NCBI GenBank assembly: GCA_903828565.1
Contig: CAIKMQ010000040.1
Coordinates: forward strand, 1 to 64,000
Length of the DNA stretch: 64,000 nucleotides
Origin: an uncultured Leptolinea sp.
GTDB lineage: Bacteria > Chloroflexota > Anaerolineae > Anaerolineales > Anaerolineaceae
Direction of reading: 5' to 3'
The notes under the pieces are model-generated. The model was not told where the DNA came from. It worked only from the letters and a program-made list of their open reading frames with translations, and searched no databases. This document shows positions 1-64,000 of the stretch, piece by piece; the first letter of the stretch is position 1; every line of letters begins with the position of its first letter. The translations under genes were made by a program, and so were the position numbers.

Positions 1-2
1 AT

Positions 3-635
3 ATACAGGGTGATGGGATAGAAATCGTTGCTTTCTATCCCAATCAAATAAAATCAGCATCAGGGAATACTGGCGCTTTTGACGTAAATAACCCGAATAT
101 CCTGAGCCAGCAGGCGGGTGGTAACCTGCAGCCGGACATCATGACACAGCCGCAACCAGGCGAACCGCAGCCCCCCTCAATCCCCCCATATTCAATGAAT
201 ATGGAGGGAGGTTATGGGTTGGTGGATTTGAGCAACCCGATCGGCGATGTTCCGTTGAATGGAACGCCAGCACCAGAGCCATACGGGGCTACGCTGCATG
301 AGATTTATCAGGATGTGCGCCCACTGCTGGCACGCGCCAGAGAAGCCTACAAGCAGAGCATGAACGAGAACCGCCAATTCAAGCTGGGTGAGATCGACCC
401 TGTCAGCCAGGCGGAGGTACGCAAGTGGTTGAAGCAGGTGCATACCGATATGACCGGGGTGAAGTATGCCGCGTTGAATCATGGTGAGGCACTGCGGGAT
501 GCTGCGCTGTTGAATTACTCCAGGCGGTACGGGTTATTCAATTCTTGGAACCATCCAGATCGCATCATCTCCTTTGTAGCTGCCGTTGGCATCCACGATC
601 AGGTAGAAAACCACAGACTTTCCATCCAGGAATGA
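3..635 (+). pseudogene. 3' fragment of phage-type large polyvalent protein, truncated
   Basis: The frame is open from the left edge, so the gene begins outside the window. The residues around bases 40-115 (FYPNQIKSASGNTG, then FDVNNPNIL) resemble the segment that ends ADP-ribosyltransferase-like modules of phage and plasmid polyvalent proteins. A Pro-rich linker and a helical part (VKYAALNHGEALRDAALLNYSRRYG, about 450-528) follow. From about 530 to the stop at 633-635 the frame is only the antisense of the neighbouring lipoprotein gene, so the original protein is broken near 525-540. This is either an integrated phage remnant or a chimeric contig join. The family assignment is from memory of similar sequences, not from a search. 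Confidence 0.5.
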
Positions 636-1730
636 AAGATCGACATTCACGCTGGTCAGGTGGGCATCGTACACCTCCGGCCAGGAACCCAACAGTGTCA
701 TTGGGCCGCCATCAGCGGAGTAGTAAACAGAGAAGACTACATCGCAGTTGGTTGCATCTTTCAGGCATCCGATTGTGGAAACAAAGGCATCTCCATCATT
801 GATCAACAACGCCGGGTACTCACCAGTGATCGTCCCGCCATTTACAAACTCCGGGTGCGTCCAGAGCGCAGGTTCATCATCCTGCCCTCCTTTTTCTATC
901 CAGGGTTCAGCAACGCGGACCACAAATCCGTGAGGATTATCTTCTTTTCCGGGGCAGGGTAGAACGACAGAATCGTTGCTCCACTGCGCCTGGCAATAAT
1001 TCGCCAGAAAATCATACGGGGTGTTCAAAGGGCCGGGGGATGTTTTCACCTTGATGGAAACCCAGAAAGCACCTTCCGCATCATCCCCGATCCCGAAGAG
1101 GTTGCCACTTTCATCACGCAGTTGCCAGTATCCGGTATAACTGCCAGGGTTATCCGGGGCGTACAGGTATACAGAAACATCCATGGTACTGCCAGGCGGT
1201 ACCGGGCTGGGAATGGGAACTACCTTATCGCCCTTCATCAGATCACCCGAGACATAGATCAGGTCATAATCAGTCGTCCAGGTACAGGTTCCGATGTTCT
1301 TCAAACGCCAGACCTTATAAAATCCTTGCCCGCCAGGAATGATAGAACCATCATCAATCGTCACATCATCCACGAAAAACGCCCAATCACAGGGTTGTGG
1401 CTTCAACGTTGCAGTCGGCGGAAGGAGTGTAGCTGTTTGTGTAGGCGGAACACTGGTTGGAAAAATCGCCGGCGGAATTGTGCTGGTAGGTAGTATGGGT
1501 GTGCTTGTCGCTGCAGGCTGACCGGGCGGCAATGTATACACAGGAGGGTTGCTCTGGGTGGCAGGCAGGCCTTTAGCCACATCAGTCAACTGCGCCGCAA
1601 TAGTTTGGGCTGCTTGTGTATAATACGGGCTCAGGTCGGCAGGCTGTGCAGCGGTTCCCTGTAAATTACAGGCTGCGGTCAACCACATCAATACCAATCC
1701 GATCAGGAGTATTTTCTTTTTATGCATCAT
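534..1730 (-). CDS. Lipoprotein with NBR1-type Ig-like domain
   Basis: A likely secreted, membrane-anchored protein of unknown role. The start is placed at the ATG at 1730, preceded by an AGGA ribosome site; a TTG at 1742 is also in frame. The N-terminus has KKK, a hydrophobic stretch and a lipobox ending LTAAC. A Thr/Pro-rich linker (about residues 50-110) separates the anchor from a beta-rich domain (about 115-230: CDWAFFVDDVTIDDGS, KVWRLKNIGTCTW, GYWQLRDESG). That is the Ig-like 'next to BRCA1' domain common in Chloroflexota surface proteins. The last 150 residues are unassigned. The stop lies directly on the phage-fragment junction. Confidence 0.8.
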   Translation of the reverse strand: MMHKKKILLIGLVLMWLTAACNLQGTAAQPADLSPYYTQAAQTIAAQLTDVAKGLPATQSNPPVYTLPPGQPAATSTPILPTSTIPPAIFPTSVPPTQTATLLPPTATLKPQPCDWAFFVDDVTIDDGSIIPGGQGFYKVWRLKNIGTCTWTTDYDLIYVSGDLMKGDKVVPIPSPVPPGSTMDVSVYLYAPDNPGSYTGYWQLRDESGNLFGIGDDAEGAFWVSIKVKTSPGPLNTPYDFLANYCQAQWSNDSVVLPCPGKEDNPHGFVVRVAEPWIEKGGQDDEPALWTHPEFVNGGTITGEYPALLINDGDAFVSTIGCLKDATNCDVVFSVYYSADGGPMTLLGSWPEVYDAHLTSVNVDLSFLDGKSVVFYLIVDANGSYKGDDAIWMVPRIE

Positions 1731-1820
1731 TCTTCCTCGCAATGGCAGGGATGAAGGTACGATACCTCTCTATTATAGACGACTGCAGAGGGTTATTGTT
1801 CCATGCCAATTAATAAAAAA

Positions 1821-1843
1821 ATGGGCAGGGGGTACCTGCCCAT
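1821..1843 (-). terminator. Rho-independent terminator after the haem-binding gene
   Basis: A perfect 9-bp stem (ATGGGCAGG with CCTGCCCAT) is followed on the minus strand by a run of seven T and then ATTAATT. It ends the gap-pgk-haem-binding transcript before the lipoprotein gene. Confidence 0.85.
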
Positions 1844-1858
1844 TTTATATAAAGAATG

Positions 1859-2302
1859 TTATTTGAAAGTCGCCATTAATCCGGCAATTAGATCTTGTTT
1901 CTCAGCGACAGATAGACGAGCGCTGGCATGGATAGCCGTGTATTGCATTGGAGCCATACGGTTCTCAGAGATCTTTTCCACCATCTCACCCACCAGCAGT
2001 TTCAGCTGGTCGTTGGTCATTGTGCTGAAGTTCATTTCCTGCCGGGCTTCATCCACATCATGTTGAACCAGCCAGGAGACAGGCGCAACATTCGCATACC
2101 ACGGCCAGTTTACCTCATTGCTGTGGCAGTCAAAACAGGCTCCCCGCACCAGAGCTTCTGTACGCGGGCTATCCCAGGCTATTTGATTATGGACAGTCGG
2201 GTTCTCATGGGTCTTCCCGTAAGGAACGAGCTGAATCAATGCCAGAATCAGGACCAGACCAAGGCCAACAGCCAGAATCCAACGGATGGGTGTGAGTTTC
2301 AT
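1859..2302 (-). CDS. Membrane-anchored haem-binding domain protein (CxxCH)
   Basis: A 147-residue protein with one N-terminal membrane segment (about residues 8-28) and an exported domain containing CFDCHSNE, a CxxCH motif for covalent haem attachment. [18 protein letters not shown] and the C-terminal region fit the small haem-binding domain family (Haem_bd type). It is preceded by GGAGG 5 bases before ATG. It lies 20 bases downstream of pgk and is probably co-transcribed with it. A periplasm-side redox role would fit the cytochrome bd operon nearby, but no partner is visible. Confidence 0.75.
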
Positions 2303-2322
2303 GCTTCCTCCAACAAAAATAA

Positions 2323-3498
2323 TTATTTATCCAGTAATGCTGCCACACCGGGCAGAGTCAATCCTTCGAGCATTTCAAGGGAAGCGCCGCCACCGGTGGA
2401 GATATGGGTGATTTTATCAGCCAATCCCGATTCTTGTATGGCTGCAACCGAGTCCCCGCCGCCGATCACAGAGACAGCGCTGGAAGCAGCTACCTGGCGG
2501 GCGACTTCATAGGTACCCTTTGCGAAATTCGGGAACTCGAATACTCCCATCGGACCATTCCAAACGACTGTGCCGGCAGCCTGAATGATTTTACCAAAGG
2601 CCAAAATAGTTTCCGGGCCAATATCCAATACCCGCCAACCTGCAGGGATATTTCCGGCTGGCAGCGTTTTTCTGGCAGCGCCATCTTCAAATTTATCTGC
2701 AATGACAACATCCACCGGGAGGAAAAGTTTACCCTTCCCGGTATTCAGTAATTCTCGCGCCAGTTCCAGTGAGTCGCCATCTACCAGTGAATCCGCCAGG
2801 TCGTAACCTTGAGCTTTCAGAAAGGTATTCGCCATACCGCCTCCGATCAAAACCTGGTCAGCTTTTCCCAACAGGTTCTTAATGACACCGATCTTGTCGC
2901 TGATCTTCGCACCGCCTAAAATGGCCACAAAAGGCCTGCGGGGAGCTTCCATGGTCTGGCCCAGGTACCTGATCTCTTTCTCCAATAGGAAGCCGGCAGC
3001 AGCCGGCAGATAGCGAGCCACGCCTTCGGTGGAAGCATGTGCCCGATGTGCTGTGCCAAATGCGTCATTCACATAGAGGTCTGCCAGAGATGCCAGTGAT
3101 TTAGCCATACCCTGATCGTTAGCCTCTTCTTCAGCATGGAAACGGGTGTTCTCTAGGACCAATACTTCGCCGGGTTTCAATGCTTTAGCGGCAGCTTCCG
3201 CTACCGGCCCGATACAGTCACTGGCGAAATGGACCACTGTACCGAGCAATCCGGCCAGATGATCTGCTACAGGTTTCAGGCTGTATTTTGCTTCGGGGCC
3301 GCCTTTAGGCCGTCCGAGATGTGATGCCAGGATCACCGCTGCGCCGTGGCCTACCAGATACTGGATCGTTGGTAATGCAGCACGGATGCGTGTATCATCG
3401 CCAACAATGCCATCTTTAGTGGGTACATTGAAATCCACCCGGACAAATACCTTTTTCCCTTTTACATCCAGATCTGCAACTGTCTTTTTATTGAACAT
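2323..3498 (-). CDS. pgk: Phosphoglycerate kinase
   Basis: Transfers phosphate from 1,3-bisphosphoglycerate to ADP in glycolysis. The 391-residue length is normal. Hallmarks visible are VRVDFNVP near the N-terminus, ASHLGRPKG (about residues 58-66), the hinge-side [10 protein letters not shown], the nucleotide-site GPMGVFE, and the C-terminal IGGGDSVAA and STGGGASLE. The start ATG has GGAGG 5 bases upstream. It follows gap with a hairpin between them, so its expression may be set partly by read-through. Confidence 0.97.
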
Positions 3499-3522
3499 TC
3501 AAACCTCCATTTACGAAATAAA

Positions 3523-3552
3523 GGCGTAATGTCCCGGATGGGGCATTACGCC
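3523..3552 (-). terminator. Intergenic hairpin between gap and pgk (attenuating terminator)
   Basis: A 9-bp inverted repeat (GGCGTAATG with CATTACGCC) is followed on the minus strand by TTTATTTCG. It lies after the gap stop and just before the pgk ribosome site. It could end part of the gap transcripts or stabilise the processed gap mRNA. Confidence 0.6.
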
Positions 3553-3591
3553 TGTGGAATCATCTGTTAGCGGAAAGGTCAGCCGCGAGTA

Positions 3592-4644
3592 TTACAATGA
3601 TTTCGCCATCAGCGCTGCCAGATCGCCGGTACGGCAGGAGTAACCCCATTCATTGTCATACCAGGTTACTACTTTCACCAGGTTTCCGCCCATAACCATA
3701 TTGTATGTCAGATCCACAATAGATGAACGAGGATCACCCTTGAAATCAGTGCTTACGAGGGGATCGCCATACTGGCCGTTGGTCACACCGAGGATGCCCT
3801 TCAAAGCACCCTGTGAAGCGTTGGTGAACGCAGCATTCAACTCTTCTTTGGTGACAGGTTTTTCGACGGTCGCGACAAAATCAACCACCGAAACGGTCGG
3901 AGAGGGAACGCGCATGGAGAAGCCGTCAAATTTTCCCTTCAACTCAGGAATCACCAGAGCAACAGCCTTGGCAGCTCCGGTGGATGTCGGGATGATATTC
4001 AACCCGGCAGCGCGGCTGCGGCGCATTTCTTTCTTGTGACCCTGATCCAAAATCACCTGGTCATTGGTATAGGAATGGATGGTGGTCATGACTGCATGCT
4101 GGATCTTCCAGTTGTCATTGACGATCTTGGCGGCAGGAGCCAGGCAGTTGGTAGTGCAGCTGGCATTCGAAACTACGTGGTGCTTGGATGCGTCGTACTT
4201 GTCTTCATTGACGCCCATGACGATCGTTAGATCTTCATTTTTCGCCGGAGCGGAAATGATCACTTTCTTTGCGCCGCCTTTTACAATATGCACATTAGCG
4301 CCAGCTTTCCCCTTGGCCGGATCACCAATAGCATCTGTGAACACACCGGTGGCTTCGATCACAATCTCTACACCCAGGTCTTTCCAGGGTAAATTGCCCG
4401 GTTCTTTTTCAGCAAAGACCTTGATCTTCTTGCCATTGATCACCAGGTCATTACCATCGATCCCTACGGTCCCCGGGAAAATGCCGTAATTGGAATCATA
4501 CTTAAAAAGATGCGCATTCGTGGGGGTATCAAAGAGATCATTGATGGCCACTACTTCCAGCTCAGTGCCATGGTAATCCATCATTGCCTTCAATACCTGG
4601 CGACCAATGCGCCCAAAACCATTGATACCTACTTTCACTGCCAT
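3592..4644 (-). CDS. gap: Glyceraldehyde-3-phosphate dehydrogenase, type I
   Basis: NAD-dependent oxidation of glyceraldehyde 3-phosphate to 1,3-bisphosphoglycerate. The Rossmann start [13 protein letters not shown], the catalytic [13 protein letters not shown] with the active Cys, [18 protein letters not shown] and the C-terminal WYDNEWGYS are all present. The start is set at the ATG at 4644, 5 bases after GGAGG; the in-frame ATG 12 bases upstream would swallow that site. It heads the gap-pgk pair. Confidence 0.97.
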
Positions 4645-4723
4645 ATTAACCTCCAAAAGATAAAATGATAGCTAATTCAGTGATTCTATCACAGCGGATT
4701 TAATTAAACAAATGACCAGACAA

Positions 4724-6073
4724 TTAACCTGCATTTTCCAGGTCCTTTTCTGGTAATGGCCCGGTACGGTCATAATAGATATCCATGACCACCTGCGCCA
4801 CCTTGCGGGAGTCATGCCGCCAGAGATTCTCATCATTGGAAAGATCGGTCAGATAGAGCGGGTAATTCTCTTCCAACGCCGGATCCAGTTTGACCCAATC
4901 GACATCACCGGGGAGGTCTCCCACGCAATTATTGTTACAAATGATCAGGTCAAAGATCCTTCCGCCCACATGTTTTTCGATCGCGTGCACATGATCGCCT
5001 GTGGAGTAACCATCGGTTTCACCCCTCTGGGTTGCCAGATTGCAAATATAAAATTTCATGGCTTTGCTGGCGCGGATGGCATCCACGATGTCCGGCACAA
5101 GCAGATTCGGCATGATGCTGGTATACAAAGACCCGGGTCCGATCACCAGTACATCCGCGGCGAGGATTGCCTGTAATGCTGGCGGATACGCCGGCGGGGC
5201 ATCCGGTTCAAGCCAGATGCGGCGAATTCTTCCTTCAGCTTTTGGAATACGCGATTCGCCTTTCACCCGTAATCCGGCCGTTTTTTCTGGGACAGCGATA
5301 TCTGCAACTAAATGCACATCAGTCAGTGTGGATGGCAGCACCTTGCCCTGCACCGCCAAAACCCGGCCGCTTTCCACAATGGCTTCTTCAAAACTACCAG
5401 TAATCTCCGCCAGGCCAGTAATGAACAGATTACCGAGCGAGTGCCCTCCCAAGCCGGTAGAATCTGCAAATCGATACTGGAACAGCTGAGTGAGCAATTC
5501 TTCATCATCTGACAACGCAGCCAGACAATTACGGATATCCCCCGGCGGCAGGATACCAAGATTCCTGCGGAGTTCGCCCGAAGAACCGCCATCATCCGCA
5601 ACCGTCACGATGGCAGTCAGGTTGCGGGTATGGCCCTTCAGCCCGCGCAATAGAGTGGATAACCCGTTGCCGCCTCCGATCACCACCACCCGCGGTCCCT
5701 TCTCCTTTTTCCGGTAAGCTGAGACAGAATCAATGATTGCCTTACCGGGTTGGATGAACGGCCGCAATAAGGATCTGTTCAGGCCCCAGAAGCCGTAGCC
5801 CACCAGGGACAGGCCGATCACGCCAAATATCAAGGCGCGAAGCAGGCGATCCAGAAATTGCAGGGATACTGTGGCAATGACCGTCGCGGCGAGTGATTCG
5901 GGAACCGTCCGGTAGATATTGATTAGCAGGAATGCAAGGCCGAGTGCAAGTAAAGTCACCCCGGCAAGGATGGTAAGCACCCACCTTTTGACACCGATAC
6001 CCGGTACCAACCAGCGGGCTTCCCGCTTAAGGATCCTGAATGCTTCTTTCCACCATTTATTTTGCCTGTGCAT
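4724..6073 (-). CDS. yvcK: YvcK/CofD-like protein (gluconeogenesis factor family) with N-terminal membrane domain
   Basis: The C-terminal 320 residues carry the family signature: VVVIGGGNGLSTLLRGLK, VTVADDGGSSGELRR, PPGDIRNCLAALS and VLVIGPGSLYTSIMPNLLV. YvcK proteins bind UDP-N-acetylglucosamine and affect central carbon metabolism and cell shape; CofD relatives act in F420 synthesis. Here about 100 extra N-terminal residues hold two membrane segments (TILAGVTLLALGLAFLLINI and a second near LRALIFGVIGLSLVGYGFW). The start at 6073 is chosen because longer starts run into cydC; its ribosome site is weak. It probably shares the cyd transcript. Confidence 0.88.
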   Translation of the reverse strand: MHRQNKWWKEAFRILKREARWLVPGIGVKRWVLTILAGVTLLALGLAFLLINIYRTVPESLAATVIATVSLQFLDRLLRALIFGVIGLSLVGYGFWGLNRSLLRPFIQPGKAIIDSVSAYRKKEKGPRVVVIGGGNGLSTLLRGLKGHTRNLTAIVTVADDGGSSGELRRNLGILPPGDIRNCLAALSDDEELLTQLFQYRFADSTGLGGHSLGNLFITGLAEITGSFEEAIVESGRVLAVQGKVLPSTLTDVHLVADIAVPEKTAGLRVKGESRIPKAEGRIRRIWLEPDAPPAYPPALQAILAADVLVIGPGSLYTSIMPNLLVPDIVDAIRASKAMKFYICNLATQRGETDGYSTGDHVHAIEKHVGGRIFDLIICNNNCVGDLPGDVDWVKLDPALEENYPLYLTDLSNDENLWRHDSRKVAQVVMDIYYDRTGPLPEKDLENAG

Positions 6074-6107
6074 ACGGGTTAGATGATAGCAGTGAATCCC
6101 ATCAGCG

Positions 6108-7874
6108 TCAATGAAGGGGGGTGCTGCCAGCAGGAACATCCAGCCGTCCGCGGCTAAGCGCAACCATGCGGGCGTATATCCCTCCCGCGCACAAAAGTGC
6201 CTGGTGAGTTCCGTTTTCTGCTATCACTCCATCCTTCATTACATGGATGGAATCCATCTCATCAAGGTAATCGAGAATGTGCGTGATGATCACGATCGTG
6301 CGTTCCCTGGAGTTGGACAGCAGGGAGCGATGAAGAGCGGAAGCCGCAGCCAGATCCAACCCGGCGAATGGCTCATCCAATATCAGTAAAGGTGCGTCGG
6401 AAATGAAGGCGCGGGCAATATCCAGGCGTTTGCGTTGTCCCTGTGAAAGGATGGATCCCCGCTCGCCCACCTCTTCATCTAGACCTGAGGGTAATCGCGT
6501 CACCCAATCCAGGCATCCCGCTGACCGTAATCCGGCGATTAATTCCTCTTCGGTTGCTGTACGCTTTGCCAGCAGAAGATTCTGCCGAATACTGCCCGGG
6601 AAAAAATAAGGATCCTGTGAGGTTGCCCGAACCAACGTGCGCAAGTCCACCGGATCATACCGACTGATATTCAACCCATTGATTAAGACCTCCCCCGATA
6701 CTGGCTGCCAGAATCCCAATAATAGATGAATGAGAGTGGTTTTCCCAATCCCGCTTGGGCCAACGATCGCTACCCGCTCGCCACGGTTGACCTGCAGATT
6801 AAGGCCTTGAAGAACAGGCTCACCCACGTCAGGATAATGGAAAGTAACCTGTCGAAATTCCAGCTGCTCAAAGCTACCTTTCAGCGCTTTGCCTTCATAT
6901 CGATGGTTGGTCCGCACTGTTACTTTCATTTCCAACAAGCGCTTCACCGATTGCATTGCTTGCGCCAAATGCTGCCCCAACAAAGGAAAGGGCAAGTAAG
7001 CTTCGAAACTTGTAAAAACCAGTAAGGCAGCGGTTGCTATCAAGCGTCCATCCAACTGCTGGTTTGCATGGATATTGATCGCGATGATTAATATCGTCAA
7101 CATGCCCAACCCGGAGAAGACAGTCAGCATGGCATTCAACGCAGCTGGGGTCCGAAATGCCTGCCGCTGCATCCTGGAGTAAGCGGCTTGAACCAGGCGT
7201 AAACGTTCACGAAAAACTGCCGGCTGGCCATTTATCCGAATGTCAGCATTCCCAGAGACGAGGCTGGTTAACCAGGCATGCAAAAGAGAACGGGCATCCG
7301 CGTACCTGTCCAGACGCCAGGCATGGATGATGACTGATAACCCGAGTACTATCAAGCCACTCCCGCCGGCTGCAAGTAGATACACCCGGGCAAGCACAGG
7401 GTGCAAGCTGGATAAAAAGAGGGCAGTGAAGGCTGTCACCAGAATGGCGATTGCCGGCGGGGCCATTACCCGGACAAAGACCTGTTCCAACACCGTTATA
7501 TCAGCCAATGCCCTGTCGAGCAGATCTCCAGTCTGGTGCTGACTGAGCACCCGCGGATAACCATTGATCACCTGCTGATAGAACCAGGCGCGAAGCCTGC
7601 CCACCATGTGCAGGTTCACAGTATGGCTTGCAAGTCGTTCCACATACCGCAAGGCACTGCGTGAAATTCCAAAGAAACGCACCCCGATGATTGCTACCTG
7701 CAAAGCTGATATGGAAGGTTGCAGGGCGGCATAACTTAATAGGTAGGTGCTGGTCCCGATCAAACCCACGGAGGATAGAATCGTCAGGCAGCCCAGCAGG
7801 ATTGCTGCAGTTCCTTTCCAGAAAACCGGCCGGAATAATTCCCAGGTGAAGATAATAAAGCTGCGCGCTTTCAA
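6108..7874 (-). CDS. cydC: Thiol-exporting ABC transporter subunit CydC
   Basis: Half of the CydDC exporter that moves cysteine/glutathione outward and is needed to assemble cytochrome bd. It has an N-terminal six-helix ABC domain (to about residue 320) and then an ATPase with Walker A GPSGIGKTT, signature LSQGQRKRLDIARAF, Walker B LLILDEPFAGLD and the switch His in VIITH. The start is a TTG overlapping the cydD stop by 4 bases, with a GGTGGAAG-like site just upstream. It is the fourth gene of cydABDC. Confidence 0.9.
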   Translation of the reverse strand: MKARSFIIFTWELFRPVFWKGTAAILLGCLTILSSVGLIGTSTYLLSYAALQPSISALQVAIIGVRFFGISRSALRYVERLASHTVNLHMVGRLRAWFYQQVINGYPRVLSQHQTGDLLDRALADITVLEQVFVRVMAPPAIAILVTAFTALFLSSLHPVLARVYLLAAGGSGLIVLGLSVIIHAWRLDRYADARSLLHAWLTSLVSGNADIRINGQPAVFRERLRLVQAAYSRMQRQAFRTPAALNAMLTVFSGLGMLTILIIAINIHANQQLDGRLIATAALLVFTSFEAYLPFPLLGQHLAQAMQSVKRLLEMKVTVRTNHRYEGKALKGSFEQLEFRQVTFHYPDVGEPVLQGLNLQVNRGERVAIVGPSGIGKTTLIHLLLGFWQPVSGEVLINGLNISRYDPVDLRTLVRATSQDPYFFPGSIRQNLLLAKRTATEEELIAGLRSAGCLDWVTRLPSGLDEEVGERGSILSQGQRKRLDIARAFISDAPLLILDEPFAGLDLAAASALHRSLLSNSRERTIVIITHILDYLDEMDSIHVMKDGVIAENGTHQALLCAGGIYARMVALSRGRLDVPAGSTPLH

Positions 7875-9649
7875 CTTCCACCCTTTAGCGTTCGATCATC
7901 TTGCCACAGTCGCAAATCGCTATCCTGAACCTGAGCTACAGGATAAAGCTTGCCTTCTTCGATCTTGAGTATCTTTGAACTGTTTCGGAGGGAGCCCATA
8001 CGATGTGCAATGTTTACAACCGTGCGACCGCGGGTGAGGATCTCCAAAGACTGAACCAGATCCTCTTCCAGCAAAACATCCAGAGAGGCAGTGGGCTCGT
8101 CAAGAATAAGAATGGGGGAATTACGGTAGAAAGCACGTGCCAGGGCAAGCCGTTGAACCTGTCCAGTGCTGATAGAAAATCCGCGCTCACCCACCTTTGT
8201 CTGATAGCCGTCTGGCAGATCCTCCACCCAGCTTTCCAACATGGCGGATCGTCCGGCTTGTCTGATCAAATCAATCTGAGCTGCCGGATCGAACAAACAG
8301 ATATTCTCAGCGATGGTTCCGGCAAAGATATAAGGCGCTTGCGGTACCCAGCAAAACAGCTTTGCCAGCTCATCCGCAGGATAGTCAATGGCGGGCCTGC
8401 CACCGAACGTCAGCTGACCCTCTACCGGTTGCAGCATACCCATCAGCATCATGGCCAGCGTTGTCTTCCCCTCCCCGCTCGGCCCTATCAAAGCGTAATG
8501 AGCGCCCTGATCCAGGGATAGATCTACATTCGACAGGATCTCCTTTTCTGTATCGGGGTATCTGGCGGTGACAGATTCCAGCTTTACAGGAAAATAGCGT
8601 GAGTATTCATCGGCGTTGCTTCCATCTGAGGCAGAGGAGCTTATCCCTTGTGGCTGGGTTAATGTTGGATGGCTGTACATTCCCATTCCGGCCTGCTCTG
8701 CGCCTTCCCCCAGAAGCTTGAATACCTGCACAGCAGCTGCCTTCCCGGACATGCCGGCATGGAAACGAGCACCCAGCTGCCGCAATGGCAGGTAGAATTC
8801 CGGTGCCAGCAACAAAACGAATAATGCCGTGCGGAAATCCAGGCTGCCAGTCAGCAGGCGAAGCCCGATCTCTACTGCGATCACTGCTGTGCCAATGGTG
8901 GATATGAATTCAAGTACGAATGCAGACAGGAAGGTCAACCGCAGCACCTGCATGGTGAGCGAACGGTAGCTTGCATCCTTCTCAGTTAATTCCCGCCCGC
9001 GGGCTTCAGCCAGATTGAATGACATTAGAATGTGGATGCCCTGAATAGTCTCAAAGAAGAAAGAGCCCAGACGGTGAAGCTTTTGCCATTGGGCATTCGT
9101 ACTCTTCTGGCTCATTGAACCCAACAGAATCATGAAGACAGGCAATAGCGGAGCTGTAACCAGTAAGATGGCAAAACTTAGCCAATCGTTTCTTGTAATG
9201 CTCACCAGGATGGCGACCGGCACCACAGCGGCTAAAAGAAGCTGCGGTACATATTGACTGAAATACGGGTCCAGCGTTTCTAATCCATCTGTCAGGGTCG
9301 AAATGGTTTCCCCGGATCGATCGGCTGATCGCGTCAAAGCCCCCGACTGTATCTTTTGCAGTAACTTCTCCCGCAGATCTTCTTTAATATGAAGTCCGAG
9401 CTCAGCAGAGGTGATATCGGTGAGATATTGGAAAATAGCACGAAAAAGCACGGTGACAGCGACCGGCCATACATATCCCAATAATTCGCCGGGAAGTACG
9501 CTTTCGAGAAATGCTGCGTTCACCAATTTGGCAATGAAATAAGCCTGCAGCACGGTACATGCCGCTGCGCTGAGGCCTGAGATCAAAGTGAAAAGCAGCG
9601 CCAGACTATGAGATCTAGCCTGGCGCCACAATTGCCTGTCGAAAAGCAT
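7871..9649 (-). CDS. cydD: Thiol-exporting ABC transporter subunit CydD
   Basis: Partner of CydC in the heterodimeric thiol exporter. At 592 residues it has the usual layout: a membrane domain to about 330, then an ATPase with GPSGEGKTT, CWVPQAPYIFAGTIAENI, signature STGQVQRLALARAF, Walker B ILILDEPTASLD and NIAHR. A short insert rich in Ser/Thr/Gly (about 330-355) links the two domains. It starts 7 bases after cydB and overlaps cydC, indicating translational coupling. Confidence 0.9.
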   Translation of the reverse strand: MLFDRQLWRQARSHSLALLFTLISGLSAAACTVLQAYFIAKLVNAAFLESVLPGELLGYVWPVAVTVLFRAIFQYLTDITSAELGLHIKEDLREKLLQKIQSGALTRSADRSGETISTLTDGLETLDPYFSQYVPQLLLAAVVPVAILVSITRNDWLSFAILLVTAPLLPVFMILLGSMSQKSTNAQWQKLHRLGSFFFETIQGIHILMSFNLAEARGRELTEKDASYRSLTMQVLRLTFLSAFVLEFISTIGTAVIAVEIGLRLLTGSLDFRTALFVLLLAPEFYLPLRQLGARFHAGMSGKAAAVQVFKLLGEGAEQAGMGMYSHPTLTQPQGISSSASDGSNADEYSRYFPVKLESVTARYPDTEKEILSNVDLSLDQGAHYALIGPSGEGKTTLAMMLMGMLQPVEGQLTFGGRPAIDYPADELAKLFCWVPQAPYIFAGTIAENICLFDPAAQIDLIRQAGRSAMLESWVEDLPDGYQTKVGERGFSISTGQVQRLALARAFYRNSPILILDEPTASLDVLLEEDLVQSLEILTRGRTVVNIAHRMGSLRNSSKILKIEEGKLYPVAQVQDSDLRLWQDDRTLKGGS

Positions 9650-9655
9650 ATTTAC

Positions 9656-10666
9656 CTAGTAGTGCAGATCTTCCACCTTCGCGGTGATGCGTTTTCTAAA
9701 CACCCAGTAATTCCATACCTGGTAAGCCAATACAACGGGTAGGAAAATCGCAACTACGATCGACATGACTGTCAGTGTATTGACCGAAGAGGAGGCATTC
9801 CGGATGGTGAGGGAGAACGCCAGGTCTGTGCTGGAAACCATCACATTCGGGAAAAGTGATGCGAAGATGGATGCCACATTCATGGCGATTGCCAACACCG
9901 TCAACCCGAAGGCAAAGCCACCGCGTTGCGCTTTGACGGCGATGAACCCGGCCAGTAAAGCAAGCACTGAAATGCTTCCAAACACAATAGCCAGGATCGC
10001 TGGAGTAGAGCGGGTGGTGATGAGCGTCCAAACTACAAAGACAGTCAGCAGAACAAATGATGGAACGCTCAGGCGAGCAGCGATCTTAGCAGCCGTTTCC
10101 TGTACCGAGCCGGCTGTCTTCAAATTGAGGAAGAGGGCTCCCAACAGCGCTGAGAGAGCCAAAAATGTCAGTCCGCCAAACAGGGCGTAGACATTCAGTA
10201 GGTTAAAGAAACCGCCTGTATAGTTCATATTCCCGTCGATAGGTACTCCACGCAGCATGTTGGCGAATGCCACGCCAAACAGTAATGGAGGAAGCAGGCT
10301 GCCGATAAAGGCAGTCGTGTCCCAGGTGGCATGCCAGCGGGGATCCTCGACCTTACCGCGGAATTCGAATGATACACCACGCAGGATCAAGGCTACCAGG
10401 ATCAGAAGCAAAGGCAGGTAGAAACCGGAGAATAAGGTGGCGTACCATTGAGGGAAGGCTGCAAATGTTGCCCCGCCAGCCAGTACCAGCCAAACTTCGT
10501 TGGCATCCCAAACCGGGCCAATGGTGTTGATCGCAGCCCGCTTCTCTTCATCTTTCCTGCCAATAAATGGCAGCAGGATTCCAACGCCAAAATCAAAACC
10601 TTCCAACACGAAAAAACCGGTGTACAGTACGGCTACCAACACAAACCAGAGCACTTGTAAGTCCAT
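9656..10666 (-). CDS. cydB: Cytochrome bd ubiquinol oxidase subunit II
   Basis: Membrane subunit of the high-affinity quinol oxidase. The N-terminus MDLQVLWFVLVAVLYTGFFVLEGFDFGVGIL is the family hallmark, followed by GPVWDANEVWLVLAGGATFAAFP and LRGVSFEFRGK. Eight or nine hydrophobic segments are visible across 336 residues. The start is at the ATG after AGGAGGATGTG, 10 bases downstream of cydA. The oxidase would let an otherwise fermentative anaerobe consume low oxygen; that is inference. Confidence 0.95.
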   Translation of the reverse strand: MDLQVLWFVLVAVLYTGFFVLEGFDFGVGILLPFIGRKDEEKRAAINTIGPVWDANEVWLVLAGGATFAAFPQWYATLFSGFYLPLLLILVALILRGVSFEFRGKVEDPRWHATWDTTAFIGSLLPPLLFGVAFANMLRGVPIDGNMNYTGGFFNLLNVYALFGGLTFLALSALLGALFLNLKTAGSVQETAAKIAARLSVPSFVLLTVFVVWTLITTRSTPAILAIVFGSISVLALLAGFIAVKAQRGGFAFGLTVLAIAMNVASIFASLFPNVMVSSTDLAFSLTIRNASSSVNTLTVMSIVVAIFLPVVLAYQVWNYWVFRKRITAKVEDLHY

Positions 10667-10676
10667 CACATCCTCC

Positions 10677-12041
10677 TTAGCCAGCCTTCGCCTGGATGGC
10701 AGGTTGGTCATCTTCAACACCTGCGCGGGCGAATTTCACCATTAAGGTAACATCCACTACCATCAGCAACCCATACAATACGGTAAAGACAGCCAGGCTG
10801 GTCATAACAAACGCAGCCGGGACATTGGGGCTGACAGCATCTGAGGTTTTCAGTAAACCGTAGACGACCCAGGGCTGTCTGCCAAGTTCGGTCAGTAGCC
10901 ATCCGGTCGTGTTGGCCATATACGGCAGGGTGATCGCTGCGGTCAGCAGATACCACCACTTGGATTCAAGTTTGAACTTCTTTTTCCACCAGATGAAGAA
11001 TGCCACCAAAACGAGGAATGCCATTAAGAAACCGGCACCAATCATGATACGGAAAGACCAGTAGTTCATAAATACGCTCGGAACATAATTGCCTGGCCCA
11101 TAGGTGGCTTCGTACTCCCGTTGGAGGTCATTGATTCCGCGGACTTCTCCGGTTAGGGTATTGTATGAAAGCAGCGAAAGCGCATGGGGAATACGGATAT
11201 CCACTGAGGTTGTGCCTGTCTTTTCATCTGAGATCGTCAGCAGGGAAAGCGATGCCGGATCTTCTGAATCCCACAGCGCTTCAGCAGCCGCCATTTTCAT
11301 CGGCTGCTGTTTTACCATCAATTGAGCCTGCGCGTGTCCCACCAGAATGACACCGCCAATCGAGACGAGTGCCACCAGGGTGCCCACTTTGAAGGACTTG
11401 GCATAAAAATCGACATTCTTTTTCTTCAACAAATGGAAGACTGAAATACCGATCACAAAGAATGCGCCGGTGACATAACCTGAGAAAACCGTGTGCGGGA
11501 ATTGGGTGAAAACATGAGGGTTGAAGATCAACTCCGCAAAATTGCTCAATATTGGACGGCCATCCACCAATTCATACCCGACCGGGAAATGCATGAATGA
11601 ATTGGCCACAAGGATCCATAAGGCAGAGATGGTCGTACCCAGGGCTACCATCCAGATTGCCAGGGCATGTACGCGTTTCGAGAGTTTCTCCCAACCAAAG
11701 ACCCACAGGCCAATGAAGGTGGCCTCCAGGAAAAAGGCGGTCAACCCTTCGATCGCCAGGGGAGCTCCAAAAATATCGCCTACAAAGCGGGAATACTCCG
11801 ACCAGTTCATGCCGAATTGAAATTCCTGAACCAGACCGGTAACGACACCGACGGCAAAATTGATCAGGAATAGTTTCCCCCAGAATTTTGCCATCCTTTT
11901 ATATGTCTCATCACCTTTGCAGACATAGATGGTTTCCATGATAGCGGTGATGAGGGATAAGCCGAGTGTGAGGGGGACAAAGAAAAAGTGATATACTGTT
12001 GTAATTGCAAACTGCGATCTGGCAAGTCCTAACGCATCCAT
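10677..12041 (-). CDS. cydA: Cytochrome bd ubiquinol oxidase subunit I
   Basis: Haem-bearing subunit. MDALGLARSQFAITTVYHFFFVPLTLGLS contains the conserved His near the N-terminus. GLVQEFQFGMNWSEYSRFVGDIFG holds the Glu/Met region of the quinol side, and GRQPWVVYGLLKTSDAVS is the C-terminal signature. At 454 residues the Q-loop is of the short type, unlike the longer E. coli form. The start at 12041 has AGGAGAGG upstream. It is the first gene of cydABDC and is divergent from prfA. Confidence 0.95.
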   Translation of the reverse strand: MDALGLARSQFAITTVYHFFFVPLTLGLSLITAIMETIYVCKGDETYKRMAKFWGKLFLINFAVGVVTGLVQEFQFGMNWSEYSRFVGDIFGAPLAIEGLTAFFLEATFIGLWVFGWEKLSKRVHALAIWMVALGTTISALWILVANSFMHFPVGYELVDGRPILSNFAELIFNPHVFTQFPHTVFSGYVTGAFFVIGISVFHLLKKKNVDFYAKSFKVGTLVALVSIGGVILVGHAQAQLMVKQQPMKMAAAEALWDSEDPASLSLLTISDEKTGTTSVDIRIPHALSLLSYNTLTGEVRGINDLQREYEATYGPGNYVPSVFMNYWSFRIMIGAGFLMAFLVLVAFFIWWKKKFKLESKWWYLLTAAITLPYMANTTGWLLTELGRQPWVVYGLLKTSDAVSPNVPAAFVMTSLAVFTVLYGLLMVVDVTLMVKFARAGVEDDQPAIQAKAG

Positions 12042-12082
12042 AACACCTCTCCTATTAATAATCTTGAATACAATTGTCATTA

Positions 12083-12112
12083 ATTATATCTTAATCTGAT
12101 AGAAATTATCCA
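12083..12112 (-). promoter_or_regulatory. Probable sigma-70-type promoter for cydABDC
   Basis: On the minus strand TATAAT lies 18 bases after a weak TGGATA element, about 40 bases before the cydA start. Only the -10 box is convincing. Confidence 0.35.
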
Positions 12113-12147
12113 CATCAGAATACCAACAATATCCTCAAGGACCACCT

Positions 12148-13218
12148 ATGCTTGAAAAGTTATCCGGTATCGAAGCACGTTACGAAGAACTAACCCGCCT
12201 GCTTGCGGAAGTCGGCGAAGACTATAAAACAGCAGCCGAATATGCCAAGGAACGTTCTGACCTTGAACCGATTGTTCAAAAAAGCATGGCTTTGCGCGAA
12301 ACGCAAAAAAGGCTGGAAGAAGCCCGCAGCCTGGCACAGGAAGCTGATAGTGAACTCGCACAACTGGCGCAGTTGGAGATCAGTGAACTGGAACCACGGT
12401 TGGAAGAGTTAGAAAAAGAGATCAAAGGGCTGTTGATCCCGAAAGATCCGCGTGATGAACGCAACGTCATCGTTGAGGTGCGCGCAGGAACCGGAGGTGA
12501 TGAAGCCGCCCTGTTCGCAGCGGATCTGTTCCGTATGTACACTCACTATGCGGAACGGCAGAATTGGAAATACGAGGTGATGTCACAAAACGAAATCGGT
12601 ATTGGCGGTTTCAAAGAAATCATTTTCCAGATCAAAGGCCGCAGCGCGTACTCCAAGTTGAAGTATGAATCCGGCGTACATCGGGTGCAGCGTATCCCGT
12701 CCACTGAATCGCAGGGCCGCATCCATACGTCCACGGTCACGGTGGCGGTTCTGGCAGAAGTGGATGAATTGGAAGTCAATATTCCTGAATCGGACATCCG
12801 CGTGGATGTATTCCGCTCTGCCGGTGCAGGCGGGCAAAACGTGCAGAAGAACTCTACGGCCATACGGATCACGCACTTTCCTACCGGTATTGTCATCGCC
12901 TGCCAGGATGAACGCTCGCAACTGCAAAACCGCTTGCGCGCTATGAGCATTTTACGGGCCAAACTCTACGAAATGGAAGAGCTGAAACGTCAACAAGAAC
13001 TGGAAGAAGCACGCCGCTCTCAGGTGGGAACCGGGGAACGTTCTGAAAAGATCCGCACATACAATTACCCGCAATCCCGCGTCACAGACCACCGCATCAA
13101 TTTATCCAGTTTCAATCTGGCAGGTGTGATGGAAGGGGATATTGATAAATTCATCGAAGAGCTTTCATTACGTAGTGAGACGGAAAGACTCTCTGCTGAT
13201 AATAGTGACGATGATTGA
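12148..13218 (+). CDS. prfA: Peptide chain release factor 1
   Basis: Recognises UAA/UAG and triggers peptide release. Visible are the catalytic GGQ (AGGQNVQKNSTA, about residue 230) and the preceding VHRVQRIPSTESQGRIHTS. The 356-residue length is standard. ATG follows AAGGACCACCT. The gene opens a plus-strand group with its own modifying enzyme PrmC and with TsaC, a common bacterial arrangement. Confidence 0.96.
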   Translation: MLEKLSGIEARYEELTRLLAEVGEDYKTAAEYAKERSDLEPIVQKSMALRETQKRLEEARSLAQEADSELAQLAQLEISELEPRLEELEKEIKGLLIPKDPRDERNVIVEVRAGTGGDEAALFAADLFRMYTHYAERQNWKYEVMSQNEIGIGGFKEIIFQIKGRSAYSKLKYESGVHRVQRIPSTESQGRIHTSTVTVAVLAEVDELEVNIPESDIRVDVFRSAGAGGQNVQKNSTAIRITHFPTGIVIACQDERSQLQNRLRAMSILRAKLYEMEELKRQQELEEARRSQVGTGERSEKIRTYNYPQSRVTDHRINLSSFNLAGVMEGDIDKFIEELSLRSETERLSADNSDDD

Positions 13219-14077
13219 ACCACAAGCTGGCCACACCATTGCTTTCTGGCAAAAAGAGTTGGAAGGCCTGCTGTACCCACGATCTGACACCGCGCGCCTG
13301 GATGCGCAGTACCTTCTTGGCGAGATTACATCTCATTCCCTCTCCTGGGTGATGTCGCACCCGGAATACCAGCTTGGCAATCTCCAGACCAGGTTAATTA
13401 TAGATGCCATGCTAAAGCTTTCGGCTGGCATTCCATTACCCTATATAACCGGAAAAGCATTCTTTTACAATTTGGAATTCGTGATAACCCCTGCGGTTCT
13501 CATCCCGCGCCCTGAAACAGAACTGATGGTTGAGCATGCACTCGCCTGGTGTGCTTCCCACGCTGTTTCTACGGTATTGGATGTCGGCACCGGATCCGGC
13601 TGTATTGCAATCTCTCTGGCCACCCATGTTTCGAATTCAACAATAACGGCCATCGATATTTCCTCTGACGCGCTGGAGATCGCCCGTCAAAATGCTGAAC
13701 TCAATCGGGTTTCCGAAAGGATCCACTTCATACAAGGAGACCTGGCCGCAGATTTGACCGGGCAGTACGATCTGGTGTGTGCCAATCTCCCCTATATCCC
13801 CACCCCGGACCTGGAACAACTCACTGTAGTCAGGTATGAACCGAAAGTCTCATTGGATGGTGGCGCGAACGGGTTGGAATTGATCTCTCTTCTTCTGGCT
13901 CAACTGCCGCGCCGGATGGAGCCGGTATCCTGCGCATTGTTGGAGATCGAATACCGGCAGGGAGAAGCCGTTGTAGATTTGGCAAAAAGCACCTTTCCCG
14001 CAGCCTACATCTCCCTGGAAAAAGACCTCGCTGGTAATGACAGGCTGCTGGTGATCAAAAATGGAGTGAACGCATGA
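13211..14077 (+). CDS. prmC: Release factor glutamine N5-methyltransferase
   Basis: Methylates the Gln of the GGQ loop of release factors, the product of the gene just upstream. The start is the ATG at 13211 overlapping the prfA stop; an upstream in-frame ATG lies deep in prfA and is unlikely. The SAM-binding motif reads VLDVGTGSGCIAISLA. The substrate-Gln motif, usually NPPY, is NLPY here (CANLPYIP). Family context and helical N-terminus are otherwise normal for 288 residues. Confidence 0.92.
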   Translation: MIEPQAGHTIAFWQKELEGLLYPRSDTARLDAQYLLGEITSHSLSWVMSHPEYQLGNLQTRLIIDAMLKLSAGIPLPYITGKAFFYNLEFVITPAVLIPRPETELMVEHALAWCASHAVSTVLDVGTGSGCIAISLATHVSNSTITAIDISSDALEIARQNAELNRVSERIHFIQGDLAADLTGQYDLVCANLPYIPTPDLEQLTVVRYEPKVSLDGGANGLELISLLLAQLPRRMEPVSCALLEIEYRQGEAVVDLAKSTFPAAYISLEKDLAGNDRLLVIKNGVNA

Positions 14078-14685
14078 CCAGTATCCTCCTGGTAACAGAC
14101 CCGGCTGCCCTTCCGGCAGCTATAGCAACCCTCAGAACAGGGCAGGCTGTAGCATTCCCAACTGAAACTGTCTACGGCCTCGGGGTTATGACAATGATCC
14201 CAAACTCACTGCGTCAGCTTTATGCTATTAAAGGTCGGGATGAAAGCAAAGCCATCACCATTATGCTCCCGAATCTGGCAGCCCTGGATGATTATTGTGC
14301 AGTAATTCCATCCTACGGCCATCAGTTTGCCTCTGCTTTCTGGCCGGGGGCATTGACCCTGGTCTTTAACCGCCATTCCGGCTTGCCGGAAGAGTTCTTC
14401 CCCTTACCAACTATCGGTATCCGCATCCCAGATCATTCCTTTGTTCAGGCTTTGCTGGCTGCCTGCGGACCTATGGCCGTCACGTCTGCCAACCTTTCGG
14501 GCCAACCAAGCACGGTCAATGCTGCTCAGGTATTTCAGCAATTGAACGAGCGCATCCCGCTTTTGATCGATGGAGGTGAATGCCAGGGAGGAACAGCCTC
14601 CACAGTGGTGGATTGCACAGGAGAGGTTTTCAAGATCCTGCGGCAGGGTGCGATAAGTGAAGAAACGCTGCGTTCAGTTTTATAA
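14074..14685 (+). CDS. tsaC: L-threonylcarbamoyladenylate synthase (TsaC/Sua5/YrdC family)
   Basis: Makes threonylcarbamoyl-AMP from Thr, bicarbonate and ATP for the t6A37 modification of tRNAs. PTETVYGLG, KGRDESKAITIML, WPGALTLVF, IGIRIPDHSF and TSANLSGQP are the YrdC-domain hallmarks. At 203 residues it is the short form lacking the Sua5 C-terminal domain. ATGA overlaps the prmC stop, so the three genes form one coupled operon. Confidence 0.93.
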   Translation: MTSILLVTDPAALPAAIATLRTGQAVAFPTETVYGLGVMTMIPNSLRQLYAIKGRDESKAITIMLPNLAALDDYCAVIPSYGHQFASAFWPGALTLVFNRHSGLPEEFFPLPTIGIRIPDHSFVQALLAACGPMAVTSANLSGQPSTVNAAQVFQQLNERIPLLIDGGECQGGTASTVVDCTGEVFKILRQGAISEETLRSVL

Positions 14686-14760
14686 ATTCTCTTAAGTAAT
14701 TATTAACTCTCACTCATTTATTCCTTAATATTACTGATTAATATATAGGTACATTCTCCC

Positions 14761-14813
14761 AAACCAGAACCCGCGCAAGGTCCAGCCAACCGGAAGCGCG
14801 GTTTTGGTTTTAA
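14761..14813 (+). terminator. Terminator after the prfA-prmC-tsaC operon
   Basis: A long imperfect stem (AAACCAGAACCCGCGC with GCGCGGTTTTGGTTT, loop about 18 bases) is followed by TTTAATAG. It separates the translation operon from the GH36 gene. Confidence 0.65.
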
Positions 14814-14853
14814 TAGGGTGTGATATAGTAAGGAAATCACCGCTGGAGAGATC

Positions 14854-17181
14854 ATGGCTGAATTCCTCACTCCCAACTTCGTTCTACAAATCCACCCAGA
14901 AACCGGCTGGCAACTCATTGACCAGGCGACCGGCATTACCTGTTCCAGTTTGCCCCCGGTCATCCATTACACGACCGATGACCGCTCCCCGCGCAGGATC
15001 ACTGCTGCCTGGGATACCAGCACTCAAACCCCCATTCATATCGATCCACTGGGTACAGGTGGATCAGGGATCACATTCCAGGCAAGCGTGGATGGTTTCA
15101 CCTTATCCGTGGATTTCTACTTTCCCCGGGGATACCAGATCGCGATGTTCCGCCTGCGGTTACTGAATACGAGCCAACACCTGGTCCACCCCGGCTGGCT
15201 GGAGTTGATCCGCCCGGAGCAAAACACAAATATCAGCTTACCTCAGAGTGCTAGCGAGCTGGCCTGCTTTGTCAATGGCTGGCAGTCGTGGAGTTCCTCC
15301 CAACTGTATCATGCCAGTGAACGGCAGCGCATTTCAGGTTTACGCTTTGCCATGGAACCAATGTGGCACAACCAGGCAACGCCAATATTCCGCCAGCCAG
15401 GGCATTTCGCCAGTGACATGTTCACTGCCATCACAGATCCAGGTGGAAAAACTGGTATTCTACTGGGTTTCCTTTCCCAAAAGAAACAATTCGGACACGC
15501 TGAAATCAACCTGAAAGGACAGCCGACCGTAAACCTGAAGGCCTACGGGGATGGTATCGATCTCCCCGCCGGGGCATGCCTGGAAACGGATTGGGCCGCC
15601 TTCCAACCACTGGATTTTTCGCAACCTGAGCCGATGCAACCCTATCTGGATGCTGCCGCCAGGCTGAACCAGGTACACCAGTGGCCATTAACTCCTATCG
15701 GCTGGTGCTCATGGTATCACTTCTTTACCCGGTTGGAACCGATCCATTTGATAGAGAATACCCGTATGCTTGCCAGCCTGCGGAATGAATTGCCCGTCAA
15801 CCTCATCCAGATTGATGATGGATTTGAGAAAGCGATTGGCAACTGGCTGGAATTCAAACCCGAATTTAAAGATGGCTTGAAACCGATCGTGCAGGATATC
15901 ACGCGGAATGGCTTTACTCCCGGCATCTGGCTGGCACCCTTCATCGTTCATCCTTCCTCCCGCCTGAAAAACGAGAAACCCTGGATGTTGCTGAAAGGCC
16001 TCAATGGTGGTTTTGCCAGCGCAGGTTGGAACTGGAACCGGTTTACCAACGGATTGGATATGACGCATCCCGCTTCGCAGGATTATGTGCGGAGTGTTAT
16101 CGATACTGCAGTGCATCAGTGGGGATTTCCCTACCTCAAGCTGGATTTCCTGTACGCCGGCTGCCTGCCCGGCAGGTATCATGATCCGCGGATGACTCGC
16201 GCTATGGTCTTTGATCAGGCTATGTCCCTGGTACGCGAAGCCGCCGGGGATAGCACCTTCCTGCTGGGCTGTGGTGCGCCGATCGGCGGTATTCTAGGTC
16301 ATGTAGTCGGGATGCGCATCGGAACGGATGTGGCCCTTGATTGGAAACCTAAATACAAAGGGATCGAACTGATCTTTCCGGGGGAGCCAAATATCCCTTC
16401 GGTGGAAAATGCTATGCGCAATACCCTTTCCCGCGCCATGTTCCACGATCACTGGTGGTTGAATGATCCAGATTGCCTCCTGCTACGCACTTCCACAAAC
16501 CTCACAGAAGATGAAGTTAGAACCCAGGCAGCCATCACTGCCCTCACCGGCGGTATGCTGTTGCTCTCCGACGATCTGGCGCAAGTCCCCGCAGAACGCT
16601 TGCGAATTGCCAGAGTACTGCTGCCTGTCATCGGAAAAACACCCCGGGTGATCGATTGGCACCGGGCAGACATTCCAACCATGTTGCGGGTCGACCTGGA
16701 GAATACGTCGGGGTCGTGGAACCTGATCAGTTTCACTAATTGGTCAGACCATCAGGCTGCCTTTCACCTCTCACTCGATCAGTTTGATCTCGACTCGCGC
16801 GTAGATTGGATCGTCCGCGAATTCTGGCACGGAACGCCATTTATCTGCCATCAGGGACGACTGCCTGAACTACAGATGCCACCGCATGCTACCTGGGTGG
16901 CAGCTACCCGTAAACTATTGCCTGGAAGTGTGCAGTATGTTGGCAGTGACTTGCACATCAGCCAGGGCCTGGAGATCGAAAACCTGGATTCCCGCGACCG
17001 ATCCCTTTCATTTTCATGCCGCCTGCCGGGTACAAGTAAAGGTTCAATTTGGTTCCATGGCGCGGATGGAGATCTGAAATTTCAAATAACGGGTGAATTT
17101 GTAAAAGCTGAATCGACCAATGGCTTCTCCCGCATTCCGGTCGAATTTTGCGGATCGGTAAATATCAACCTGACTTTCTAA
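14854..17181 (+). CDS. Alpha-galactosidase-like glycoside hydrolase, family 36
   Basis: Retaining glycosidase probably acting on alpha-galactosides such as melibiose or raffinose. It has the GH36 layout: a beta-rich N-terminal domain with NGWQSWSSSQ (about residues 138-147), a TIM barrel with PIGWCSWYHFF and LIQIDDGFEKAIGNW, and the nucleophile segment LKLDFLYAG (about 430). The acid/base region is probably MRIGTDVALDWKP. A C-terminal beta domain follows, for 775 residues in all. There is no signal peptide, so it is probably cytoplasmic. GGAGAG lies 4 bases before ATG. It is monocistronic between two terminators. Confidence 0.9.
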   Translation: MAEFLTPNFVLQIHPETGWQLIDQATGITCSSLPPVIHYTTDDRSPRRITAAWDTSTQTPIHIDPLGTGGSGITFQASVDGFTLSVDFYFPRGYQIAMFRLRLLNTSQHLVHPGWLELIRPEQNTNISLPQSASELACFVNGWQSWSSSQLYHASERQRISGLRFAMEPMWHNQATPIFRQPGHFASDMFTAITDPGGKTGILLGFLSQKKQFGHAEINLKGQPTVNLKAYGDGIDLPAGACLETDWAAFQPLDFSQPEPMQPYLDAAARLNQVHQWPLTPIGWCSWYHFFTRLEPIHLIENTRMLASLRNELPVNLIQIDDGFEKAIGNWLEFKPEFKDGLKPIVQDITRNGFTPGIWLAPFIVHPSSRLKNEKPWMLLKGLNGGFASAGWNWNRFTNGLDMTHPASQDYVRSVIDTAVHQWGFPYLKLDFLYAGCLPGRYHDPRMTRAMVFDQAMSLVREAAGDSTFLLGCGAPIGGILGHVVGMRIGTDVALDWKPKYKGIELIFPGEPNIPSVENAMRNTLSRAMFHDHWWLNDPDCLLLRTSTNLTEDEVRTQAAITALTGGMLLLSDDLAQVPAERLRIARVLLPVIGKTPRVIDWHRADIPTMLRVDLENTSGSWNLISFTNWSDHQAAFHLSLDQFDLDSRVDWIVREFWHGTPFICHQGRLPELQMPPHATWVAATRKLLPGSVQYVGSDLHISQGLEIENLDSRDRSLSFSCRLPGTSKGSIWFHGADGDLKFQITGEFVKAESTNGFSRIPVEFCGSVNINLTF

Positions 17182-17187
17182 AACAAA

Positions 17188-17216
17188 TCACCCCCGGTAA
17201 GGATTACCGGGGGTGA
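17188..17216. terminator. Bidirectional terminator between convergent genes
   Basis: A 13-bp perfect stem (TCACCCCCGGTAA with TTACCGGGGGTGA, loop GGA) sits between the GH36 gene and the converging DUF4349 gene. The flanks are only moderately A/T-rich. Confidence 0.7.
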
Positions 17217-17229
17217 TCGATCTCTTAGT

Positions 17230-18162
17230 CTAGGCTGCTGGGGTTTTCTTGACCTTTGGTTTCGGCTTGAATATCAGCTTGAACAACCAGATGAACAGGC
17301 GCACGAACCCATAGAGGATGGCAAGGACAGGTAATACAAGGATGATGAAGTAGATCAGGACATTCACCAGAACCTTGAGGGTATTCAGTAGCCCCTGAAT
17401 TGCATCGCGGGCAATACCTTGCGGCTGCCAACCGGCTACAGTGATCGGTTCGATCGATTCTTTAGAAACGATATCCACGTAGATCGAAGAGAAAGATGCA
17501 GATTCTTCATAATACTTCATCTGCCCCTTGATCACCTCGATCTCCCCGCGCACCTGGGTGAGCTGGTTGAAAACGTTCAATACATCTTCGGTTTCAGTTG
17601 CGTTTTCCAGTATCTTCTGCAACTGGTTTTCCGCCAGCTCGAGATTGGTCTTGCGGGATTTCATGTCCGTGTATTCAGAGGTAACATCCTGTCCGCTGAC
17701 ATTCTCCGAGAGCACATCCGTTTCCGGGTCTTCCACCAGGGCGCGGATGATGTCCATGGCTGCTGTTAATTGATCTGCGGGTACCCGAATAGTAATTGTT
17801 GCTGCGGGTGTTTCCACACCAGCTGAGTTTGTCGTTTTATACAGATTGGATGTAACCACCCAGCCGCCCATCTGATCAGCCATCCGGCTGATCGCTTCCA
17901 GGCTGTCAACAGGGTCCAATGTTACGATGTACAGATTCGCATTCTTGATGACCATGCGGTCGACATCCGCCACAGCAGGAGCTCCACCGCTAAAATCTGC
18001 TGATTTCGCCTGGTAACCATCCGGTGCCATTGGCGCAGGAGCCACTTCAGCAAAAGACATGGTTTCTCCTGCCACAGCCGGCATTTCCACCGAGCGTGCA
18101 GACGCACAAGATGTTAAAAGCAGCATACAAGCTAGTAATACTACTGGGAATTTGATCTTCAT
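17230..18162 (-). CDS. DUF4349 domain lipoprotein
   Basis: Surface-anchored protein of unknown function. The lipobox is LLTSC within MKIKFPVVLLACMLLLTSC. The DUF4349 body begins at VKNANLYIVTLDP and runs through GGWVVTSNLYK, TITIRVPADQL and VSGQDVTSEYTDMKSRKTNLELAENQLQ. A coiled-coil stretch (about 185-235) follows, and near the C-terminus a membrane segment (ILVLPVLAILYGFVRLFIWLF) with a basic Lys-rich tail. The start is at the ATG 5 bases after GGAGG; a more upstream ATG at 18207 lacks support. Family members often sit in Chloroflexota and Firmicutes envelopes. Confidence 0.85.
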   Translation of the reverse strand: MKIKFPVVLLACMLLLTSCASARSVEMPAVAGETMSFAEVAPAPMAPDGYQAKSADFSGGAPAVADVDRMVIKNANLYIVTLDPVDSLEAISRMADQMGGWVVTSNLYKTTNSAGVETPAATITIRVPADQLTAAMDIIRALVEDPETDVLSENVSGQDVTSEYTDMKSRKTNLELAENQLQKILENATETEDVLNVFNQLTQVRGEIEVIKGQMKYYEESASFSSIYVDIVSKESIEPITVAGWQPQGIARDAIQGLLNTLKVLVNVLIYFIILVLPVLAILYGFVRLFIWLFKLIFKPKPKVKKTPAA

Positions 18163-18218
18163 TCTATCCTCCAGGTTTATTTGATATCTTTTAGACGTCA
18201 AGCGCAAGAGATAGTTCC

Positions 18219-18947
18219 CTAATAGCCCATTACCAATCTATCTGCATTCCCTTCCGGTAAACCTCTTCGCCTGATGCACTCCTGACTCGCATTTACATTA
18301 TACGCAATCTTGCGGGCTGCCCAACTCCCCTCTTCCGGATCGAAGATGGCATAAGATGCCCGCCAATCCTGATCCCGCGGTTGACCCACTGAACCTGGGT
18401 TGGCAATCACCCGTCCGGAAAATAAGGTTAGTTCACCGGGCCTTGCAGCGCGAATAACCTGAGATCCGGGCTCTCCTTCCAGATGATAAAGCAGTGGAAT
18501 ATGTGAATGGCCTACCGTGCAGTAACGGGTTTCGAATGCGTAGAAATTTAGCGAGGCTACTCGCCGATCGATGACGTACTCCCAGACCGGATCTCGAGGT
18601 GAACCATGTGCCAGGGTTGTATCGAGTAATGTCAGTTTTTCAGGAAGATTATGGAGATATTCCATATTTTCTGGCAGCAGGTGATCCTGTGTCCACTCGA
18701 CACTTCGCCGGGCATCCCCATTAAAATAGGATAGAGCTAGATTACCAGTTACAGCGGCATCATGGTTTCCCCTGACTACAGCCAATTGATCGTATGAACG
18801 CAGTAAAGCAATGCATTCATCCGGCTCGCCACCATACCCGACAATATCCCCCAGGCACCAACATGCATCCACCTCGCCGGCGTCAGCTGCAACAGCTTGA
18901 AATGCCGGCAGGTTGCCGTGAATATCTGAGATGACAAGTATTCTCAT
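18219..18947 (-). CDS. Metallophosphoesterase family protein
   Basis: Calcineurin-like two-metal phosphoesterase, 242 residues. The metal ligand motifs are all present in order: SDIHGNLPAF, CLGDIVGYGGEPDECI, RGNHDAAV, LAHGSPRD and VGHSHIPL. This is the single-domain MJ0936/YfcE-like type with an unknown physiological substrate. The start ATG follows AGGTGGGGG. It sits between coaBC and the DUF4349 gene, possibly in the same transcript. Confidence 0.88.
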   Translation of the reverse strand: MRILVISDIHGNLPAFQAVAADAGEVDACWCLGDIVGYGGEPDECIALLRSYDQLAVVRGNHDAAVTGNLALSYFNGDARRSVEWTQDHLLPENMEYLHNLPEKLTLLDTTLAHGSPRDPVWEYVIDRRVASLNFYAFETRYCTVGHSHIPLLYHLEGEPGSQVIRAARPGELTLFSGRVIANPGSVGQPRDQDWRASYAIFDPEEGSWAARKIAYNVNASQECIRRRGLPEGNADRLVMGY

Positions 18948-18967
18948 CCCCCACCTTTCAGGATAGT

Positions 18968-20176
18968 TTATGCCAGTAATTCGGCTATATGGCGGATAAC
19001 CTCTTCCGCGACTTCATCTTTGGTCATCAAAGGCAAGGATAAGGCACTGTCATCCTTTTGCACCAGCATGACCCGGTTGGTATCCACCGAGAAACCAGCA
19101 TCCGGAGAGCTAATATCATTCGCCACGATCATATCCAGGTTCTTCCGGTGTAATTTGACGCGAGCATTCGTCAGCAAGTCTTCACTCTCCGCTGCAAATC
19201 CCACAACGCATTTCAGGGATGGCCAGGAACCCCGTTTCTCACCAACTGTTTTGAGGATATCCGCCGTCGGTTCAAGCTGAATGACCGGAAGGCCGGCTTC
19301 CTTTTTGATCTTTTCCGGGGAACTTGAAACGGGCCTGAAATCCGCCACGGCAGCAGCCATGATCAACCCCGCTGCGTCTTTGATCTCAGCCATGACCGCA
19401 TCATGCATTTGAGCGGCAGTATCCACCGAAAGGACCCGGCAGCCGTATGGAACGGCAAGCGATGAGCTAGTGATCAGGACGACATCCGCACCCTGGTCGA
19501 TGGCAGCCTGAGCCAATGCATACCCCTGCTTACCACTGGAATGGTTTGTAATGGTGCGCACCGGGTCGATCGCCTCTCGGGTCCCGCCAGCTGTAATCAC
19601 AAGCCGTTTGCCTGACAGGGTGCCGTTCCTTCCGAATATATACCGGGCAGCTCCCATAATGACAGGCGTCTCCTCCATCCGGCCGACACCGACCAATCCT
19701 GAAGCCAGGTGACCGGAGGCAGGCCCAACGAATAATGCCCCGCGCTCACTGAGAATCTTGACATTCTGTTGTGTTGCCGGGTGTGAATACATGCCGGCAT
19801 CCATGGCAGGAACAATGATCATCGGGCAGTGAGATGCCAATGCGGTGACACTGAGCAGATTTTCCGCAAGACCATTTGCCAACCTGGCCAATGTGGTAGC
19901 GCTGGCAGGTGCGACGATGAACAACTCTCCGGCACGTCCCAGACCGATGTGGGTGACGTGGCCTTCACCACCCCAGAGATCCGCATCGGTATAGGCTTTT
20001 CGCCCTGTGACCGATTGAAAGGTCAATGGAGAAATGAACTTCTCTGCAGCGGCAGTCAGAATCACATCCACCAGTGCGCCAGCCTGAGTCAAGCGTGAAG
20101 CCAACTCCGCGCCTTTATATGCAGCAACCGAACCAGTGATTCCCAGTAATACGCGTTGACCAGCCAGAATATTCAT
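18968..20176 (-). CDS. coaBC: Bifunctional phosphopantothenoylcysteine decarboxylase / phosphopantothenate-cysteine ligase
   Basis: Two successive steps of coenzyme A synthesis in one 402-residue protein. The FMN-binding CoaC half starts ILLGITGSVAAYKGAELASRL-like and includes VAPASATTLARLANGLAENLLS and PAMDAGMYSHPATQQN. The CoaB half starts near residue 185 (LVITAGGTREAIDPVRTITNHSSGKQG) and has AAAVADFRP and IVANDISSPDAGFSVDTNRV. It lies 3 bases downstream of coaX, so two non-adjacent CoA steps are co-expressed. CoA is also the donor for the carrier-protein arm of the lipid synthase in this window. Confidence 0.95.
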   Translation of the reverse strand: MNILAGQRVLLGITGSVAAYKGAELASRLTQAGALVDVILTAAAEKFISPLTFQSVTGRKAYTDADLWGGEGHVTHIGLGRAGELFIVAPASATTLARLANGLAENLLSVTALASHCPMIIVPAMDAGMYSHPATQQNVKILSERGALFVGPASGHLASGLVGVGRMEETPVIMGAARYIFGRNGTLSGKRLVITAGGTREAIDPVRTITNHSSGKQGYALAQAAIDQGADVVLITSSSLAVPYGCRVLSVDTAAQMHDAVMAEIKDAAGLIMAAAVADFRPVSSSPEKIKKEAGLPVIQLEPTADILKTVGEKRGSWPSLKCVVGFAAESEDLLTNARVKLHRKNLDMIVANDISSPDAGFSVDTNRVMLVQKDDSALSLPLMTKDEVAEEVIRHIAELLA

Positions 20177-20179
20177 CTC

Positions 20180-20947
20180 TCACCTGTTCATTTCCCAAAG
20201 GATCCGTAAACCTTCCAGAGTCAACCACGGGTCGATGACATTAAAAACATCGGTTTCTTGAGCAATCAGTTCAGCCAACCCGCCGGTGGCAATTGTTTTG
20301 ATCTGTCCACCGCCAAGTTCCCGTTTCATTCTCTCCAGCAGTCCTTCCACCAGGGCGACATATCCGTAATACAGGCCGGATTGCATGGCGTGAACAGTAT
20401 TTCGCCCGATGACACAAGGCGGCCGAACCACATCAATTCGTGGAAGACGGCTGGTATGTTCAGTAAGCGCGTCGGCTGCCGTCAAGATGCCAGGCGCGAT
20501 CGCGCCTCCCAGATACTCACGATCCGCGGTGATGGCATTGAATGTGGTCGCTGTCCCGAAATCCACCACGATCGCGGGCACTCCGTGTAGATGCACCGCT
20601 GCAGCCGCATCCGCGATCCGATCCGGCCCGACACTGGCGGGGCTGTGGTACAGAATGCTGACACCGGTTTTCAGGTCCGGTCCAACCACCAGCGGTTCGC
20701 ATTTAAGGTATCTGCGGCAGGATTCAACCAGCCTGGAAGTTAATTGGGGTACTACTGAGGAAAGAACAATCCCTTCCAGTTCATCCAACTTTACCCCGGC
20801 ATGCTCAAGCAAACCGAGCAATTGCAATCCGTATTCATCCGGCATGCGGTGATGGTCCGTACCCAATCGCCAATGGGGACCGATCTCCCTCCCGCGGTAC
20901 AGGCCGATCGTCAGATTCGTGTTCCCAACATCGATCGCAAGCAGCAT
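20180..20947 (-). CDS. coaX: Type III pantothenate kinase
   Basis: First committed step of CoA synthesis; type III kinases are not feedback-inhibited by CoA. It has the ASKHA fold with MLLAIDVGNTNLTIGLY, the GPDRIADAAAAVHLHG segment, VVDFGTATTFNAI and GGAIAPGILTAADAL. The start is chosen at the ATG at 20947, 6 bases after AGGAG, where the family N-terminus begins. It precedes coaBC. Confidence 0.94.
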   Translation of the reverse strand: MLLAIDVGNTNLTIGLYRGREIGPHWRLGTDHHRMPDEYGLQLLGLLEHAGVKLDELEGIVLSSVVPQLTSRLVESCRRYLKCEPLVVGPDLKTGVSILYHSPASVGPDRIADAAAAVHLHGVPAIVVDFGTATTFNAITADREYLGGAIAPGILTAADALTEHTSRLPRIDVVRPPCVIGRNTVHAMQSGLYYGYVALVEGLLERMKRELGGGQIKTIATGGLAELIAQETDVFNVIDPWLTLEGLRILWEMNR

Positions 20948-21010
20948 AAGAACTCCTACAGAAATTATATACCACGGAACCATGATTCCAGATGGTATAC
21001 CAAAATCAAA

Positions 21011-22882
21011 TCAATCATCCTGCCGCCGGACCTCTTCCACAATCTCGGCTGCGAGGTCATACCGGTTGAATGGCGGCATAATGTAAACCCCCTGAACACG
21101 ATGCCGCATTGCTGCAATAATCTCCAGAGAGATCTTCACCCCCAGTTGATCCACCGGGCCTTTTTCGTTTTCCACTCTGGCCAATATCTCAGGCGGAATT
21201 TCGATCCCCGGAACTTCATGATGGAGGAATGCGGCATGCCGCGCATTGAATATCGGCAGAACCCCCATCAATACCGGAATCTCGATGCAGCCGTGGAGAG
21301 CTTCATAAGCATCCAGGAAGTCCTGCGCCAGATGTGTATCGAAGATAGGTTGTGTCAAAATAAAATCTGCCCCGGCTGCGATCTTGCGCTCTAGATTCTT
21401 AATCTCTGTATCCCGGTTCCTGGCAGTCATATTCATGGCGCATCCCACGAAAAATGTGGTGGGCTGACCGATCTCCGTCCCGGAATGATCGACCCCTTCA
21501 TTGAAACCATCTTTGATCAGTTTGATCAAACCGGAAGGAACCAGATCGTAATTATCCATTGCCTCGGGATAATCTCCGATGGCTGTCGGGTCCCCCATCA
21601 CCACAAAGACATTGCGGATGTTCAACGCGTGGGCTGCGAGCAAGTCGCCCTGAACCCGCAGCATATTTCGACCACGTGTAGGGAAATGCAGTGTAGATTC
21701 GACATTCGCTTTTTTCTGGATCAAGCTGCAGACCGCCCAGGGACTCATCCGCATGCGTGCCATCGGGCTGTCAGCAACATCAATGACATCCACACCGGCT
21801 TCCGCTAACAGGCTCGCTCCCGCGAGCAGTTTGTGGGTGGAAAGCCCACGCGGGGGATCCATTTCAACAGCCGTGACGAACTTGCCAAGTGCCAGTTTCT
21901 GCGCGAACTGCGTGGGTTGTTCACGCTCCTCATCCTCCCCGCTGCCTTCCTCGGCAGACACCTCCAACATGGTGCGTGCTTCCAGCGAAATTGGCTTTTC
22001 TAGAGCAGTACGCATGAAGGTAATATGCTGCGGTGTGGTACCGCAGCACCCGCCGATCACCACCGCCCCGGCAGCGCGAAATGCCGCGGCGTAATCCCCA
22101 AAATACTCTGGCGCGGCCGGATATTTAATCCGTCCACCCACCTGCTCCGGCCAACCGGCATTCGGCATCACCGAGAACAGCCCATCGGGTACTGCATGCC
22201 GCATGGCTTTCAAGATACGTAGTATCTGTGCGGGGCCACCGGAACAATTTACGCCCATGATGTCTGCCCCGGCTTCCTTCAACTCTCGGGCCACTTTACC
22301 GGGATTGTCCCCGAGAAGGGTAAGATCGTCCCGGGTGTAGGTCATGGATGCGATCACCGGGATTTTCGGATTCACCTGCCGGGCAGCCAGGATGGCTTCA
22401 CGCACCTCGAACAGGTCACTGAAAGTTTCCAATATCAACAGGTCTACACCGGCTTCGACCAACGCATGGATCTGTTCATAGAATACTTCGCGTGCCTGCT
22501 CCAGCTTCACCCGTCCAAAGGGGGCAATACGCACACCCAGCGGGCCGACATCTCCTGCAATCAGGATCGGTTTGAAAGAGGCTCCCACTACTTTGCGAGC
22601 CAGTTCGACACCAGCCCGGTTGATCTCTGCCGCCCGGTTCTCCAACCCATGTTTCGCCAGCTTATACCGGTTGGCACTAAAAGTATTCGTTTGGATCATT
22701 TGAGAGCCGGCATCAATATACGAACGGTGAATCTCCGCTACGACCGCTGGATTGTTCAGGTTCAACTCATCGAAACATTGCTCAAAATCCACACCATGCG
22801 AATGCAGGACAGTTCCCATGGCGCCATCAGACAGGAGCGTCTTGCCGAGCTTCAATTCATTGATCAAAGTAGTGGTTTCCAT
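21011..22882 (-). CDS. Bifunctional homocysteine S-methyltransferase / methylenetetrahydrofolate reductase
   Basis: The N-terminal half (to about 300) is a zinc-dependent homocysteine methyltransferase domain: LLSDGAMGTVLHSHG, the Zn ligands in GVNCSGG and IGGCCGTTPQHI. The C-terminal half (about 330-620) is an FAD-type MTHFR: AVEMDPPRGLSTHKLL, FVVMGDPTAIGDYP, GADFILTQPIFD. This YitJ-like fusion would supply methyl-folate to MetH. It starts 3 bases after the metH stop behind AGGAG and so falls under the same SAM-I riboswitch. Confidence 0.93.
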   Translation of the reverse strand: METTTLINELKLGKTLLSDGAMGTVLHSHGVDFEQCFDELNLNNPAVVAEIHRSYIDAGSQMIQTNTFSANRYKLAKHGLENRAAEINRAGVELARKVVGASFKPILIAGDVGPLGVRIAPFGRVKLEQAREVFYEQIHALVEAGVDLLILETFSDLFEVREAILAARQVNPKIPVIASMTYTRDDLTLLGDNPGKVARELKEAGADIMGVNCSGGPAQILRILKAMRHAVPDGLFSVMPNAGWPEQVGGRIKYPAAPEYFGDYAAAFRAAGAVVIGGCCGTTPQHITFMRTALEKPISLEARTMLEVSAEEGSGEDEEREQPTQFAQKLALGKFVTAVEMDPPRGLSTHKLLAGASLLAEAGVDVIDVADSPMARMRMSPWAVCSLIQKKANVESTLHFPTRGRNMLRVQGDLLAAHALNIRNVFVVMGDPTAIGDYPEAMDNYDLVPSGLIKLIKDGFNEGVDHSGTEIGQPTTFFVGCAMNMTARNRDTEIKNLERKIAAGADFILTQPIFDTHLAQDFLDAYEALHGCIEIPVLMGVLPIFNARHAAFLHHEVPGIEIPPEILARVENEKGPVDQLGVKISLEIIAAMRHRVQGVYIMPPFNRYDLAAEIVEEVRRQDD

Positions 22883-22885
22883 GGC

Positions 22886-25800
22886 TTACTCCTGATTTGG
22901 GATCAATTGATCAATACGGCTTTCGCCAGTATTGAAATACCGCGCCTGCGGGTGATGAACGATAATCGCGGCGGTGCTCTGCTCTGGTACCATCTGGTAC
23001 GCGGAGGTCAAAGTCATACCGAGCAATTTTTCCACCTGAAGTAGCCGGAAAACGCGGGCATGATCTGCCAGCTCAGGGATGGCCGGGTACCCCCACGAAT
23101 ACCTCTTCCCATGCCCGATCGGCAAGTTGAGCAGGCTGAGCAAATGTTGATGCAATGTCTCTGCGGCTGCCTCTGCGGTCTGTACTGCCAACCCATGAGT
23201 AAAATAGGCTTCGGTGTATTGCCCCTCAGATTGCAACCTGTCAAACCGGCGGGTGGCCTCGGCGCCAACTGTCACCACCTGAAAACCGACCAGGTCCATT
23301 CGCCAGCCGCTGACCGGAGCAAAGTAATCCGCCAGGCACAACCCATCCCCTGATTGCTGACGCGGGAAGGAGAAGCGTTCGATTTCCACCTTTTCACCCG
23401 CGGATAGCCGCATGGGGTCAAAGATTAGCAGGTTATTCCCATGCGATTGGGCAGGCAAAAAAGCATAAACACCCTGCGGTTTCAGCCAGCCTTCACGCAG
23501 TGCATCGTTTTGCATCTGGGCTAACCGGGAGCCAAAGTCTTCTTTCGTCTTTTCCCACTCTTCACCATGCTGGTTCTTGGCACCCCAACTCAAACGGAAC
23601 AACTCATTTCTGGAAAGGTGCGTGAACACCTCCTGCAAGGGAAGCTCTTCGACCAAGTGAACAGAATAGTCAGGCGCAACCGGTATGGATGGTGCAGGTT
23701 CAACTGTATCTCCTGTCACACCTGGCCGAGGTTTTTCCCGCTTTTCTGCTGAAAGTCCAAGTTCCAGGTCGGCACCGCGGAGGATCTGCTGGTAAGCAGC
23801 CTCCCGTGTCTCCTCCTTACGGAGCTCTTCCATGGTATTCAGCCCCTCGAAGGCATCTTTACAGTAGAAAACACCTCCCTGATAATACCGCCCCGCTTCA
23901 GTCCTTAGGATGCGGCGGCCAAAACGTTCGTTGATGGCCGCACCACCGATCAGCACCGGTATCTTCGATCCGCGGCGATCCAATTCATTAACGATCAATT
24001 GCATCTGCTTGCTGGTGCTGACCAGCAGAGCGCTCAAACCAATGGCATCCGCATTATCTTCCACTGCGCGGGTAATGATCGTTTCAGCCGGGACTTGCTT
24101 ACCCAGGTCCACCACTTCAAAGCCGTTATTCGAAAGAATGGTCTTTACTAGGTTTTTGCCAATATCATGGACATCACCATACACGGTCGCCAAAACCATC
24201 TTGCCCTTACTGGTACCTGCCTGTTTATCCAGGTAGTTTTCCAGATGGCTGACAGCCACCTTCATCACTTCTGCGGATTGCAGCACAAAGGGTAAGATCA
24301 ATTCACCGCTGCCAAATTTATCGCCCACTTCTTTCATTGCCGGAAGTAGGACTTCATTCAACACACTCACCGCAGAGTCTCCGCGGCTCTCCGCTGCTGC
24401 GGGTTGGATGAGCACGTCAATATCACTCTCCACACCCTCTTTCACCCGGTGCAATATCTTCCAATGCAGTCTCTCTGCCGAATTCATCCCCTGCAATGGG
24501 TCCGCAGATGGCTGGCGGCCTGTAGAACCTGCCCCGGCACTTGTGAAATGCTCAATGAACCGCGGCAGAGCATCTGCCCGCCGGTTTAGAATCAAATCCT
24601 CACACAGCTCGATCTCTTCCCGCGGCAAGTCTGCATAGGGAATGATCTGAGCCGGATTGACGATCGCCATATCCAGGCCGGCCTGCACCGCGTGATGCAG
24701 CATGACACTGTTCAGTACACCGCGGCTGTTGGCAGATAAACCGAACGAAACATTACTGACACCGAGAGATGTCAGCACTCCCGGCAGCTCAGCCTTGATC
24801 CGCCGGATGCCATCGAGTGTTTCACGAGCTGAGCTGGCAAAATCCGGGTCTCCGGTTCCCAGGGTAAATGTCAGGGCGTCGATCACAACATCCCCGGCTT
24901 TCAGGTGGAATTCATCCACAGCCATCTTCACCAGGCGACGGGCAACATCCAACTTTCTTTCAGCCGTGCGTGCCATGCCAGTTTCATCGATCGTCAGCAC
25001 CATTACCGCAGCGTTATACTTCTTCGCCAGCGAAAAGATGCGGCTTGCCTTTTGCGGACCCGCTTCCAGATTGGTTGAATTGATCAGGCATTTCCCCGGA
25101 GCGGTCTGCAGCGCAGCTTCCACCACATCCGCCTCGGTGGAATCGATAATGAATGGCGCTTTTACCGCAGCAGATACTTTCTTGATCACCCGCCGCATCG
25201 TCTCTACCTCATCCCCACGTTCGGTCAGAGCCACACAAACATCCAACCCGTGAGCGCCATTATCCACCTGAGTACGGGCGATGGAAACCATACCGTCATA
25301 ATCATTGGCCAACAATAGCTGTTTGAATTTGGCACTCCCCTGGGCATTCAACCGCTCCCCGATCAAGAATGGAGCTGGCACCTGGATGGTGCTCACCGCG
25401 CTTGTCCCTGAAGCCAGGCTGGCTGGCTGCAGCGGATGTTCAGCAGATTGCGGTGTCTGCTGGATCTTACCAACCAGCTGGCGCATGTGTTCGGGGGTTG
25501 TGCCACAGCATCCGCCAACCACACGGACATGGTATTTCTCCACAAACTCTGCCAGCATCTCAGCGAACGGTTCCGGCTGCAAAGGGTAAACCGCCTGACC
25601 GTCAACATTCAGCGGCAGCCCGGCATTGGGGATGCAAGAGACCGGCAAGGCAGAGATCTCATCCAGTACGCGGATGGGTTCGCGCATATGCTCGGGGCCG
25701 GTTGAGCAGTTCAGGCCGATCACATCGATCGGCAAGCCGTCCAGAATCGTACCGACTGCCTGAATATCCGTCCCGAGCAGCATTCGCCCGGTGGTATCCA

Positions 25801-26413
25801 GTGTCACCTGCGCCTGGATCGGAAGCCAGGTGCCCGTATCACTGAATGCCTGAGTAATGCCCAGGATGGCGGCTTTCACTTCCAGGATATCTTGCGAGGT
25901 TTCGATCAGGAGAAGATCCACACCACCGCGGATCAGACCGGTTGCCTGCTCTCGAAAGATTTCACTTAATGTTTCAAAGGAGATGTCTGATAACTGCGGG
26001 TCATCGATCGACGGCAGTTTACCTGAAGGGCCGATGGAACCCGCTACCAGGCGCGGACGACCGGGCAGGCTGAACTCATCCGCCACCCGCCGGGCCAACG
26101 TGGCAGCGGCAATGTTGATTTGTGTTACTTTTTCCTGTAATCCATATTCAGAAAGGGTCAGGCGGTTGGAGCGAAAAGTGCAGGTTTCGATCACATCTAC
26201 GCCGGCTTCCAAAAAGGAACGATGTACTGCTTCAACCGCAGCCGGGTAGCTTATTACCAGGTGATCGTTACATCCGGCCAAATGCTCACCACCGAAATGG
26301 CTTGCATCCAGGTTCATCTTCTGCAGGCTGGTTCCCATAGCCCCATCAAAGACCACCACGCGGGCAGCCAGGAGATCAAGGTATTTTCGGTTGGTGTATG
26401 GGCGGGTTTCCAT
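22886..26413 (-). CDS. metH: Cobalamin-dependent methionine synthase
   Basis: Transfers methyl from methyl-tetrahydrofolate to homocysteine via cob(I)alamin. The modules run in order: homocysteine/Zn domain (VVFDGAMGTSLQKMNLD, GLNCSTGPEHM, VVGGCCGTTPEHM), pterin-binding barrel (from about 360: GERLNAQGSAKFK), B12 cap and binding domain with the lower-ligand motif DVHDIGKNLV (about 760), and SAM-dependent reactivation domain at the end (YFAPVSGWRMDLVGFQVVT; SWGYPAIPE). The start is the ATG 5 bases after GGAGG. The full-length form includes its own reactivation domain. Confidence 0.96.
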   Translation of the reverse strand: METRPYTNRKYLDLLAARVVVFDGAMGTSLQKMNLDASHFGGEHLAGCNDHLVISYPAAVEAVHRSFLEAGVDVIETCTFRSNRLTLSEYGLQEKVTQINIAAATLARRVADEFSLPGRPRLVAGSIGPSGKLPSIDDPQLSDISFETLSEIFREQATGLIRGGVDLLLIETSQDILEVKAAILGITQAFSDTGTWLPIQAQVTLDTTGRMLLGTDIQAVGTILDGLPIDVIGLNCSTGPEHMREPIRVLDEISALPVSCIPNAGLPLNVDGQAVYPLQPEPFAEMLAEFVEKYHVRVVGGCCGTTPEHMRQLVGKIQQTPQSAEHPLQPASLASGTSAVSTIQVPAPFLIGERLNAQGSAKFKQLLLANDYDGMVSIARTQVDNGAHGLDVCVALTERGDEVETMRRVIKKVSAAVKAPFIIDSTEADVVEAALQTAPGKCLINSTNLEAGPQKASRIFSLAKKYNAAVMVLTIDETGMARTAERKLDVARRLVKMAVDEFHLKAGDVVIDALTFTLGTGDPDFASSARETLDGIRRIKAELPGVLTSLGVSNVSFGLSANSRGVLNSVMLHHAVQAGLDMAIVNPAQIIPYADLPREEIELCEDLILNRRADALPRFIEHFTSAGAGSTGRQPSADPLQGMNSAERLHWKILHRVKEGVESDIDVLIQPAAAESRGDSAVSVLNEVLLPAMKEVGDKFGSGELILPFVLQSAEVMKVAVSHLENYLDKQAGTSKGKMVLATVYGDVHDIGKNLVKTILSNNGFEVVDLGKQVPAETIITRAVEDNADAIGLSALLVSTSKQMQLIVNELDRRGSKIPVLIGGAAINERFGRRILRTEAGRYYQGGVFYCKDAFEGLNTMEELRKEETREAAYQQILRGADLELGLSAEKREKPRPGVTGDTVEPAPSIPVAPDYSVHLVEELPLQEVFTHLSRNELFRLSWGAKNQHGEEWEKTKEDFGSRLAQMQNDALREGWLKPQGVYAFLPAQSHGNNLLIFDPMRLSAGEKVEIERFSFPRQQSGDGLCLADYFAPVSGWRMDLVGFQVVTVGAEATRRFDRLQSEGQYTEAYFTHGLAVQTAEAAAETLHQHLLSLLNLPIGHGKRYSWGYPAIPELADHARVFRLLQVEKLLGMTLTSAYQMVPEQSTAAIIVHHPQARYFNTGESRIDQLIPNQE

Positions 26414-26435
26414 GTTTCCTCCAGTAATAAACAAA

Positions 26436-26458
26436 CAGCCTCCCGGCAAGAGAGGCTG
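26436..26458 (-). terminator. Expression-platform terminator of the metH SAM riboswitch
   Basis: On the minus strand CAGCCTC and GAGGCTG form a stem followed by TTTGTTTATT, placed between the SAM-I aptamer and the metH ribosome site. This is the geometry of transcription termination upon SAM binding. Confidence 0.8.
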
Positions 26459-26469
26459 AACAGCGCGGA

Positions 26470-26570
26470 TGATCCATCATCTTTCAGGCAGAAGCCTGAC
26501 GGATTTGGCACCGATCTGGTTGCCGAGGTTTCATGGGGCCGGTCCCTCCACCTCTCGCGATGAGTATGGA
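26470..26570 (-). promoter_or_regulatory. SAM-I riboswitch (S-box) controlling metH operon
   Basis: Read on the minus strand the conserved S-box blocks appear in order: GAGAGGTGGAGGGACCGGCC, CCATGAAACCTCGGCAACC, then GGTGCCAAATCC and CTGAAAGATGATGG. P1 can close through TCATC and GATGA. Together with the downstream terminator this is a canonical OFF switch: abundant SAM stops transcription of metH and of the downstream MTHFR fusion gene. Recognition is by consensus, not covariance scoring. Confidence 0.95.
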
Positions 26571-26573
26571 AGG

Positions 26574-26602
26574 AGTTTATCACACCCGTTTAAAGCATTC
26601 AA
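26574..26602 (-). promoter_or_regulatory. Putative promoter of the metH riboswitch transcript
   Basis: TTGAAT and TAAACT are spaced by 17 bases on the minus strand just upstream of the aptamer. The -35 box overlaps one arm of the response-regulator-side hairpin. Confidence 0.4.
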
Positions 26603-26622
26603 GGGGCTCACGCCCCTTGAAT
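26597..26622 (-). terminator. Hairpin after the response regulator gene
   Basis: An 11-bp perfect stem (ATTCAAGGGGC with GCCCCTTGAAT, loop TCAC) lies between the response regulator stop and the metH riboswitch. The T-run is poor on the minus strand (TGCTTTAAAC), so efficiency is uncertain. Confidence 0.55.
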
Positions 26623-26643
26623 CATACAAAAATATATATTCTG

Positions 26644-27453
26644 CTAGTTTCGCTGCCCCGGCTGCTTGAACCGCCGGCTGATGGCAGGTGCGGAATCATC
26701 CGTGGCCAGGCGGTAGCCCAACCCTTCACGGCTGATGATGATGCGTGGATGATGCGGGTAGATCTCGAGCTTGCGGCGCAGGATGTGTACAAAGTACTTG
26801 ATGCGTTTCTGAATCTTGTCGTTATCCTCGCCCCAAACCTCTGTGGCGATGGTCTCTTTCGTAACCAGGCGCGGCGCGTTCTTGGCTAAAATGGCCAATA
26901 CTTCAAACTCTACGCGCGGCAGCAGGTAACTTTTGCCACGCAAGGTGACTTCGCGGGCATCCAGGTCGATGGAGAGGTTCACGTTCGGGAAGTGGAAAAC
27001 CCGCACCGGATCCACCTTCTGATTGCGGCGCACGACCGTATTGATTCGCGCGACCAGCTCAGCCGGGTAGAACGGCTTGATCACGTAATCTTCCGCGCCG
27101 AACTGCAAACCTTCCACAATATCATCCTTCTGGATCTTGGCAGAGACGATCAGTACCGGCGCGTTGGTGATGTTGCGCAAGTTGCGATAAGTGGCATAGC
27201 CGTCCATCTCCGGCATCATCAGATCCAGCAGGATGACATCCGGCTTGGTCTCAGGGCATTTATTGATGGCATCCATTCCACTGCTAGCGCCGATCACATC
27301 CATGCCGGCATCCATCAATACATATTTCATCATGCGTACAGTTTCCGGTTCGTCATCCACGATCATGGCTGTCAATCGTTTCTGCGAACTCTGAACCAGG
27401 TCCAGATCGAAACCCGGTGAAGTTTTGGTCATTCCCAGTGGAGCGGTGGTCAT
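26644..27453 (-). CDS. Orphan OmpR-type response regulator
   Basis: A receiver domain begins at about residue 30 (TAMIVDDEPETVRMM). It has the phospho-acceptor Asp in VILLDLMMPEMDG, Ser in VLIVSAKIQ and Lys in VIKPFYPAELVARI. A winged-helix DNA-binding domain follows (from about 150: VNLSIDLDAREVTLRGK, LVTKETIATEVWGED, RIIISREGLGYRL). The 30-residue N-terminal tail is unusual. No histidine kinase is next to it. ATG follows AGGAGG. It has its own consensus promoter and a structured leader. Confidence 0.9.
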   Translation of the reverse strand: MTTAPLGMTKTSPGFDLDLVQSSQKRLTAMIVDDEPETVRMMKYVLMDAGMDVIGASSGMDAINKCPETKPDVILLDLMMPEMDGYATYRNLRNITNAPVLIVSAKIQKDDIVEGLQFGAEDYVIKPFYPAELVARINTVVRRNQKVDPVRVFHFPNVNLSIDLDAREVTLRGKSYLLPRVEFEVLAILAKNAPRLVTKETIATEVWGEDNDKIQKRIKYFVHILRRKLEIYPHHPRIIISREGLGYRLATDDSAPAISRRFKQPGQRN

Positions 27454-27479
27454 AGTCCTCCTGTAATTATGCGTTTAAA

Positions 27480-27587
27480 GAAAGCAAACCGGCACAACGG
27501 CCGGTTTCGCTACTTGCTCCCTGCTGGTAATACCGGGGGATGCCCGGAGAAGCGACCAAATTTTACCAACAGTTCAACGCAATCCTT
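27480..27587 (-). ncRNA. Structured 5' leader of the response regulator mRNA (candidate cis-regulatory RNA)
   Basis: The leader is about 130 bases between the predicted start of transcription and the ATG. On the minus strand GGTCGCT can pair with AGCGAAACC, CTCC with GGAG and CCGGG with CCCGG, giving a folded domain. It overlaps a terminator-like hairpin (AAACCGGC with GCCGGTTT, followed by TGCTTTCTTT). No known riboswitch consensus was recognised. Function is unproven. Confidence 0.4.
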
Positions 27588-27593
27588 ATCAAT

Positions 27594-27623
27594 ATTATAT
27601 ACAGGTAGGAAGTTGTTTGTCAA
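27594..27623 (-). promoter_or_regulatory. Consensus sigma-70-type promoter for the response regulator
   Basis: On the minus strand a perfect TTGACA lies 18 bases from a perfect TATAAT. Transcription would start near 27587, giving the leader described separately. Confidence 0.7.
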
Positions 27624-27660
27624 TCATGAAATTCGGGTTATCGTTATCATCACTAAATAG

Positions 27661-27882
27661 TTATAATTTCCATCGGCGCCCACATTCTTGACATACTGCT
27701 TCAGTATGGGATTTGGATTTTGTTTTGCTATTAGTTAATAGTGGGATGATGATTACTAATCCAAAGGTGCACACTGCCAAGATTATCCAAAAAAACCAAC
27801 CTAAACACCCTCGATGTTTGGTTTTTACCTCAGTAACTACTTGTGTTATTACATTCGTACTACCACATTTCGGACATCTCAT
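27661..27882 (-). CDS. Small zinc-ribbon membrane protein
   Basis: A 73-residue protein with two CxxC pairs (MRCPKCGS at the N-terminus, VCQECGRR at the C-terminus) flanking one hydrophobic segment (GWFFWIILAVCTFGLVIIIPLL). The pairs would form one zinc ribbon on the same side of a short hairpin or tether. AGGAGG precedes ATG by about 9 bases. The region is clearly more A/T-rich than its neighbours, suggesting transfer. The function is unknown. Confidence 0.65.
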   Translation of the reverse strand: MRCPKCGSTNVITQVVTEVKTKHRGCLGWFFWIILAVCTFGLVIIIPLLTNSKTKSKSHTEAVCQECGRRWKL

Positions 27883-28087
27883 TTTTTACCTCCTTTTCGA
27901 TTATTAATAAACTATAACTTATTATATATGTTCATCTTTTGAGAGGGTATAGATTCGCCAATCGAATTCGAACAAGATCAACACTTAGCCGTTTCCTGTG
28001 TCTATTTTTTCTGGGTAAACCTCAATCGTCGGTCCCCGTATGGGGGGCGTGGATTGCTGTATAAAAACTACTGCTTTTCCTTAAATG

Positions 28088-28109
28088 AAAAATCCCCGTT
28101 TTTGGGGAT
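28088..28109 (-). terminator. Terminator downstream of tRNA-Leu
   Basis: The minus strand reads ATCCCC-AAAAAC-GGGGAT followed by TTTTCATTT, 16 bases after the tRNA 3' end. Confidence 0.75.
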
Positions 28110-28124
28110 ATTCATCAGGTTTTG

Positions 28125-28208
28125 TGGGGCGAGAGGGGGTCGAACCCTCACGAAGTCTCCTTCGACAGATTTTAAGTCTGTTGCGTCTGCCGATTCCGCC
28201 ACCGCCCC
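28125..28208 (-). tRNA. tRNA-Leu(TAA)
   Basis: An 84-nucleotide cloverleaf with acceptor GGGGCGG/TCGCCCC, D-arm GGCGGAATCGGCAGACGC typical of leucine tRNAs, and anticodon stem ACAGA/TCTGT with loop CTTAAAA. The long variable arm is class II, followed by T-loop GGTTCGACC. The discriminator is A and CCA is not encoded. Confidence 0.96.
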
Positions 28209-28218
28209 GGTAAAACCA

Positions 28219-28246
28219 ATTCTACATCATGCCGGGCAGGCGTCAA
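28219..28246 (-). promoter_or_regulatory. Promoter of tRNA-Leu
   Basis: TTGACG and TAGAAT are 16 bases apart on the minus strand, placing the start a few bases before the tRNA. The -35 box overlaps the last codons of the PHP gene. Confidence 0.55.
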
Positions 28247-28920
28247 GCCATCCGCAGCCATTTTGCCAAAACTGCTGCCCGGCTGACGGCATGCACCCAA
28301 TACGGGCTCAACACACCCTCCACCCGCCCAGCTGCCAGCGCTGCCCGCAGCCCGTCCGCGCTATCGAACGCCGGCAAGATCACAGCTCCCCGCCCGAGCT
28401 CAAAGGCCGCGTGCCCATCCGAACCGGCGGTACCGGGCAGGTGGACATCCTGCGCAAATTCATCCGCCAGCCGGTTTGGGAGTGCGCCGGCACAGCGCGC
28501 ATTGAAAATCTCCACCGCATCCACCAGCGGGGCAATGCGCCGCAGGGCATGCAGCTGCCAGGCACCATGCCGGGCACCATCAAACGGATGCGAGACCGAA
28601 ATAAAGGCTCCCTGCTCGCGCAACAGGCGGATGGCTTCTTCAGGCTGCAACCCGGCGGGTACCCGCTTATCCACAAATGCTGCCAGCAGTTCCCCTTCAG
28701 TGGTCATCACTTCTTCCCCGACGATCACCAGCTCAGGGGCCAGTTCACGGGCACGCAGCGCACCTTCCACCTCGTTGTGATCGGTCACAACCACACGATC
28801 CAACCCGGCGGCGCGGGCAGCCTGAACCAGCCTCGCGGGCTGCGTCAGGCTGTCTTTGGAAAACACGGTATGGCAGTGAAAGTCGACCTTCAACAGCTTC
28901 TTTTCATCCATGCCTGCCAT
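28243..28920 (-). CDS. PHP-domain phosphoesterase
   Basis: A stand-alone PHP metal-dependent phosphoesterase of about 225 residues. Metal motifs are VDFHCHTVFSKDS, VVTDHNEVEGAL, GEEVMTTEGELLA (Glu ligand), SVSHPFDG and GSDGHAAFELG. Relatives hydrolyse small phosphate esters such as nucleoside 3',5'-bisphosphates; the substrate here is unknown. The start lies at 28920 or, three codons later, 28911. The longer open frame upstream is the antisense of psuG and is rejected. Confidence 0.85.
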   Translation of the reverse strand: MAGMDEKKLLKVDFHCHTVFSKDSLTQPARLVQAARAAGLDRVVVTDHNEVEGALRARELAPELVIVGEEVMTTEGELLAAFVDKRVPAGLQPEEAIRLLREQGAFISVSHPFDGARHGAWQLHALRRIAPLVDAVEIFNARCAGALPNRLADEFAQDVHLPGTAGSDGHAAFELGRGAVILPAFDSADGLRAALAAGRVEGVLSPYWVHAVSRAAVLAKWLRMA

Positions 28921-28998
28921 TGTACCTGATTCCCGCACTTCGCCCAAACAGGCAGGCAACCTTGTTATAATCGAGAAACAATCATCACCGGAGGAAGA

Positions 28999-29925
28999 AT
29001 GAACCTGCCACAATCCATAACCATCCAACCAGAGATCGCCCGCGCGCTGAAGAACGGGCGGTCGGTGGTAGCGCTTGAATCCGCGGTTATCACCCACGGA
29101 TTGCCGCGGCCGGCCAACTTTGACACAGCCCGCGAGATGGAAGGCATCATCCGCGCTGGTGGAGCCGTCCCCGCCACCATCGCCTTGCTGGATGGCAGGG
29201 TGCATATCGGCCTCACATCTGAAGAGCTGGAAAAACTGGCAAACCTGGACGGCACCCGCAAGATCAGCCGGCGTGATTTTGGATATGCCATTGCCAAAGG
29301 CCTTTCCGGCGGGACTACCGTCTCCGGGACGATGCTGGCTGCGGCCATGGCTGGCATCCGCGTATTTGCCACCGGCGGCATTGGCGGCGTCCATCGCGGC
29401 TCCACCTTTGATATCTCAGCAGACCTGCCTGAACTTGGTAAAACACCGCTGGTGGTAGTCTGCGCAGGCGCCAAAGCCATTCTCGACCTGCCTGCCACGC
29501 TGGAAGTGCTGGAAACACTGGGGGTGCTGGTTGCAGGTTATCGGACGGATGATCTGCCTGCTTTCTATTCCCCCCATAGCGGTTTGCCGCTGGACGCGCG
29601 CTTTGACACACCTGAACAGGTGGCACGCGCGGCACAGGCGCAGTGGGACCTGGGGATCAATGGTGGTTTGTTGGTCGTCCAACCGATCCCGTCCGAAGAT
29701 GGCATCCCCGCTGCGGAGATGGATATTGCCATCCGCCAGGCTGTGGAGGAGGCTGCCCGACAGGGCATCAGCGGCCCGTCCACCACTCCCTTCCTGCTTG
29801 CGCGGGTAAAAGAACTGAGCGCAGGACGAAGCATGCAGGCCAACCTCTCCCTGCTGCGCAACAATGCCCGCCTGGCTGCGCACATCGCAGCAGCTTTCTC
29901 CCCTGGAGGAGTACAGACTACCTAA
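28999..29925 (+). CDS. psuG: Pseudouridine-5'-phosphate glycosidase
   Basis: Cleaves the C-C glycosidic bond of pseudouridine 5'-phosphate to uracil and ribose 5-phosphate in salvage of modified RNA bases. ALESAVITHGLPRP, GGAVPATIALLDG, KISRRDFGYAIAKGLSGGTTVSGTM, FATGGIGGVHRG and GINGGLLVVQPIP are diagnostic; 308 residues is normal. GGAGGAAG precedes ATG, and a TATAAT box lies at 28966-28971. The usual partner kinase PsuK is not next to it. Confidence 0.95.
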   Translation: MNLPQSITIQPEIARALKNGRSVVALESAVITHGLPRPANFDTAREMEGIIRAGGAVPATIALLDGRVHIGLTSEELEKLANLDGTRKISRRDFGYAIAKGLSGGTTVSGTMLAAAMAGIRVFATGGIGGVHRGSTFDISADLPELGKTPLVVVCAGAKAILDLPATLEVLETLGVLVAGYRTDDLPAFYSPHSGLPLDARFDTPEQVARAAQAQWDLGINGGLLVVQPIPSEDGIPAAEMDIAIRQAVEEAARQGISGPSTTPFLLARVKELSAGRSMQANLSLLRNNARLAAHIAAAFSPGGVQTT

Positions 29926-29936
29926 GTGGAATAAAA

Positions 29937-29961
29937 ACGCCCACCGCTATTTGGTGGGCGT
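29937..29961 (-). terminator. Terminator overlapping the end of the Thr/Pro-repeat protein gene
   Basis: A perfect 9-bp stem (ACGCCCACC with GGTGGGCGT) with the gene's stop codon in the loop is followed on the minus strand by TTTTTATT. It may also serve psuG from the other side, though there the T-run is missing. Confidence 0.75.
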
Positions 29962-30945
29962 AACAGTCACTGTCGGGGTCTTCGTCGCAGTTGGGGTTCG
30001 TGTCAATGTCGGAGTACGGGTCAACGTGGGTGTCCGTGTCATGGTTGGAGTGCGTGTCGGCTGCGGTGTGCTGGTCGGCCGTGGAGTTCGTGTTGGCACA
30101 AGGGTGCGCGTGGCGGTTGGCAGCGGGGTGTTGGTAGGGGTGAATGTCTGCGTAGCAGTGGGAACCGGTGTCGGCGGGTCACCCTGCACAGTAAATCGCC
30201 CGGATACTTTGAAAAAGATACCATTGAAGATCTGTACTTCGTATTCACCTGGCAACCACAGGCTTGGGTCAGGCCCCCAATCTGTGTATCCATACCCGCC
30301 AGAACCGCCATCCCAGGGTTTGCTTTCGAAGAAAACAAGCTCGCTATCCCGGTACCAGATGGCCGTCCACTGCGAGCGGTCTGTTACGCCGTCATAGCTA
30401 AATACCCCGTACATATGTTTGATCGGGTTCTTGAAGGTGGATTGGGGGTTGATCGGAGTGTAATTCAGATCCAGGTTGCGCGCGAATTTGATCGGGCTGA
30501 ACACTGCAGAAGGGTCCGGTGTGACCACGCTGTCAAACCGGGCTTCGATCACCGGAGGTACGAATGGTGTCGGTGTGATGGTGGGCGTATACGAGAACTG
30601 TGGCGTCAGGGTGATCGTCGGTGTCAGTGTGATGGTCGGTGTGAGGGTGATGGTTGGCGTCAGGGATGCCGTAGGGGTTAATATCTTGGTTGGGCTGGGG
30701 ATGAAATAAGTATAAATCACCGGCTCCGCCCTGAAATTCATCCAGACTGTTGCCACACCCAGCAGGATCGCGAACAAAAGCATCCGCCAACCTGAAAGCA
30801 CCTGGTCACGCCGTTTTTTATAGTAGGGCAGCTTCTGACCGGTGGTGATGCTGGAGACTCCCAGCGGAATGAGCAACACAGCCAGGGCTGCCAGTATCCA
30901 GACAGCCAACCTTACCGTGCTGTGAACTTCAATATTATTTAACAT
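29947..30945 (-). CDS. Membrane protein with two Thr/Pro-rich repeat tracts
   Basis: An unrecognised 332-residue protein. Two membrane segments (about residues 12-33 and 55-71) are followed by an extracellular TP repeat tract (about 88-128, units of TPTITL). A folded middle domain (about 130-245; FSYDGVTDRSQWTAIWYRD, WLPGEYEVQIFNG) comes next, and then a C-terminal tract of TRTPT-type repeats to the stop. The middle part looks like a beta-sandwich seen in other Chloroflexota surface proteins. The repeats are probably O-glycosylated stalks or wall linkers; that is inference. The repeat DNA makes it length-variable. Confidence 0.7.
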   Translation of the reverse strand: MLNNIEVHSTVRLAVWILAALAVLLIPLGVSSITTGQKLPYYKKRRDQVLSGWRMLLFAILLGVATVWMNFRAEPVIYTYFIPSPTKILTPTASLTPTITLTPTITLTPTITLTPQFSYTPTITPTPFVPPVIEARFDSVVTPDPSAVFSPIKFARNLDLNYTPINPQSTFKNPIKHMYGVFSYDGVTDRSQWTAIWYRDSELVFFESKPWDGGSGGYGYTDWGPDPSLWLPGEYEVQIFNGIFFKVSGRFTVQGDPPTPVPTATQTFTPTNTPLPTATRTLVPTRTPRPTSTPQPTRTPTMTRTPTLTRTPTLTRTPTATKTPTVTVTPTK

Positions 30946-30981
30946 CGTCTCTTCATTTTAGCACGTTGGGAAACGGCGGGA

Positions 30982-31944
30982 TTAAGCCAGGCTATTTACA
31001 TACTGGCTGGCAAATAAAGCCGGTGTACCGCCTGTGTGCCAGAAAAGCACCTGTTCACCCTGCTTGAAGTAACCCTTCCGCGCAAGGTCCAGTAGCCCGC
31101 CGGCTGCCCTGCCTGTGTAAACCGGGTCCAATAGCAACCCTTCACGCCGCGCAAACAGGCGGATGGCATCGCGTTCCAGGCTGGTCAGTACGCCGTAGCC
31201 TGGGCCGATGTAGCTGTCATCCACCAGAATATCCTCTGATGATAATTCCACAGCCAGTCGCATGCGGGATGCGGCTTCGCGCGCCAACCGGCTGGCAGTC
31301 TCTTTCAATACCGGTGCGGGTTCATCCACACTGATCCCCAGCACCCGTGTGCGGTTGCCGTGGGCTGCGGCTCCAAGAGCCAGCCCAGCCTGTGTGCCGC
31401 CCGAAGAGGACGCGAAGACGATCACATCCGGTGACACTCCCTGAGAAAGCATTTCTTCAAACGCGTGGAAGTATGCAGCCGCGCCGGTAGGGCTCGACCC
31501 GCCGTAAGGGATCAAAAAAGGCCTTCTTCCATCCTGCCAGGTTTCATCAAAAACACGCCGCAGCGTATCATCCCGGCTGGTTTTATCGCACCAGGTGATC
31601 CCCACTCCAAAAAGACTATCCAGCAGCAGGTTGCCCCCGCTGCTGCCACCTTCCGGTTTTACTAACACCAACCGGCATTCCAGCCCCAGCCGGGCAGCCG
31701 CGGCAGCAGTTTGCCGGCAGTGGTTCGATTGCGCGGCTCCGGTGGTGACAAGCATGCGCGCGCCATTTGCCTGCGCTTCCGCGGTCAAAAATTCTAATTT
31801 CCGCACCTTGTTTCCACCGCCTCCAAGCCCGGTCAGGTCATCACGTTTTACCAGCAGTTGGATTCCACCCAGGGTGGCGCTGATGTTCGGCAGGGCTTCG
31901 ATCGGGGTGGGTAATGTAGCCAGGTTCAATCTCGGCAGGTTCAC
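30982..31944 (-). CDS. D-cysteine desulfhydrase / ACC deaminase family PLP enzyme
   Basis: Fold-type II PLP enzyme of 320 residues. The PLP Lys region is GGGNKVRKLEFL (about residue 44), with TTGAAQSNHCRQTAAAAARLG and the phosphate loop FASSSGGTQAGLALGA. The family includes D-cysteine desulfhydrase and 1-aminocyclopropane-1-carboxylate deaminase, which cannot be told apart by eye. The start is a GTG 6 bases after GAGGTG, overlapping the FemAB-like gene by 4 bases. Its presence at the end of a polysaccharide operon suggests amino-acid or sulfur handling, but the link is unclear. Confidence 0.85.
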   Translation of the reverse strand: MNLPRLNLATLPTPIEALPNISATLGGIQLLVKRDDLTGLGGGGNKVRKLEFLTAEAQANGARMLVTTGAAQSNHCRQTAAAAARLGLECRLVLVKPEGGSSGGNLLLDSLFGVGITWCDKTSRDDTLRRVFDETWQDGRRPFLIPYGGSSPTGAAAYFHAFEEMLSQGVSPDVIVFASSSGGTQAGLALGAAAHGNRTRVLGISVDEPAPVLKETASRLAREAASRMRLAVELSSEDILVDDSYIGPGYGVLTSLERDAIRLFARREGLLLDPVYTGRAAGGLLDLARKGYFKQGEQVLFWHTGGTPALFASQYVNSLA

Positions 31945-33059
31945 TGATTCACCTCACTTTGGATTCTCCGGCGTCCCAAACGGCGCATGAGAGCCAGGAC
32001 AGCAGGCAGCCCTCTTTCCAGCATGGCATACCAGGTGGGCTGAAGTATCAAGTCATAGGCTCCCAGTCCAGCCGAAGTTTCCCCGTTGAAGCCTTCTTTG
32101 AAGCGGTAAACTCCCCACATGGGATCAGCTTCATCATAGGCATCCGGCGCACCCCAGAGGTCATAGCGAGTGCAGCCAAGGGTTTCCGCCAGGCGGATCG
32201 CCTCCCACTGGAGGAGATGATTGGGCATCTTCTCCCTGTCTTCACCGGTGGACATGCCATAAAAATAATAAGCGGTACCGCCAAAGGTAAACATCACCAT
32301 GCCAGCCACCGCGCGGCCGTCCACTTCAACCAATAGGGGATATGCCAACCCGGCATCAGATAATCGCTGCCAGACTTTCAGGTAGTACGCCTCATCGCGG
32401 ATGGCGAAACCATCCCGCAAGGCAGTAACGGCATACATCCGGTAAAGTTGCTTGTAATCCGCCGCTGTTCCCAAGCGTACGTCCATTCCCTTGCGCCTGG
32501 CCAGTTGGATGTTATAGCGCATTTTCTGTTTCATGCCAGCCAGCAGTGCCTCTTCCCCCTGGCACAGATCCAAAATAACAGTATTCTTGAACTGGATCTG
32601 GCCGCCGGAATAAATCCATCCGGTTGCATCCAATAAGCCTTTGACCTTCATTCCGATTTCACCGGGAGCATAATTCTCCGCACCGGGCAAACCACTGCCA
32701 ACCTGAACATTCGGGTCTATTTTCAGGTAGATCGCTTTTTGTGAGCGGGCATAATCAGCCAGGCTGTTAATCACCTCGCCTACGAGTGGCAGGTCGCTCC
32801 AATCCAGCAGGGGTCCACGGGGGCAGTAGAGAATGCGCGCATCGATCAGCGGGGCTTTTTTTTCAAGAACCATGGCTGCCGCGAGGATCTTATCGGAGGC
32901 GTCCTGCCATAACAGGTATGCCACCCGCCACCCCAGGTCCGCCTTGATCTCCGCCCAATAGCTGGTCTGTAAAATGTGCGCTCCCGGCAGGTTGGCTGCT
33001 ACCTCATTCCAATGGATTGCTTCGGAGTCACGGCTTACGTTCAATCGAATATCAGCCAA
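31941..33059 (-). CDS. FemAB-like aminoacyltransferase/acetyltransferase (copy 1)
   Basis: A peptidoglycan-bridge-type FemABX protein with two GNAT-like lobes. TSYWAEIKADLGWRVAYLLW starts the first lobe; MKQKMRYNIQLARRKGMDVRLG is the tRNA-donor/acceptor helix region, and QWEAIRLAETLGCTRYDLWGAPD ends in the conserved second-lobe motif. Such enzymes add amino acids from aminoacyl-tRNA to cell-wall precursors or modify other acceptors. I prefer the TTG start at 33059 because GGAGG lies 5 bases upstream; a GTG at 33071 is possible. It is paralogous to the next upstream gene. Confidence 0.8.
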   Translation of the reverse strand: MADIRLNVSRDSEAIHWNEVAANLPGAHILQTSYWAEIKADLGWRVAYLLWQDASDKILAAAMVLEKKAPLIDARILYCPRGPLLDWSDLPLVGEVINSLADYARSQKAIYLKIDPNVQVGSGLPGAENYAPGEIGMKVKGLLDATGWIYSGGQIQFKNTVILDLCQGEEALLAGMKQKMRYNIQLARRKGMDVRLGTAADYKQLYRMYAVTALRDGFAIRDEAYYLKVWQRLSDAGLAYPLLVEVDGRAVAGMVMFTFGGTAYYFYGMSTGEDREKMPNHLLQWEAIRLAETLGCTRYDLWGAPDAYDEADPMWGVYRFKEGFNGETSAGLGAYDLILQPTWYAMLERGLPAVLALMRRLGRRRIQSEVNQ

Positions 33060-34047
33060 GGCTACCTCCACCCCGTCCGCGAGAAAGCCAGGCAGTGACC
33101 AGACGGTATAGGAAGGGTTGTGCGACCAGGTCTACAGTTCGCGCAGTCCGTTCCATGCGTCCGCCAAATCCGCGTTTGAAGCGATACACTCCCCACAAAC
33201 CATCCGAGCGGTTGGCAAATTGATCTTCCAGTACATCTTCAGGAGCATCCGGAATACCCCACAAGTCGTATTCTTCACATCCTGCCTGCCTTGCCCAGCG
33301 GATGGCTTCCCACTGAAGCAGATAGACCGGCATACGGTTACGCTCATCGTTGGTGGATGCGCCATAAAAATACCAGCAGCGATTGCCGGCCTTGAACAGC
33401 ATGACACCAGCAAGGTTGGTTTTCTGGTACCTGGCAAACAGCAATTGACTGTAATTCCCTGGCGAATGAAGTGAAAATGCTTGCTCATAATACGCTCGCG
33501 AATGGATGCCAAAGCCATCCCTGCTTCCAGTCGTGAGCATCATCTCATGAAAGGCGGCCACGTCCGTCGATGCAGACACATCGATCTCTTTTTTCTCAGC
33601 CAGGTGAATGTTATAGCGCGTCTTCTGTTTCATGCGTGCCAGTATTTCTTCTTCCGAACCGCGGATATCCAACACGATCGTCTGCGCGGGTTGGATGGGC
33701 TTTGCAGTCACCAGGTTCTTGCGTACCGGCCAGGGATCGATACCGGCGCTCTCAAATTGATCAGGTTCCAGGCGGATGAAGATCGCCCGCTTCCGGGCAG
33801 CTAATTGCTCCAGTTCACCCCAAAAAGCTTCATCCAGAGTCCCCAGTGGGCCTTTAGGGATGTAACCGATCGAATATCCGAGAGGAAGGTGTTTGAAGAG
33901 TACTTGCGCATGTGCGCTGCCGCTGCTGATGCGTTCCACCTGCCAACCAAACTGGCTTTTCAATTTGCCCCAGGCAGTACCCTGAAGTACATGCGCCTGT
34001 GGATAATCAGCCAGCAGTGCTGACCATTCAGAGCCAGTCAGAGGCAT
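33052..34047 (-). CDS. FemAB-like aminoacyltransferase/acetyltransferase (copy 2)
   Basis: Paralogue of copy 1 with the same landmarks: VLQGTAWGKLKSQFGWQVERI, MKQKTRYNIHLAEKKEIDVS, FYGASTNDERNRMPVYLLQWEAIRWARQAGCEEYDLWGIPD. The start ATG at 34047 follows GGTGG by 7 bases and lies 2 bases beyond the CapD stop; a TTG start would overlap it. A pair of Fem enzymes would be needed if two different residues are added in series, as in Fem systems of Gram-positive bacteria; here this is inference. Confidence 0.82.
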   Translation of the reverse strand: MPLTGSEWSALLADYPQAHVLQGTAWGKLKSQFGWQVERISSGSAHAQVLFKHLPLGYSIGYIPKGPLGTLDEAFWGELEQLAARKRAIFIRLEPDQFESAGIDPWPVRKNLVTAKPIQPAQTIVLDIRGSEEEILARMKQKTRYNIHLAEKKEIDVSASTDVAAFHEMMLTTGSRDGFGIHSRAYYEQAFSLHSPGNYSQLLFARYQKTNLAGVMLFKAGNRCWYFYGASTNDERNRMPVYLLQWEAIRWARQAGCEEYDLWGIPDAPEDVLEDQFANRSDGLWGVYRFKRGFGGRMERTARTVDLVAQPFLYRLVTAWLSRGRGGGSLG

Positions 34048-34049
34048 GA

Positions 34050-35954
34050 TCAATCCACCGCTGTGATATCAGGTGAAGTGGCAATCTGCACCGCAGAGCC
34101 GGGAATCATATCATCCATCATCTTCACAATGGTCTGCGGATCATCCTCCTGTGCCAGGCGAATCATCTCATCAATCGCCTTTTCCAGGTCTTTTCCACTC
34201 AGCTTATCGGGTGCTTCCAGTTTGTAAATATCCGGATGGATCGTTTTTACGAATGCCTGCCCATCATCCCAAAGATCTTCAGAAAGTTTCTCGCCCGGGC
34301 GGATGCCGGAATAGATGATCTCAATATCCCGTCCAGGTTCCAGCCCTGAGAGGCGGATCAAATCCCGCGCCAGATCCAGAATGCGCACCTGCTGACCCAT
34401 ATTAAGGACAAAGACCTCATCCCCCGTCCCCAGCGCAGAGGACTGCAAAACCAGGTGAACTGCCTCAGGAATGGTCATGAAATATCGCTTCATCTCCGGG
34501 TGCGTCACTGTCACCGGGCCGCCACGGGCGATCTGGCGCTTAAAGAGCGGCACCACGCTGCCCCGGCTTCCGAGGACGTTGCCAAAGCGGACAGCTGTGT
34601 AAGCCCTACCGGTCCGCCGGGCTGCATCCAGTACGATCATTTCAGCCAGACGCTTCGTTGCGCCCATCACATTGATCGGACGGATCGCTTTGTCTGTGGA
34701 GATTAGAACGAAACGTTCCACCTGGCTTTGAATGCTTGCTCTGACCACATTACGGGTGCCCTGTACATTATTCAGTACCGCTTCACTGATATTCATTTCC
34801 ATCAACGGTACATGCTTATGCGCGGCTGCATGGAAAACGACATGCGGGCGGTATTGCTTGAAAACCTCCATGATGCGGCGGCCATTTTGCACATCCGCGA
34901 TGACCGGATGAATGGCAAGAGATGGATAATCTTCCTGTAATTCGATCAGCGCTTCAAAGATACTGTTCTCGCCGTGCCCCACCAGGATCAGCTCACGGGG
35001 TTTCCAGCGAGCGATCTGCCGGCAAAGCTCACGGCCGATCGAACCGCCCGCTCCGGTCACCAGGATGGACTTGCCGCTGATTACTTCACCGATCAGTTCT
35101 TCCTGCACCCGGGTCGGATCACGTCTTAACAGGTCGGTGATGTCCACTTCACGTAATTTGGTAACGGATACTTTTCCACCGATCAACTCATAGATACCGG
35201 GCATGGTGCGAAATGGTATGCCTTTCAAACGGCAGACATCCGCCACCAGGCGGATAACACGCCCGGGTGCGGACGGAATTGCAATAATCACCTCGTCCAC
35301 CTGGCGGTTTTCCAACACCTGGCCCATTTCGGTCAGTTTTCCCACCACGGGAATCCCGTAGATCTGATTGTTCTGTTTTTCAGAAGCATCATCCAGGTAG
35401 CCAACAGGCACCAGGTTCAACTGCGGATTCTTCTGCATTTCCCGCACGACCAGTACACCCGCATCCCCTGCTCCCACTACCAGCACGCGGCGGGTATTGG
35501 GCAAGATCTTGGAAATGTGCGGGTTGCTGCGGCTCTCTGCCAGCAAGCGGAATGTAAAGCGCAGTCCACCCACTGCCAGTATGGAAGCCAGCCAGTCAAT
35601 CGCCAGGACCGAGCGAGAAAAACCATAGAACAACCGCATTTGGTATAGGCCAAGCATGGCCAGGAAGGTCAGCACCGAAGCAGTTGTGACAGCCATCACA
35701 ATGAGCTTGATCTCCTGCACACTGGCATAGATCCAGATGCGGCGATACAGCCCGAAGTTGTAATAGACGATCGGCTTAATCAACATGGCCACACCAGACA
35801 TCCAGAGGATCATGGGGATGTATCCCTGGAAAGCTGAACCCAACTCCAACCGGATGGCAAAGCTGCCCAATACTACGATTGGAATTAACAGCAGATCGCC
35901 AAGTAAAATATAGCGGTTACGAACCCTAGGTTTACCTTTTATTTTTGCATCCAT
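34050..35954 (-). CDS. Membrane nucleoside-diphosphate-sugar dehydratase/epimerase (CapD/PglF/WbpM type)
   Basis: Four N-terminal membrane helices (to about 130) and a CoA-binding-like Rossmann domain (RVLVVGAGDAGVLVVREM) precede an extended-SDR catalytic domain (from about 290: SILVTGAGGSIGRELCRQI, FHAAAHKHVPLME, FVLISTDKAIRPINVMGATKR, RFGNVLGSRGSVVPLF). This architecture is that of UDP-GlcNAc 4,6-dehydratases starting synthesis of deoxyamino sugars for surface glycans. The STDKA segment has the altered Met/Tyr catalytic residue typical of this group. 634 residues; it overlaps the epimerase gene by 16 bases. Confidence 0.9.
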   Translation of the reverse strand: MDAKIKGKPRVRNRYILLGDLLLIPIVVLGSFAIRLELGSAFQGYIPMILWMSGVAMLIKPIVYYNFGLYRRIWIYASVQEIKLIVMAVTTASVLTFLAMLGLYQMRLFYGFSRSVLAIDWLASILAVGGLRFTFRLLAESRSNPHISKILPNTRRVLVVGAGDAGVLVVREMQKNPQLNLVPVGYLDDASEKQNNQIYGIPVVGKLTEMGQVLENRQVDEVIIAIPSAPGRVIRLVADVCRLKGIPFRTMPGIYELIGGKVSVTKLREVDITDLLRRDPTRVQEELIGEVISGKSILVTGAGGSIGRELCRQIARWKPRELILVGHGENSIFEALIELQEDYPSLAIHPVIADVQNGRRIMEVFKQYRPHVVFHAAAHKHVPLMEMNISEAVLNNVQGTRNVVRASIQSQVERFVLISTDKAIRPINVMGATKRLAEMIVLDAARRTGRAYTAVRFGNVLGSRGSVVPLFKRQIARGGPVTVTHPEMKRYFMTIPEAVHLVLQSSALGTGDEVFVLNMGQQVRILDLARDLIRLSGLEPGRDIEIIYSGIRPGEKLSEDLWDDGQAFVKTIHPDIYKLEAPDKLSGKDLEKAIDEMIRLAQEDDPQTIVKMMDDMIPGSAVQIATSPDITAVD

Positions 35955-36868
35955 TCGATCGTTCGTGTTAATCCTTCTACCAGGTTGACTTCGGCGCTGA
36001 AGCCCATCAATGCCCGCGCGAGTGCGGGATCCCCCAGGGAATGATAGATGTCACCTGCCCGCGCAGGTTGCATATCTATGCGCTGACCATTGGGGATCAG
36101 CCGTTGGATCTCTGCCAGCAGCCGCAGGATCGAAACCTGCCTGCCGCTGCAAATATTCATCACCGCGCCGGTGTAAGGTGCCTTCTCGGCAGCCAGGATA
36201 TTTGCCCGCGCGACATCACTGACGTACACAAAATCCCGTGTCTGGCCGCCATCACCGTATAAAATGGGCGACTGTCCCTGCAGCAGCCGGCGGATGAAAA
36301 TGGGAATAGCCGCGGCATATGGTGAGGCAGGATCTTGCCGCGGGCCAAAGACATTGAAATATCGCAGGCAGATTACCGGTAAATTGAACGACCGGGTGTA
36401 CAAGCCGGCAAGCGTTTCATCCATCCATTTGGATGCCGCATAAGGGGATAACGGCCGCGGCTCTACGCTCTCCGGTGTCGGCAGCAATTCCTGATCCCCG
36501 TAAACTGCCGAGCTGGATGACAATACCACCCGCGCGACTTTTGCCTGACTGGCAGCCTGCAGGACAAGGTTCGTACCTGTCACATTGGTTTCGAAACAAT
36601 CCGCTGGGTCTTGCATGGATGCTGCGACAGATACCTGTGCAGCCAGGTGGAAGATCACATCCACACCGTGGATTGCTTCATAAACCTGCTTACGGTCGCG
36701 GATATCTCCCTGCGTGAACTCGATCTCGTTCTGAACAGGCTGCAGATTCTCATGTTTACCTGTAGAGAGGTTATCCAGCACGCGCACTTTGTACCCCCTC
36801 CCAAGAAGGGAGGTAACCAGGTGAGACCCGATAAAACCAGCTCCGCCGGTAATCAGTGCGAGGGGCAT
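35939..36868 (-). CDS. NAD-dependent sugar epimerase/dehydratase (GalE-like SDR)
   Basis: Extended SDR, 309 residues: GGAGFIGSHLVTSLLG cofactor loop, IFHLAAQVSVAASMQDP, SSSSAVYGDQELLPT and the catalytic YAASKWMDE. The substrate is probably UDP-glucose/UDP-GlcNAc 4-epimerisation for the glycan made by this operon; a related dehydratase cannot be excluded. TAATG couples it to the sugar transferase gene. Confidence 0.88.
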   Translation of the reverse strand: MPLALITGGAGFIGSHLVTSLLGRGYKVRVLDNLSTGKHENLQPVQNEIEFTQGDIRDRKQVYEAIHGVDVIFHLAAQVSVAASMQDPADCFETNVTGTNLVLQAASQAKVARVVLSSSSAVYGDQELLPTPESVEPRPLSPYAASKWMDETLAGLYTRSFNLPVICLRYFNVFGPRQDPASPYAAAIPIFIRRLLQGQSPILYGDGGQTRDFVYVSDVARANILAAEKAPYTGAVMNICSGRQVSILRLLAEIQRLIPNGQRIDMQPARAGDIYHSLGDPALARALMGFSAEVNLVEGLTRTIEWMQK

Positions 36869-38289
36869 TAAAAACCTTTCAGCTTGATCACGGTGCCAAG
36901 CGTTTTGAAAAGGATCATGATATCCAGCACAAGATTGCGATGCTTTATATAGTACAGGTCATATTCGAGCTTGACAGCCGAGGTTTCTACATCACCCGCA
37001 TAGCCAAAATTCACCTGTGCCCAACCTGTTACACCCGGTTTTACGAGCAGACGGGCACGATAAAACGGCAGTTTCTGTTGTAATTCCTGTACAAAGCCCG
37101 GGCGCTCTGAGCGAGGGCCTACCAGGCTCATCTGGCCAAGAAGCACATTGATGAACTGTGGAAACTCATCGACATGGCTCTTGCGCAGTAAATTACCCAC
37201 ACGGGTGATGCGTGTATCATTCGTTTCCGTAAACCGCAGTTTTCCATCTTTTTCAGAATCCTGACGCATGGTGCGGAATTTGAGAATGTAATATGGCTGT
37301 CCACCTTTGCCCAGGCGTACCTGTTTATAGAGGACCGGTTTGCCGGAATCTATCAGGATTACCAGCGCGGTAATCGGGTACACAAGCGCCAGCAGGATAA
37401 TACCGATCAAACCCCCTACTATATCAAGCAGCCTCTTGCCAAATTCATATATTCCACTGGTATTCGTTTGGTCAATGAAAGATCTCACCAACCAGTCTGA
37501 TTGCAAGTGAAATATTGGAACCCGGTTAAGCAGTTCTTCGTATGCGACAGGCATGGTGGTAACATCGATGCCCTTCTCACGGACATCCAAGATGGCTTGA
37601 AATAATTCACCATTCAGATCACCGGTGATAGCGACGATGATCTCTGAAATGTCCTCGTCCTGACAGACTTGCAGCAGCTGACCGCCATTTCCCAGAACAG
37701 GCAGATGGAGAACTTTTTTACCAACCTTTTCAAGGTCATCATCAATCCAACCAACGATCTCCAGCGGAGGCGGTGTCAACTTTTGCAGCATGCCCAGCAG
37801 GGTTTGGCCGGCACTGCCTGCGCCAATGATCAGCACCTTGCGCAAGAAATGCCTGGCGGTAAAGATACGGATATAAGTCAGACGCCAGAACATCGTCAGG
37901 ATCATGGTGCAAACAATAAAGACAGCTACCCCTCTACGAGGTAACGAATTTGGTGGAGAAGTGAAATACACCAGCAGATAGAGCGCCAGGTAGATCAGCC
38001 CTGCGATCAAAATCCATTGCAGGTTATCCTTCCACCGGCCGGCGCGGTGAATATCATACAACTCCATGAGGAGTACGATCCACAAGATTGGCAACAGATA
38101 GAACCAGAAATCAGGTCGGGTCTTCAGAAATTCCCAGGAAAAGTTCAGCCAGGAATCACCCATCGACCAGTAATACAGGGCAATAAGCAGCGCAAAAATC
38201 CCAGCGATTAAGTCGCCAAGAAGGAGGAGGGTTACGCGTTCACGCGGACGGAGCCGCCACTGGCCTTTTTTCTGTGTTTTTCCGTTCAT
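36868..38289 (-). CDS. Polyprenyl-phosphate sugar phosphotransferase (exopolysaccharide initiating enzyme)
   Basis: Initiates glycan assembly by moving a sugar phosphate onto undecaprenyl phosphate. The N-terminal part has four or five membrane helices plus a Rossmann-like CoA-binding domain (VLIIGAGSAGQTLLGML). The C-terminal catalytic region has a membrane re-entrant segment, then KQVRLGKGGQPYYILKFRTMRQDSEKDG, DEFPQFINVLLGQMSLVGPRSERPGFV and KPGVTGWAQVNFGY, all hallmarks of the WbaP/WcaJ class. 473 residues. Confidence 0.92.
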   Translation of the reverse strand: MNGKTQKKGQWRLRPRERVTLLLLGDLIAGIFALLIALYYWSMGDSWLNFSWEFLKTRPDFWFYLLPILWIVLLMELYDIHRAGRWKDNLQWILIAGLIYLALYLLVYFTSPPNSLPRRGVAVFIVCTMILTMFWRLTYIRIFTARHFLRKVLIIGAGSAGQTLLGMLQKLTPPPLEIVGWIDDDLEKVGKKVLHLPVLGNGGQLLQVCQDEDISEIIVAITGDLNGELFQAILDVREKGIDVTTMPVAYEELLNRVPIFHLQSDWLVRSFIDQTNTSGIYEFGKRLLDIVGGLIGIILLALVYPITALVILIDSGKPVLYKQVRLGKGGQPYYILKFRTMRQDSEKDGKLRFTETNDTRITRVGNLLRKSHVDEFPQFINVLLGQMSLVGPRSERPGFVQELQQKLPFYRARLLVKPGVTGWAQVNFGYAGDVETSAVKLEYDLYYIKHRNLVLDIMILFKTLGTVIKLKGF

Positions 38290-38293
38290 GATG

Positions 38294-39301
38294 TCATTTC
38301 GTCTTCAGTTTTGCTGTCTTCGGTATGATGCAACCGGTAATGAAACCGCTGCCCCAGCAGACATGCATGGTGGCTATTGCAACAGGTATGCCTATTATAA
38401 ACGGAAGATCGCTCGAACGCAGTGCCAGAACTATTCCGGCAAAAAGGAGGACAACCATATAGAAACCCAGCGCAGCCGTCAGAAGGCTGGTAAATATCCA
38501 GTGAAAAGGAGCGAGGAGCATCAGCGCGACCAAGCCGGCTACAAAAACCGGCGGTAATGCCTGACGCCAGCGCAGGGATCTTGGATACCTTCTGACCATT
38601 TGCGCCTTCCAGAATCCGTATCGCCAGTATTGAATCGCCAGGGCTTTTACGGAGGATCGGGCATAATAGGCGCATTGGATCTGTGCATCCAGCCAGACGG
38701 TTCCACCGTTTTGCCGGATGCGGGTATTTAATTCATAGTCCTCATTGGCCAGCAGGTTCTCATCATAACCGCCCAGAGCCAACAATTCTGAACGGCGAAA
38801 TGCGCCAAACGGGACTGTATCTACCGGCCCGGAGGCTGCTCCCAGGCGATAGCCGGCATCACCCACACCCAGGGGTGTGGCAGCAGCGCGGGCAATACTA
38901 CGGGCAATCCAGCTACTACTGCCGGGCAGGATCTTCCATAAACCACCCACATTCGTCCCGAGGTTGCTCTCCAGGTCCGCAACGCATCGAGTCACATAAT
39001 CATCAGACGGCACGGAGTGGGCATCCATGCGGATGATGTACTGACCGGTTGCTTGCCGCAGAGCAATATTCAACCCGGAAGGGATCGTTCGCCGTGGATT
39101 ATCCACCACAATGACCAAAATCTCAGGATGAGATCTGGAAAAACCGGCGATCTCAGCCCGGGTCTGGTCCGTGGAGAAGCCATCCGCGATGATGACTTCC
39201 ATGTTCTTCACAGGGAAGGTCTGACCGCAGAGGCCGGCAAGGGTCTTCGCAATGGTTTCTTCTTCGTTATAACACGGGATGATTATGGAAACTTTGATCA
39301 T
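38294..39301 (-). CDS. Family 2 glycosyltransferase with C-terminal membrane helices
   Basis: Inverting GT-A transferase: VSIIIPCYNEEETI, EVIIADGFSTDQTR, IIRMDAHSVPSDDYV (DxD-like) and AFRRSELLALGGYDENLLANEDYELNTRI. Two or three C-terminal hydrophobic segments anchor it to the membrane. It probably extends the lipid-linked sugar made by the sugar phosphotransferase next door. The start at 39301 matches where GT2 proteins usually begin; an ATG 30 bases upstream, nearer to a GAGA site, is also possible. Confidence 0.88.
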   Translation of the reverse strand: MIKVSIIIPCYNEEETIAKTLAGLCGQTFPVKNMEVIIADGFSTDQTRAEIAGFSRSHPEILVIVVDNPRRTIPSGLNIALRQATGQYIIRMDAHSVPSDDYVTRCVADLESNLGTNVGGLWKILPGSSSWIARSIARAAATPLGVGDAGYRLGAASGPVDTVPFGAFRRSELLALGGYDENLLANEDYELNTRIRQNGGTVWLDAQIQCAYYARSSVKALAIQYWRYGFWKAQMVRRYPRSLRWRQALPPVFVAGLVALMLLAPFHWIFTSLLTAALGFYMVVLLFAGIVLALRSSDLPFIIGIPVAIATMHVCWGSGFITGCIIPKTAKLKTK

Positions 39302-39338
39302 AGAGTCAGGACTTTTCGACCGTACTGGCATTCTCAGG

Positions 39339-39728
39339 CTATTCGGTGATCGCGACTGCTTCGATCTCGACTAGAGCGCCTTTCGGGAGGGCTGCAACCT
39401 GTACAGCTGATCTGGCGGGTGGATCCTTTGGAAAGAAACCGGCATAGATGGAATTTACAAGCGCGAAATCATTGATGTCTTTCAGGAATACCAGCGTTTT
39501 TATCACGCGTGAATAATCACTGCCGGCTGCATTCAGTACTGCGCCGAGGTTCACCAGCGCCTGTCGAGCTTCTGCTTCCACCCCACCGGTCACAAGGTTT
39601 CCACTTGCGGGATCGATCCCCAACTGGCCTGATGTATAAACGAAACCAGCTGCTCTGATGGCATGAGAGTACGGCCCGATCGCGGCCGGGGCAGATGCAG
39701 CAGATACTACTTGCCTGTTCATGTCCAT
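39339..39728 (-). CDS. ridA: RidA family enamine/imine deaminase
   Basis: 129 residues with the Rid family pattern: AIGPYSHAIRAAGFVYTSGQLGIDPASG, EARQALVNLGAVL, KTLVFLKDINDF and PPARSAVQVAALPKGALVEIEAVA, including the catalytic Arg. RidA hydrolyses reactive enamines produced by PLP enzymes. Fittingly, a fold-type II PLP enzyme is at the other end of the same operon. The start ATG is 4 bases after GGAGG. It is the first gene of the eight-gene operon. Confidence 0.92.
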   Translation of the reverse strand: MDMNRQVVSAASAPAAIGPYSHAIRAAGFVYTSGQLGIDPASGNLVTGGVEAEARQALVNLGAVLNAAGSDYSRVIKTLVFLKDINDFALVNSIYAGFFPKDPPARSAVQVAALPKGALVEIEAVAITE

Positions 39729-39780
39729 AATTCCTCCAAATTGCTTTGGGATTGGTTTATTTTACCTAATGATAGCAGAT

Positions 39781-39804
39781 ACCCGCCAGGTTTGCCTGGC
39801 GGGT
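39781..39804 (-). terminator. Hairpin after the inositol-phosphate synthase gene
   Basis: A 10-bp perfect stem (ACCCGCCAGG with CCTGGCGGGT, loop TTTG) lies between the ino1 stop and ridA. No strong T-run follows on the minus strand, so read-through into the operon is possible. Confidence 0.5.
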
Positions 39805-39833
39805 AGCCTATTTATGCAAAGCAAATGCTTGAA

Positions 39834-40910
39834 TTACTTGCTTTCAATGAAAGACTGGGTCTTTTCAAGGGCGATCTCGTCCTTGTACTGCTCAGGGGGC
39901 GTCTTCATGAAGTAGGAAGATGGCGCTAGCAGGGGGCCGCCAATTCCGCGGTCGAGGGCTAGTTTAACACAGCGAACTGCATCGATCACCACGCCGGCAG
40001 AGTTAGGGGAATCCCACACTTCCAACTTCATTTCTAGGTTTAGAGGTACATCGCCGAAGGTTGTACCTTCCATGCGGATATAGCACCACTTGCGGTCTGA
40101 TAACCAGGGAACATAATCGCTGGGGCCGACATGGATGTTTTCGGGATCGAGTTCGTAAGGAATCATGCTGGTTACCGCGCCGGTTTTAGAGATCTTCTTT
40201 GATTCCAGGCGTTCGCGTTCCAGCATGTTCAAGAAGTCGGTGTTTCCGCCGAAGTTCAGCTGGTATGTGCGATCAATGCGGACACCGCGATCAACGAACA
40301 GGGATGCCAACGCACGGTGTGTGATGGTGGCGCCAACCTGGCTCTTGATGTCATCGCCAATGATCGGCAGATTCTTCTCAGCAAAGCGGGTACCCCAGTA
40401 TCCGGCAGAGGCGATGAACACGGGGATACAATTGACCATGCCGACACCGGCTTCCAGGATCTGCTCAACGTACCACTTGGTCGCCATTTCGGAACCAACG
40501 GGCAAGTAATTGATGACAACATCCGTGCCGGTATCTTTGAGAATCTTGACAATATCAGCCGTCGGGCCGGGAGCTTTCTTGACCACTTGGGAGAGGTATT
40601 TTCCCAAACCATCGTGGGTCATACCGCGATCCACCTTGATCCCGGTCTTCGGAACACTGGTGAATTTATAGGTATTGTTCGGATGAGCAAAGATCGCTTC
40701 CGAAATATCCAGGCCTACCTTGGTGTCGACAACATCAAAAGCGGCACTCCACTCAATATCATGGATGTGGTATCCAGCCAGGTTGACATGCATCAGGCCG
40801 GGAACCCGGTCTGTCTCTTTTGCGTTCTTATAATACTCAACGCCCTGCACCAGTGATGATGCGCAATTCCCGACACCAATGATCGCAACTCTGACCTTCT
40901 TATCACCCAT
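39834..40910 (-). CDS. ino1: Myo-inositol-1-phosphate synthase
   Basis: Converts glucose 6-phosphate to myo-inositol 1-phosphate with bound [21 protein letters not shown] is the cofactor loop. Also present are [66 protein letters not shown] and the [16 protein letters not shown] region typical of the shorter actinobacterial/archaeal class (358 residues). Inositol could feed phosphatidylinositol-type lipids or solutes. A TATAAT-like box sits at 40984-40989 on the minus strand. Confidence 0.92.
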
Positions 40911-41035
40911 TGCTTGACTCCTCCAATAATTATTGCGCGAATCGCATAGAGCGTTTTCTCTAAGGTTTCAACGCGTGCAGGTTATTATATCAACGATTCC
41001 AATTTTCGGAATATCCCGAAATTTTTTCGAACTGG

Positions 41036-41722
41036 TTATCGGTTGAACTCCAGTAAATGTAGAATATCCAGCAGGCAGGCATGAAATAATTGCTGCATGA
41101 TCTGCTCATCCACTTTGTAATGGCCGCCAAAAACTCCGTCTCCATATTTTGCGCGGGTCTCCTCGGCATTCAACACCCCGGTATAAGAAACCCCGGGTTT
41201 GATGCCTTCGGGCAGATCAGCTACCCGTGTAAATTGGAATGCCTCCATCCAACTGGCATGTTCGGGTGCCAGATCGTGCTGCTGCGCCAAGGCTGTGACA
41301 CTGTGCGACTCCCACCACGAGTACCAGCTGAGCCGTAATCCGGGGCATTCGTTTTGGACTTCCACGAGCTTGGTGCTGATGATACTGTTACCCCCATGAC
41401 CATTCACCACCAGAATGCGGCGAAATCCCGAATGATACAGACTCCGCAAGATATCCGCGACAAATAGAATATAGGTTTCGCTGCGGACGCTGATAGTCCC
41501 AGGGTAATCGATGAAATACGGTGAAACCCCGATGGCCAGTTCAGGGGCAACCAGCACACCTGTCTGTTGAGATGCAGCGTCCGCCAGAGCCATGGGGATT
41601 TTAGTATCCGTTTGCAAGCTCAGGTAGCCATGCTGTTCCGAAGCTCCCAATACAACCATCAGCCGGTCCTCGGATTGCAGATACTTCTCAACATCCATCC
41701 AGTTGCATTCACTAAAGCGCAT
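41036..41722 (-). CDS. Creatininase family amidohydrolase
   Basis: About 228 residues with family motifs VVLGASEQHGYLSLQTDTKIP (metal ligands Glu, His, Asp), VAPELAIGVSPYF, ILVVNGHGGNSII and DLAPEHASWMEAF. Members include creatininase and enzymes of riboflavin/F420 and mycofactocin pathways; the substrate is not predictable. ATG at 41722 with GAGG upstream is preferred over a GTG two codons earlier. It lies downstream of leuS, separated by 40 bases. Confidence 0.82.
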   Translation of the reverse strand: MRFSECNWMDVEKYLQSEDRLMVVLGASEQHGYLSLQTDTKIPMALADAASQQTGVLVAPELAIGVSPYFIDYPGTISVRSETYILFVADILRSLYHSGFRRILVVNGHGGNSIISTKLVEVQNECPGLRLSWYSWWESHSVTALAQQHDLAPEHASWMEAFQFTRVADLPEGIKPGVSYTGVLNAEETRAKYGDGVFGGHYKVDEQIMQQLFHACLLDILHLLEFNR

Positions 41723-41762
41723 TTTCACCTCTATTGTTGATCAAACTATTCACAAGATCGTT

Positions 41763-44222
41763 CTAAGCCACAATATTTACCAGGCGTCCAGGAACGACGA
41801 TGACCTGCCTGGGCTGCTTGCCCTCCAATGCCTTTTGTACGGCATCGCTGGCCAGAGCGATATGACGGGCATCCTCGTCTCCAGTTCCCACAGGGATAGA
41901 AATGCGGTCACGCAGCTTTCCGTTCACCTGAACGATCAGGGTGATCATATCATCTGCCGCAGCCGCTTGGTCCACCACCGGCCAATGCTGCTGGTGAATG
42001 GAATACGGCTTTCCCATCCGCTGCCAGAGTTCCTCAGCCATATGCGGGGCGATCGGAGCCAGCATCAATGCGTATATTTCAAGCACTTCTTTCCATACCG
42101 GTGTATATGCTACACCGGCTTGTTTGGCTCGCATCAGCTCATTCAAAAGTTCCATCAGTGCTGATATGATGGTATTGAATTCCAGGTTCTCAAAATCTCT
42201 GGTGACACCCGCCAGGGTCTGATGTAACTTCCGCCGGATGCTTTGCAGCATTTCAGGGTCAGGTTTTCCTCCAGACGCAGGGTCCGTAAACAAAGACCAG
42301 ACACGTCGCATCCAGCGGGCACTGCCTTCAATACCTGTGCTGGACCAGGGACCACCCTGCTCCCAACGGGCAAAGAACATCAGGTAAGCCCGGACAGTAT
42401 CCGCACCATACTGAGCTACCAGTTTATCCGGTGCCACAACATTTCCCCGGCTCTTGCTCATCTTCTCTGAATCTTCACCCAACACCATGCCCTGATTGCG
42501 CAGAACGATCATCGGCTCGGTATCCGGTAAAATGCCAATGGCATGCAGTGCTTTGTGGAAGAAGCGCGTATAGATCAGGTGCATGTTCGCATGTTCGATG
42601 CCGCCAGTGTAAATATCCACTGGCATCCAGTAGGCGTATTCCTTCGGATCAAAAGGCCCTTCCGCATAATGTGGAGACAGGTACCGCAGGTGATACCAGG
42701 AGCTGCACATGAAAGTATCCATGGTGTCGGTCTCACGGACAGCGGCAGCCCCACACTGCGGGCAGGTGGTATCTTTCCACGTCGGGTGAAGCTTCAATGG
42801 GCTTTCGCCGGTTGGCTTCCATTCCACGTCATCAGGAAGCAGGATCGGCAGATTTGCTTCATCTTCCGGGACAGTACCGCAAATGGGGCAGTAGACCATC
42901 GGTATCGGAGCTCCCCAGTAACGCTGGCGGGAGATCAACCAGTCACGCAACCGAAAATTGGTAGATGCTTTGCCGACGCCTAATTTCTCCACGAATACAA
43001 TCGCGGCCTTCTTTGCCTCGTCCGCAGGTGTGCCGGTCAAATTCCCTGAATTTACCATCACGCCGTAAGCGGGAACAGCTGCTGTCAGATCTTTTCCATC
43101 CAGTGCGTCCAATCCTTCGGGCTGGATCACTACCCGGATATTCAGACCGAATTTGCGGGCAAACTCAAAATCCCGCTGATCATGGGCTGGAACTCCCATC
43201 ACAGCGCCGGTTCCGTAGGTCATCAATACATAATCCGCGATCCACACCGGCACCTTCTCCCCGCTTACCGGGTTGATGGCATACCCGCCTGTGAAAACGC
43301 CTGTTTTTTCTTTATCGGTCGCTTCGCGCTGGATATCCGACTGACGTAATGCCTGGTTGACGTACTCGGTTACAGCCTGTTTTTGCTCAGCTGTTGCGAT
43401 CTTGTTCACTAGAGGATTTTCCGGCGCCAATACCATAAAACTGACACCCCAGAGTGTATCCGGGCGGGTTGTGAATACCTCCACCTCTTCTCCGCATTCG
43501 GTTTTAAAGCGAACCAGAGCACCTTCAGAGCGTCCAATCCAATTGGTCTCCAGGACTCGAACACGTTCCGCCCAATCAATTTTCGAATAATCCAGCAGTT
43601 CATCTGCAAATTGGGTGGTGCGGAAGAACCATTGTTCCAGATTCTTTTTGATCACCGGCGTATTGCAGCGTTCGCAATGTCGGTCATCGCCCCAGACCTG
43701 CTCACGGGCAAGGGTGGTATTGCAATTGGGGCACCAATCCACCGGTGACATTTTTCGGTAGGCCAGATTATTCTTAAAGAATTGCAGAAAGAACCACTGC
43801 GTCCAGCGATAGTACTCAGGGTCCGAGCTGACGGCTTCACGGCGCCAGTCGAACATGGCACCCATGGAACGAAATTGGCCGCGCATTTTATCAATGTTGG
43901 CATAGGTCCAGGTCTTCGGGTGAATGTTCCGCTTGATCGCGGCGTTTTCTGCGGGAAGGCCAAATGAATCGAACCCCATTGGGAAGAGGACATTGAAACC
44001 CTGCATACGTTTGTATCTGGCACGCGCGTCCGGCGGCATCATGGCATACCAGTGTCCAATATGCAGGTCGCCCGAAGGATACGGCAGCATGGTCAGCGCG
44101 TAATACTTGGGCCGCTTGGGGTCAATATCTGAATGATACAGACCATCCTCGTCCCACTTCTTCTGCCAGCGGGATTCCAGATCTGCTGGATTATAAAAGT
44201 TAGCATCATTTGGATCTGCCAT
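41763..44222 (-). CDS. leuS: Leucyl-tRNA synthetase
   Basis: Class Ia synthetase of about 819 residues: HIGH motif in PYPSGDLHIGHW, zinc-type WCPNCNTTLAREQVWG, editing domain with TTRPDTLWGVSF and GTGAVMGVPAHDQRDFEFA, KMSKS in DSEKMSKSRGNVVAPD and the anticodon-binding C-terminus. The ATG at 44222 has AGGAG at good spacing; the ATG one codon upstream is closer. Expression is predicted to be controlled by the T-box leader described next. Confidence 0.96.
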   Translation of the reverse strand: MADPNDANFYNPADLESRWQKKWDEDGLYHSDIDPKRPKYYALTMLPYPSGDLHIGHWYAMMPPDARARYKRMQGFNVLFPMGFDSFGLPAENAAIKRNIHPKTWTYANIDKMRGQFRSMGAMFDWRREAVSSDPEYYRWTQWFFLQFFKNNLAYRKMSPVDWCPNCNTTLAREQVWGDDRHCERCNTPVIKKNLEQWFFRTTQFADELLDYSKIDWAERVRVLETNWIGRSEGALVRFKTECGEEVEVFTTRPDTLWGVSFMVLAPENPLVNKIATAEQKQAVTEYVNQALRQSDIQREATDKEKTGVFTGGYAINPVSGEKVPVWIADYVLMTYGTGAVMGVPAHDQRDFEFARKFGLNIRVVIQPEGLDALDGKDLTAAVPAYGVMVNSGNLTGTPADEAKKAAIVFVEKLGVGKASTNFRLRDWLISRQRYWGAPIPMVYCPICGTVPEDEANLPILLPDDVEWKPTGESPLKLHPTWKDTTCPQCGAAAVRETDTMDTFMCSSWYHLRYLSPHYAEGPFDPKEYAYWMPVDIYTGGIEHANMHLIYTRFFHKALHAIGILPDTEPMIVLRNQGMVLGEDSEKMSKSRGNVVAPDKLVAQYGADTVRAYLMFFARWEQGGPWSSTGIEGSARWMRRVWSLFTDPASGGKPDPEMLQSIRRKLHQTLAGVTRDFENLEFNTIISALMELLNELMRAKQAGVAYTPVWKEVLEIYALMLAPIAPHMAEELWQRMGKPYSIHQQHWPVVDQAAAADDMITLIVQVNGKLRDRISIPVGTGDEDARHIALASDAVQKALEGKQPRQVIVVPGRLVNIVA

Positions 44223-44277
44223 CATAACTCCTGTTTTCTGTTCGTGGTTGATCGCACCACAGTAGCAATAAATAAAC

Positions 44278-44507
44278 AAAAAACCTCCGCCCATCAGGGA
44301 CGGAGATCTCCGCGGTACCACCCTGTTTGCCCGCAATTGCGGACCTCTCAGGTCGCTGTAACGGGCTTACCCGTAATCGGCTAATGATTTCACCGGTTCT
44401 GCCTGCCATTGCTGGCAACAGGTGAGTTTGCCCTTTCGCGCTCCGCTGCACTCACCGGGATCTCAGCTTGCTCCCGATTCTCTGACGGATGGGCTATTAC
44501 TCCTGTT
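44278..44507 (-). promoter_or_regulatory. T-box riboswitch of leuS with CUC (Leu) specifier
   Basis: On the minus strand AACAGG/CCTGTT and GCCC/GGGC flank an internal loop with AGTAATA on one side and AAACTCA on the other, placing CTC followed by A at the specifier position. About 130 bases later comes the T-box GGGTGGTACCGCGG, whose TGGT can pair with a tRNA ACCA end. A terminator follows (GGAGATCTCCGTCC...GGGCGGAGG then TTTTTT). Uncharged tRNA-Leu should permit leuS transcription. The specifier assignment matches the downstream gene. Confidence 0.93.
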
Positions 44508-44517
44508 CTTGCTTTAG

Positions 44518-44590
44518 TGGACCCAGAGAGATTCGAACTCTCGGCCTTCTCAATGCCATTGAGACGCGCTCCCAACTGCGCTATGGGCCC
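44518..44590 (-). tRNA. tRNA-Ala(GGC)
   Basis: A 73-nucleotide cloverleaf. Acceptor GGGCCCA/TGGGTCC includes the alanine identity pair G3:U70. The anticodon stem TCTCA/TGAGA encloses loop ATGGCAT, and the T-loop is GTTCGAATC. CCA is not encoded. It lies only 11 bases upstream of the leuS T-box. Confidence 0.96.
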
Positions 44591-44611
44591 TTGGCTTGCC
44601 TGTCATTGCAG

Positions 44612-44684
44612 TGGACCTGGAGGGATTCGAACCCTCGGCCTCTTCAGTGCGATTGAAGCGCGCTCCCAACTGCGCTACAGGCCC
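44612..44684 (-). tRNA. tRNA-Ala(CGC)
   Basis: A 73-nucleotide cloverleaf with acceptor GGGCCTG/CAGGTCC, again with G3:U70. Anticodon stem CTTCA/TGAAG encloses loop ATCGCAC. CCA is not encoded. It is the first of two tandem alanine tRNAs reading downstream from one promoter. Confidence 0.96.
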
Positions 44685-44702
44685 CTAGTTCAAGGTGGAA
44701 AG

Positions 44703-44731
44703 ATTTTACCCTTCAGCCTATAGATTGTCAA
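44703..44731 (-). promoter_or_regulatory. Strong promoter for tRNA-Ala pair and probably leuS
   Basis: A perfect TTGACA is 17 bases from TAAAAT on the minus strand; initiation would fall about 12 bases before tRNA-Ala(CGC). No other promoter fits between the second tRNA and the T-box leader. Confidence 0.75.
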
Positions 44732-44753
44732 GCGTTTTCAGCTATAAACCGGA

Positions 44754-45392
44754 TTAGATCTGCAGCAATGACTTGGCCAACCCGACAGCACTGCCTGCAT
44801 CCGGCGCATATCCATCTGCACCGATCTCCCGCGCGAAAGTTTCTCGCACCGGAGCTCCACCAACCATCACCTTCACCTGATCGCGGATACCGGCAGCCTT
44901 CAGGCTATCGATGGTAGTTTTCATATTGATCATCGTGGTAGTCAACATGGCAGACATGCCGATCAGTTCCGCCCCGGTCTCGCGAATCTTCTCGACAAAC
45001 AGATCCGGAGAAACATCGGTTCCCAGGTCGATCACTTCAAATGCTGCGCCTTCCAGCATCATCCCGACAAGGTTCTTGCCGATATCATGCTGATCACCGC
45101 GGACTGTACCCAGGATCACCTTTGCGACCGGTTTATAGTCTTCAGCCACCAGAAGCGGACGTAACAATGCCAGACCAGATTGCATGGTCCGCGCTGAGAC
45201 CAGCATTTCAGGGACGAAATACTCGCCTTCCTGGAACAATCGTCCCACCTCATCCATGGCAGACATCATGGCCACATTCAGGATTTCCTGCGGGCCTTTC
45301 CCGGCTTCCAAGGCAGCGGTAACTCCTTTAATGCAGCCTTGAAGGTTGCCATCCAAAATACTATCAAATATCGTTTGGAGTAATGGGTCCAT
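44754..45392 (-). CDS. Corrinoid (B12-binding) methyltransferase protein
   Basis: A free-standing corrinoid protein of about 212 residues. A helical cap (GPQEILNVAMMSAMDEVGRLFQEGEYFVPEMLVSARTM) precedes the B12 domain with lower-ligand motif DQHDIGKNL, then IDLGTDVSPDLFVEKI, GMSAMLTTTM and VMVGGAPVRETFAREIGADGYAPDAGSAV. It resembles MtaC/MtbC/MttC-type carriers that shuttle methyl groups between two methyltransferases, but no such partner is adjacent. GGAG precedes the ATG at 45392. Confidence 0.88.
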   Translation of the reverse strand: MDPLLQTIFDSILDGNLQGCIKGVTAALEAGKGPQEILNVAMMSAMDEVGRLFQEGEYFVPEMLVSARTMQSGLALLRPLLVAEDYKPVAKVILGTVRGDQHDIGKNLVGMMLEGAAFEVIDLGTDVSPDLFVEKIRETGAELIGMSAMLTTTMINMKTTIDSLKAAGIRDQVKVMVGGAPVRETFAREIGADGYAPDAGSAVGLAKSLLQI

Positions 45393-45437
45393 CCTGCTCT
45401 CCATCTGCTATCAGATTTGCGATTATTTCCACAATGA

Positions 45438-46808
45438 CTATCGGTGTTTCTTCTTTTTCTTCCCAACCTCACTGCCAATATATATCCCAAATTTAGGCAG
45501 GATCACCCGGTGCAGTAAAAGGATCAAGCCTGCAAAACCAAATGCTATGCCAAACACCAATAGGCTGCTGGAAAGATTATTCATGATCTTTGGATCGATC
45601 AGCATAACAATCGCAAGGGTGAGCATCAGCGCGCCACCAATTAGCTTCAGTATCCTTCCGTGCTTCTCTTCCAGCCGGCTGGATTTCAGTGTAACCACCA
45701 CGGTGCCAAAGATCGCCATCTCATCAAGCTGATAGATTACCATGTACAGAATCAACAAGCCGATGAATGTACCAGTGGAGACATTGTGCGCGGTCAGCAA
45801 GTTCGACCAAATAACTGGAAAACCGGCAGTGCAAGAGAACTCTACCAGCGAGACACCTGCAGAAAGGACAACGGTGGCGCCAGCCAGACCCCAGAAATTA
45901 TCCGATTTTGCCAGCACATTACGCATTTTTGGCAACAGGCTTCCCCGATCCTTCTCGGATATCGTCAGTGATACACCTTCTTTATAAAAGAAGTAATCTT
46001 TGATATTGATGATCGCCATGGTAAAAGCTACCAGCGCAACCACGATCTGGATCCATCCCACAAAGCTGACGACCTTCAAGACACTGAACAGGCCGACAAT
46101 GAAGAGGGCATAGATACCCGCTGTGACGGTCAGGAAGATCAACCCGATCAATAGTACTTTGCGGCGCGACCCGGTATGGATGGACAGTGCCATCAACATG
46201 GAAAGCACCCATAACGAGCATGGGTTGAAGCCATCCACAAAGGAGATGAGCAACGTGCTGATGGTCAGGGATTGCGTGTTCAGGTCGATGCGCCCCAGCA
46301 ATGGCACATCAATATAGGAAGCATTCGGGTCTATAACTTCAGGCTGTACAGGGCCTGTTACTACATCACTGGCTTTCCCGTCAATAATGCCTGCTCCGGC
46401 ATCTGGGCAGCCGCTCGCCAGGCAGACATCTACTGCTGCCTGTATTTGCTCCTGAATGACATCACTGAAACCCACAAAGTACTGGGATCCGATAAACGTT
46501 GTTGGTACACCGGTTGGTTCGAAACCGTATGCGGCTGCCATTTTGAACATCAGTTCACGGTTGCTGTCGCTACTCCAAACCTCATAAGCGCGAATTTCTA
46601 TAGATGGGTTGGCAGCAGCCAGCTCTTCGAGGAAAGGTTTCTCAGCTGCGCAATGCGGGCAACCATCCCCCCAGAACAGGTAAATGATCGGATGGTCGGC
46701 ATTTTGGGTTTGCGCCTGAACGGTTGCTGCCCCCAGCCAGACCAGGGTGATCGTGATCAACAGAACAAGACCTAACTTGAAGGGGTTTCTTTTAACCCAC
46801 GAGAGCAT
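45438..46808 (-). CDS. Thioredoxin-like / CcdA (DsbD-type) fusion membrane protein
   Basis: After a signal/anchor segment (to about 33) comes an exported thioredoxin-like domain with redox pair in FWGDGCPHCAAEKPFL and cis-Pro in GVPTTFIGSQYFVG. A six-helix CcdA/DsbD-like domain follows, with Cys in the first and fourth helices (FVDGFNPCSLW, LVEFSCTAGFP). It probably carries reductant across the membrane to exported thiols, fitting haem attachment or cysteine export genes elsewhere here. Basic KKKKKHR tail. 456 residues. Confidence 0.85.
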   Translation of the reverse strand: MLSWVKRNPFKLGLVLLITITLVWLGAATVQAQTQNADHPIIYLFWGDGCPHCAAEKPFLEELAAANPSIEIRAYEVWSSDSNRELMFKMAAAYGFEPTGVPTTFIGSQYFVGFSDVIQEQIQAAVDVCLASGCPDAGAGIIDGKASDVVTGPVQPEVIDPNASYIDVPLLGRIDLNTQSLTISTLLISFVDGFNPCSLWVLSMLMALSIHTGSRRKVLLIGLIFLTVTAGIYALFIVGLFSVLKVVSFVGWIQIVVALVAFTMAIINIKDYFFYKEGVSLTISEKDRGSLLPKMRNVLAKSDNFWGLAGATVVLSAGVSLVEFSCTAGFPVIWSNLLTAHNVSTGTFIGLLILYMVIYQLDEMAIFGTVVVTLKSSRLEEKHGRILKLIGGALMLTLAIVMLIDPKIMNNLSSSLLVFGIAFGFAGLILLLHRVILPKFGIYIGSEVGKKKKKHR

Positions 46809-46901
46809 AAATCCTCCACCGGGGGCGGCAATGCCACCCCCGCAAGATATTTGTTAATTTCTCCCCAATTGTATCAAAAAAATCTACTTCTCCTGTAAGG
46901 A

Positions 46902-48119
46902 TCAACCGGCAGTCACACGGTTTTTCATATCCTTCATCCAGAGGGTGATCATTGCTCCGATGAATATCATGGCAACACAAACGAGCATAGCCGGAAGGAA
47001 ATCCCCTTCGCCAGTCTTCAGCGCTTCCATAATATATACGAAGACCACTGATGCCTGCCCGATAAGCTGGATTAACCCATTGGATGTTCCTTCAGGCGTG
47101 GGGTAAGTCACCTCTGCTACATACTGCATACCCACCGGGCTAGTGCTGATGAGGAAGAAGCCAAACAAGAAAGAGCATGCGAACAATAACCAGGGTACGT
47201 TGACCAGTGTGAGGCCAATCAGGCCGGGTATGGATAGGAACATTCCGATCCTAAGGAAAGGAACCCGTTTCCCTGACCTGTCTGATATCGCAGGAATGGC
47301 GACTGCTCCTACCAATCCACCCAGAATTAGCATGGCACCCATCGTTCCAGCATCCATGGCAGAAAAACCACGCGGTCGGATGATGCCTTCCACCCATGTG
47401 GAGATGCCATTAAAGACGCCCATCCCCAGGAACCATATGGCAGCATACAGCCAGAACCCAGGCTGGCGGATGGCATGTTTCAAGCCGGCAAGCATGAGGG
47501 ATCGTTCTTCCATTTCCGGGGGGCAAGGCGGTGTTGCGGGTTTATCCCTCGCAAAAATCAGGAACAAGATCGCCGTGAGAGCCGAGAAACCACCGAATGC
47601 TAGTTGCATATTGGCGATGCCCATGCCCATCAAGGCCGGCGGCAGCACCATACCGATTGCAGTCCCCAACAGGTTGGCCAGGATTACCAGCCCCACCGCG
47701 GTAGCGCGCTCCTTCGGGCCGAACCAATTGGCAGCGGCTTTCGTCCATGAGTTCAATAAGAAGGGCTGCGCGGCTGCCAATCCGATGGTACTGATCAGTA
47801 CCAGGGTGTAATTATCTGCTGCCAGGCCGCGAGCAACTCCGCTGATGCCCATCAAGATCGCTCCGATCGAGACTGCAAATTTGAAACCGATCGTATCGAT
47901 TAACCAGGATACTGGAATGGACAGGGGGATAAATGCGATCATAAAGCTCATTGCCAGAAAGCCGATCTGTAATTCGCTCACACCATAGTATTCTGCTGCA
48001 GAGCCATTAATGGGTGCATATGAGATCCAGAGCAATTGAATTGCCAGGTTAATCAGCATAAAAGCTGCGAGTACTACCCATCTTTTCGGGTACAGTGTAA
48101 ATCCGGATGTTTGGTTCAT
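46902..48119 (-). CDS. Major facilitator superfamily transporter
   Basis: About 405 residues with 12 hydrophobic segments, starting MNQTSGFTLYPKRWVVLAAFMLINLAIQ. The loop after helix 2 reads WLIDTIGFKFAVSIG; IPAISDRSGKRVPFLRIG is the equivalent loop of the second half. It looks like the FLVCR/metabolite-exporter or UMF-type branch; the substrate is unknown. ATG at 48119 has GAGG 6 bases upstream. It is divergent from pfaD. Confidence 0.8.
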   Translation of the reverse strand: MNQTSGFTLYPKRWVVLAAFMLINLAIQLLWISYAPINGSAAEYYGVSELQIGFLAMSFMIAFIPLSIPVSWLIDTIGFKFAVSIGAILMGISGVARGLAADNYTLVLISTIGLAAAQPFLLNSWTKAAANWFGPKERATAVGLVILANLLGTAIGMVLPPALMGMGIANMQLAFGGFSALTAILFLIFARDKPATPPCPPEMEERSLMLAGLKHAIRQPGFWLYAAIWFLGMGVFNGISTWVEGIIRPRGFSAMDAGTMGAMLILGGLVGAVAIPAISDRSGKRVPFLRIGMFLSIPGLIGLTLVNVPWLLFACSFLFGFFLISTSPVGMQYVAEVTYPTPEGTSNGLIQLIGQASVVFVYIMEALKTGEGDFLPAMLVCVAMIFIGAMITLWMKDMKNRVTAG

Positions 48120-48331
48120 GAATAACCTCATAAATATTAGAATAAGAACTAATAGAATTAACCCTGCGCTTTTCTTACCGATACGCTCCCGATTTTTTCA
48201 CCTCCTTCACCACTTTTTATCCCCGGTAATACAGAGGAACTTACTGCTCACCCTGTACAAACTCAATCGCAACCCCGGTGAACCCATAGTGTTAAGATGG
48301 ATATACTTATACCATTACCGAGGAAAAATAT

Positions 48332-49918
48332 ATGATCCAAACTGCTTTGAGCTCGTTAAAGACTGGTGCTTCTATTCTCGCCGAACCTGAAAATCTGGCT
48401 GCATGCGCGCAGGAGCTCAACGCCCTGGAAAGTAACCTGGCTCTCGTTCAGGAGGGTAACCAGTTGAAGCTTTCCCGTTCATCCACATCAAGCCAGCTGG
48501 CATTTATCCCGGCCCTCCTGCCTGAATCCCTGGGGGATGCCTCATTCTGCAAGACGTATGGCACCCGGTACGCTCTGTACACTGGCGCAATGGCCAACGG
48601 AATTGCATCTGAGGAGCTTGTCATCGCTATGGGCAAAGCGGGAATGATGGGATCATTTGGCGCCGGTGGATTGTTGCCAGACCGCATTGAACGTGCCATC
48701 CAAATGATCAAGGCTGCGCTTCCTACTGGACCTTACGCATTCAATCTCATTAATAGCCCGAATGAACCCGCCCTCGAGGCTCGGACTGCGGAACTATATA
48801 TCCAACACGACCTCCCGGTGATCGAAGCATCCGCTTACCTGGGGCTGACAATCAACCTGGTGTGGTATCGCGCAAGCGGATTGAGCCAGGACGCAGATGG
48901 CAAGATACTGATCCGGCACCACATCATAGCTAAAGTATCTCGTAAAGAGATCGCAAAGCGTTTTCTGGAGCCTGCACCGGACGATCTGCTTAATCAGCTG
49001 GTCTCAGATGGCAGGATTACCCCCCAGCAGGCTGAATTGGCACGCCGGGTTCCCATGGCAGATGACATCACTGTGGAAGCGGATTCAGGCGGTCATACCG
49101 ACAACCGTCCCCTGGTTAATGCCCTGCCAGCCATCATTCGATTAAGAGATGCGGTTCAAGAAAAACGCCAGTATGCGCTCAGCGTCCGCATCGGAGCTGC
49201 CGGAGGTATCTCCACCCCAGAAGCTGCTCTCGCCGCTTTCATGATGGGTTCTGCCTATATCACCACCGGTTCCATCAACCAGGCCTGCGTTGAGGCTGCT
49301 GCCAGTGAACACACTCGCCGATTGCTCCAGCAGGCTGAAATGACCGATGTCGCAATGGCTCCTGCAAGCGATATGTTCGAAATGGGAGTGAGAGTTCAGG
49401 TGCTAAAACGCGGAACCATGTTCGCAATGCGGGGACAGAAGCTTTTTGAGATCTACAGCCGCTACAATTCCATTGATGAAATTCCTGCAGCTGAACGTGA
49501 AAAGCTGGAAACCAGTACCTTCCAGATGTCTCTTACCGATGTCTGGCAGGAATGCCTAAAATTCTTCACCCTCCGTGATCCCCGGCAAATAGAGCGGGCG
49601 GAAAAAGATCCCCACGCCAAAATGGCACTGATCTTCCGCTGGTACCTGGGGCTATCTTCCCGCTGGTCCAACATCGGCGAGAAGGGCCGTGAAATGGATT
49701 ACCAAGTCTGGTGTGGCCCAGCGATGGGTGCGTTCAATGATTGGGTGAAAGGCACTTACCTCGAGCAGGTGGAAAACCGGCATGCACCGGATGCCAACTT
49801 GCACATCCTTACCGGAGCTGCCTACCTGCTGCGTCTGCGCTATCTCGAAAGCCAGGGGATCAAAGTCGATCCAGCCCTGGCAACATACTCCCCGCAAAAA
49901 TCCTTGATACAAGCCTAG
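48332..49918 (+). CDS. pfaD: PfaD-type trans-acting enoyl reductase
   Basis: Flavin-binding TIM-barrel protein of 528 residues in the PfaD family of polyunsaturated-fatty-acid and polyketide systems. Hallmarks are FCKTYGTRYALYTGAMANGIASEELVIAMGKAGMMGSFGAGGL, YAFNLINSPNEPALE, VEASAYLGL-like VIEASAYLGLTINLVWYRA, ADDITVEADSGGHTDNRPL and VRIGAAGGISTPEAALAAFMMGSAYITTGSINQA. It would reduce enoyl intermediates on the adjacent synthase, which lacks an internal reductase. It is transcribed towards the transferase/synthase genes and separated from them by a shared terminator. Confidence 0.93.
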   Translation: MIQTALSSLKTGASILAEPENLAACAQELNALESNLALVQEGNQLKLSRSSTSSQLAFIPALLPESLGDASFCKTYGTRYALYTGAMANGIASEELVIAMGKAGMMGSFGAGGLLPDRIERAIQMIKAALPTGPYAFNLINSPNEPALEARTAELYIQHDLPVIEASAYLGLTINLVWYRASGLSQDADGKILIRHHIIAKVSRKEIAKRFLEPAPDDLLNQLVSDGRITPQQAELARRVPMADDITVEADSGGHTDNRPLVNALPAIIRLRDAVQEKRQYALSVRIGAAGGISTPEAALAAFMMGSAYITTGSINQACVEAAASEHTRRLLQQAEMTDVAMAPASDMFEMGVRVQVLKRGTMFAMRGQKLFEIYSRYNSIDEIPAAEREKLETSTFQMSLTDVWQECLKFFTLRDPRQIERAEKDPHAKMALIFRWYLGLSSRWSNIGEKGREMDYQVWCGPAMGAFNDWVKGTYLEQVENRHAPDANLHILTGAAYLLRLRYLESQGIKVDPALATYSPQKSLIQA

Positions 49919-49928
49919 CTAAAAGTAA

Positions 49929-49958
49929 ACCCCGGCAATTATCACTAAACGCCGGGGT
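49929..49958. terminator. Bidirectional terminator between pfaD and the transferase gene
   Basis: An 8-bp stem (ACCCCGGC with GCCGGGGT) is followed by CTTTTATT on the plus strand. On the minus strand TTTACTTTT follows. It overlaps the last codons of the converging transferase gene. Confidence 0.7.
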
Positions 49959-50658
49959 CTTTTATTGTAAGCTTGAGTTCGACCTCTGCTGGCCCTGCCA
50001 GTTGACAGATAGTCAATACATATTCATCCACCTGCCGCCATGCCGCTCGGGGTTGATAGGGTAAACCAGCTACAGAAATCTCAAACTGCTGCCAGCCTGA
50101 TGGTGTAGTGATCTGATGCAACCACGAACGGCATTCAACTATCCGCGTATCCATGGAAAGCCCTCGGCCGAGTGCTTTCATTGCAGCTTCCTTAATGCTC
50201 CAAAGCAAACTGCTGTCGCGGGGTAAATCCTCGCTGTCAGCCAGCCACGATTGCTCACCCGTGGTGAAATAATCCTCCAGAAATGCTTCGGAATGGGATG
50301 TGATCTTTTCCAGATCACATCCAAAAATGTCGGCTTCATTCTGTGAAAACCCGGCAAGAACTGCCCCCCCGCTATGGGATAAGGAGATGCTCCCGAAGGG
50401 TTCACCAGATACCATCACCCAGGGCTTCCCGGAAAAATCCTTTTTTATTTCAATGATACCAATTTCCTCATCAGGTATTTTTACGGTCTGCCGGATGAGC
50501 TGCTTCGCCAACCAACGGCTGGCCAGCCATTCATCCCTTCTCTGAGGGATGGTCATGCGCTCTAACTCATGCTGTTCCTGTGGTGACAGCAGAGATTCCA
50601 GCAGCATGCGCGCCTTGTCAAACCCGCTGGAATACTTCCAGAACTCAAGCTCGATCAT
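49945..50658 (-). CDS. 4'-phosphopantetheinyl transferase (Sfp family, PfaE role)
   Basis: Installs the CoA-derived phosphopantetheine arm on carrier domains. About 237 residues: ASRWLAKQLIR, WVMVSGEPFGSISLSHSGGAVLAG, the Mg-binding FGCDLEKI and the WSIKEAAMKALGRGLSMD motif. The Glu of the metal triad and Lys of the KEA motif are in place. It lies 49 bases downstream of the megasynthase and is probably in its operon, indicating a dedicated partner for that synthase's unusual carrier domains. Confidence 0.92.
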   Translation of the reverse strand: MIELEFWKYSSGFDKARMLLESLLSPQEQHELERMTIPQRRDEWLASRWLAKQLIRQTVKIPDEEIGIIEIKKDFSGKPWVMVSGEPFGSISLSHSGGAVLAGFSQNEADIFGCDLEKITSHSEAFLEDYFTTGEQSWLADSEDLPRDSSLLWSIKEAAMKALGRGLSMDTRIVECRSWLHQITTPSGWQQFEISVAGLPYQPRAAWRQVDEYVLTICQLAGPAEVELKLTIKDPGV

Positions 50659-50707
50659 GTGAACACCGGACGGCAGAGTATGATCTCCGCCGCCCGGTAT
50701 ACCCTTT

Positions 50708-53700
50708 TTAATCCTCTCCGATCAGAACCCGCATGGGAGCCAGCAGCACCGGATCCGATGTATAAGGCAATGGAGATGTCTGATAATTCTGTACCTCCAG
50801 GAACACCTGGCCTTGCGAATCCACCACGCGGGCGTTAAATCGCAGCGTGCCATCTGTATTCACTGGATGAACCTCTGCAAAAATGGCTTCACCATTAACT
50901 GGCCGCGGGTAGATCACCAGGCTGCCGATCGCATGGGGTAAAGCCATAGTACCGGTAGACGCTGCTTCCCATAGACCGGCGGTTTGGAAACATAGCTCCA
51001 CCAGCATGGGGACGCTCAACTGCCCATCCTTCGCAGCTTCTTTCACCCGGTCAGCAAGTTTTCCCAGAACCGCATCACCGGACCGGCTGGCGCAGTCGAT
51101 CACCTGAAATGATGGTCCGTGGAAGTACAAGCGGTAGATATCATCCGCGCACACCGTGGCGGTATCCATCCAAACCGGGATATCTGTTGACACGGCGGGG
51201 GTAACCGCCTTTTCAGCCAGGTAGACCTTGCCGCTAAAGTGCAGTAGATGTTGATTACTGCCGTCATGCCGCGCGGTATCAGATTCCAGGGTTGCATGCA
51301 CGACCAGCTTGTCATCTTCTTTCACAGCACGGGCTTTCCACTGTATGTGGCGTGGCTGATTCTTATAGAATTTGAAAGGAGCCAGGAATCGGATGTCTTC
51401 CAACCGGTCAACTGAGAAACCGCCTTTTCTCCCGGCCAGCGTACTGGCGATATGCCTGGCGGCCACCGAGAATCCCTCAATCCCGATCACACCGGGTAAT
51501 ACGGGTGTGCCGTTGATGGCATGATCCTGTAAAAATGCATGTCTGGCGGGATCCAGCACGGTTTCCAGATGCAGCATTCCCTGTGCGTCAAAATCAACCA
51601 CATGAGACAGCATGGCATGTTCCGGTGTTCCGGCACGCAAGGCAGCATCCGCGCGAGCTGTATCCAGCCCGTGGCCTTCCCCGGCAGCCAATAGCATGCC
51701 ACCCAGGTTACCAGCTACTACCACCTCACCCCGTGTTCCGGCTTCCAATTCGCGCCGGACAAAAATTGCCGCTGCGCCAGGTTTCATCATACTGATCCCG
51801 GCACGCTCCATCAACATAGGAATGCTGCCGCGGCTGGCCATACCCACTTCCGCCCAGGCTCCCCAGTCAATGGAGATTGCCTGGATTGACGGCTGGCTGT
51901 TGTTCAACCAGGCAGCGACCTTACTTAAGCCATCATTGGCGGCACTGTAGTCCACCTGACCGGCGTTACCGAAACGCCCGGCGACCGAAGTAAAGAACAC
52001 TACCCGTTCTGGCTGACATTCTGCATTTTGCATTTCTTTGTACAGATTGAAGAAGCCGTCAATCTTCACATCCATCACCTGGTGGAATTCTTCGACCGAC
52101 TTGCCTTCCACCTTCCGACTCTTCTCCACTCCCGCAGCATGGATGAAGACATCCACCCGCCCGGCTTTAGCCGCTATCGAACGGACCGCTTCACCGCAGG
52201 ATTGTGCATCCTGAACATCACAGATGATGTTTTCTACACGGCCGCCCAAAGCCGAAACGGCAGAGATCATCTCATGCATGGCCTTTGCTTTTTCCAGTAT
52301 GGCTAACTGCTGGTCGATAGCGACCGGGGTTGCTTTCTTGCCGGAATCTGTGATGGCCGCGGCAATCTCGCTTTTTAATCCTTCCCGATCCACAGTCAGT
52401 TTTTTCAGTTTGGGATCTCCAGCAGGCAACAGGTGACTACGGCTGAGCAAAAAGAATGTGCCTTTTGTTGCATGGGCCAAATCCAACACCACCGGTGGAA
52501 TTATGCCCGCCGTACCACCTGAAATTACAAATACCGATCCCTGTGTTAATGGTTGGGTGCCTGCAGGCATCGCTTCGTCCAGGACGACCGGCGTATAACG
52601 CAGGTCGCCTTCCCGGCTGATCTCGACCGCAGACGAATCATGCAGTGTTTCATCCAACAGATGGCTGGCGATGTTTACCGGGCTGGAGGTTATCTCAAAA
52701 TCCACTACTTTAGCGAAAGTTAATTTCCGTTCTCGGGCCAGAGCTTTCACAAAGCCAGTGACGACTCCACCCAACGGGTTGGAGGTCCCGGAAAAGCCCA
52801 TCAGACCGCCCATCCGGGTGGCTGCAATGACAAATGTCTGCTCAGGCAATACTTTGGCCAGCGTGAAGAGAGTTTCAGCCCGCTGATCAATAGCTGACTT
52901 CCACCCATGGAGATCTGTGTTTTTCCAAACCGGGTCTGCATCCAGAGCGGGCAGGAAGTAAACACCCTGAATAGCTCCTTTTTCATTCCATTCGATCGTC
53001 TGGCTGGCAGCTTCAGCCGCAGCTACAATCAAGGTTTGTACACCCCGGGCTTTCAGCTTTTTTGCCAGTGCCTCGGCAACCTTCCCGGTGTCTTTAACAA
53101 TCAGGATTCGGCTATTATCATTGAGCTCTACACCCGTTGGCAGGCACAGATCCAATCTCGGCCGCATTACAGGCCGTGGAACTCTCCTTTGAATGGCCGG
53201 ATCGACTTCTTCTTTGTAAGCCACCTGCTTAGATACTTCCGCTTGAGCGCCGTCTTCTGACCGCTGTTCTACTGCGGATTGCGCAAGGTTATCCAAAACA
53301 AAACCAATCACCTTGTTCAAAGTGTTGTATTCGGATAGGCGCAAATCTTCACGCCGGGGGATGCCGTAATGTGTGCGGATCGAAGCGAACAGCTCAGCTT
53401 GTTTGACCGTATCGATACCCAGATCGGCTTCGAGGTCCAATTCCAGGTCCAGCATCTCAGGAGGATAGCCGGTCTTCTCGCTAACCACTCCGAGTACGTG
53501 TATCCGGATCGCATCTGTTTCGCTTCCGTTGTCTTTTCCGGTGGTGGCTGCATCCTGGCTTTTTTCCACTACAGTCTGTTCTACCGCTGGCGAAATGGGA
53601 GTTTGTATGGAGGTAGTTGCTGCACCTTGATCCAGGTTACCGGTCACAAACCCGATCACTTTATTGAGCGTATTGTATTCAGCCAGACGCAGATCTTCCC

Positions 53701-56700
53701 GCCGGGGGATTCCATAATGCGTGCGGATGGTTGCGAACAGTTCCGCTTGTTTGACAGTATCAATGCCCAGATCTGCTTCCAGATCCAGTTCCAGGTCAAG
53801 CATCTCGGGGGGGTACCCTGTCTTCTCGCTGACCACCTGGAGAACATGTGCCCGAATCTCTTCTACGCCCATATTTTGCGGCACGTTCAGAGCGCTGGCT
53901 GTTTCAACAGGTTTCCCGGTCAAAACCTTTTGGCTGAGCGGCGCAACCCTTGCCTCTACCACTACAGGACGCGGATGCAGATTTCCCGGACGACCTGCCC
54001 ACAGCGTGGGTCCTTGCCCATACTGCCAGCGGGATCCTGACGGACTGCGGCGCGGTTCGCCCTGGTCTTTGATACGCAGGGTCCTGGTCGTGAGTTCCAG
54101 ATCCGCATGATCATATCCCGACATCTGCACCAACCAGGGACGGTACACAGCCTGATCGATCCGATTACTACCGCCATCGATTTTCCTGTAAAGGGTCATG
54201 GCGATCTGTGAACCAAAGCCGGCACCGAGGCGTAAGGCATATTGCGGGTCATACTTACCACCACGCGAAAGGTTCAGGTCGCCCAGATCCGGGTCAGGTT
54301 CGAAACCCTCATGGATGTGTGCGATCGGTGGAACCTTTCCCGTTTCCAGTATCTTGACCGCAATGACATCTTCAATACCAACACCCATGGAATGCCCGGT
54401 ATAGCCCTTGGTATTCGCAACGATCACTTTATTCGCCACAGAGCCAAAAGTCTGCCTCAAAGCATGGATCTCCGCCGCAGCGCTGCCACCGCGTGCAGGG
54501 GTGTACGTTTCATGGGAGATGAAAGCCAGGCGGGGAGCCATGTCACTGCGAAGGTCATTGAAACGGGATTCAGCAACACTGACCACCCGTTCCATAATAG
54601 ATGAAACATGGTTCACATCCAACCGGGTACCGTGGAAGGCTGAATTGGCGGTCACCGTAGCAACCACCTCGCAAATTCCTCGCACCCCGCGTTCACGGGC
54701 GGCGTCTTCACTTTCAAGCACCAGTGCCGCCGCGCCCATCCCCATGATCATCCCGTTGCGCCGTCGATCAAACGGAAGTGCGGCTACGCGCACATTCCCT
54801 TCGGTCGTGGCAGCTCCGCTGGCAAACATGCTCGTGCCGATCCATTTCACCAGATTGGGATTGGTCACATCATCACCGGCTATGATGATCACCCGCCGGC
54901 ATCTGCCGTTGCGAATCCAGTCCTCTGCGATGGATACCGCGTGGGTGGTGGTCGCACAAGCCGCGTTCACGTGGGTGTTGGGACCTTTCGCCCCGATGTA
55001 TTCCGCGAATTGCGCATGCCCCATGGATAACACACGGAAAATGAACCTGCGATCGAAACTGTAGTTTAATTCCTCGATCTGGTTGCGGAGTTCAATTGCC
55101 CGCTGTTCCAAGGCAGTCACAACCTGAGGTGTACCAGCCTTGCTGAACTGGAAGATAAGTGTCTGTACCTCATCCAGTTGGGCGGAAAGCACCTGGTACT
55201 GGCTGTATGCATCCGTTTCCTGTGCCATGCGGTCTAAACCCGGGAATGCCGCGCAAAAGATCACCCCGGTCTCTTCTTGCATGGCAGCCGGCAACTTCCA
55301 ACGGTCCGGTAAATATGTGCCTCTGCTGGTACTTTTATAGCTCATCACCAGTGGTATGCCGGCATCCCTTAGTGCTTCGATACCCGCAGCAATCGCCAAT
55401 TGAGAGCTGATATCCAGCGAACCCACGCGTTCCTCGGGAACGCCGAAATCCTTCTCAAGATCAAAATCTCCCCTCTGGCCTGCCAATTTGATCGTTTGCT
55501 CAACATCTGTGACTTCTTCCATCACTGCGCCGGCTTCGCTTTTAATCAGCCGTGTGACCTTCATATCTAGCATGGATTTACGCATATCATCCGAGAAGGA
55601 TTCAATACGCATCTCACCCGATAAGATGCTCTCAATGTTCCGGTCGTCAAATACCCGGTTATCCTTGCCAGGCAAGCCTAAACCGGCTCCGGTAACAACT
55701 ACCGAACCGGTCAACGGCATTCGCCCCTCGTGGATACCTTCCACGCTTTTCTTGTCAGACTCCGCCCCCTGCTTTGGGGAAGAACTGACTGCCACCTGAA
55801 GCTCAGGCTTTACCGGGGTGCCTCCAATCCCGCTGGCGAATAATCCACAGAGTGCTTCATTGAAGCTGGCTTTACCACCTTTTCGCGGATGATTGGTCGA
55901 GAGGAGTGCCACCCCCGGTTTATCTTTCTGGTTATCTGCTGCCAGGGCGTTCAGAACACGCTTCGGGCCAACCTCTACAAATGCGCGGGCACCCAGGTCG
56001 TACAATGTGCGCATGCTTTTGACAAATTGCACTGGTGAAGCCACCTGCGCCCCCAGTATCTGAACGATCTCTTCGCGGGTAGACGGGTAGACATCACCGG
56101 TGACATTGGCAATGATGGTTCTTTCCGGGGCATGGATCTCCATGCGTTTGATCACTTCCATCAGAGGTACACTGGCTGGTGCCACAATGCGCGTATGGAA
56201 TGCATGTGAAACAGGGATCTTGACCGCCTGGAAGCCTTCTGCGCTGAACCGGGCAACCGCTTCATCCACAGCTGCCGTTTCACCACCGATCACAGATTGT
56301 AACGGGCTGTTGATATTGGCAATGACAACATAGCCCTGAATGCTTTGAAGGATTTCTTCTACTTTGGCCAGTGGAGCTGAGACAGCAGCCATGCAGCCGT
56401 TATCTTCCATTTTTAATTTAGTCATCTCCTGGCCGCGGGCACTGACAACTTCCAGCGCCTGCGCAAAGCTCATCACCCCGGCAGCCACCAGCGCGGCATA
56501 TTCGCCCAGGCTGTGTCCAATGACCATATCCGGTACAAAACCGTATTTTTCCATTACCCGCAGCAGGGCTACATTGGCGGTCAGCATAGCGGGTTGGGTG
56601 ATGGCTGTATTCTTGAGGTTCTTCTCCGCCTGCGCAATAGCCTCTTCGTCACCATCCACATAAATAAAGGCAGTCAGAGGTTTACCCAGAATGGGTGCCA

Positions 56701-58990
56701 TCACCGCATCCGCCTCGTCAAAGGTTGCCTTCACAACGGGTTCGGTTTCATACAGGTCTTTCAGCATATTCACATACTGTGAGCCCTGGCCAGGGAACAT
56801 GAATACAACTTTTCCGGGGTGACCGCTACCGCGGTAAATCCCCTGCCCCTGGAGTGCCTGCCAAGCATTCTGCGCGTCCGCATCCAAAGCATTCAAAGCT
56901 TTCTCTGCGCGTTTCAACAACTCAGGCGCATCGACAAAATCGATTGCGATACGTTCCTGTTTCGCCACCCGATCTGCTGACGGGCAGAGGGATGCTGGAA
57001 TCTGACCGGCTTTAATCCGGCCAATCTCAGCGGATAGCGCTTGCTTCAATTCCTCTTTGCTGTCAGCCGAAGCGAAGAACAATCCCTGATAAGGCAGTGG
57101 GGTGGTGACAGAGGGTTGATGCCCGGTTGGCTGCGGGAAAGAAAGATTGTCTACCGGTGCAGGCACAGCTGCTGACGCAGTTGTTCCAGTTGATGAGTCA
57201 CCAGCCATCGCATCCGCCATGAACTGGATCACTTTGGTGAGTGTGTTGTAATCGGATAACCGCAAATCCTCACGCCGGGCGATCCCGTAATGCGTGCGAA
57301 TGGTTGCGAAAAGTTCAGCCTGTTTGACAGTGTCAACTCCCAGGTCAGCCTCCAGATCCAGTTCGAGGTCGAGCATTTCAGGCGGATATCCGGTCTTCTC
57401 GCTGACTGCGGAAAGTACAAAGCGGGTGATCTCAGCCAGATCCACACCAGCGGCCACCGCAACAGGGACTGCCTGAGCAGTTGGTGATACCGGGTTGGTT
57501 AGTACAGTTTGAGCTGCTGATACTGCAGCAACCGGCTGAGCTGAAACGAATGACTGATTTGAATGTTCCAGCATTCCCGGGCGATATTCTTCCAACACCA
57601 CGTGGAAGTTGGTACCCCCAAAGCCAAAGGAACTAACACCAGCACGGCGGGTTTCTCCACTGTTTACTTCCCAAGATTGCAGAGAGGTATTTACAAAGAA
57701 TGGCATCCCCGAGAAATCAATATTGGGATTCGGACGCTGAAAATTTACAGAAGGCGGCAGCACTTTATGATACAGTGCCAGGCTGGTTTTTAACAAACCA
57801 ACCGCGCCAGCCGCAGACTTTAAATGCCCAATATTGGATTTGACAGAACCTAAAGCGACCGAACCTTTTCGCAATTGATGAGGGGCAAACGCCGCATTCA
57901 GACTGCTGACCTCGGTGACATCACCGACTTTGGTGGAAGTGCCATGTCCCTCGATCAACCCAACAGTCGCCGGGTTCAACCCGGAATCCTTCCAGGCTCG
58001 TTCGATGGCGCGCTGCTGCCCAAGCGGATTAGGAGCGGTGATCCCTTTTCCCTTTCCATCTGATGAGCCGCCAATACCGCGGATCACAGCATAAATCTTA
58101 TCTCCAGCAGCTTCAGCATCTTCCAACCTTTTAAGCAGGAAAACAACTGCACCTTCACCCATAACAAAGCCATTGGCGCCATCCGCGTACGGCCGGGAGC
58201 CATCCGCAGATAGTGCACCGATCTTGCAAAACTTGACATAAGATTCTGGCCCCATACTGCGGTCAATACCACCGGTGAGCACAGCATCAAACTTGTGATT
58301 CTCAAGGCCATCTACCGCAGCCTGCAAGGCAGCCAGAGAAGAAGCACAGGCTGCATCCGTAACAAAATTGGGGCCGCTGAAATTGAACACATTGGCTACC
58401 CGCCCGGCGATGATATTGCTCAATTCACCCGGCATAGTGTCTTCAGTGATATCTGGAACCTTCGCCCGAATGCCGCTCAACAAGCCATCCAGCAGGGAAC
58501 GTTGCGTCTCAGGTGGCAGTTGTTGAAAGTTGGGGATGGACTGAAGGATCTCGAGGTATTCAGGGGCATGGATCCGCAGTGTGGATATGTAGTGCCTTTC
58601 GCCGGCATTCGAATTCCCGAAGATGACAGCTACCCGTTCAGGATCGAGCGGCTTGTTGGGATACCCGTAATCAATCAGGGCTTGGCTGCTGGCGGCAATT
58701 GCCCACTGTTGGGCAAAGTCCATCATAGCCATTACGCGCGGCGGGATGGGCAGGCCGAGCTTGAGTGCATCCAGCTGATACCCCTGGACGTAAGCGCCAA
58801 TTTTCGTATATGTTTTATCCGGCGCTGACGGGTCGGGATCATAATACTTGCTCACACTCCAACGATCATCCGGCACATTGGTGATCGAATATCGGCGGTT
58901 GGCAATGTTTTCCCAGAAAGCTGGTACGTTAAAGGCATCGGGCAGAATGGCTCCCATACCTACGATGGCGATTGCTTTAGTTTGCGACAT
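50708..58990 (-). CDS. Pfa-like multidomain lipid/polyketide synthase, KS-ACP-AT-KS-ACP-ACP-KR-DH
   Basis: A 2,760-residue iterative synthase. KS1: AIVGMGAILPDAFN, Cys215 (DAACASSLAA), His349 (EGHGTST) and His389 (SNIGHLKSAAG). ACP1 at about 520-592. AT: VFMFPGQGSQ near 730 and Ser827 (GHSLGE). KS2, from about 1097, is divergent: Cys1345 (NAACATTT), His1493 (SHETYTP, replacing HGTGT) and His1533 (KGYTGHSMG). ACP2 and ACP3 lie at about 1713-1784 and 1830-1900. The KR-type SDR has Tyr2348 (GQVDYSAAND). The double-hotdog DH has His2490 (DHAINGTPVLP) and HGPSFQ. No reductase or thioesterase domain is seen, so PfaD supplies reduction. All three ACPs carry Thr at the pantetheine site. The product is presumably a long, perhaps unsaturated acyl chain; this is inference. 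Confidence 0.92.
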   Translation of the reverse strand: MSQTKAIAIVGMGAILPDAFNVPAFWENIANRRYSITNVPDDRWSVSKYYDPDPSAPDKTYTKIGAYVQGYQLDALKLGLPIPPRVMAMMDFAQQWAIAASSQALIDYGYPNKPLDPERVAVIFGNSNAGERHYISTLRIHAPEYLEILQSIPNFQQLPPETQRSLLDGLLSGIRAKVPDITEDTMPGELSNIIAGRVANVFNFSGPNFVTDAACASSLAALQAAVDGLENHKFDAVLTGGIDRSMGPESYVKFCKIGALSADGSRPYADGANGFVMGEGAVVFLLKRLEDAEAAGDKIYAVIRGIGGSSDGKGKGITAPNPLGQQRAIERAWKDSGLNPATVGLIEGHGTSTKVGDVTEVSSLNAAFAPHQLRKGSVALGSVKSNIGHLKSAAGAVGLLKTSLALYHKVLPPSVNFQRPNPNIDFSGMPFFVNTSLQSWEVNSGETRRAGVSSFGFGGTNFHVVLEEYRPGMLEHSNQSFVSAQPVAAVSAAQTVLTNPVSPTAQAVPVAVAAGVDLAEITRFVLSAVSEKTGYPPEMLDLELDLEADLGVDTVKQAELFATIRTHYGIARREDLRLSDYNTLTKVIQFMADAMAGDSSTGTTASAAVPAPVDNLSFPQPTGHQPSVTTPLPYQGLFFASADSKEELKQALSAEIGRIKAGQIPASLCPSADRVAKQERIAIDFVDAPELLKRAEKALNALDADAQNAWQALQGQGIYRGSGHPGKVVFMFPGQGSQYVNMLKDLYETEPVVKATFDEADAVMAPILGKPLTAFIYVDGDEEAIAQAEKNLKNTAITQPAMLTANVALLRVMEKYGFVPDMVIGHSLGEYAALVAAGVMSFAQALEVVSARGQEMTKLKMEDNGCMAAVSAPLAKVEEILQSIQGYVVIANINSPLQSVIGGETAAVDEAVARFSAEGFQAVKIPVSHAFHTRIVAPASVPLMEVIKRMEIHAPERTIIANVTGDVYPSTREEIVQILGAQVASPVQFVKSMRTLYDLGARAFVEVGPKRVLNALAADNQKDKPGVALLSTNHPRKGGKASFNEALCGLFASGIGGTPVKPELQVAVSSSPKQGAESDKKSVEGIHEGRMPLTGSVVVTGAGLGLPGKDNRVFDDRNIESILSGEMRIESFSDDMRKSMLDMKVTRLIKSEAGAVMEEVTDVEQTIKLAGQRGDFDLEKDFGVPEERVGSLDISSQLAIAAGIEALRDAGIPLVMSYKSTSRGTYLPDRWKLPAAMQEETGVIFCAAFPGLDRMAQETDAYSQYQVLSAQLDEVQTLIFQFSKAGTPQVVTALEQRAIELRNQIEELNYSFDRRFIFRVLSMGHAQFAEYIGAKGPNTHVNAACATTTHAVSIAEDWIRNGRCRRVIIIAGDDVTNPNLVKWIGTSMFASGAATTEGNVRVAALPFDRRRNGMIMGMGAAALVLESEDAARERGVRGICEVVATVTANSAFHGTRLDVNHVSSIMERVVSVAESRFNDLRSDMAPRLAFISHETYTPARGGSAAAEIHALRQTFGSVANKVIVANTKGYTGHSMGVGIEDVIAVKILETGKVPPIAHIHEGFEPDPDLGDLNLSRGGKYDPQYALRLGAGFGSQIAMTLYRKIDGGSNRIDQAVYRPWLVQMSGYDHADLELTTRTLRIKDQGEPRRSPSGSRWQYGQGPTLWAGRPGNLHPRPVVVEARVAPLSQKVLTGKPVETASALNVPQNMGVEEIRAHVLQVVSEKTGYPPEMLDLELDLEADLGIDTVKQAELFATIRTHYGIPRREDLRLAEYNTLNKVIGFVTGNLDQGAATTSIQTPISPAVEQTVVEKSQDAATTGKDNGSETDAIRIHVLGVVSEKTGYPPEMLDLELDLEADLGIDTVKQAELFASIRTHYGIPRREDLRLSEYNTLNKVIGFVLDNLAQSAVEQRSEDGAQAEVSKQVAYKEEVDPAIQRRVPRPVMRPRLDLCLPTGVELNDNSRILIVKDTGKVAEALAKKLKARGVQTLIVAAAEAASQTIEWNEKGAIQGVYFLPALDADPVWKNTDLHGWKSAIDQRAETLFTLAKVLPEQTFVIAATRMGGLMGFSGTSNPLGGVVTGFVKALARERKLTFAKVVDFEITSSPVNIASHLLDETLHDSSAVEISREGDLRYTPVVLDEAMPAGTQPLTQGSVFVISGGTAGIIPPVVLDLAHATKGTFFLLSRSHLLPAGDPKLKKLTVDREGLKSEIAAAITDSGKKATPVAIDQQLAILEKAKAMHEMISAVSALGGRVENIICDVQDAQSCGEAVRSIAAKAGRVDVFIHAAGVEKSRKVEGKSVEEFHQVMDVKIDGFFNLYKEMQNAECQPERVVFFTSVAGRFGNAGQVDYSAANDGLSKVAAWLNNSQPSIQAISIDWGAWAEVGMASRGSIPMLMERAGISMMKPGAAAIFVRRELEAGTRGEVVVAGNLGGMLLAAGEGHGLDTARADAALRAGTPEHAMLSHVVDFDAQGMLHLETVLDPARHAFLQDHAINGTPVLPGVIGIEGFSVAARHIASTLAGRKGGFSVDRLEDIRFLAPFKFYKNQPRHIQWKARAVKEDDKLVVHATLESDTARHDGSNQHLLHFSGKVYLAEKAVTPAVSTDIPVWMDTATVCADDIYRLYFHGPSFQVIDCASRSGDAVLGKLADRVKEAAKDGQLSVPMLVELCFQTAGLWEAASTGTMALPHAIGSLVIYPRPVNGEAIFAEVHPVNTDGTLRFNARVVDSQGQVFLEVQNYQTSPLPYTSDPVLLAPMRVLIGED
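53290..53850 (-). repeat. Tandem carrier-protein repeats ACP2-ACP3 (third copy at 57215-57430)
   Basis: Two near-identical coding repeats spaced by 116 codons, each reading VSEKTGYPPEMLDLELDLEA then DLGIDTVKQAELFA. The third, more diverged copy lies about 3.7 kb away in the same gene. Codons differ between copies (ACT, ACG, ACT for the key Thr), so they are not recent exact duplications. Confidence 0.9.
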
Positions 58991-59269
58991 TGTAATTCTC
59001 CTATCAGCTACCAGTACTAAATATCTAATATTAAGCGTCCTGTTTTACATCATTTTTGTACTAACCCGCTTTTCTTAGCTTAGTTCTATACCCTCAAGAA
59101 CACCCACCATACGCTCGAGTTACGCGCATCCCCTCAGATTCATTGACTCATCGTTCCTTCATGTCATCAGGAATGAGATTTATCGTATGTGTCCGATCCG
59201 GGAATGATCATTTAGGAATCTTGCAATAGGGATTTACTGTTACAAAGAAAAGGATGGTAAGATTTCATC

Positions 59270-59542
59270 ATGGAACCCAATTATTCGAATTTAGACCCCC
59301 AGGAAAGAAACAACCGCTTTCTTGCTGTTCTTTCAGTGCTTGTTGGAGCCGGCAGCATTTGCTCCGGTCTCCTTCCGATCGCTGGATTGGTATTTGGTGC
59401 GCTAGGTTTATTTTCTGGGCTACGTGGACGCAGGTCAGATTCTAAGAATCTCGCAACAATGGGGGTGATCCTGTCCGCCTTCGGGTTGACGCTGACTTTT
59501 ACTTACAGTATTTTTCTTTGGATCTCGAACAATATCAAGTAA
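59270..59542 (+). CDS. Small DUF4190-like membrane protein
   Basis: 90 residues with two hydrophobic segments joined by a Gly-rich turn: FLAVLSVLVGAGSICSGLLPIAGLVFGALGLFSGLRGRRSDSKNLATMGVI then a second long helix. This matches the DUF4190 pattern of small Gly-rich two-helix proteins. GGATGG precedes ATG by about 10 bases. The stop is only 3 bases from the converging permease gene. Function unknown. Confidence 0.65.
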   Translation: MEPNYSNLDPQERNNRFLAVLSVLVGAGSICSGLLPIAGLVFGALGLFSGLRGRRSDSKNLATMGVILSAFGLTLTFTYSIFLWISNNIK

Positions 59543-59545
59543 GTA

Positions 59546-60391
59546 TCAGTCCAGATAACCGAACATCATCCGCTTGACGATTAGAGCCTGGAAGAGCAGA
59601 AATAAAGCCACTGCGGGTATTGAGATCAGAATAATAAAGGAACCGAGCATGCTCCACGGTTGTGCATTACCGGATTGAACCATCGCGTATACTGCCATAG
59701 CCAGGGTCACATGGCTGGCTTTTTCAACAAACAACCACCCGATCGCGAATTCAGAATAGGCCAGCAGGAATGAGATCATCCCCGCCACAAAAATGGATGG
59801 GCTGGCCAGCGGTAATGAGATCTTAATAAATGTTGCCCATGGACCCGCGCCATCCAGAAAAGCTGCTTCTTCTACCTCAGGTGAGACAGTCAGGAAACCG
59901 GCTCTGAGGTTCCAGATACAAAATGGCAAGCCAAAAACCGCATACACCAGGACAAGTGCCAGTAATGTAGTTCTCAGATGCAGAGCCGTCATTAGAACAT
60001 AGAGTGGAATGACGAAAGCGATCGGGGGGAGGATCGCCGTCAGGAGTATCACAGTCATACCCAGTTTCTTCCCCGGAAAACGGTACCGGGCCATGGCATA
60101 AGCCAGCATCATACCGAAAATAATCGCCAGGAAAGCCGCAAGTACTGAAACTAGAATGCTATTCAGTAAAAGTCGCGGAAAAATAACGGATTGATAAGGG
60201 CTGTCCAGCACTTTTAGAAATGATGAGAATGACCAAGTTTGCGGAAGCAGTCGGAAACTAGTCGCCCTACCAAACAAAGAACCATCAAATGCCAAGCGGA
60301 GAATTCCCCAAATTGGCAAGATCACAAAAATACCAATGATCATCAATGGTATTTGAAGAAATAACGGGTTAGCTCTGGTTTTTAACCGCAT
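59546..60391 (-). CDS. Sugar ABC transporter permease (MalG type)
   Basis: About 281 residues and six membrane segments. The EAA loop that docks to the ATPase reads EVEEAAFLDGAGPWATFIKISLPLASPS. The MalG signature IFGMMLAYAMARYRFPGKK and the C-terminal FQALIVKRMMFGYLD are typical of family 1 carbohydrate importers. The start at 60391 is one of several ATGs within the overlapping end of the upstream gene. The ATPase and binding protein are not in the window. Confidence 0.88.
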   Translation of the reverse strand: MRLKTRANPLFLQIPLMIIGIFVILPIWGILRLAFDGSLFGRATSFRLLPQTWSFSSFLKVLDSPYQSVIFPRLLLNSILVSVLAAFLAIIFGMMLAYAMARYRFPGKKLGMTVILLTAILPPIAFVIPLYVLMTALHLRTTLLALVLVYAVFGLPFCIWNLRAGFLTVSPEVEEAAFLDGAGPWATFIKISLPLASPSIFVAGMISFLLAYSEFAIGWLFVEKASHVTLAMAVYAMVQSGNAQPWSMLGSFIILISIPAVALFLLFQALIVKRMMFGYLD

Positions 60392-62528
60392 GGGTACCCC
60401 GGGTGACATCATTCTCAAGCCTTATAAAGAACAGAACGAAAACCAACAGAATCACCAGTGTAATCATATTTAGCGCAGCGGCAATGGAGAATTGCCCGCG
60501 AGTGAAATACCCGGTTGGATTAAAGAAATTATAAGAAAGGGTGGCAAGCGTCCCCGAGAACTGGTAAAAAGCCTGAAATAAATAGAATTGATTGAAAGAA
60601 AAGATCGCTCTTAGTATCATTGCCGGTAAAACCAGCGGAGCCAGCAGCGGGAATATTACGTACCTTAATCGCTGCCAACCACCCGCTCCGTCAATACTTG
60701 CTGAATCCATCACTTCAGAAGGGATGAACCGTAGACCAGCGGATGCAGCCAGCATGATGAAAGGGAAACCATACCATAGTCCGGCAATCAAAAGGATGAT
60801 AAGTGTTTTCTCGGGCGTATTCTGCCAATCCGCCAAAAAGGAGAATGGAAATGAACTGCCATACTTGGCAACACCTAAAGCCAGCCAACCGGTTTCAGGG
60901 AGGAAGACATTTCGCCACATCAAAGCCCCGATCATTTCAGGTATTGCCCAGGGGAGAATGAATAAGACCTGCCAGAACGGCCGGAACCAGGTGCGTTTCT
61001 GCCAGAGTAGAAGGGCGGCCGTAACACCCAGCATGGTTTGCAACAGGACCGAAAGAAAAGTCCACATCAGGTTATACGAGATGATGCCAAGTTGCTCTAA
61101 ATATTGAAGAAGCGGCAGGTAATTGGAGAAGCCGAGATAGTTCAACTTCGTGGAAGTATAAGGAAATTCCTGAGAATTGATCGCTTCTCTACCACTGATC
61201 CCGTTGAAAACCGTTCTAAAGATACCACCCTGCATGGCTTCCCGTAATGAGTTACTGTTGAAATCCGTCAGAGAAACACCGAATTGATAGATCAGCGGAA
61301 TGAGGGTCAGGAGACTGAAGAAGAAGAGTCCGGGTATCAGCCATGGCAGCGCTTTGCGGAACTCATTTTTTTCGGGTTCTCTGTTTTCAGATTTGGTTGT
61401 TTTCTTGTGAAAGAACAAGCTCCTTATTGGAACCCCAACCAGCATATCCAGGCCCTCTGCTGCAGCCAAACAGAGAGGGGCAGTCAGCATGATTGTATAC
61501 TGCGGCCACTTGGTTGGCCAAAATAATAAAAAGATGAGGCTGAAAATAAGCCATAGGACAAATACCCGGTATTTATTCCAGAGGCGCACTACACCAAAGA
61601 TTGCCAGCAGTGTGATGAGGGGGTCCAATGCAAAAAAGAACGCCTCCGGTTGCCAAATATTGGGTGAAAAGAACAGCCAGTTCAATGGTTGCCAGACAGG
61701 GTAATTGGCAGATTGTACTTCTGCGGCTCCAGTTGAATACCGCACATGGTAAAAAATGGAATCCAGCAGCCGGGGTAAAGGCTCTTTCCACAGGTAAGGA
61801 AAACAAATCATGAAGACCAATATCGCTACCCCGACCCATAGGGCTAGCATCAAACCCGGTCTGCCTTGTTTCCTTTCAGCGCGGGGGCGAAATACCCAAT
61901 CCAGCAGGACTGCATTTCCCACGATGCAATACATATATTTCGATGCCGCTGTCAAACCCAGGAATACAGCAGAAAGAATGAGCCAAAGTATTTTCCTGCG
62001 CCTGATTCCATTTTCTCTGCGCCAGAGAAGATAAAAGAGAACAACCATAAAACTGGTAAATGCTGGAATACTTTCCAGCATGATCTCAGAGGTATATTTC
62101 ACATTGAATGAGTGGATAGCCTGTAGCAATCCAGCTACCGGGTTCAATAATGAAATGCCGATCGTAGAAGCTACACCAAACACAGCATTCATGATCCTGG
62201 CATTTTTTACCAATGGACGCGGCAAATAGACATTCGGACCGGCTGTAGTCGGGCTATCCTTTACCAATGGGTATTCTTTTTCCGGCAACAGGCTCAATCC
62301 TAGAAGGATCTTGGTCAACTGTGGATGTTCAGGGCGGTAATTCGTCTCTAAAAATCCTGAAAGATCTTTATTCTTGATGAGCGTTGAGAATTGCTGGGCA
62401 GCCCGAAGATAATCATCTTCATCATAATCAATGCTCAGAGTGGTCACAGCTTTCCAGCGAACGAATCCGCTGAGGCTGACCACGAGGAGAATGAGTATGA
62501 TTTTTAGTATCAGGTTGCGATATTGCAT
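60369..62528 (-). CDS. Fusion of GT-C (GT39-like) membrane protein and MalF-type ABC permease
   Basis: One 719-residue frame holds two membrane units. The first (to about 400) resembles Dol-P-Man/ArnT-type glycosyltransferases: the acidic periplasmic loop LSIDYDEDDYLRAAQ after helix 1, RPEHPQLTKILLG and about eight further helices ending FWPTKWPQYTIMLTAPLCLAAAEG. A basic linker (KKTTKSENREPEKNEFRKA) leads to a MalF-like permease (PWLIPGLFFFSLLTLIPLIYQFGVSLTDFN) whose EAA motif is MDSASIDGAGGWQRLRYVIFPLLAPLVLP. The ATG lies 4 bases after the GH13 stop. The frame is unbroken in this sequence. Confidence 0.85.
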   Translation of the reverse strand: MQYRNLILKIILILLVVSLSGFVRWKAVTTLSIDYDEDDYLRAAQQFSTLIKNKDLSGFLETNYRPEHPQLTKILLGLSLLPEKEYPLVKDSPTTAGPNVYLPRPLVKNARIMNAVFGVASTIGISLLNPVAGLLQAIHSFNVKYTSEIMLESIPAFTSFMVVLFYLLWRRENGIRRRKILWLILSAVFLGLTAASKYMYCIVGNAVLLDWVFRPRAERKQGRPGLMLALWVGVAILVFMICFPYLWKEPLPRLLDSIFYHVRYSTGAAEVQSANYPVWQPLNWLFFSPNIWQPEAFFFALDPLITLLAIFGVVRLWNKYRVFVLWLIFSLIFLLFWPTKWPQYTIMLTAPLCLAAAEGLDMLVGVPIRSLFFHKKTTKSENREPEKNEFRKALPWLIPGLFFFSLLTLIPLIYQFGVSLTDFNSNSLREAMQGGIFRTVFNGISGREAINSQEFPYTSTKLNYLGFSNYLPLLQYLEQLGIISYNLMWTFLSVLLQTMLGVTAALLLWQKRTWFRPFWQVLFILPWAIPEMIGALMWRNVFLPETGWLALGVAKYGSSFPFSFLADWQNTPEKTLIILLIAGLWYGFPFIMLAASAGLRFIPSEVMDSASIDGAGGWQRLRYVIFPLLAPLVLPAMILRAIFSFNQFYLFQAFYQFSGTLATLSYNFFNPTGYFTRGQFSIAAALNMITLVILLVFVLFFIRLENDVTRGTHAVKNQS

Positions 62529-62532
62529 AAGT

Positions 62533-64000
62533 TTACTTAGCCGCTTGATCAAGATGATACAAATATATCTGATGCGGACCCAACTCGACCGTTGGGGTGA
62601 TCGTAAACAAGCCATCTGGAGAGATTTTCAGCGCTAAAGGGGAATTACCGCCGTAAATGGGGTTTAGCACGTAATCGCCCGGCTTCAGCTCTTCACCACC
62701 ATACCTGAGGGAGATATCACGGACAGGATTCTCGGAAAGATTGATCAGAATCAGGACAGCATCAGGATCTTGCACACGTAAAGTGGCATAAATGCTCCTA
62801 TTCCGGTTATCCAATTGTGCAATGCTGCCCCGTGACAATGCAGGATACTGCCCGCGGATTCGAATCAGGAACTGGTAGTAACGCAACAATGAATTGCTGT
62901 CGAGCAATTCCTGCGCGACGTTCGTGCCCGGGATAATACTCTGTGGATTCCGCCAGGCTTCTCCGCTAGTAAAACCCATATCACCAGCAGCACTCCATCG
63001 CATTGGCAGGCGAATATCCTCATCCGGTTTCACGCCCTGCATCCCAATTTCCTCACCATAATAAATGAACGGGGTTCCTGGGGAGGTTAGCAGTATGGTT
63101 GCTGCTATCTTTGCTTTCTCCATACTCCCATCCAGAACGCTCATAACACGATTCTGGTCATGGTTTGTCAAAAAGGTGCCAAATCTCCAATCAGGCGCAT
63201 CCTGTTGAATAAAGGTCAGGCCGCTGTTGATGCTTGAATTTGATTCCGCTTTCACACTACTCATGATCGCGTTGGCAAATTCAAAATTAAAGATCATATC
63301 CATCTCCCGGTCCGCATATTGAGTGGTCTGACGGGTGCTGTTGCCCGCCACTTCACCGATCACAAAAGCGTCTGGTTGAATGTTTTTATAGTATTGGTAG
63401 TATTCTTTGAACCAGGCATGGGTCGCCGGCGTATTTTCCAGTTTGTCTCCATCTTCAATGAGATGCTTTGCGGCATCTATCCGAAAACCATCTACGCCAA
63501 TTTCATTTAACCAGAAAGAAGTGATCTTCTCCATCTGTACCGTTACTTCTGGGGTTAAATAATTCAAGTCCGGCATACAGTCACAGAAGTACCCGTAATA
63601 GTATTTTTCAATGCCGTTTACCTGCCTGGGATACCACTGCCGCCCGTGTGTGGTATCGGACCACACATACCAGGAAAAATACTGGGAGGTTTCACCAGCT
63701 GAAGCACTGATAAAGAATGGGTTTTGTGACGAAGTGTGATTGATCACCAGATCCATGATCACATGGATTCCCCTTGAATGGGCTTCGTCCAGAAATCTCT
63801 GAAAGTCCTGCATCGTTCCATATTCCGGATTGATCGCATAATAATTAATGACATCATATCCGTGATATGAAGGCGATGGATGGATCGGCATCAGCCAGAT
63901 CGCAGTTATTCCCAGATCATCAGATGTATCAGGGTCGCCATCATTCAGGTAATCCAATTTCTCTGTCAAACCATTGATATCCCCGATGCCATCGCCATTA
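62533..64000 (-). CDS. GH13 alpha-amylase/alpha-glucosidase family enzyme (N-terminus beyond window)
   Basis: The frame is open to the right edge, where NGDGIGDINGL-like residues show that the start lies outside. GH13 regions are visible: LMPIHPSPSYHGYDVINYYAINPEYG, DLVINHTSSQNPFF, nucleophile Asp in GFRIDAAKHLIE, acid Glu in FVIGEVAG and transition-state Asp in FLTNHDQNR. A C-terminal beta domain ends HQIYLYHLDQAAK. It hydrolyses or transfers alpha-glucosides. First visible gene of a sugar-uptake operon with the fused permease and MalG. Confidence 0.9.
   Translation of the reverse strand, partial: NGDGIGDINGLTEKLDYLNDGDPDTSDDLGITAIWLMPIHPSPSYHGYDVINYYAINPEYGTMQDFQRFLDEAHSRGIHVIMDLVINHTSSQNPFFISASAGETSQYFSWYVWSDTTHGRQWYPRQVNGIEKYYYGYFCDCMPDLNYLTPEVTVQMEKITSFWLNEIGVDGFRIDAAKHLIEDGDKLENTPATHAWFKEYYQYYKNIQPDAFVIGEVAGNSTRQTTQYADREMDMIFNFEFANAIMSSVKAESNSSINSGLTFIQQDAPDWRFGTFLTNHDQNRVMSVLDGSMEKAKIAATILLTSPGTPFIYYGEEIGMQGVKPDEDIRLPMRWSAAGDMGFTSGEAWRNPQSIIPGTNVAQELLDSNSLLRYYQFLIRIRGQYPALSRGSIAQLDNRNRSIYATLRVQDPDAVLILINLSENPVRDISLRYGGEELKPGDYVLNPIYGGNSPLALKISPDGLFTITPTVELGPHQIYLYHLDQAAK

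What the first reader, a model, noticed from the sequence alone, without database searches (positions are those of the whole stretch)
48332..58990. Condensed pfa-like secondary lipid system in one synthase plus PfaD and a transferase
Marine pfa systems use PfaA-PfaE as separate proteins with KS-AT-ACPn-KR-DH and a KS-CLF-DH-DH protein. Here two KS, AT, three ACPs, KR and DH are on one chain in the order KS-ACP-AT-KS-ACP-ACP-KR-DH, with an external PfaD. There is no thioesterase and only one DH. The product and release mechanism are unknown, so this could make a lipid class not yet described for this lineage.
Basis: partly seen in the sequence, partly recalled or inferred. Interest (0 to 1): 0.85.

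Follow-up and report, generated by a model that had tools for sequence, protein, structure and literature searches.

The report
Megasynthase replacing normal fatty-acid synthesis
In this bacterium and its family (Anaerolineaceae) key enzymes of the usual fatty-acid pathway were not found, and one giant protein with two helpers looks like the stand-in, built on carrier domains that use threonine where serine is the rule.

Summary
In detail: window 48332-58990 encodes PfaD (+), a phosphopantetheinyl transferase (-) and a 2760-aa synthase (-), KS-ACP-AT-KS-ACP-ACP-KR-DH. The reading as a secondary lipid system is less likely.

In this 99%-complete genome I found no other FabF-type ketosynthase, no FabH and no other malonyl transferase. 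FabF is over cut-off in 0 of 54 family genomes, against 118 of 121 across the class. In 43 family genomes PfaD is over cut-off in 30 of 30 synthase carriers and 0 of 13 others. I read this as the primary fatty acid synthase, with PfaD as separate enoyl reductase. It fits the saturated C14-C20 major fatty acids published for cultured carriers.

Nearest known kind: Shulse & Allen's Type R synthase, here with PfaD added; the PfaD-less relatives mostly live beside FabF.

One feature I did not find in print: the phosphopantetheine-site serine is threonine in all 265 readable ACP copies of this lineage. S36T has been used as a dead mutation of E. coli ACP. Either the neighbouring transferase loads threonine, or these domains work otherwise.

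Product, priming, release and threonine loading are inferred.

The parts
50708..58990 (-). 2760-aa synthase KS1-ACP-AT-KS2-ACP-ACP-KR-DH
57581..58978 (-). KS1 domain (aa 5-470), Cys215-His349-His389
   Evidence: Pfam 5-292, 300-417; motifs; triad
57221..57418 (-). ACP1 (about aa 525-590); Thr554 at the phosphopantetheine site (codon 57329-57331)
55895..56806 (-). malonyl/acyl transferase domain (aa 729-1032), GHSLGEY; the only FabD-model match found in the genome
53996..55729 (-). KS2 domain (aa 1088-1665), divergent FabF-like, Cys1345-His1493-His1533; marker of the lineage
53648..53845 (-). ACP2 (aa 1716-1781); Thr1745 (codon 53756-53758)
53300..53497 (-). ACP3 (about aa 1832-1897); Thr1861 (codon 53408-53410), first residue of helix II in the AlphaFold2 model
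51848..52534 (-). ketoreductase domain (aa 2153-2381)
50765..51619 (-). PKS-type double-hotdog dehydratase (aa 2458-2742), HxxxGxxxxP and Glu2665
49945..50658 (-). Sfp-size phosphopantetheinyl transferase, 49 bp downstream of the synthase on the same strand
   Evidence: a PPTase in the held flank in 33 of 33 loci of this clade and 19 of 20 outside (loci with 3 kb or more held)
48332..49918 (+). PfaD-family FMN enoyl reductase, convergent with the PPTase

Best explanation
This is the primary fatty acid synthase of an Anaerolineaceae bacterium, standing in for the lost type II system. The AT loads malonyl groups onto the ACPs, KS1 and/or KS2 condense, KR reduces, DH dehydrates, and the separately encoded PfaD completes reduction in trans, so that each round gives a saturated chain. 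The neighbouring transferase converts the Thr-type ACPs to the holo form. Chains of about C14-C20, straight or iso/anteiso, leave for PlsX and phospholipid synthesis. Shown here: domains and catalytic residues; no FabF, FabH or other FabD found; PlsX and one free Ser-ACP present; PfaD co-occurring with a synthase in all 43 family genomes tested. Inferred: product, trans reduction by PfaD, Thr loading, priming without FabH, release without a thioesterase.
For: Own genome (2.22 Mb, 99.25% complete): FabF hits are KS1, KS2, a KS1 fragment and one 22-bit match; FabH best 65.5 bits against cut-off 292; the only FabD match is inside the synthase. FabF over cut-off in 0 of 54 family genomes vs 118 of 121 in the class (this genome is its only family member). 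FabH over cut-off in 0 of 43 family genomes vs 6 of 7 same-order outsiders; every FabD match in the 43 lies in a synthase or pfa-operon frame and none is over cut-off. PfaD over cut-off in 30 of 30 synthase carriers and 0 of 13 others. PlsX in 42 of 43. KS, AT, KR and DH catalytic residues invariant in the rows aligned. Longilinea, Thermanaerothrix, Ornatilinea and Levilinea type strains carry synthase and PfaD, lack FabF/FabH/FabD, and have saturated major fatty acids. 12 of 121 class genomes have KS2 above 700 bits; 10 keep FabF, the two without are this one and G002.
Against: No product has been measured. FabZ was uninformative: 0 of 66 genomes, FAS II-bearing relatives included, reach its cut-off; FabG, FabI and FabK were not searched. 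13 of 43 family genomes have neither synthase nor FabF/FabH/FabD, so uptake can apparently sustain members of the family. G002 (another family, 92% complete) has KS2, no FabF or FabH over cut-off and no PfaD match, though its synthase contig ends 0.85 kb after KS2. Thr at the carrier site is dead in E. coli ACP. Relatives' fatty acid profiles come from published cultures, not from this organism.
Confidence: 0.8

Rival explanations
1. A secondary lipid synthase: it makes a special long-chain lipid, and ordinary membrane fatty acids are taken up from outside.
For: Its closest relatives sit beside FabF elsewhere: 10 of 12 class genomes with KS2 keep FabF. 13 of 43 family genomes seem to live without any such synthase. 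No thioesterase.
Against: Type strains that carry it and lack FabF/FabH/FabD have iso/anteiso and straight saturated acids, not the unsaturated acids expected from yeast extract (general knowledge). PfaD, needed for full reduction, goes with the synthase in 30 of 30. Catalytic set conserved.
Confidence: 0.14
2. Sub-question on the carriers: the Thr-type ACP domains are never loaded; the synthase serves the free Ser-type ACP elsewhere in the genome (G000:C32:202382) and the built-in domains are structural. This can be true whichever product is made.
For: E. coli ACP S36T cannot be modified and is non-functional. A free Ser-ACP just over cut-off exists (71.1 vs 70.45 bits; motif).
Against: Unused domains would be expected to drift; all 265 readable copies keep Thr in the motif, each complete chain mapped has one to six ACPs, and a PPTase gene is in the flank in 52 of 53 loci with 3 kb or more held.
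Confidence: 0.2
3. The absence of FAS II is a search artefact: a divergent or unassembled FAS II exists.
For: Draft assemblies; FabZ is missed in all 66 genomes tested; G001 lacks FabF although its genus-mates have it; FabG, FabI and FabK were not searched.
Against: The FabF profile listed matches down to about 18 bits, so a FabF relative should show; 54 genomes agree, and FabH and FabD agree in 43.
Confidence: 0.05

Closest known systems
Type R secondary lipid synthase of Shulse & Allen 2011 (Roseiflexus, Koribacter, Solibacter, Elusimicrobium; product unknown)
   Same: KS-MAT-second KS-ACPs-KR on one chain followed by a PPTase; KS2 53-58% identical in Roseiflexus, Caldilineales and Oscillochloris loci; Thr-type ACPs in both
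   Different: PfaD next door (0 of 20 outside loci with 3 kb or more held have it); an ACP between KS1 and AT in the window and many relatives; FabF not found beside it; second KS catalytic rather than the CLF named in the paper; a DH, which the paper does not list for Type R
Marine PfaABCDE omega-3 PUFA synthase (Types A/B)
   Same: PfaA-like KS-AT-ACPn-KR and PfaD
   Different: no PfaB, no KS-CLF-DH2 PfaC; PfaA model score 985 below cut-off 1010; ACP Thr instead of the usual Ser; marine hosts keep complete FAS II (paper text)
Type S (Desulfobacterium autotrophicum) and Type M (Renibacterium) clusters, suggested by Shulse & Allen as core or only complete fatty acid synthase
   Same: idea of a secondary lipid synthase standing in for FAS II
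   Different: there the missing genes named are fabA and fabZ, in single strains; here FabF, FabH and FabD, across a family; different cluster type
Split pfa operon in other Anaerolineaceae (type b here)
   Same: PfaD; FabF, FabH and stand-alone FabD not found in those genomes
   Different: separate genes; Ser-type ACPs 23 of 23; KS1 in a separate clade

Membership tests
Shulse & Allen Type R synthase | one PfaA homologue KS-MAT-CLF-ACP(3-6)-KR | tested here: inconclusive
   similar order, but the CLF position holds an intact KS, one of three ACPs lies before the AT, and a DH follows KR
Shulse & Allen Type R synthase | PPTase gene downstream | tested here: met
Shulse & Allen Type R synthase | KS phylogeny groups with Type R | tested here: inconclusive
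   KS1 and KS2 lie beside Roseiflexus, Solibacteraceae and other loci as a separate, fully supported clade; the paper's own sequences were not in the trees
Shulse & Allen Type R synthase | no ER/PfaD in the cluster as described | tested here: not met
   PfaD adjacent, window 48332-49918
Marine PUFA synthase (Pfa Types A/B) | PfaA over the NCBIfam cut-off | tested here: not met
   985.4 vs 1010.1 bits
Marine PUFA synthase (Pfa Types A/B) | KS-CLF-DH2 (PfaC) and PfaB genes | tested here: not met
   none among the frames around the synthase
PfaD family | TIGR02814 over cut-off | tested here: met
   656 vs 449 bits
Primary fatty acid synthase (role) | only FabF-type ketosynthase and FabD-type transferase found in the genome, no FabH | tested here: met
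Primary fatty acid synthase (role) | makes the membrane fatty acids | not testable with these tools
   needs labelling or expression
Acyl carrier protein | ACP fold | tested here: met
   model pLDDT 93.3; the highest-ranked PDB matches are ACPs
Acyl carrier protein | Ser at the start of helix II | tested here: not met
   Thr in all three window ACPs and in all 265 readable lineage copies

The most novel reading that the evidence does not exclude
A bacterial family makes its membrane fatty acids with a former secondary lipid synthase whose carrier domains hold phosphopantetheine on threonine, loaded by a co-evolved transferase: a natural threonine-anchored acyl carrier lineage spread over several phyla, promoted in Anaerolineaceae to sole fatty acid synthase together with PfaD.
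Probability: 0.6. Interest if true: 0.92.

Novelty: new variant of a known kind. Interest (0 to 1): 0.82.

Why it matters
Type II fatty acid synthesis is the common bacterial mechanism. If this reading is right, a family common in anaerobic sludge and sediments has replaced it with a pfa-type megasynthase. That gives a role, and a culturable test bed (Longilinea, Levilinea, Ornatilinea, Thermanaerothrix), to a synthase class listed without a product in 2011. The threonine carriers would break the rule that the phosphopantetheine arm sits on serine, and could supply a carrier-transferase pair that is orthogonal to serine-based ones for engineering.

Tried and rejected
FabZ as a marker of FAS II: dropped, because none of 66 genomes reached the cut-off, FAS II-bearing relatives included. 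The plsX neighbourhood as a footprint of fabF loss: in G192, G181, G068 and G060 a fabF lies between plsX and a following gene, and in this genome plsX abuts that gene; but six relatives outside the family (G203, G204, G054, G188, G200, G193) also show no fabF there, though FabF, FabH or a FabF-like frame is found elsewhere in them, so it proves nothing. KS2 as a FabH-like priming synthase: Pfam ACP_syn_III matches 37 residues with 28.5 bits, but profile and PDB matches are FabF-type. KS2 as a chain-length factor: rejected, triad intact. Origin of PfaD from the split pfa operon: the unrooted tree separates the two sets (SH-aLRT 94) but gives no direction. Prior reports: no paper on loss of FAS II in Anaerolineaceae or on Thr-type ACPs was noticed in the listings (two of them, 68 and 71, and the motif search 69 returned nothing). 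Most listed papers were seen only as title and start of abstract; the library is open-licence only. Passages of PMC10937449 (Anaerolineaceae phylogenomics) held nothing on fatty acid synthesis; passages of PMC11744666 concern a Thr next to the Ser, not in its place.

Full report
WHAT IS THERE. The window holds three adjacent genes: PfaD (48332-49918, +), a phosphopantetheinyl transferase (49945-50658, -) and, 49 bp away on the same strand, a 2760-aa synthase (50708-58990, -). Pfam and NCBIfam confirm KS, AT, a second KS, two PP-binding stretches, KR and a PKS-type DH, and PfaD over its cut-off; the synthase scores 985 bits on the PfaA model, just under the 1010 cut-off. Three ACP motifs are read directly.

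WHOSE GENOME. The window lies in a 2.22 Mb, 48-contig, 99.25% complete genome. I take its family (code f1) to be Anaerolineaceae: a scan of named genomes with the second KS returned contigs identical in length to those of four family handles, Longilinea arvoryzae KOME-1 (G151), Thermanaerothrix daxensis GNS-1 (G152), Ornatilinea apprima P3M-1 (G133) and Levilinea saccharolytica KIBI-1 (G142). That scan kept the best 80 of at least 584 loci.

FAS II NOT FOUND. In this genome the FabF profile finds only KS1, KS2, a KS1 fragment and one 22-bit match elsewhere. FabH peaks at 65.5 bits against a cut-off of 292, and the only FabD match is the synthase's own AT. FabF is over cut-off in 118 of 121 class genomes; the exceptions are this genome (the only family member in that sample), G002 and G001. 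I take G001 to be an assembly gap, because its genus-mates G037 and G065 have FabF and FabH. Within the family FabF is over cut-off in 0 of 54 genomes. In the 43 family genomes of 90% completeness or more, FabH is over cut-off in 0; FabD is over cut-off in 0, and every FabD match lies in a synthase or pfa-operon frame. Of seven same-order outsiders, 6 have FabH and 5 have FabD over cut-off (G187 just misses FabD at 257.5 bits, split in two; G192 has neither). Some family genomes have FabH-like matches up to 180 bits, below the cut-off, in frames of about 330-360 aa; such frames also occur beside true FabH in relatives. FabZ could not be used: none of 66 genomes reached the cut-off. FabG, FabI and FabK were not searched.

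THREE STATES IN THE FAMILY. From the 43 genomes split into (a) 20 with the megasynthase, (b) 10 with a split pfa operon and (c) 13 with neither. G170 carries both and is counted in (a). In the nine type b loci fetched (L083-L091), a KS-AT-ACPn frame and a KR-DH frame are present in each, PfaD in eight, and a PPTase in seven; a PfaB-like frame was confirmed in the two scanned and a FabA-like frame in the one scanned. G122 and G149 are placed in (b) from genome matches alone. PfaD is over cut-off in 30 of 30 of (a) and (b) and 0 of 13 of (c) (G171 has a 24-bit match); of 23 genomes outside the family in that search only G192 has it over cut-off, and G192 also has the megasynthase. PlsX is present in 42 of 43, including 12 of 13 of (c). 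The plain reading is that (a) and (b) are alternative fatty acid synthases and (c) are fatty acid auxotrophs.

RELATION TO KNOWN SYNTHASES. Profiles made from the family's synthase show the same chain, with a PPTase, in loci of Roseiflexus, Caldilineales, Oscillochloris, Myxococcota and Acidobacteriota. This resembles Shulse & Allen's Type R, KS-MAT-CLF-ACP(3-6)-KR plus PPTase, product unknown (PMC3098273: parts 1-4 of 7 read; passages). Two differences stand out. First, PfaD: of loci with at least 3 kb held beyond the synthase, 31 of 33 in the family-type clade have PfaD in the flank and the other two have it elsewhere in the genome (L065 is G178, L119 is G153), against 0 of 20 outside. Second, company: 12 of 121 class genomes carry KS2 above 700 bits and 10 of these keep FabF; the two without are this genome and G002. 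KS2 and KS1 trees each separate the family-type clade from the rest with SH-aLRT 100. The paper calls the second KS a chain-length factor, but its Cys-His-His is intact in 96 of 96 rows. The paper already suggested that other types (S, M) might act as core or only complete synthase where fabA and fabZ were missing. Family-wide replacement by this type was not noticed in the paper listings seen.

FIT WITH LIPIDS. Table 1 of PMC4070665 (section read; passages) lists major fatty acids of eight earlier type strains: C14:0 to C20:0, straight, iso and anteiso, none unsaturated; the text says unsaturated acids were not observed in the other Anaerolineae species. Four of these strains were tested here and carry synthase and PfaD without FabF, FabH or stand-alone FabD. 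Anaerolinea thermolimosa carries synthase and PfaD (L106), but its FAS II was not tested; the other three were not examined. A fully reducing cycle is what KS-AT-KR-DH plus PfaD would give. Marine pfa genes can complement loss of fabD in E. coli (PMC8174602, abstract).

THE THREONINE CARRIERS. All three window ACPs read DLG(I/V)DTVKQAELF, with Thr where the phosphopantetheine serine belongs. So do the readable ACPs of the lineage: 51 of 51 and 113 of 114 in two sets of the family-type clade, 2 of 2 in G192, 1 of 1 in G185, and 98 of 100 outside; the three misses are hits in which the pattern could not be read. Some genomes are counted twice. Split pfa operons of the same family have Ser in 23 of 23. 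Against solved ACPs the Thr aligns with their Ser. An AlphaFold2 model (pLDDT 93.3) has Thr37 as first residue of helix II, and its highest-ranked PDB matches are ACPs. In E. coli, S36T has been used as an ACP that cannot be modified (PMC3340395 passages); PMC13343975 passages also use this variant. A survey of 79 carriers in Dictyobacter vulcani names DSL, DSI and HSL motifs 'among others' (PMC12391972 passages). The words threonine and serine do not occur in the main text of Shulse & Allen. Because KS, AT, KR and DH catalytic residues are invariant in the rows aligned and a PPTase lies in the flank in 52 of 53 loci with enough flank, I think Thr is loaded by that dedicated transferase; this is inference.

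HOW IT PROBABLY WORKS. AT loads malonyl; KS1 and/or KS2 condense; KR and DH act on the same chain; PfaD reduces in trans; finished chains reach PlsX, directly or by way of the one free Ser-type ACP found (G000:C32). Priming without FabH (including the branched starters implied by relatives' fatty acids) and release without a thioesterase remain open.

RESULTS AGAINST. G002 has KS2 but no PfaD match (92% complete; its synthase contig ends 0.85 kb after KS2). G185 has a synthase of the outside clade and no PfaD. G192 keeps a plsX-linked FabF while FabH and stand-alone FabD were not found. A record named Anaerolinea sp. (L164) falls in the PfaD-less clade; its contig is only 5 kb, so its flank is unknown. 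Group (c) shows that members of the family can exist with no such synthase, so uptake is possible in principle here too.

Noticed in passing
unnamed family genomes G129, G131, G132, G136, G138, G139, G143, G163, G164, G167, G169, G171, G179: 13 of 43 family genomes of at least 90% completeness have no megasynthase and no FabF, FabH, FabD or PfaD over cut-off, but 12 of the 13 keep PlsX: predicted fatty acid auxotrophs.
   Followed up: partly
L083-L091: Ten further family genomes carry a split pfa operon and no FabF or FabH over cut-off, an apparent second replacement of FAS II; eight of them were fetched, plus G170, which has it beside the megasynthase.
   Followed up: partly
L067, L172 (G192, UBA6092): A relative outside the family has the synthase and PfaD, shows no FabH or stand-alone FabD over cut-off, but keeps a plsX-linked FabF: possible intermediate state or transfer.
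   Followed up: partly
66 genomes: None reaches the FabZ cut-off although many have FabF and FabH: the FAS II dehydratase in this class seems not to be the standard FabZ.
   Followed up: no
L081:4353-4607: The one free ACP found in the window's genome is divergent (71 bits, just over cut-off) and Ser-type.
   Followed up: no
window 10677-12080: Cytochrome bd oxidase subunit I in a genome of a family whose isolates are described as anaerobic, near ABC transporter genes (6108-9649).
   Followed up: no
window 60369-62615: 748-aa frame with an ABC permease domain only in its C-terminal third; the N-terminal part looks like a different membrane protein: fusion or start-site artefact.
   Followed up: no
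window 31941-34053: Two neighbouring FemAB-family genes beside a polysaccharide synthesis cluster.
   Followed up: no
window 39834-40910: Myo-inositol-1-phosphate synthase, which may point to inositol phospholipids.
   Followed up: no
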